In this document: positions 1 through 24,299 of the stretch, in pieces
How the letters are laid out: each line of letters begins with the position of its first letter
How positions within the stretch are numbered: the stretch's first letter is position 1
Origin: a virus
IMG/VR virus record: IMGVR_UViG_3300022935_000116
Coordinates: 1-24,299 of that record
Direction: 5' to 3' (one strand)
Length of the DNA stretch: 24,299 nt
Position numbers and translations under genes: made by a program
The notes under the pieces: generated by a model
Told to the model about the DNA's origin: nothing
The model's input: the letters and a program-made list of their open reading frames with translations, nothing else
Databases searched by the model: none

Positions 1-3000
1 GGTACTGTATCAGGTATCTGGATCTTTCCAATCGGGTGAAGAAATTATCGTAAATGGTGAAGTATTCAATAGATCGATCACTAGAGCAAAGGATTATAGA
101 TTTGATGATGTACACCAAATCGTAGGAAACTCTGGTGTCCCATTTACTGCAGATCCAATCTTGAATCTTGGTAAACTTCTGGCACCTGCAGGAACACAAT
201 ATACGATTTCTGCTGCATCTGGTGGTGTTTCTACGGTTACTTCTGCAAATGCATCATTTGCAGTTGGAATCAAAACGGGTGATATTGTTCAGTACACAAA
301 AACTGGCAATACAGTTCCAACTTACAACAGAGTATCTGCAGTTAATACTGCATCTAAGAACGTTGTACTTGTTGCTACAACTAACGTTACTGGAGTTTGT
401 GATGGAACTCTGCCCTCTGGACAGATAACTACAAATGACTTTTTTAACGTTTCTTTAGAGGTCAAGAATGATGGAGATGCATATCTCTTTTCAGATCTAA
501 CAAGATCTAACGTATCTAACGTAGACCTGACATCTTCTTCTATTGTATTCAGAAAGTCCTATGCAGTATCTGTTGCTGGAGGTGCTTTCAGCCAGGTTCT
601 CGAAACCGATCCAAACTTGACTCTGGAACCTTTTGATGAAGAGGATTATACTCTATCATTTGATGATGGAACTATTGAACCACTCACGGATCAAAAACTC
701 ACCGTTTCTGGTAGAACGGTAACTCTGAGTAATATCAGCACTAATGGTGATGGAAAACTGACTGTTACTTGGAAAAAAATTAATCTCAAACCCAAAAAGA
801 AGGTTTATCAGAGATGTAGTATTTCTTTGATCGATAAGTCTTCTAAGAGTGGTTCTGGAACAGGCGTAGAAAAATTAGATGATGGACTGACATACAGCAC
901 GATTTACGGAACTAGAGTTCAAGATAGAAGAATCTCTCTTGGTATTTCAGATGTTGCTCAGGTCATTGGTATTTTCGAGTCTTCCACTTCTTCTGATCCA
1001 GCACTTCCAAAACTTACCCTCGTAAATTTAAATTCAAATATCTTAAATGCGATTAAGGGCGAAACTCTTATTGGTCAAGATTCTGGTGCAGCCGCAGCAT
1101 TCGTTGCAACCAATGGAACTAACGAAATTGAGTTTGTATATCTAAATGAAAATGTCTTTAGTAGTAATGAGTTAGTTAAATTTAGAGAATCTAATATTTC
1201 TGCAAACATTTCTGGGATCATTCCTGGTGATAGAGATATTAAAGACAACTTTGAATTTGATCCTGGACAACTTAGAGAGTATGTTAACTATTCTGCCATT
1301 ATCAGAAAGTCTGCCTCTTCTTCTCCCTCCAGAAAACTTAAAGTAGTTTATAACAACTACTATATTGATTCTTCGGATCCTGGAGATTTCGTAGTTATCA
1401 ATTCTTATGATGCTGACAGATATACCTACGATCTTCCTACGGTAGATAGACTTCCTGCATCTGACATTATTGATTTTAGACCAAGAGTAACATCATTCTC
1501 TGGCGCATTATCTCCATTTGAATTTGAGTCTAGAACTTTTGACCCATTAACATCATCTTCTACTCACATCATTGCTAAAGATAAATCTACAAATCTTTCT
1601 TATGATTATTATGTTGGTAGAATTGATAAACTTTACTTGACAAAAGAAGGCATTTTTAGTCTTCAGAAAGGTGTCCCTGCGGATGTGCCCAAAGTACCTA
1701 ATACTTTGGATAATGCTCTGGAAGTTGCGACAATCTATGTCCCTCCATATGTTTATTCTGCAGACCAGGTAAGAACACGTCTTCAGTCGCACAAGCGATA
1801 TAGAATGAAGGATATTGCGGGTATTGAAAAGAGACTGAAGAATGTAGAATATTATACTTCACTTTCTCTTTTGGAAAGTGAGACCGCTAACATGACTCTG
1901 AGGGATCCTCAGACTAACTTGGATAGATTTAAGGCAGGTTTCTTTGTTGATAACTTTAAGTCTATTCTTGGTGGTGATATTCAAAATGTCCAATTTAAGG
2001 CAAGTATTGACACTGTTGCTGGAAGATTGAGACCATCTCACTATACGACATCTATTGATCTTCTGTTGGGTTCGGAAGTTGTTGTTGGTGCGGCTACATC
2101 TGCCAACCCATCTGCGGACTATCGATTTGTAAGTGACCTCGGCGATACGAACGTTGTGAGAAAGGGTGACGTTGTGTGTCTTAACTATTCTAATGTAACG
2201 TATATTGAGAATAAGTTTGCTACGAGAACTGAAAACGTAAACCCATTTGCAGTTGTCAACTGGATTGGTCAAATTGAACTGAATCCATCTAGTGATACTT
2301 GGATCGAGACTAGAAGAAGTGCCAGAACCTACGATATTGAAGGTAGTTTTAGTGCCTCTATGGCGATTACTGGTGCAGATAGTAATACTGGTATGTCTCC
2401 AGTTGATTGGGGATCTTGGGAGACTACTTGGACTGGACAAAGTGTCAGTCTTGGTGGCGCTATTGAAACTATTTCGAGAGATATTGGTTCTACCAGCTCT
2501 CAAAGTCGTGGCGGTTTCCAAGGTGGTCGCGGTATTCCCATTACTACTACAACTACCACAACAAGTAGAACGACAACCTTCAGAAATCAGACAACTACTA
2601 CAACTAGAAACCAAACCAGAGAAGGCATTCAGTTCCGTGTTGGTGAGAGATTCGACTCTACCAGCCTTGGTGATAAAGTAGTCTCTCTCGATGTTGTCGC
2701 AACGATGAGATCGAGAAATATTGAATTTATTTGCAGAAGACTGAAACCTAATACCAGACTCTATTCATTCTTCGATAACGTTGATATGAATAGGTACACT
2801 GTACCCAAACTGATTGAAATTGAAATGGTCAGTGGTACTTTTGGTACTGGAGAAGTTGTTCAGGGATCTTTAGGTTCTGCCAACGTTAGATTCAGACTTG
2901 CACAACAAAACCACAAGTATGGCCCATACAATGCTCCAACTGAAGTTTATAAAGTAAATCCATATTCTCCTGCCGATGGATTGTCATCGACATACTCTTC

Positions 3001-5971
3001 TACAGCAACAGCATTGAACGTTGATACTGCATCTCTGGAACTCCAGTCTGCATCTGGATTCTTTGGTTATGTAAGTAAGGGAATGAGATTAGTTGGTCAA
3101 TCGAGTGGTGCTATTGCTACCGTTAAGGACATTAGACTGATTACTGATCAAGCAGGCGTGTTGATTGGATCTTTGTTTATCCCCGATCCCGTTACTCCAG
3201 CTACTCCTACATTTGACACTGGTACAAAGACATTCACGTTGTCTTCTAGTTCTACTAATGAAACTATTTCTGGATTCACTGATAGTTCTGCCGAAACAAA
3301 CTTTACTTCTCAAGGTACTCTACAGAACGTAGAGGAATCTACTCTGAGAATGAGAAATGCAGATGTTCAAAGAATTCCTAGATCGGATTCTAGAACAATT
3401 ACTGAGACCGACACTAGATTAGTTGCTGATACTACATTTAGTAATAGAACAACTCAACAAACAAGATGGGTTGACCCTCTTGCCGAATCTTTTGAGGTTC
3501 CAGATGTAAATGGTGTATTCCTCACCAAGTGTGATGTGTTCTTTAGAACTAAGGACTCTAAGAGTTTGCCAGTTACTCTCCAAGTTAGAACTTTGCAAAC
3601 TGGTTTGCCAACCCAAACAATTCTGCCATTTGGTGAGGCAATTCTCGATCCAGATAATGTTGTGGTTTCTGAAGATGGAACAAAGGCAACTACTTTTGAG
3701 TTCCCATCCCCTGTTTATTGTGAAGGTGGCGGTGAATATGCATTGGTTCTTCTTTCGGCATCTAATGAGTATACCGTCTTCATCTCCAGAATGGGAGAGG
3801 AAGACATCACCACAGTAAATAGACCAGATTCCGAGAAAATTATTGTTTCTCAACAACCACTCCTCGGTTCTCTGTTCAAGTCACAGAACGGTGCTACTTG
3901 GGATCCCAGTCAGTTTGAAGATCTTAAGTTCACTCTCTATAGAGCAGAGTTCGCAGCAAATCAAGGAAACGTTAGGTTCTATAATCCCGATCTAGATGTC
4001 GGTAACAGACAAATTGCTGCTTTAAGAAGAAATCCACTTGATATGGTTTCTAGAAATGTAGTTGTTGGTCTTGCTAAGAGTCTGACCTCCACAGAAGCAG
4101 CTGCATTAACACCTGGTATTACAATTCAACAACAAAACAATAGTAACTTTAAAGCAAAACTTTCTAAGGTTCTCGGTGCGGTTGGAGTCGGAAGTGACCT
4201 CGTTCTCAGTTCTATCGGTGCAGGGTTCACTAGTGGTTCCGTCGTTTATAGTAACGTTCCTCTCATCGCTAGAACTGGTAATGGTTCTGGTGCTAAGGCA
4301 AATATTCACGTCAACGGTGGTGTTGCTGTTGCTGCAACAGTTGCTATCGGTGGAACAGGATATTCTGCTGGCGATATCTTGACGGTTAATGCAGTAGATA
4401 CAGGCGGATTTGGTAAGAATCTTCTTCTCACTATTCCAAATGAAGTTGGTATTATTAGTGCATTCAACACCTTAGTTATTGATAATATTCAGGGATCTCC
4501 TAAAGTCGATGCATCTTCTAATATTGTTTATGTTGGTGCTGGTGGTTCTACAATTCTCAATGGTGCCACTATCCAGTTTACTGATACTGTAACCGATGGT
4601 CTCCACTTCAGAGTCAAACACTCCAATCATGGAATGTATTCTGGACTTGATAGAGTATCTCTATTTGGAATTGAAAGTGATGTAAAACCAGAAAAGATTA
4701 CAGCATCCTATAATTCATCTCAAACGGATGATCTCCCCGTAACTTCTGTTGGTATTTTCACCGCCTTTGAAAACTATCCTGTCGATGGTAACAATCCTGG
4801 ATATGTTAAACTTGGACAAGAGATTATTCGATACACTGGAGTTTCCACCAGTAACGGAACAATCACTGGTATTACTAGAGCAATCGATGATACTAAATCT
4901 GGAGATTATAGTGAAAATCAAGTCGTCTTTAAGTATGAACTCAATGGCATATCTTTGAGAAGAATTAACTGCGAGCACAGTTTCGAATCTACTGATTTGT
5001 CCAAATATCCTCTCGATATTGATCATTACTGGGTGAAGGTTGGTGTTTCCAGTAGAGGAACCGACCGTGGAGTTGCTGCATCTCTTCCAGCACTTTACTT
5101 TAATGAAACTAAGTCTGCTGGATCTTATGAGAATCAACATTCTATCGTTGGTTCTCAGAATGTTCCTAGAGCAACTCAAAACGTTCCATTTAACTCTCTG
5201 AGAACAAACGTTTCTATCCTTCAACCAGAAGGAACAGGAGCCTCTGCAAGAGTCAGAACTTTCACGGGCAACAGCCCAGATGGTTCTCTTCAACCCTTTG
5301 TTGATCAGGGATTTGAACCAGTTTCTCTCAATAGTAACAATCCATTTAATTCTCCAAGAATCATTGCCTCTAAAGTCAATGAACTTGCTAGACTCCAAGA
5401 TTTTCCTGGCAGAAAGTCTTTCACGATGGAGTTTACACTCTCTACAGAGGATACCAAAGTAAGTCCAATGATTGACTTGGATAGAGTCAATGTCATCACT
5501 ACGATGGATAGAATTAATGATAAGATTGATAATTATGCTACCGATCTGAGAGTGAATTCTCTTGATAGGGATCCAAGTGCTGCAATTTATCTGTCCAAAC
5601 CAGTAAATCTTGAAAAGTCGGCAGATGGATTGAAAGTGATGTTTGATGCTTACAGACATTCCACTAATGATATTAGAGTTCTTTACAGAATCTTTAGACC
5701 TGATACTCCTGCGGAATATCAACTATTCGAACTCTTCCCTGGTTATGATAACCTTGATGGTGATGGAGTGACAATTGATATTTCTAAGAATAGTGGTTTG
5801 CCTGATAGAAGAATCACCGCTTCTAATGCTTTAGATGATTATCGCGAATATGAATATAATGTAAGAGATCTTCCTCCTTTCACAGGATTCCAGATCAAGA
5901 TCATTATGACTGGTACTAACTACGCTTATGTTCCTAAGATTCGCGATCTGAGAGCAATTGCATCCATCTAA
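1..5971 (+). CDS. Very large virion structural protein (cyanophage baseplate/fibre-region type), 5' partial
   Basis: The frame is open from base 2 with no stop, so the gene begins upstream; the TTG at 161 is internal. About 1989 residues are visible. It resembles the very large structural proteins of cyanomyovirus baseplate/fibre regions, often annotated DUF4815-containing. The diagnostic N-terminus of that family lies outside the window, so the family call is inference. Visible parts, numbered from base 2: a region around residues 598-640 with IAGIEKRLKNVEYYTSL, a Gln/Thr/Arg-rich low-complexity linker from about 848 to 875, a motif near 902-934 (RNIEFICRRLKPNTRLYSFF), and a jelly-roll-like stretch beginning WVDPLAESFEVP near 1155. 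An HGM module lies at 1543-1545, and the end carries a basic beta-rich segment (KIIMTGTNYAYVPKIRDLRA). There is no signal peptide or membrane segment. The next gene starts one base after the stop. It could instead be a long-tail-fibre proximal subunit. Confidence 0.85.
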   Translation, partial: VLYQVSGSFQSGEEIIVNGEVFNRSITRAKDYRFDDVHQIVGNSGVPFTADPILNLGKLLAPAGTQYTISAASGGVSTVTSANASFAVGIKTGDIVQYTKTGNTVPTYNRVSAVNTASKNVVLVATTNVTGVCDGTLPSGQITTNDFFNVSLEVKNDGDAYLFSDLTRSNVSNVDLTSSSIVFRKSYAVSVAGGAFSQVLETDPNLTLEPFDEEDYTLSFDDGTIEPLTDQKLTVSGRTVTLSNISTNGDGKLTVTWKKINLKPKKKVYQRCSISLIDKSSKSGSGTGVEKLDDGLTYSTIYGTRVQDRRISLGISDVAQVIGIFESSTSSDPALPKLTLVNLNSNILNAIKGETLIGQDSGAAAAFVATNGTNEIEFVYLNENVFSSNELVKFRESNISANISGIIPGDRDIKDNFEFDPGQLREYVNYSAIIRKSASSSPSRKLKVVYNNYYIDSSDPGDFVVINSYDADRYTYDLPTVDRLPASDIIDFRPRVTSFSGALSPFEFESRTFDPLTSSSTHIIAKDKSTNLSYDYYVGRIDKLYLTKEGIFSLQKGVPADVPKVPNTLDNALEVATIYVPPYVYSADQVRTRLQSHKRYRMKDIAGIEKRLKNVEYYTSLSLLESETANMTLRDPQTNLDRFKAGFFVDNFKSILGGDIQNVQFKASIDTVAGRLRPSHYTTSIDLLLGSEVVVGAATSANPSADYRFVSDLGDTNVVRKGDVVCLNYSNVTYIENKFATRTENVNPFAVVNWIGQIELNPSSDTWIETRRSARTYDIEGSFSASMAITGADSNTGMSPVDWGSWETTWTGQSVSLGGAIETISRDIGSTSSQSRGGFQGGRGIPITTTTTTTSRTTTFRNQTTTTTRNQTREGIQFRVGERFDSTSLGDKVVSLDVVATMRSRNIEFICRRLKPNTRLYSFFDNVDMNRYTVPKLIEIEMVSGTFGTGEVVQGSLGSANVRFRLAQQNHKYGPYNAPTEVYKVNPYSPADGLSSTYSSTATALNVDTASLELQSASGFFGYVSKGMRLVGQSSGAIATVKDIRLITDQAGVLIGSLFIPDPVTPATPTFDTGTKTFTLSSSSTNETISGFTDSSAETNFTSQGTLQNVEESTLRMRNADVQRIPRSDSRTITETDTRLVADTTFSNRTTQQTRWVDPLAESFEVPDVNGVFLTKCDVFFRTKDSKSLPVTLQVRTLQTGLPTQTILPFGEAILDPDNVVVSEDGTKATTFEFPSPVYCEGGGEYALVLLSASNEYTVFISRMGEEDITTVNRPDSEKIIVSQQPLLGSLFKSQNGATWDPSQFEDLKFTLYRAEFAANQGNVRFYNPDLDVGNRQIAALRRNPLDMVSRNVVVGLAKSLTSTEAAALTPGITIQQQNNSNFKAKLSKVLGAVGVGSDLVLSSIGAGFTSGSVVYSNVPLIARTGNGSGAKANIHVNGGVAVAATVAIGGTGYSAGDILTVNAVDTGGFGKNLLLTIPNEVGIISAFNTLVIDNIQGSPKVDASSNIVYVGAGGSTILNGATIQFTDTVTDGLHFRVKHSNHGMYSGLDRVSLFGIESDVKPEKITASYNSSQTDDLPVTSVGIFTAFENYPVDGNNPGYVKLGQEIIRYTGVSTSNGTITGITRAIDDTKSGDYSENQVVFKYELNGISLRRINCEHSFESTDLSKYPLDIDHYWVKVGVSSRGTDRGVAASLPALYFNETKSAGSYENQHSIVGSQNVPRATQNVPFNSLRTNVSILQPEGTGASARVRTFTGNSPDGSLQPFVDQGFEPVSLNSNNPFNSPRIIASKVNELARLQDFPGRKSFTMEFTLSTEDTKVSPMIDLDRVNVITTMDRINDKIDNYATDLRVNSLDRDPSAAIYLSKPVNLEKSADGLKVMFDAYRHSTNDIRVLYRIFRPDTPAEYQLFELFPGYDNLDGDGVTIDISKNSGLPDRRITASNALDDYREYEYNVRDLPPFTGFQIKIIMTGTNYAYVPKIRDLRAIASI

Positions 5972-5972
5972 C

Positions 5973-6179
5973 ATGCACTTAAGAGTAGAAAATCATGTAG
6001 GCCTTGTCAGAGATACGAATTCTAATGCAATTCTCAATACCTCTGACAAGGACTATGATGAGTATATAAAACTGAAGTCAAAGGCATTAAGTGAAAAAGA
6101 AAAAATTGCTAACCTCGAAAGTGAGGTTAGTGAATTGAAAGATATGGTAAAACTACTATTGGAAAAATTGGATAAATAG
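5973..6179 (+). CDS. Small protein with C-terminal coiled coil
   Basis: This is a 68-residue protein if read from the ATG at 5973. I prefer that start to the in-frame TTG at 5958, because the TTG lies inside the upstream gene and the ATG sits one base after its stop, which suits translational coupling. No clear ribosome site is visible. The N-terminal half contains NHVGLVRDTNSNAILNT, a motif I recall from short proteins in cyanophage structural regions. The C-terminal half, from about residue 30, is charged with leucine/isoleucine heptads (KIANLESEVSELKDMVKLLL) and should form a coiled coil. It may be a small trimerising virion part or an assembly factor; the function is unknown. Two inverted repeats lie inside the gene (see findings). 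A possible late promoter box overlaps its end. Confidence 0.75.
   Translation: MHLRVENHVGLVRDTNSNAILNTSDKDYDEYIKLKSKALSEKEKIANLESEVSELKDMVKLLLEKLDK
6002..6051 (+). other. Inverted repeat / possible RNA stem-loop
   Basis: CCTTGTCAGAG at 6002-6012 and its exact reverse complement CTCTGACAAGG at 6041-6051 form an 11-bp perfect arm pair. Inside the loop a second pair, GAATT (6017-6021) and AATTC (6029-6033), could add an inner stem. It lies in the first third of the small coiled-coil gene. There is no following T-run, so it is not an intrinsic terminator. It may have no role. Confidence 0.4.
6109..6130 (+). other. Hairpin inside the coiled-coil gene
   Basis: CTAACCTC (6109-6116) pairs exactly with GAGGTTAG (6123-6130) around a 6-base loop GAAAGT, and G-T pairs could extend the stem. 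No T-tract follows. A stem of this size is expected by chance in a window this long; it is listed because it sits 60 bases after the larger inverted repeat. Confidence 0.3.
6171..6178 (+). promoter_or_regulatory. Possible T4-type late promoter box
   Basis: GATAAATA differs from the T4 late consensus TATAAATA only at the first base. It overlaps the end of the coiled-coil gene and lies 23 bases before the ATG at 6202. With one mismatch in an AT-rich stretch it is a weak call. Confidence 0.35.
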
Positions 6180-6201
6180 TTAAAATCCGACCCTGTGGAT
6201 A

Positions 6202-6534
6202 ATGGCAGCAAGAGTTATTAATTTGGTGGTTGATCAGGGAGTAGATTTTGAAGCCACATTTACTATTCAGAATACTAATGGTTCCCCATTAAATCTTACG
6301 GGATATACTGCGGAATCCAAGATGAAAAAACATCCTGGGGCAACAAAATACTACCCGTTCGTAATTTCATTTCCCAATAGACTAGCGGGACAATGCAAAG
6401 TTTCGTTTGCATCGACGGCAACTGCTGCAATAGAGGGCGGTAGATATGTCTATGATTTGGTATTAGTTTCGCCCAATTCATATAAAACCAAACCAATTCA
6501 AGGCAATGTTCTCGTTGTACCTGGAGTTTCCTGA
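6202..6534 (+). CDS. Small Ig-like/BppU-N-like baseplate or tail protein
   Basis: A 110-residue protein. The order of motifs (VDQGVDFEATFTI, then GSPLNLTGYTAESKM, then GGRYVYDLVL, then a VVPGVS ending) matches the small all-beta domain common in phage baseplate and tail proteins, similar to the N-terminal domain of BppU-type upper baseplate proteins. In that family the domain is structural and helps dock fibres or receptor-binding proteins. The assignment rests on motif pattern only. No strong Shine-Dalgarno sequence precedes the ATG. The stop overlaps the next start (TGATG at 6532-6536), so the two genes are probably translationally coupled and their products may work together. There is no signal peptide or membrane segment. 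Confidence 0.8.
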   Translation: MAARVINLVVDQGVDFEATFTIQNTNGSPLNLTGYTAESKMKKHPGATKYYPFVISFPNRLAGQCKVSFASTATAAIEGGRYVYDLVLVSPNSYKTKPIQGNVLVVPGVS

Positions 6535-7211
6535 TGACAAATTATCTTGTACAGGTAAATCAACCAGGTGATTATAGAGTTGGAGTTGACTATGAAATTC
6601 CAACAAAATCAATTCAATATGGAAATATTGTTATTGATGATATTAGTGGTGGATTTGATGGGTCACAACTCAATTTTCCACTAAATGATGGTGGAAACCC
6701 CTATGCTCCAATCAACGATCAACAACTTATAGTTGTTAAGAATGGGGATGTACAAAACCCAGCAACAGATTTTACTATTTCTGGCGCCGAGATTATCTTT
6801 ACTCAGGCACCACTAGCTAATGATGATGTCTTTATCATCGCACTTGCTACTACTGCCGACTTAACTAGAACTATCAACTATGTGATAGATAGTGGCAGTT
6901 CTGATATGCTTTCTGGTAACAAAGGAAAGGTAACACTTGATGTTAGTGGTGTTATTGATTCGGTTACAGTTCTTTCAGATCAGACTGGAAACGTAGCTTT
7001 TGAGATCTCGAAGTCTAATTTTACCAACTATCCCACTTTTACCAGCATTACTGGTGGAAGCCGAATTATCCTATCTGGCGTTGACAAGTACTTTGACGAT
7101 GTACTAAATAATTGGGATAAAACAATTGTTGCGGGCGATATCCTCACATTTGATGTGTTTGGTGTCTCTGGGATTAGAAGATTCCTGATCTCTTTAAAAT
7201 TAAAATTATAA
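6534..7211 (+). CDS. Tail protein with fibre-type C-terminal beta domain
   Basis: A 225-residue protein whose ATG overlaps the preceding stop. Residues 40-105 (FDGSQLNFPLNDGG, then DQQLIVVKNGDVQNPATDF, then IIFTQAPLANDDVFIIALA) match a module common near the N-termini of marine phage tail-fibre-like proteins. Residues 120-225 (GSSDMLSGNKGKVTLDVSG, then VTVLSDQTGNVAFEI, then WDKTIVAGDILTFDV, then RRFLISLKLKL) match a beta-sandwich domain that I recall at the C-terminus of many phage receptor-binding or fibre proteins. The arrangement suggests a short fibre or a receptor-binding component at the baseplate. It is probably coupled to the small Ig-like gene before it. A late promoter box for the next gene overlaps its stop codon. 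The exact role is inference. Confidence 0.8.
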   Translation: MTNYLVQVNQPGDYRVGVDYEIPTKSIQYGNIVIDDISGGFDGSQLNFPLNDGGNPYAPINDQQLIVVKNGDVQNPATDFTISGAEIIFTQAPLANDDVFIIALATTADLTRTINYVIDSGSSDMLSGNKGKVTLDVSGVIDSVTVLSDQTGNVAFEISKSNFTNYPTFTSITGGSRIILSGVDKYFDDVLNNWDKTIVAGDILTFDVFGVSGIRRFLISLKLKL

Positions 7212-7214
7212 ATA
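7207..7214 (+). promoter_or_regulatory. T4-type late promoter box
   Basis: A perfect TATAAATA, overlapping the stop codon of the upstream gene and 43 bases before the ATG at 7257. In T4-like phages this box is read by the late sigma factor (gp55) and serves as the -10 element. The spacing, and the good ribosome site downstream, support a real late promoter. Confidence 0.65.
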
Positions 7215-7242
7215 ACAATAGTTCTTAAAGTCTAACCCCCAA

Positions 7243-7248
7243 AAGGAG
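7243..7248 (+). promoter_or_regulatory. Strong ribosome binding site
   Basis: AAGGAG ends 8 bases before the ATG at 7257. It is the best Shine-Dalgarno match in the window; most other genes here have weak sites or none. It fixes the start of the 335-residue structural gene and suggests high translation. Confidence 0.7.
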
Positions 7249-7256
7249 TTGTTTCG

Positions 7257-8264
7257 ATGGCATTACTAGTTCCCAATATTGGTGAAATTGAGTCTCTCCG
7301 TTATCTGATTGCTCAGAATAACTTCGTGCAGGACCTTCAGGATACTTCACCAAGAAACCTCGTTCTCAAACTGTTTACGAGTAACACCACCCCAGCGGAA
7401 GGTGACGTTCCTTCTACCACGGCGTATTTCGAGCCATACATTGATGGTAACACCAATGGATATGGAACGACAGCAAATACAGGGTATCCTAATTGCGTAA
7501 ATAATAGAACAGATCAGAATTACACACAGCAGTATGGTATTCTGTTGAATGGTTCTCGTTGGGTTATTAAGAACGTTGGTAGTGGTACAACCGCAACCTA
7601 TCCAGAACAAACTTTCACCTTCACTGGTCCCGCAGGTAACATCTATGGTTACTATGTGACTCGTGCAAATAACATGCCTGTTGCACTTCAGGGTGTTGAG
7701 CATGCTGCTGGTGTTGGTATCGGAACAACCATTTCGAAGGGAACAAACGTTGATCCTTGCATCGGCGTTGTTGGTAACTTCTACTTCACTGTTGACTCCG
7801 ACATCACCATGGACGATCTGACTCTTGGTCAGTACGTCGCAGGTAACCCTGGTATCCAAACTGGAACCAGAATCATTGGACTTGATAGAGCTCTGAACGT
7901 TGTTTATCTCGACAAGGCACTGATCGACAACATTCAGCCTCAGACTGACCCATCGATTACATTTAGTTTCGGTAAGATTCTCGCTCAGAATCACGGTCTG
8001 GTTGCTGGCGATATCCTTTACGTTGCTGCTGGTGCTGGTAACACAACTCTTGAGTCCAACGTATACACCGTCTTTAACGTACCTAACGCAGACGAGTTCT
8101 ACACATCTCCTTCCCTGACTGCAACCGCAAACGGTGTTGCTGGTCTGAATACCGCGACTCTCTACTCCAGCATCATGTACGCTGAGAGATTCACAAACGG
8201 TCCTTACAACATTCAAAACAACGGTGACCAAATTAAGATCACCCTGAACGTTGCACTTGACTGA
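7257..8264 (+). CDS. Probable abundant virion structural protein of cyanophage type
   Basis: A 335-residue protein. The N-terminus (MALLVPNIGEIESLRYLI, then NLVLKLFTSNTTPAEGD) and the C-terminus (YAERFTNGPYNIQNNGDQ) are conserved marks of a structural protein family that I recall in many cyanomyoviruses, where the middle varies. Here the middle, about residues 135-295, carries an extra segment with a GVGIGT motif, a beta-rich stretch and an HGL module (residues 246-248, followed by GD). The same HGL pattern recurs in two other proteins of this window. Late box, strong ribosome site, C-ending codons and the terminator 31 bases after the stop point to a highly expressed single-gene unit. There is no enzyme signature. 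It is likely part of the tail or a capsid/tail decoration; which one cannot be told from sequence alone. Confidence 0.85.
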   Translation: MALLVPNIGEIESLRYLIAQNNFVQDLQDTSPRNLVLKLFTSNTTPAEGDVPSTTAYFEPYIDGNTNGYGTTANTGYPNCVNNRTDQNYTQQYGILLNGSRWVIKNVGSGTTATYPEQTFTFTGPAGNIYGYYVTRANNMPVALQGVEHAAGVGIGTTISKGTNVDPCIGVVGNFYFTVDSDITMDDLTLGQYVAGNPGIQTGTRIIGLDRALNVVYLDKALIDNIQPQTDPSITFSFGKILAQNHGLVAGDILYVAAGAGNTTLESNVYTVFNVPNADEFYTSPSLTATANGVAGLNTATLYSSIMYAERFTNGPYNIQNNGDQIKITLNVALD

Positions 8265-8294
8265 TTTATACATACTATAGATCTTCGTTATGTA

Positions 8295-8326
8295 GGGAGG
8301 TGCTTCAAAAAAGCGCCTCCCCTTTT
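8295..8326 (+). terminator. Intrinsic terminator
   Basis: GGGAGGTGCTT (8295-8305) pairs with AAGCGCCTCCC (8311-8321), 11 pairs including one G-T, around a 5-base loop, and is followed by TTTT at 8323-8326. It lies between the 335-residue structural gene and the 1658-residue repeat gene and should end the upstream late transcript. Confidence 0.85.
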
Positions 8327-8346
8327 CATTAAATGAAGGCTAGAAT

Positions 8347-11300
8347 ATGGCGCCCAGAGTTTTTACTTACGACGAAACTCGAATCAATTACTTCGTTACC
8401 GACACCTTCGGAGACATTACGGTGTCGGAAACGTCGTCGGAGGACTTTGGCAATATTACAGACGCCCATATTATTGAAGAAGACGAATTAGGTTTTAACC
8501 CAAGTGATTACGGTCTAGTAGTCTGGGTAGGTGACATACTTCCATTTGGATCAATGGGTACGATCCAAAATACTTTGGAAGAAAGTGTCGCCTTCGTACC
8601 AGCAGTTCCTCAACAGCCCGTTCTCATACAGGGACAAGGAAAGGTATCGCGTTCTCAGGCACCTTGGCAGGGGTCTGGCACCCTCTTCGAGATTGGAGGA
8701 GGTCTGGAGAGACTGGTTGTACCAGACTTGGGTGCCGCAGGACCAGAACCAACCCTCAACGGGGAAGCGGCCACAAGACAGACATTTACAGAAGTCGGAT
8801 CTGGAAGTCTCACAGTCTCAGACGAGGCACAAACGGCGGAATTCAACATATATCCGTTCGTATCCAGAATTACACTCACCGTTTCAGGTGGAACTTCTCA
8901 AGAATATCCAGATGAGTATATTGAAGCTCATCCTAATGAGGAAGTTCTCAACGGTACTGGAGATGAGAGTAGAACCTACGATTACTCCATCTTCACAGGG
9001 ACATTCGAAGAACAAGACTTCGGATCAATTTCTGTCAAACAGGGCGCCAACTTCTCTGAAGTTAACACGACATTTGATAGTACGAATAGTTCTATCAACA
9101 GCTTCGCAGATGCCGATATTGTAGAGTCTGTTGATTACGGTCTACTTTCCGTAACCGAAATTACGGAGATTGTTACCAGAATTATCACTACCAGTGATTT
9201 CGCTGCGTACAATCCCACATACATTGGAACATTCCTTGCTCAGTCTGGGACAGGAATCGGTCAGGGCGGCGGATTTAATATTGGCGAACATATTAAATTC
9301 GGCAGCATCACCAATGGTAGATCCTTTGAGTGGGATGTAGATACTACCAACGCAACAAGCATTACCATCAGAGCAATCAGAGGCAATGATGCCAATGGTG
9401 GAGAAGATCCAGATACTTCAAGCGAAAGTTTAGTTCTTGATAGATGGAACGGGACTTCTTGGGTAAGAATTAACACTGTCATTGCATATAATGACAATTC
9501 TTTCGATACCTTAAGAGACATCACCATTCCTCTGGATGCTGTACACAGAGGTCAATATACTTACAGAATTTATCAGGCTGTATCCAGTGGACCAACCTGG
9601 GATCACTACGGCGTAACTCAGATCAGTTATGAAGTAGAACAGACTGTACCTATTCCTTCTGATGATTGGGGTGAGATTGTTGCCGATCAACGTTACGGCA
9701 AGATCACTACCAAGGCGACTTACTCTGGTGCTCTTACTAGGGCATTTGAGAGATTTGAACCAAGGTACATTGGAGAAACTGCAACACTATCTCTCAGAGA
9801 TGGTTTACTGCCAGACGAAGAAAGAAAAGTCTTCGCATTCGAAGGTTCTGGTACTATTACTGCAGTTGGTCAACTTGGTCTTGGTCAGGCACCTCAACAC
9901 ACCGTATTTGGCGAAGAAGGTCAATTTACATTCGGTGGATCTGGTGCAGAAGCCTTTGTACCACGAGGAATCGAGAGTTTCGGTCTCGTTCTTACTGGCG
10001 GCGCTGGTACAGAAAAAATCACTTTCCAAGGCGACGAAGAACGTGCAGAGTTCTTCTTCACTGGATTCTCCGAAGGTCTCAAACTTACACATTACCCACC
10101 ATCACAGACAGCAACACTTTCCATCAGTGGTGCTGCATCGGATATCGCCCAGATTTCCGATTACGTTGGATTCAGACTCTTCACCTTTACTGGTGGAATC
10201 ATCGAAGACTTCACTCCACATTGGAGATCTCCTCTGGAGAGAGATGGATTTGTCGAACCTCTTGATTTTGGATTCATTTCAGAAGCTCCAGCTCCCCCAC
10301 CAGAGGGATACGAGGATTGGGGTCTTGTACGTCTGGTCGCATTCCGTGCAGACGACTTTGGATACATTATCGATCTCTTCAGAAAAGTTCAAATCTACGG
10401 AGATGTTCAAGACTCCTTCAGTAGAGCAACTTATCAGGGTGTCGGTACATTCTTCATGTCTGAACCTGCCGTCGAGGCAGTTGTATTTGATTATGAGACT
10501 TCTGGTATTACTGGTATTGCCACTTATAAGGCAGGTATCAACATCTTTGGTGCCAACTGGTTCAGTCAGGCTCCACAACATACCGTATTTGGTCTCGAAG
10601 GCAAATTCACTATCGGTGGGGCTGGTGCAGAGTCCATTACTCCAACAACAGAGATTGGTTCTGGTTCTCTCTTTACCATTGGTGGCATTGCAGAGAGTTC
10701 TGCAGTTACGCCTCCTGCTGCAGGGGTCAAGTTCATCAGTGGTGCTGCAGATGTCAAACAATCTCCTGCACCATCCGCGTCTGGTCTCATCACTCTGCGT
10801 CAAGGTAGAGAAGAAGGTCAGACTTATCTTAGAATTATTGATGTTGGTGAAACCGCTGGTCTCTTTGGATTCGCTGGCGGAGCAACAGGCGAAAAACAGA
10901 CAGATTCTTACAACGAGTCTTCCATCTGGTATGGTCAAGAAAACGAAGACTTTGGTCTCCTCAGTGGCACACCAACCTTTGGATTCGATCTTGCACAGAT
11001 CCCATCTCTGCCAACGTTCGACGGAACATCCTCCGCCGAAAACTTCAGCACTACTAATGCAAGTATTGATTGGGGTGACATTGGTAATGGTGAAGGATCG
11101 AACACCATTGGTGGACCAGATTATGATCAATATCTGTATCCATCCAATACTGGTTTCGTCAATCAAAGTATTGACAATGGATATGAAGATTATGGTTGGG
11201 TCAACGAAGAAGATTCTCAACCTACCAGATTCCCACTTTCTGTTGGTGTTGCACTCTCCTTCACCGAGGGAGCACTTGTCACCAGATTCATTCCAAGTTT

Positions 11301-13323
11301 CCCTGGTTCTGGTTCAGCTCTCTTTACGATTTCCAGCGCGCTCGAATCGATTACTGTATTCGAACGTGCAGATGTTCCTCTTCTGCCACTTTCTGGTTCT
11401 GCAGAAGAAGCCTACTCTGCACAAACACCAGAGAGAACCGTCACTATTCTCATCGATGGTCAAAGTACAGAGAGTATCACGATCACCGCCAACCAATTCG
11501 TTGGTGTTGGTATTGGAACTCTGTTCTCCTTCGGAGAACTTGTCGAGAGAGTCAGATTCGAAGAAGTTGGTATTGGATCTGCTACCTTTACTGGTACTGG
11601 AGTCGAGAAGTTCATCTCGAATCCACCAGAAGGCACTCAACTCTTTACACCATACGGATCTTACTCCGATCTCAGCGCAACCTTCTCTGAGGTTGCAACC
11701 AAGGCAACTCTCCGACTCTCTGGAGAACTGGTTCACCCATTCATCGATTACACTCCACACTACGGTATCGAAAGAAATATCGGTATCGAGACTGGATTCA
11801 CATTATTCGCTGGTGGAGCGGGTGGAGAATATGGAGATCCTGGTATTGTTACTACCAGATTTATTCCAAAATATCCAGCGTCTGGTGTTATTGGAATCAG
11901 TTCCAGAGCTATTTCCAGAACCAACGCTCCTATCATCACAGATGGTACGATCTACATTCTGGGTATTCATACCGCAGCTCAGGGTGTCAGTTCTGGCAGA
12001 GAAACTGGTGCTGGAGAAAGATTTATTCCAGCGTCTATCGATGCGGGCCCTGGTCTCTTCCTCTTCAAAGGAGATGCACCAAACAGACCAATTCAGGTCT
12101 ATGGTTATTATGGAGACGACAAGGATCCTGGTACATCTGGTCAGATTACCATCTCCACAGAAACGACACCAACTCTTTACAGGGAAATTACAACTGCAGC
12201 AGTTGGAATTGGTATTGGGACATTCTCTGGTTATATCACCGAGAGAAAATCCAAGGCCTACTCTGGATCTGGTTCTCTGTTCAAAACAGGTGGATCAGCG
12301 GAATCTATTCCAGTTCGTCCAGTCACATCTGGTACGATCTTTGTTTCGGGTGCATACGGTGCAGAGTACGCATACTCCGCACAAACCCCAGAAAATGTCA
12401 TCACTCTCACTCTCAGTGGAGTCGCTGACAAGGCAGTTCTCCTCACAACTGACTTTGGTGGCACTATCTTTGCATCTGGTGTTGCTGGAGAAAGTGCAAC
12501 ATTTGACGAGATTGGATCTGGATCTCTCTTCGCGATTGGTGGAGGAGCGGAATCCGTTACTCCTGTTGTTTCTACATTCACTGTTCTTGTCAATGTTGGT
12601 GGTTCTGCAGACAGCAGAGAAATTGCTGTTTACGGTTACTACGGGGACGACAGAGATCCTGGTACTTCTGGAACAATTTCGATCGTTGGAGAACTTACTC
12701 ATCCAAACATCGACTTTACTCCAGCTGTCACTGGTGTTGGTCTGTTCAAAATCGATGGAACTGCAATTCCCAAGTTCCAACTTACTGCAGATGTTCTGGG
12801 TGGAAAGGCAACAATCTCTGGATCTGCAGAAGTATCCTTCACCTCGGGCGCTGGCGAGCAAACAATGCTCTTCAGAGTTCTTGGAAATGCAGATACTGCA
12901 CTCAATCAAGTCTTTGGATACTACGGAGACGACAAGGATCCTGGTACTTCTGGAACTCTCACGATTTCTGGCATTGGCGAAACGAGAGAAGTTCAAGTCT
13001 ATGGATACTATGGAGACGACAGAGATCCAGGCACATCTGGAAAAATTACCCTCTCTTCGACAACTCTGGTATTCCCATTTGTCGATTACACTCCATCTCC
13101 AGACGGTTCTGGTCTGTTCATCATTGGTGGTTCTGCCGACAAACGTCGCGTATTCCCACCTGTCGATGGTCGCGGCGTTCTGTTCAAAATTGGAACAGCG
13201 CAAGAAGCTTATACAAGAGCGACATATGTTGGAATTGGCAATGTCAGATACTCCTCCACTACTATTGCCTCTACACAACTCGTACAATTCGAAGAGGGTC
13301 GAGTATACGTTATTATCATTTAA
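8347..13323 (+). CDS. Giant repetitive beta-rich structural protein (putative fibre/adhesin)
   Basis: A 1658-residue protein starting at the ATG at 8347, with a modest GAAGG site ending 7 bases upstream. It has no signal peptide, membrane segment or enzyme motif. Three repeat classes are visible. First, a short D-[FWY]-G motif occurs at residues 33, 54, 224, 263, 440, 640, 657, 670, 868, 908 and 948, often within acidic stretches. Second, a G-x-G-x-LF-x-x-G-G-x-A-E unit of roughly 15 or more degenerate copies runs through most of the protein. Third, [YF]GYYGDD[KR]DPGTSG occurs at 1252, 1429, 1523 and 1552. Paired longer repeats include PQHTVFG (516 and 743) and AYSAQTP (1022 and 1342). The pattern suggests a long beta-solenoid or string of small beta domains, so a fibre shaft or adhesin is likely. 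I recall similar repetitive proteins in cyanomyoviruses. A long open frame in another phase overlaps it and is rejected. Confidence 0.85.
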   Translation: MAPRVFTYDETRINYFVTDTFGDITVSETSSEDFGNITDAHIIEEDELGFNPSDYGLVVWVGDILPFGSMGTIQNTLEESVAFVPAVPQQPVLIQGQGKVSRSQAPWQGSGTLFEIGGGLERLVVPDLGAAGPEPTLNGEAATRQTFTEVGSGSLTVSDEAQTAEFNIYPFVSRITLTVSGGTSQEYPDEYIEAHPNEEVLNGTGDESRTYDYSIFTGTFEEQDFGSISVKQGANFSEVNTTFDSTNSSINSFADADIVESVDYGLLSVTEITEIVTRIITTSDFAAYNPTYIGTFLAQSGTGIGQGGGFNIGEHIKFGSITNGRSFEWDVDTTNATSITIRAIRGNDANGGEDPDTSSESLVLDRWNGTSWVRINTVIAYNDNSFDTLRDITIPLDAVHRGQYTYRIYQAVSSGPTWDHYGVTQISYEVEQTVPIPSDDWGEIVADQRYGKITTKATYSGALTRAFERFEPRYIGETATLSLRDGLLPDEERKVFAFEGSGTITAVGQLGLGQAPQHTVFGEEGQFTFGGSGAEAFVPRGIESFGLVLTGGAGTEKITFQGDEERAEFFFTGFSEGLKLTHYPPSQTATLSISGAASDIAQISDYVGFRLFTFTGGIIEDFTPHWRSPLERDGFVEPLDFGFISEAPAPPPEGYEDWGLVRLVAFRADDFGYIIDLFRKVQIYGDVQDSFSRATYQGVGTFFMSEPAVEAVVFDYETSGITGIATYKAGINIFGANWFSQAPQHTVFGLEGKFTIGGAGAESITPTTEIGSGSLFTIGGIAESSAVTPPAAGVKFISGAADVKQSPAPSASGLITLRQGREEGQTYLRIIDVGETAGLFGFAGGATGEKQTDSYNESSIWYGQENEDFGLLSGTPTFGFDLAQIPSLPTFDGTSSAENFSTTNASIDWGDIGNGEGSNTIGGPDYDQYLYPSNTGFVNQSIDNGYEDYGWVNEEDSQPTRFPLSVGVALSFTEGALVTRFIPSFPGSGSALFTISSALESITVFERADVPLLPLSGSAEEAYSAQTPERTVTILIDGQSTESITITANQFVGVGIGTLFSFGELVERVRFEEVGIGSATFTGTGVEKFISNPPEGTQLFTPYGSYSDLSATFSEVATKATLRLSGELVHPFIDYTPHYGIERNIGIETGFTLFAGGAGGEYGDPGIVTTRFIPKYPASGVIGISSRAISRTNAPIITDGTIYILGIHTAAQGVSSGRETGAGERFIPASIDAGPGLFLFKGDAPNRPIQVYGYYGDDKDPGTSGQITISTETTPTLYREITTAAVGIGIGTFSGYITERKSKAYSGSGSLFKTGGSAESIPVRPVTSGTIFVSGAYGAEYAYSAQTPENVITLTLSGVADKAVLLTTDFGGTIFASGVAGESATFDEIGSGSLFAIGGGAESVTPVVSTFTVLVNVGGSADSREIAVYGYYGDDRDPGTSGTISIVGELTHPNIDFTPAVTGVGLFKIDGTAIPKFQLTADVLGGKATISGSAEVSFTSGAGEQTMLFRVLGNADTALNQVFGYYGDDKDPGTSGTLTISGIGETREVQVYGYYGDDRDPGTSGKITLSSTTLVFPFVDYTPSPDGSGLFIIGGSADKRRVFPPVDGRGVLFKIGTAQEAYTRATYVGIGNVRYSSTTIASTQLVQFEEGRVYVIII
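12100..13041 (+). repeat. Four copies of a GYYGDD repeat
   Basis: The 14-residue unit [YF]GYYGDD[KR]DPGTSG is encoded at 12100-12141, 12631-12672, 12913-12954 and 13000-13041. The copies also agree closely at the DNA level, for example sharing GATCC and GGTAC or a near match. Spacing is 531, 282 and 87 bases, so the last two are almost tandem. An aspartate-rich loop of this kind could bind calcium, but that is inference. Confidence 0.85.
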
Positions 13324-13341
13324 TGCAATATTTTTAATAAG

Positions 13342-13349
13342 TATAAATA
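13342..13349 (+). promoter_or_regulatory. T4-type late promoter box
   Basis: A perfect TATAAATA lies 36 bases before the ATG at 13386, in the 62-base gap after the 1658-residue gene. No terminator hairpin is seen in this gap, so read-through from upstream is also possible. It probably drives the three-gene set from 13386 to 18697. Confidence 0.65.
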
Positions 13350-13385
13350 AAACAGAAGCAAAGTCCGTTTCATGAGATTTGAATC

Positions 13386-13844
13386 ATGACAAAGCAGGTA
13401 CAACTAAGAAAAGGCACTACTGCGGAGCACTTTAACTTCACAGGTGCCCTTGCAGAAGTAACTGTTGATACAGACAAGAATGTTGCTGTTGTACACGACG
13501 GTGTTACTCCAGGTGGTTTTGAATTGGCGAAGTCCAGATGGACGTTCGTTGATGGCCCATACAGTATGACAACTAACCAAAAGTATACTGTCGATTCACA
13601 AAACACTCCTGGTGGATATTCTCTCTCCATGCCCGAACCCCGCGCAGTCGGTGACTGGGTATGGGTAGAAGATTTTACTAATTTTTGGAGTATTAATCCA
13701 GTTTCTATTACTTCGAATTATTCATTTGAAAATGGCCATTTGGTTAGGGAGAGTTCTCCTCTGATTCTGGATGTGTCAGGTGCATCTGTAAGTTTAATTT
13801 GGACTGGATCTCTTTGGAAAATCTTCAACAATAGAGGAAGTTAA
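13386..13844 (+). CDS. Small tail protein: Mtd-type N-terminus plus fibre-tip-like domain
   Basis: A 152-residue protein. Residues 4-40 (QVQLRKGTTAEHFNFTGAL, then EVTVDTDKNVAVVHDG) match the N-terminal domain named after the major tropism determinant (Mtd) of the Bordetella phage BPP-1, a small beta domain common at the start of phage tail-fibre proteins. Residues 76-148 have the pattern L-x-M-P-x-P-x-x-x-GD, then INPVSI, then GASVSLIWTGSLWKIF. This closely parallels the C-terminus of the 1475-residue protein two genes downstream (residues 1405-1475). It could be a mini-fibre made only of an attachment and a tip domain. There is no Mtd-like variable C-type lectin domain, and no reverse transcriptase is seen, so no diversity-generating system is implied here. 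The ribosome site is weak. The next gene starts 3 bases after the stop. Confidence 0.8.
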   Translation: MTKQVQLRKGTTAEHFNFTGALAEVTVDTDKNVAVVHDGVTPGGFELAKSRWTFVDGPYSMTTNQKYTVDSQNTPGGYSLSMPEPRAVGDWVWVEDFTNFWSINPVSITSNYSFENGHLVRESSPLILDVSGASVSLIWTGSLWKIFNNRGS

Positions 13845-13846
13845 AC

Positions 13847-14251
13847 ATGGCATTAACCCTAAGTAATTCGATTTCTGGTGAGTTTTTACCATCAGAATCC
13901 TCAGGTTTTTTCGTATATGCTCTGAGAAGAGACGCGGAAAACATGCTGTATTTCTCCAAGGTTAGTGCTGCTTCCACTGAACTCGGAGAATTCTATCGCG
14001 CTAATGGTACTGCTATCCCAGAATTTGGTGATGGTATTGACTATGGTACATACGATGTTGGCGTTGGAAAAACGTCGGTCATTCGAAATGATATTGCTAC
14101 CGAAAAGAAAGCTTTAGATGATCCGAATGATAAATACCAACAGATCCGTTTTGACCGCAGAAATTTATATTATTACATAGACGACGATGGATTCTTCGTC
14201 ATTAGGTTCAACGGACCAGATTATGATTACAACTCTATCGGACCCAAATAA
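13847..14251 (+). CDS. Unknown small virion-region protein
   Basis: A 134-residue protein. The ATG at 13847 follows the previous stop by 2 bases and has a good site, AGAGGAAG (13833-13840). The sequence opens MALTLSNSISGEFLPSESSG and includes AENMLYFSKVSA and an acidic, tyrosine-rich end (RNLYYYIDDDGFFVIRFNG). I recall similar small proteins of unknown function near fibre genes in cyanomyoviruses, but cannot assign a role. It has no signal peptide or membrane segment. Its position between two fibre-type genes that share a tip domain suggests a tail component or an assembly helper. It is likely co-transcribed with both neighbours. Confidence 0.7.
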   Translation: MALTLSNSISGEFLPSESSGFFVYALRRDAENMLYFSKVSAASTELGEFYRANGTAIPEFGDGIDYGTYDVGVGKTSVIRNDIATEKKALDDPNDKYQQIRFDRRNLYYYIDDDGFFVIRFNGPDYDYNSIGPK

Positions 14252-14269
14252 TAATTACCAGGAGAGACA

Positions 14270-17200
14270 ATGGCTGAGTTTAGACTTGGAAGAGTAAAAT
14301 TCAACTGGACTGGCGATTGGCAGCCATCCAAATCCTACTTGATTGATGATATCGTCAAGTTCGGTGGTAACTCCTACGTTGCCGTCGTTAACCACACATC
14401 CACTGCGAGCACTGCGAATTTCTATTCGTCGGATCTTAGCAATTGGAACGTTCACTTAGAAGGTATCAATTCCAGAGGGAATTGGATGTCTGGTGAATAC
14501 TATCGTGTTAACGATGTAGTAAGGTTCGGAAACATCCAGTATAGAGTTACTACTGCCCACACATCCGAAGGAACATTCGTTGACCTCACTAAGGTCACTG
14601 AATATGTTGCTGGATTCAATGCAGAAGGCGAGTGGAACATCGATACACCATATCAAACTGGTGACGTTGTTAACTACAATGGTTCTTCTTACGTTGCCCT
14701 TACGACATCTCTTGCAGGATTTTCTCCTCCACAGAACGTTGCTATCGGTACAGACACTGAAGGCAAGACATGGCAAATTCTTGCAGATGGTATCGCTGGA
14801 GCCGCAAATACCTACTCTGAGGGAACATACTTCAGAGGACAGCTTGTACAGTACGGTGGTGACATCTTCCGCCACAAGTTAGGTATTACGACTAACATTG
14901 CACCTCTTTCTACTGGTAACACACAAGGTGTTGGTATTGGTGCATCTGTTTGGGATCTTCTGGTCAAAGGATTTAATTTCGTTGGCAATTTCTCTACAAC
15001 GTTTGCGTACCATCCTGGTCACGTTGTAAGATACGGTTCGAACTCCTATGTTTCTGTTGGTAATTCCTTTACTAACGTTATTCCTACTGCTGGTCTCGGA
15101 ACATATTGGGAAACTCTTGCTGCTGGAGACAGCTCTGCTGTTCTGGTAAGTAAGGGTGATATTCTCACTTATAACTCTGGTCCTTTCAGAATTGGTATTG
15201 GTTCTACTGGTTACGCTCTTGCAGTTGGTGGAAACGGACTTCCTGGTTACGAAATCGTTGGTGCTCAAACCCGAGTTTACTATTGCGACTCCGAGTCTGG
15301 ACACGATACAAACAACGGTCTTGCACCTAACCTGGCATTTAAGACAATTAAGAGGGCTTGTGCCGCTGCACGTCCCCAAACACCTATTACAGGATTTAAT
15401 TACACTGCCGCAACTGGTGTTGCAACCATTACTGCTCCTGGTCACGGACTGCAAAACACTGGTACGTTCGTTCAGTTAGAAGGCGTAGAATTCGAATGTC
15501 TCTCTGGTGGTAATGTCTTCACCGTACTGGGTATGCAGTACAACAAGACAGTTGGTCTCGCAACCATCACCGCTATCGGACTGGGTAATGCACCCGAAGT
15601 CGGTATCGGCACACTTGTTAGAATTAGAAATCTTCAAGTTCAGTACACTGGTGATGCAAGATTTGAGCACCAATTCCAAAGTGCTTTAAGTGGCGCAGTT
15701 ATCACTGGTGGTGACTATAATCACACATTTATTGCTGCAAACCCTGGTGCAATCACCTGTGTCCAAGGATCTCTCGCAGGTTCGACATTCACCCCAACAA
15801 ACGCACAATATACCCCAACTTCGGGCGAAATCATCTTTACTGTTGGTAATCACGGTCTTTCGATCGCTGATACGATCAGCATCGATACCAACTCATTGAC
15901 CTTCACTTGTGCGATGGATGGCAATAGTGCCAATAAGACATATCCTCGTGCAACTGACCCTGCTGCTGGTGCAACTCTCGCAGTTACTGCGATTACCCAA
16001 AATACCTTCACGGTAAACGTTGGTGCATCTCCACTCGTTGCTTATGACGTATCGGATGCAACTTATAATCACCTGACTGGTGCTATGACATTGGATATTG
16101 GTGCTCACCAACTTCCTGCCAACACCTCCATCAAACTGGCAAACAACAGTTTGACCTTCCGTTGTGCAATGGACGGTTATCTGACCGACCACTCCTATCC
16201 TCGTGCAACGGATCCTTACTACGATACTGCGATCAATATCACATCGGTTACTCCAACCACAATTACTGTTAACATCGGTGTTGCATCCAGCAACACAACC
16301 ATCACAGGTAACTTCCCAGCTGTCCACACTCCTGGTCAGTTCCAGTTCCCTGTTCAAGGTATCCCCGATGCTAACTCGGTCATTCTGAACGTTGGTCAAT
16401 CTGCAACCGATTACCTCTACGTTCAGGCTGGTACTGCATTCGTTGGTCTGACAACTACTGTTTATCCCGATAAGGCTTCTAAGTCCTACTTCGAAGTTCT
16501 TGAAGTTCCCGATGTTGATACTTTCAGAGTTAACATTGGTGTTTCCACAATCAACCACACCTATGTACAGGGTGGTCTGCTGACTGACCTGACGCCTGCT
16601 ATTCTGAGACTCTCTGCTTCTCAGTTCTATGAGCAACTCCCAATTGTTGTTCCACCATTCACTTCGATTGTTGGACATACTCTGAGAGGTACTCAGGTTC
16701 TTCCCGCCTCTGGTTTCTCTGATGATGGCATCACGCCAAACAACAGATCGACCATGTTCAAACTGTCTGACGCAACTACCGTACAGGCACTGGCGTTCAA
16801 GGGAATGGAAGGTTTCCATTATGATCCTAACGCTCCTCTGGAGATGGACAACTCCAATATCAGAACTGGTGTTGGTACAACTGCCGCAGGTATCTTCTTC
16901 GCACTGAACCCCAACTCCCCAATTAACAACAAGTCGCCTTACGTTAAGGATTGTACGACTTTCTCGGATCCCGCAACTGAAAGTGGCAGATTCGGTGGTG
17001 GTGGTGTTGGCGTCTTCATCGACGGTGGTGTCCACAGCGAAGGTGCAAAATCGATGGTCTTCGACGCCTTCACGCAGGTTAACTCTGACGGTGCTGGATT
17101 CCTCCTTGATAAGAGTGCAATCGCTGAGATCGTCTCCTGCTTCACCTACTACGCTAAGTGGGGTTACTACTCTGGTGGTGGTGCGAGAATTCGTGCCGTT

Positions 17201-18697
17201 GGTGGTAACAACTCTTATGGTGATTACGGTGTCATCTCTTCTGGTTTCGCATCTGACGAAGTTGCAAGATCTGCAAGACTGTTCGGTGACTTGATGACCA
17301 TTCTCGGAACAACAGTTTCGGGTACAGTCGCAATTGGTAACACCCTTACTGGTCAAGCCTCTGGCGCACAGGGATGGTTGATCAATGACCAGAAGGCCGC
17401 TGATAAGTATTACTTCAAGTATCATCCTGGTTATGGTGCTACCGCAACTGCTGAAAACGGCAACGTTGCAATCGGTACTTCTCCATTCGTAGATGGTGAA
17501 CTTGTATATGCTTACAGTGACACCTCGGGCGCTGGTTATGCTGGTTCCTTCAACGTTGCAGCTGCAACATCCTCTGTTTCTGGTCAGAAGGGTACAATCC
17601 TTGAGATTGATGGATTTGATTCCGTTCCTCTCGTAGGTGACGCAATCGGATTCACCACCAGCTTTGGTGAAGATACCCTGTTCTACATTGTCAACACAGT
17701 TACTAACGTCGCGGCCGCAGTAACTTACACCGACACCGTTGGAATGGCACACACCTACTATAACCGCGCTACTCTGACAATCTCGCCAGAGAAGGGTAAG
17801 GCAACCCCTGACACCCGTAACGTCACGGGCGCAGGTTCCACCATCAGTGTTAGAACAAGATTCTCTCAGGTCCGCCTGACGGGTCACGACTTCCTGAGTG
17901 TTGGTACTGGTAACAAGGTTGAGACCAATTATCCCGATGTTGACGAAACTCAAATCATTCAGGGTAATGAGACCAATACATTCGGTCCTGGTAAGGTGTT
18001 CTTCGTCTCCACTGACCAAGGTGGTAACTTCAGAGTTGGTCAATTCTTCTCCGTTGACCAGTTGACTGGTCGTGCAACCCTGGACGCCTCCGCGTTCAAC
18101 CTGTCTGGTCTGACAGAACTGAGACTGGGTGCGATTGGTGGTCAGGTCGGTGAGGCAATTAACGAATTCTCCTCTGATGAATTCATGTCTGGTGACTCCA
18201 ACAGCGCTTGCCCAACTGAATTCGCAACTCGCGGATTCCTGCTTCGCGGTAAGATGGGCGTTGGTGCGATGGTTCCCCCAGTTGGTACTACCGCCCAAAG
18301 ACCTTCAGGCGTTGATGAGTCCTTCGTCACTGGTGCTCTGAGATTCAACACCACTCTGGGTGCTCTGGAATACTACGATGGAACCGCATGGGTCCAGCCT
18401 GGTAAACTCACCTACGAGACAGTTTCTGGAAACAACAACGCACTTGCCTCGCATGTCTACTTCGTCCGCACGGACACTGGTCAAGCTCAAATGACTCTGC
18501 CCGCAAGCCCAAATCTTGGTGATACGATCAGATTCTACGACGCAGCCAAGACTTTCGACACCAACGCACTGGTTGTCCAAAGAAACGGCAAACTGATTCA
18601 GGGTGACGCTGCAGACCTCACGGTCAACGTTGAGGGTGCATCGTTCGAACTCACCTTCTCGGGTGACACATACGGTTGGAGACTGTTCTCCATCTGA
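14270..18697 (+). CDS. Large tail-fibre-like protein with carbohydrate-binding-like modules, beta-helix and tip domain
   Basis: A 1475-residue protein with GGAGA (14261-14265) just before the ATG. Residues 13-263 hold five modules of the pattern W/F-x-n-Y-x-x-x-D/G-x-V-x-[FY]-x-x-x-x-[YF] (about 13-40, 70-94, 120-144, 183-203, 238-263). These resemble small carbohydrate-binding (CBM5/12-like) domains. Residues 335-367 (RVYYCDSESGHDTNNGLAP, then FKTIKRACAAA) are typical of the start of a right-handed parallel beta-helix, and glycine-rich sequence around 790-1010 fits its rungs. Between lie inserted beta modules, including two copies with SLTFxCAMDG (542 and 627). The C-terminal 71 residues match the small tip-like domain of the 152-residue gene. 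It is probably a long tail fibre or host-binding tailspike. No catalytic glycosidase residues could be identified by eye. C-ending codons suggest high expression. Confidence 0.87.
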   Translation: MAEFRLGRVKFNWTGDWQPSKSYLIDDIVKFGGNSYVAVVNHTSTASTANFYSSDLSNWNVHLEGINSRGNWMSGEYYRVNDVVRFGNIQYRVTTAHTSEGTFVDLTKVTEYVAGFNAEGEWNIDTPYQTGDVVNYNGSSYVALTTSLAGFSPPQNVAIGTDTEGKTWQILADGIAGAANTYSEGTYFRGQLVQYGGDIFRHKLGITTNIAPLSTGNTQGVGIGASVWDLLVKGFNFVGNFSTTFAYHPGHVVRYGSNSYVSVGNSFTNVIPTAGLGTYWETLAAGDSSAVLVSKGDILTYNSGPFRIGIGSTGYALAVGGNGLPGYEIVGAQTRVYYCDSESGHDTNNGLAPNLAFKTIKRACAAARPQTPITGFNYTAATGVATITAPGHGLQNTGTFVQLEGVEFECLSGGNVFTVLGMQYNKTVGLATITAIGLGNAPEVGIGTLVRIRNLQVQYTGDARFEHQFQSALSGAVITGGDYNHTFIAANPGAITCVQGSLAGSTFTPTNAQYTPTSGEIIFTVGNHGLSIADTISIDTNSLTFTCAMDGNSANKTYPRATDPAAGATLAVTAITQNTFTVNVGASPLVAYDVSDATYNHLTGAMTLDIGAHQLPANTSIKLANNSLTFRCAMDGYLTDHSYPRATDPYYDTAINITSVTPTTITVNIGVASSNTTITGNFPAVHTPGQFQFPVQGIPDANSVILNVGQSATDYLYVQAGTAFVGLTTTVYPDKASKSYFEVLEVPDVDTFRVNIGVSTINHTYVQGGLLTDLTPAILRLSASQFYEQLPIVVPPFTSIVGHTLRGTQVLPASGFSDDGITPNNRSTMFKLSDATTVQALAFKGMEGFHYDPNAPLEMDNSNIRTGVGTTAAGIFFALNPNSPINNKSPYVKDCTTFSDPATESGRFGGGGVGVFIDGGVHSEGAKSMVFDAFTQVNSDGAGFLLDKSAIAEIVSCFTYYAKWGYYSGGGARIRAVGGNNSYGDYGVISSGFASDEVARSARLFGDLMTILGTTVSGTVAIGNTLTGQASGAQGWLINDQKAADKYYFKYHPGYGATATAENGNVAIGTSPFVDGELVYAYSDTSGAGYAGSFNVAAATSSVSGQKGTILEIDGFDSVPLVGDAIGFTTSFGEDTLFYIVNTVTNVAAAVTYTDTVGMAHTYYNRATLTISPEKGKATPDTRNVTGAGSTISVRTRFSQVRLTGHDFLSVGTGNKVETNYPDVDETQIIQGNETNTFGPGKVFFVSTDQGGNFRVGQFFSVDQLTGRATLDASAFNLSGLTELRLGAIGGQVGEAINEFSSDEFMSGDSNSACPTEFATRGFLLRGKMGVGAMVPPVGTTAQRPSGVDESFVTGALRFNTTLGALEYYDGTAWVQPGKLTYETVSGNNNALASHVYFVRTDTGQAQMTLPASPNLGDTIRFYDAAKTFDTNALVVQRNGKLIQGDAADLTVNVEGASFELTFSGDTYGWRLFSI
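15848..16180 (+). repeat. Tandem internal module pair in the fibre protein
   Basis: Two beta modules each hold an H-[GQ]-L segment (H528 and H613), then SLTF-x-CAMDG (542-551 and 627-636), then YPRATDP. The repeat distance is 85 residues. The copies are clear in protein but only partly conserved in DNA, so the duplication is not recent. Confidence 0.75.
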
Positions 18698-18704
18698 TTC
18701 TGGG

Positions 18705-18734
18705 GAGGGGGATTCTTCCCCCTCTTTCTTTTCT
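18705..18734 (+). terminator. Intrinsic terminator
   Basis: GAGGGGGA (18705-18712) pairs exactly with TCCCCCTC (18717-18724) around the loop TTCT, followed by a pyrimidine-rich TTTCTTTTCT tract. It begins 8 bases after the stop of the 1475-residue fibre gene and separates it from the three adhesin-like genes. Confidence 0.85.
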
Positions 18735-18740
18735 GTCTAT

Positions 18741-18748
18741 TATATAAA
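18741..18748 (+). promoter_or_regulatory. Possible variant late promoter
   Basis: TATATAAA is found 20 bases before the ATG at 18769, directly after the terminator. A promoter is expected here because the upstream transcript should end, but the box departs from TATAAATA. Confidence 0.3.
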
Positions 18749-18768
18749 CCACCCAATGTAGAGATAAA

Positions 18769-19551
18769 ATGGCCACTTACGGAAGTTACAAAAAAATTGT
18801 TGCTGCTCAGATCCCAAATCAATCTATTCCAGATAGTGCTTTTGCACCTGGATCTGGTCCCAAATACGGCGTATTGTGGATCAGTGGAGGGTTAGGAGGT
18901 ATTTCTGGAGGATGTTGTTGTCTTTGGACAGTTCCTACTGGAGTTAAGAGGGTCACCTTCGATCTTTGGGGCGCTGGGGGAAATGGTAGTGGATTCTGTT
19001 CTTGGGACCGTTGCCATCACTATTTTGGTGCTGGTGGCGGAATGTATGCCACTAGAACAATTGATGTTCAAGCTGGGTGGCAGTATTCGATTTGTGCTGG
19101 TGGCGTTTATCCATGTTGTTCTTATGAGTGTGTTGGATGTCAGGGATGCGCTTCTTATGTTAATGGTTGCAATCTAAGTAGTTTTTGTGCAACTGGTGGT
19201 TCTAGAGGTTGTGCAAACACTGCTTGGGATACGATGTGTACTTCCGAGTGGCAGTGTTGCGTAAGCCCAGGTCAAAACAACTCTCAATTTGCTATGGGTA
19301 ATATGGCTCCTGCAGGTACAGGACCATTTGCATGTCACTGTTACAGACACACCTGGTGTTCTGGAACTGCACCATTCCTATCCTTCGGAACGATTGGTGG
19401 TCACGTTGCAGAATGTTGGGTACGTTGTGCATGTTGGACCGTTCCTTATGCAATGGGAGGCGGTAATGGAATGACCACATATTGTGGCAACTGGGATAAT
19501 GGCACTGGCCAAGTCGGTGGAACAGGTGTCGTAAAGATCACTTACGTCTAA
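18769..19551 (+). CDS. Cys- and Gly-rich adhesin-like tail protein, copy 1 of 3
   Basis: A 260-residue protein with 24 cysteines. The core opens GGCCCLWTVPTGVKRVTFDL followed by WGAGGNGSG, the pattern of the glycine-rich domain common at phage fibre tips (VPxGVxxxxxxxWGAGG). Then come CSWDRCHH, a second glycine cluster, and PCCSYECVGCQGC at residues 115-127. The conserved part breaks off around ANTAW (149-153), a divergent segment follows, and a conserved block resumes at C216 (CWVRCACWTVPY to VKITYV). The role as receptor-binding tip is inferred from the glycine-rich domain and from position after a long fibre gene, as T-even gp38-type adhesins are placed. The first 45 residues differ most from the other two copies, so it may attach differently. 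There is no signal peptide. The ribosome site is weak. Confidence 0.8.
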   Translation: MATYGSYKKIVAAQIPNQSIPDSAFAPGSGPKYGVLWISGGLGGISGGCCCLWTVPTGVKRVTFDLWGAGGNGSGFCSWDRCHHYFGAGGGMYATRTIDVQAGWQYSICAGGVYPCCSYECVGCQGCASYVNGCNLSSFCATGGSRGCANTAWDTMCTSEWQCCVSPGQNNSQFAMGNMAPAGTGPFACHCYRHTWCSGTAPFLSFGTIGGHVAECWVRCACWTVPYAMGGGNGMTTYCGNWDNGTGQVGGTGVVKITYV

Positions 19552-19570
19552 TCAGGGGAACTTTATACAA

Positions 19571-20368
19571 ATGGCAAACTATTCAGATTACAAAAGAGTA
19601 ACTACGGACCAAATTGATGACGGATTAGTCACCGATGAAATGATTGTTCCTGGTGCTAGAAAAAATTATGGAATCAAGTGGGTCCATGGATCTCCCAACT
19701 CTGCAGCTGGTGGATGTTGTTGCCTCTGGACAGTTCCCTCTGGAGTTTCAAAACTTTTCATTGAAATGTGGGGTGCTGGTGGCAACGGACATGGTTCTTG
19801 TGCTTGGGACCGTTGTCAACACTTTAAAGGCGCAGGTGGTGGATCATACAACGCTAAAATTATTAACACCGCCGCAGGTTGTCAATATACGATCTGTGCT
19901 GCTGGTGTTTATCCATGTTGTTCTTTCGATTGTACTGGATGCGAAGGATGTTCCTCCTACGTTAACGGTTACAACCTAAGTGGATTCTGTGCCGTTGGTG
20001 GTTCTAGAGGTTGTGCAAACACCAGTTGGACCGAAACTTGTTACTCTGCATATGACTGCTGTTTGCAGAGAGGTTTCAACAACGGTGACTTCGGTGGTAT
20101 CTCTCACTCTGGTAGATTTGGTTCTGTACAGTGGTGGTTCGGTGTTGGATTCTGTCACTGTCATCACCAACAAACGAGGCCTTCTAGAGCTCCTCTTGTT
20201 GGAACCGACGTTGTTTATTCAATTAACTTCTGTTGGATCCGTCATGGATGTTGGACCGTTCCTTACGGTTCTGGTGCTCAAGGTGCTCAGTCTAGTTACT
20301 GCGGCAACTGGGATAATGGATATGGTAATACAGGCGGTAATGGAATCGTCAAAATTACATATTTCTGA
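19571..20368 (+). CDS. Cys- and Gly-rich adhesin-like tail protein, copy 2 of 3
   Basis: A 265-residue protein with 22 cysteines, preceded by AGGGGAA (19554-19560), 10 bases before the ATG. It starts MANYSDYKRVTTDQIDDGLV, close to copy 3, and has the same order: CCCLWTVPSGV, WGAGGNGHGS, CAWDRCQH, PCCSFDCTGCEGC from residue 115, GGSRGCANTSW, a divergent middle, and a conserved C-terminal block from C221 ending VKITYF. The divergent middle is five residues longer than in copies 1 and 3 and includes SVQWWFGVGFCHCHHQQ, a Cys/His cluster that could bind metal. The gene follows copy 1 by 19 bases without a terminator and is probably co-transcribed. It is probably an alternative or additional receptor-binding tip. 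Function is inferred from domain type and place. Confidence 0.8.
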   Translation: MANYSDYKRVTTDQIDDGLVTDEMIVPGARKNYGIKWVHGSPNSAAGGCCCLWTVPSGVSKLFIEMWGAGGNGHGSCAWDRCQHFKGAGGGSYNAKIINTAAGCQYTICAAGVYPCCSFDCTGCEGCSSYVNGYNLSGFCAVGGSRGCANTSWTETCYSAYDCCLQRGFNNGDFGGISHSGRFGSVQWWFGVGFCHCHHQQTRPSRAPLVGTDVVYSINFCWIRHGCWTVPYGSGAQGAQSSYCGNWDNGYGNTGGNGIVKITYF

Positions 20369-20374
20369 TAAATA
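20367..20374 (+). promoter_or_regulatory. Possible T4-type late promoter box
   Basis: GATAAATA, one mismatch from TATAAATA, overlaps the stop codon of copy 2 and lies 23 bases before the ATG of copy 3. The same variant at the same distance precedes the gene at 6202, which slightly raises its credit. Confidence 0.35.
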
Positions 20375-20397
20375 TTTAACGTAGGAATCTTTCACCC

Positions 20398-21180
20398 ATG
20401 GCAAACTATACCGACTATAAAAAAGTTGATGGTGCTTCACTTCCAGCAGGAGTGATCACAGATGCAAAGATCAACGCAAATGCATTGAAAACCTGGAATA
20501 TTCAGTGGGTTTATGGAAATCCAAATAGTGTAACTGGTGGATGTTGCTGCCTCTGGACAGTCCCAACTGGTGTTGCTAGAGTGACTTTTGAGATTTGGGG
20601 TTCTGGAGGAAACGGACACGGTTCTTGTTCCTGGGACCGTTGTCACCACTATAGGGGTGCCGGCGGTGGTTACTACGCAAGTAAAACGATTAGTACAGTT
20701 CCTGGGTGTCAATATACAATCTGTGCTGCTGGTGTTTATCCATGTTGTTCTTTTGACTGTGTTGGTTGTTATGGATGTTCTTCATACATTAATGGTTACA
20801 ACCTTTCCAACTTCTGTACCCCAGGTGGCCACAGAGGTGAGGCAAACACTGCTTGGAACGAAGCTTGTAACTCATATTTTACCTGTTGTAAAGGTCCCAA
20901 TGATAATGGTGCCGACTTCCAAATGGGTTCTCACGCAGGAGAATTTGCGTCTCACGCATCGGAATGTCATTGTCAGTGTGTAGGATCTCAACCAACTCCC
21001 GCTCCATTCATTGGCGGTGAAGTCCAATATCAACTCCATGACTGCTGGATCCGTCATGGTTGTTGGACTGTTCCTTATGCACATGGTGCAATTGGAGCAA
21101 TGACTTCTCAGTGTAGTGGATGGGATAATGGTTATGGAAATACTGGTGGTCCTGGACTTGTTAAGATTACTTACGTCTAA
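20398..21180 (+). CDS. Cys- and Gly-rich adhesin-like tail protein, copy 3 of 3
   Basis: A 260-residue protein with 22 cysteines; AGGAA (20383-20387) lies 10 bases before the ATG. It has the same layout as copies 1 and 2: MANYTDYKKVDGASLPAGV, then CCCLWTVPTGV, WGSGGNGHGS, CSWDRCHH, PCCSFDCVGCYGC from residue 115, GGHRGEANTAW, a divergent segment with ASECHCQC, and the conserved block from C216 ending VKITYV. In the otherwise fixed GGSRGC motif the cysteine is replaced by glutamate, so that residue is not needed in every copy. It is the last of the trio and is followed by a strong terminator. It is probably a receptor-binding tip protein; this is inference. Confidence 0.8.
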   Translation: MANYTDYKKVDGASLPAGVITDAKINANALKTWNIQWVYGNPNSVTGGCCCLWTVPTGVARVTFEIWGSGGNGHGSCSWDRCHHYRGAGGGYYASKTISTVPGCQYTICAAGVYPCCSFDCVGCYGCSSYINGYNLSNFCTPGGHRGEANTAWNEACNSYFTCCKGPNDNGADFQMGSHAGEFASHASECHCQCVGSQPTPAPFIGGEVQYQLHDCWIRHGCWTVPYAHGAIGAMTSQCSGWDNGYGNTGGPGLVKITYV

Positions 21181-21202
21181 AAACATAAAAAAATAAGTTA
21201 AT

Positions 21203-21228
21203 AGGAACGGGAAACCGTTCCTTTTTTT
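21203..21228 (+). terminator. Intrinsic terminator
   Basis: GGAACGG (21204-21210) pairs exactly with CCGTTCC (21215-21221), extendable by an A-T pair, around a GAAA tetraloop, followed by seven T residues (21222-21228). It is a textbook rho-independent terminator closing the adhesin trio. Confidence 0.92.
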
Positions 21229-21239
21229 GTGTAAAAAAT

Positions 21240-21247
21240 TATAAATA
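21240..21247 (+). promoter_or_regulatory. T4-type late promoter box
   Basis: A perfect TATAAATA lies 36 bases before the ATG at 21284 and just after the terminator. The distance to the start codon equals that of the box at 13342. It probably drives the chaperone-like gene. Confidence 0.65.
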
Positions 21248-21283
21248 ATACCGAGAGATGTTTACTCGAACAAAGAAACCGTT

Positions 21284-22153
21284 ATGGCAACCGAAATTAT
21301 TAGAGTAGAATTTGATCTGCCACTCCCCGATGAGTACATGGTAGATCATAATAGAACACAGAATAAGTCCCGTAAGTATACTTACCATGGACCCGACAAG
21401 ATTTATCTGCAGATTGGCGCAGATGGATATGAAAAGTATGGTCCACTGACCGAAGATGACAAAGCCGATGGCCGTCCAATGCCTCGTGACGTTGTTGAGT
21501 TCTTCGAAGTGGATTGCACTGTATATCCATTAATTTGTCAACTTAGAGGACCAATTGTTAATGAGTCCCAGGAATTCTCTGGTCCAGTCCTTCCAGATAA
21601 CAAAACTCCAAATCCACAGACAGGTGAAGCAGCTGGTGCAGTTGTTCCCCACCCCCAATCCCCAGTGATTGCTGGTTTTGAACAGTATAAGTATAGTTTA
21701 CCCATTCTTCCAAAATTTGTTTGGGATCCCCTCACAGTAAGAGTTGTAGATGGAGTTCCAACAGCAAGAATGTTCACTGTTAATGAAGTAATTCTCGGTG
21801 AAGCAAATGATGATTGGTTTGGTGTAGAAGATATTAGAGAATCAAGAAACTCTATGTTGGCTTCCAGCGATGGTCAGATTTCTTCTGATATGCCTGCTGC
21901 CATGATTTCTGCATGGACAGATTACAGACAAAACCTCAGAGATTGGCCTTCTCTTGTTGAGACTCACGGTATTCCTCCAGCAGTTGCTGCTAAGATGCAA
22001 CCACTTTCTCCTGATGCGGTTAGATCTAGCTATTCCTCTATGACTGAGGCACAGATTGCTCGCAAGGAAGAGAAAGAGGCTCGTGCAATTGCTCGTGGAC
22101 TTGAGCAAATGGAACGTGCAAAACCAACTGAAGATCAGAATCCTGGTCTCTGA
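21284..22153 (+). CDS. Probable tail-fibre assembly chaperone
   Basis: A 289-residue protein. Residues 207-222 (MISAWTDYRQNLRDWP) match the helical W-x-x-YRQ-x-LRDxP signature of the tail-fibre assembly chaperones of tailed phages. Those proteins help fibre subunits fold and trimerise and are usually encoded right after the fibre or adhesin gene, as here. The first 150 residues are not part of that short family; they look like a separate domain (YTYHGPDKIYLQIGADGYEKYG), with a Pro-rich stretch near 105-125. The last 40 residues are charged and probably helical (EAQIARKEEKEARAIARGLE). No clear ribosome site is seen before the ATG. It has its own late box and its own terminator, so it can be made independently of its likely clients. 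Chaperone role: family knowledge plus position. Confidence 0.75.
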   Translation: MATEIIRVEFDLPLPDEYMVDHNRTQNKSRKYTYHGPDKIYLQIGADGYEKYGPLTEDDKADGRPMPRDVVEFFEVDCTVYPLICQLRGPIVNESQEFSGPVLPDNKTPNPQTGEAAGAVVPHPQSPVIAGFEQYKYSLPILPKFVWDPLTVRVVDGVPTARMFTVNEVILGEANDDWFGVEDIRESRNSMLASSDGQISSDMPAAMISAWTDYRQNLRDWPSLVETHGIPPAVAAKMQPLSPDAVRSSYSSMTEAQIARKEEKEARAIARGLEQMERAKPTEDQNPGL

Positions 22154-22167
22154 TATACATTAAAATG

Positions 22168-22185
22168 GGGGTCTGAAAAGACCCC
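22168..22185 (+). terminator. Probable intrinsic terminator
   Basis: GGGGTCT (22168-22174) pairs exactly with AGACCCC (22179-22185) around a GAAA loop. It is followed by TAAATAATTT rather than a clean T-run, so termination may be partial. It lies 14 bases after the stop of the chaperone-like gene and separates structural genes from the glycan-modifying pair. Confidence 0.65.
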
Positions 22186-22212
22186 TAAATAATTTCAAAA
22201 TGAATCTTTGAC

Positions 22213-23349
22213 ATGAGACCTAAAGCATTCTTTATTAATGGTGGTGCAGGAAGAGTTCTTTCCTCCATCCCCGCATTAGAAAAATACGCCGAAACCCATG
22301 ACGATTTCATCATCGTTTGTGAGGGGGGCACAGACTTTTATAAGGGACACCCCGTTCTTCATGGGAAGTGTTTCGATAACTGGCATAAAAATCTTTTCGA
22401 AGACTACATCAAAAATAGAGATTGTGTTAGTGTAGAACCATATAGAAATTGGTGGTATTACAATCAAAAGTGTAGTATTGCTCAGGCTTTTGATATGATC
22501 ATCAACGAACTCGATGAACCAAGAGAAGTTGGCGATCCATCAATTCATCTCAATAAGATGGAAGTAGTAACCGCACAGAATATTCTTGCAGAAGTTAGAG
22601 CCGGCACAGGAAAGGAAAAGGTAGTAGTTGTTCAACCTTTCGGTAGAGGTGTCACTAGTGTCGGTGATTTCGTTGTTGATCCTGGTTCAAGAAGCATGAA
22701 TATGGTCAACACTGTTGATATCATTAATGATCTCAAAAAAGACTATGCCGTGGTTATTATGAGTGAAGTTCACTTCCCATTGGAAGAGAATGAAGAGAAG
22801 TCAAAACATAAGGTAGCCCGACCAAAAGTCGATGATATCCGAATTTGGGCTGGGTTGATTGAAGGTGCAGATCATTTTATTGGGTGCGATAGTGTTGGAC
22901 AACACATTGCAAAGGCACTTGGTAAAACTGCAACTGTTGTAATTGGTTCTACATATCCTATTAATATTTCATACCCAGATTGCAGTGACTTCGATATCAT
23001 TGACATTGGCGAAGGAAAAAGAAAGTATGAACCCATCAGAATTACGATGGATGATGAACGTACTAGATACAATGATCAGGCATGTGAAATGTCTTCTGAT
23101 CAAGTAAAACAAGTTATTGCATCTGCAAGAAAGAGACTTGGTAAACCAGGAAAATATACTGGACCCACTCTAGAACAACTTGCGGCACAAAATGGTCAGG
23201 CAGAAACACTTGCACCTTCAATGCCCCCTCTGCAACAACAAGAATTTTCAACTTTGCAACCAACTAAGTTGAATATTCCAACAACAGCAGTGAAACCCAG
23301 TAAAGGATTCAAATCTGAAGTTGAAAATCTCTTAAAGTCTGCAAAATAA
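22213..23349 (+). CDS. GT9-like glycosyltransferase with low-complexity tail
   Basis: A 378-residue protein. The N-terminus (FFINGGAGRVLSSIPALEKY) takes the place of the GD-x-x-x-x-x-P loop of GT-B fold glycosyltransferases of family 9, the heptosyltransferase family. Residues 212-249 (WAGLIEGADHFIGCDSVGQHI, then AKALGKTATVVIGSTYP) match the family 9 sugar-nucleotide site (ADxxIGxDSGxxHxAxALGxP). The usual DSG is here DSV-G. A transfer of a sugar to a glycan is expected; donor and acceptor are unknown. From about residue 310 to the end the protein has a Gln/Pro/Thr-rich tail not typical of the family. The ribosome site is poor. The carbamoyltransferase gene follows after 13 bases, so they likely form one transcription unit and act on the same product. 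Confidence 0.75.
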   Translation: MRPKAFFINGGAGRVLSSIPALEKYAETHDDFIIVCEGGTDFYKGHPVLHGKCFDNWHKNLFEDYIKNRDCVSVEPYRNWWYYNQKCSIAQAFDMIINELDEPREVGDPSIHLNKMEVVTAQNILAEVRAGTGKEKVVVVQPFGRGVTSVGDFVVDPGSRSMNMVNTVDIINDLKKDYAVVIMSEVHFPLEENEEKSKHKVARPKVDDIRIWAGLIEGADHFIGCDSVGQHIAKALGKTATVVIGSTYPINISYPDCSDFDIIDIGEGKRKYEPIRITMDDERTRYNDQACEMSSDQVKQVIASARKRLGKPGKYTGPTLEQLAAQNGQAETLAPSMPPLQQQEFSTLQPTKLNIPTTAVKPSKGFKSEVENLLKSAK

Positions 23350-23362
23350 TTCGGAGTTTATT

Positions 23363-24299
23363 ATGGCACAATGGATTGCTGGTCTCACTAGAGGACACAA
23401 TGGCGGCATTTGTCTTCTAAAGGATGGAGAAGTTGTTTTCTCTATCGAAGAGGAACGACTCTCTAGAGTCAAATATGATGGCGGCCCATTTGCTGCCATG
23501 ATTGAAATCAAGAAGTATACCGACAAACTTGATTATCTTGTAATTGCTCACACTCAACCTCTGCGAGAAACACCTGGTCACACAGGTGCTGCTGGTCATA
23601 TTGATTTCACGGGGGATGATGTTTACACTGGTTTAGCCCGAAAATTAGGTCTCATTGATAGAAAGGCCGAACTGTGGCCACAACATCCACAAGTAATTGA
23701 TCTGAGTAGAAATCATCACAAACTTCATGCTGCCTGTGCTTTCTACAGATCAGGTTTTGAAGATGCTGTTGCAGTGGTTGTAGATGGTGCAGGCACATTC
23801 ATTCCTATGAATATGAATGGTCGCCAAGAAACTGTATGGGAATTGGAATCTATTTTTGATTGTGGATATCCTTCAGAGTTCAGAACTCTTTATAAACACT
23901 TAGGTGGAAGAGGACCATATCAATCGTTCCATTTCCCAGAGTTTGATAGTACTGATGAAGGAGAACCAGGATTTAAACATGAAATGGTTCTGGATGATAG
24001 TGCTGGTATCGTTAAGGCATATGAGGCCGCAACTTCGTATTGTGGGTTCAAACCAATTGAAGCTGGTAAGACTATGGGTCTCTTCCCATACGGAAAACCA
24101 AATGATAATGTTCCCAAGATTTATGGAGACTGTGGAGGAACATCTGATTGGAAAACATCCAATAGAGATGTAATTACACCAAACTATCCTAATGGTGCGT
24201 TTGTTAATGAAGGTAGATTTCCATACCTCAGAACAGAGTTTGAACTCTATGAAAAGGCACAAAATGGAAAGTTTGATCTCACCAAATTAGAGAACCGTA
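23363..24299 (+). CDS. NodU/CmcH-family carbamoyltransferase, 3' partial
   Basis: The ATG at 23363 has GGAG (23353-23356) 6 bases upstream, and the frame stays open for 312 codons to the window end. Enzymes of this family transfer a carbamoyl group from carbamoyl phosphate to a hydroxyl of a sugar or antibiotic, through a carbamoyl-adenylate. Visible marks are GHNGGICLLKDGEVVFSIEE followed by ERLSR (residues 11-35), the H-x-x-x-H metal pair (H118 and H122, in NHHKLHAACAFYRSGF), the VVVDGAG loop with D141, and GKTMGLFPYG further on. These belong to the Kae1/ASKHA-like N-terminal half; the C-terminal half lies beyond the window. It is soluble, with no signal peptide. Known members have about 500-600 residues, so around half is missing here. 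It is probably co-transcribed with the glycosyltransferase before it. Confidence 0.9.
   Translation, partial: MAQWIAGLTRGHNGGICLLKDGEVVFSIEEERLSRVKYDGGPFAAMIEIKKYTDKLDYLVIAHTQPLRETPGHTGAAGHIDFTGDDVYTGLARKLGLIDRKAELWPQHPQVIDLSRNHHKLHAACAFYRSGFEDAVAVVVDGAGTFIPMNMNGRQETVWELESIFDCGYPSEFRTLYKHLGGRGPYQSFHFPEFDSTDEGEPGFKHEMVLDDSAGIVKAYEAATSYCGFKPIEAGKTMGLFPYGKPNDNVPKIYGDCGGTSDWKTSNRDVITPNYPNGAFVNEGRFPYLRTEFELYEKAQNGKFDLTKLENR

Follow-up and report, generated by a model that had tools for sequence, protein, structure and literature searches.

Three tandem genes of a T4-like cyanophage very probably encode the receptor-touching tip of its tail fiber, as judged from a predicted structure, and we lean slightly toward the view that their products are three specialized, non-interchangeable subunits of one hetero-oligomeric tip, probably of 1:1:1 composition, carried on a trimeric fiber. 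The genes lie in a 24.3-kb virus fragment (24,299 nucleotides, analyzed in full and called the window here) that covers the tail-fiber region and has the gene order of Synechococcus phages S-SSM7 and Sf-FS3 (Table 1). Homology, fold, positional orthology, purifying selection and the recurrence of the three-copy state were computed; what we infer is that the tip docks on the fiber, that its subunits stand at 1:1:1, that it binds receptors and what its cysteines do.

Table 1. Features in and around the three tip genes (window coordinates).
Feature	Position	Strand	Details
Long tail fiber protein	14270..18697	+	1475 aa; Pfam CBM_5_12 modules, PHROG 9851 tail fiber
Terminal domain of long fiber	last ~95 residues	+	probable tip docking site
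Terminator-like hairpin 5' of trio	18702..18727	+	same in L005, L006, L008, L009, L011; similar in others
Tip paralog 1	18769..19551	+	260 aa, 24 Cys; PHROG 4205 E 4.5e-38
Segments of paralog 1			N-terminus 18769-18909, core 18910-19227, paralog-specific middle 19228-19413, C block 19414-19548
Tip paralog 2	19571..20368	+	265 aa, 22 Cys; PHROG 4205 E 1.3e-48
Segments of paralog 2			core 19712-20029, middle 20030-20230, C block 20231-20365
Late-promoter-like GATAAATA	20367..20374	+	overlaps paralog 2 stop codon
Tip paralog 3	20398..21180	+	260 aa, 22 Cys; PHROG 4205 E 2.9e-52
Segments of paralog 3			core 20539-20856, middle 20857-21042, C block 21043-21177
Terminator-like hairpin 3' of trio	21203..21222	+	similar ones in most near loci
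Exact T4-type late promoter motif TATAAATA	21240..21247	+	between trio and chaperone gene
Probable tail fiber assembly chaperone	21284..22153	+	289 aa; Pfam Phage_tail_APC E 9.6e-7

The three ORFs lie on the same strand and are, as the initial annotation had recognized, tandem paralogs. Their pairwise identity is 50-60% (copy 2 versus copy 3, 60%, E 5e-107; copy 2 versus copy 1, 50%, E 5e-84), and their homology is far above the level of chance. All three proteins match the profile of PHROG 4205 (E 4.5e-38 to 2.9e-52), which, like PHROG 35878 (the type that includes P-SSM2 protein 304), is a family of unknown function that comes without a structure or a copy-number pattern. Pfam Gly_rich_2 also matches the trio, but below threshold, and a search of phage DNA at the near-identity level gave zero matches.

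The paralogs agree and differ by segment. The common core, common C-terminal block and divergent middle described earlier were confirmed: identity between the window paralogs is 0.68-0.74 over residues 48-153 and 0.60-0.76 over the last 45 residues, versus 0.21-0.33 over residues 154-215. The description of both ends as fixed applies to the C-terminal block but not to the N-terminus, where residues 1-47 diverge nearly as much as the middle (0.28-0.47). Similarly, the middle was said to differ almost completely; paralog identity there is indeed low, but cysteines 157, 163, 164, 190 and 192 (copy 3 numbering) are invariant in 55 of 55 near relatives, so the middles are not unrelated. Their divergence is one between paralogs; among orthologs the same stretch is conserved.

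The abundance of cysteine is the most striking feature of the trio and went unmentioned in the initial annotation. Cysteine makes up 8.3-9.2% of each protein (22-24 residues) and ≤1.9% of every other protein in the window, and 19 cysteines are invariant across the 55 near relatives. These residues might form cross-links, by disulfide or metal. Co-occurrence of variable cysteines yielded no clean disulfide pairs; the leading candidates (45/244 and 79/242) are confounded by relatedness. The disulfide network of Agrobacterium phage Milano resembles the trio in the enrichment of cysteine in a phage tail, but the proteins differ and cysteine accounts for 2.1% of Milano structural proteins, compared with 8.3-9.2% here (PMC10811340). 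Cysteine-rich cyanophage tips were not described in the open-access literature that we searched. In Pelagibacter phage Mosig (L070, 6887-8437), the glycine-rich protein encoded 3' of a homologous fiber has only 4 cysteines in 516 residues, and cysteine richness may therefore be tied to cyanobacterial hosts.

To obtain a fold, we used an AF2 model of copy 3 built from 107 relatives (pLDDT 76, pTM 0.74), extending its evidence to copies 1 and 2 through their 50-60% identity. Residues 32-260 of the model matched the Pam3 fiber (7ypx_A) with a VIA Z of 16.7 (rmsd 3.1, 190 residues aligned; Foldseek E 2.7e-5), followed by the Bxb1 tail tip (Z 11.7) and the ligand-binding region of ALK/LTK (Z 8-10). 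The model contains a TNF-like beta-sandwich running on into glycine-rich loops. This likeness emerged from fold comparison only, since querying PDB sequences with the tip profile gave zero matches. Matches in BFVD include a Syn9 protein annotated as Gp38 (E 2.6e-6), and S16 gp38, which has a polyglycine-lattice fold, is absent among the PDB matches listed. Because the copy 3 model has the fold of the Pam3 fiber, its identity as a tail tip is well supported, and the proposal of a glycine-rich receptor-binding tip is strengthened by both the Pam3 and the Syn9 matches. Most strands of the model lie in the core and the C-terminus, and the paralog-specific middle therefore belongs to the glycine-rich part; residues 1-30, where a fiber of the Pam3 type has a helical docking domain, are modeled as short helices of low confidence (pLDDT 47-66).

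Proteins of this fold could also serve as virion decoration or accessory proteins that make no contact with a receptor. Such a role would sit easily with the literature, in which we found no virion proteomics for trio proteins (including those of S-SSM7, S-CAM and Sf-FS3), the published T4-like cyanophage proteomes (S-SM1, S-PM2 and Syn9; PMC3037559) being from phages where the trio was not found. However, the best fold match is a receptor-binding fiber, and the trio lies between the long fiber and the tail fiber chaperone in nearly all loci; we regard decoration as improbable.

The combination of a TNF-like and a glycine-rich part in a fiber is already known from Pam3, a myophage of a cyanobacterium, whose gp24 is a homotrimer (PMC9608196). 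Gp24, with which the trio shares its fold, is likewise encoded beside a chaperone gene (gp25; PDB 7ypx, 7yfw; PMC9608196). The two systems differ in that gp24 is one gene whose homotrimer forms the whole fiber, whereas the window has three paralogs after a long fiber gene; moreover, aligned identity between gp24 and copy 3 is 15%, and the Pam3 paper makes no mention of cysteine. The T-even gp38 adhesins (S16, T2, PP01) resemble the trio as glycine-rich tip proteins encoded 3' of a long fiber gene and in their proposed receptor contact. The variable segments of gp38 differ between related phages, a hypervariability that the trio lacks, its middle being 70-74% identical in window-clade orthologs. 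Gp38 is encoded by a single gene and caps the gp37 trimer (PMC9608196).

To follow the evolution of the copies, we compared 18 related phages and built a tree of 55 copies. Relatives of the window type carry the trio in identical order everywhere except on contigs cut inside it. Copies from different phages cluster chiefly according to their position (4 label changes on the tree versus 25.9 in shuffles), the exceptions being deep branches that place copy 3 with copy 1 or with copy 2. The initial annotation had held that even variation along the genes would speak against its reading; variation is roughly even among close orthologs of the window clade (core 81-87%, middle 70-74%, N-terminus 67-75% identity) and uneven between paralogs. 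The dN/dS ratio is 0.18-0.24 in the middle and 0.08-0.25 across all regions, which denotes purifying selection; this ratio and the identity of the middle among orthologs led us to reject hypervariability or diversifying selection there. The three copies also evolve in parallel, with distance correlations of 0.94-0.95 over 14 lineages.

These patterns weigh on the suggestion that the genes form a cassette of interchangeable or phase-variable tips by which the phage would change or broaden its host range. Tandem paralogs with divergent middles are what such a cassette would look like, and traces of gene conversion are present: synonymous codons are shared more by paralogs of the same phage than by those of different phages, for example in the C block of copies 1 and 3 (0.60 within a phage versus 0.49; 0 of 2000 permutations as high). 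The converted tracts are short (exact ones up to 81 nt), and such conversion partly explains the more uniform ends. Yet the copies keep their positions, diverge in parallel and are under purifying selection in the middle, no inverted repeats occur in window positions 18500-21400, and near relatives have no extra or partial cassettes. Switching is thus not upheld, and we consider a cassette of this kind very unlikely; co-display of the three proteins may occur and forms part of the explanation that we favor.

How many tip genes a phage carries was assessed in 305 loci, with members counted where flanks were intact. Among the resulting 126 distinct loci, which come mainly from metagenomic contigs and within one class are not independent samples, 72 have three tips, 38 two, 14 one and two six. 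Every near locus uncut by a contig end has exactly three. Isolates range from three tips (S-CAM1 and S-CAM3) through two (P-SSM2) to the single cysteine-poor one of Mosig. In both six-gene loci (L124, 1678-7870; L126, 1763-7861) the order is a-b-c-a'-b'-c', followed by one chaperone gene; a groups with a' and c with c' in both phages, and b with b' in L126, from which it follows that the triplet was duplicated as a unit. Elsewhere, the third tip of L046 (8182-9028) seems to be split by a frameshift into two overlapping pieces, which may be a sequencing error, and the contigs that bear the trios of L064 and L065 are assigned to Actinomycetota and Flavobacteriales MAGs but are probably phage contigs binned by mistake.

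Trios fall into separate groups in the tree (support 99 for near, 92 for far and 99 for L138/L210/L228), although two L198 rows intrude into the near group, placed with a sub-clade. Most groups contain internal position groups; the S-CAM-type trio holds together less tightly. Constraining a near copy to form a clade with a far copy was rejected in each of the nine possible combinations (p-AU ≤0.0011), and with it a single ancient triplication shared by near and far trios, although early homogenization can mimic this result; the two therefore arose separately or were homogenized early. Trios originated separately in two or more lineages, probably four or more, and were kept at three there. Because members of one class do not count as independent samples, the three-copy state has evolved independently only a few times, about four to six.

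A relative of the window's chaperone gene lies beside the tips in 123 of the 126 distinct loci; a fold search with a model of the chaperone returned no match, only helical-bundle noise, and a PDB sequence search returned zero matches. Tips that begin with a MAxYxxYK-type N-terminus follow a fiber end with the same terminal domain in 13/13 one-gene loci and 17/17 three-gene loci. Of the 32 loci with such tips, 29 have the domain on a long ORF and 3 on a short one. For tip classes with other N-termini (far, S-CAM, MAKN) the domain is on a short separate ORF in 54/54 loci, and the two-copy P-SSM2 class is without it. The type of tip N-terminus thus tracks the architecture of the preceding fiber end. 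Since single-gene and three-gene MAxYxxYK tips share the terminal domain, one kind of fiber socket serves both, as might be expected had a homotrimer been replaced by a heterotrimer.

Other genes in these regions deserve mention. Prolyl-4-hydroxylase/2OG-oxygenase-like genes lie between the chaperone gene and glycosyltransferase/carbamoyltransferase genes in L066, L067 and L061, and it is possible that they modify the tips. In the window, the protein encoded at 13386-13841 has a Major tropism determinant N-terminal domain (Pfam E 1.6e-12), and no reverse transcriptase is present among the window's named genes. A 1237-aa open frame (9662-13375), which overlaps in a different frame with the gene at 8347-13323, probably results from biased codon use.

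We propose that each subunit would combine three parts: a short N-terminal docking segment, the TNF-like beta-sandwich, and a glycine-rich domain that is also rich in cysteine and has the paralog-specific middle in its outer loops. One copy of each paralog would fill the trimer, which would be seated at the terminus of the trimeric long fiber encoded directly upstream, with the downstream Phage_tail_APC protein acting as folding chaperone for the subunits; one tip would then present three different receptor-facing surfaces at once. Fixed positional roles, the bias toward three copies (72/126), duplication of the triplet, separate trios and the shared socket all support a tip that works as one unit. 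Because three copies are kept so consistently in related phages, one mixed three-part tip is probable, rather than spare tips.

Alternatively, the paralogs could be three separate homotrimeric (or monomeric) adhesins that stand side by side on different fibers and bind three receptors. Their middles, specific to the paralog and conserved among orthologs in putative receptor-facing loops, would suit this arrangement, as would the homotrimer of Pam3 gp24 and the L210 locus (3246-6959; listed with L138 and L228), where a small chaperone-like gene stands after every tip (arrangement TATATA). Nevertheless, only one long fiber gene lies directly 5' of the trio in the window and in isolates, one type of N-terminus is common to all three proteins, and separate tips would explain neither why the number three recurs nor why a whole triplet was duplicated together. 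We judge separate adhesins unlikely, but clearly less so than decoration or switching.

Several observations temper the heterotrimer. With two copies only in 38 loci, three are not obligatory across the family, and an A2B trimer would fit; the individual chaperones of L210 also fit three separate homotrimers; and old homogenization can mimic independent triplication, gene conversion between copies having been detected. Expression may also be unequal. The reported cyanophage late promoter NATAAATA (PMC2984593) occurs in the 150 nt that follow the trio in 19/23 near loci, at the junction of genes 2 and 3, where it overlaps the gene 2 stop codon, in 12/23 and at that of genes 1 and 2 in none, although the motif is short enough for chance alone to give single matches. 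Gene 3 may therefore receive extra expression in some phages, which a late-promoter-like motif 5' of it would permit.

The closest precedent for the heterotrimer is the tail of virophage DSLV2, whose three consecutively encoded tail proteins assemble as a heterotrimer at 1:1:1 (PMC12724248). Its genes are conserved as a set, as in the trio, and its tail proteins are related to those of Synechococcus phages, but a gp37-like fold is reported and DSLV2 is a virophage, not a tailed phage, so that the comparison is one of working principle (PMC12724248). Cysteine-rich three-paralog tips in tailed phages were not described in the open-access literature searched.

Together, the results lead us to suggest, tentatively, that T4-like marine cyanophages repeatedly exchanged a homotrimeric tip for an obligate heterotrimer of three cysteine-cross-linked TNF-like/glycine-rich paralogs, inherited as a unit. 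A likely function and structure can now be given to two functionally uncharacterized PHROG families that occur widely in ocean virus data, and a cysteine content of 8-9% in a probable virion surface protein is extreme and calls for a chemical explanation. If the obligate heterotrimer is real, a single tip would present three distinct receptor surfaces in a fixed geometry, the recurrence of three-paralog tips would reveal a way in which phages break the symmetry of the tip, and this could help explain why the host range of marine cyanophages has been difficult to pin on one gene.
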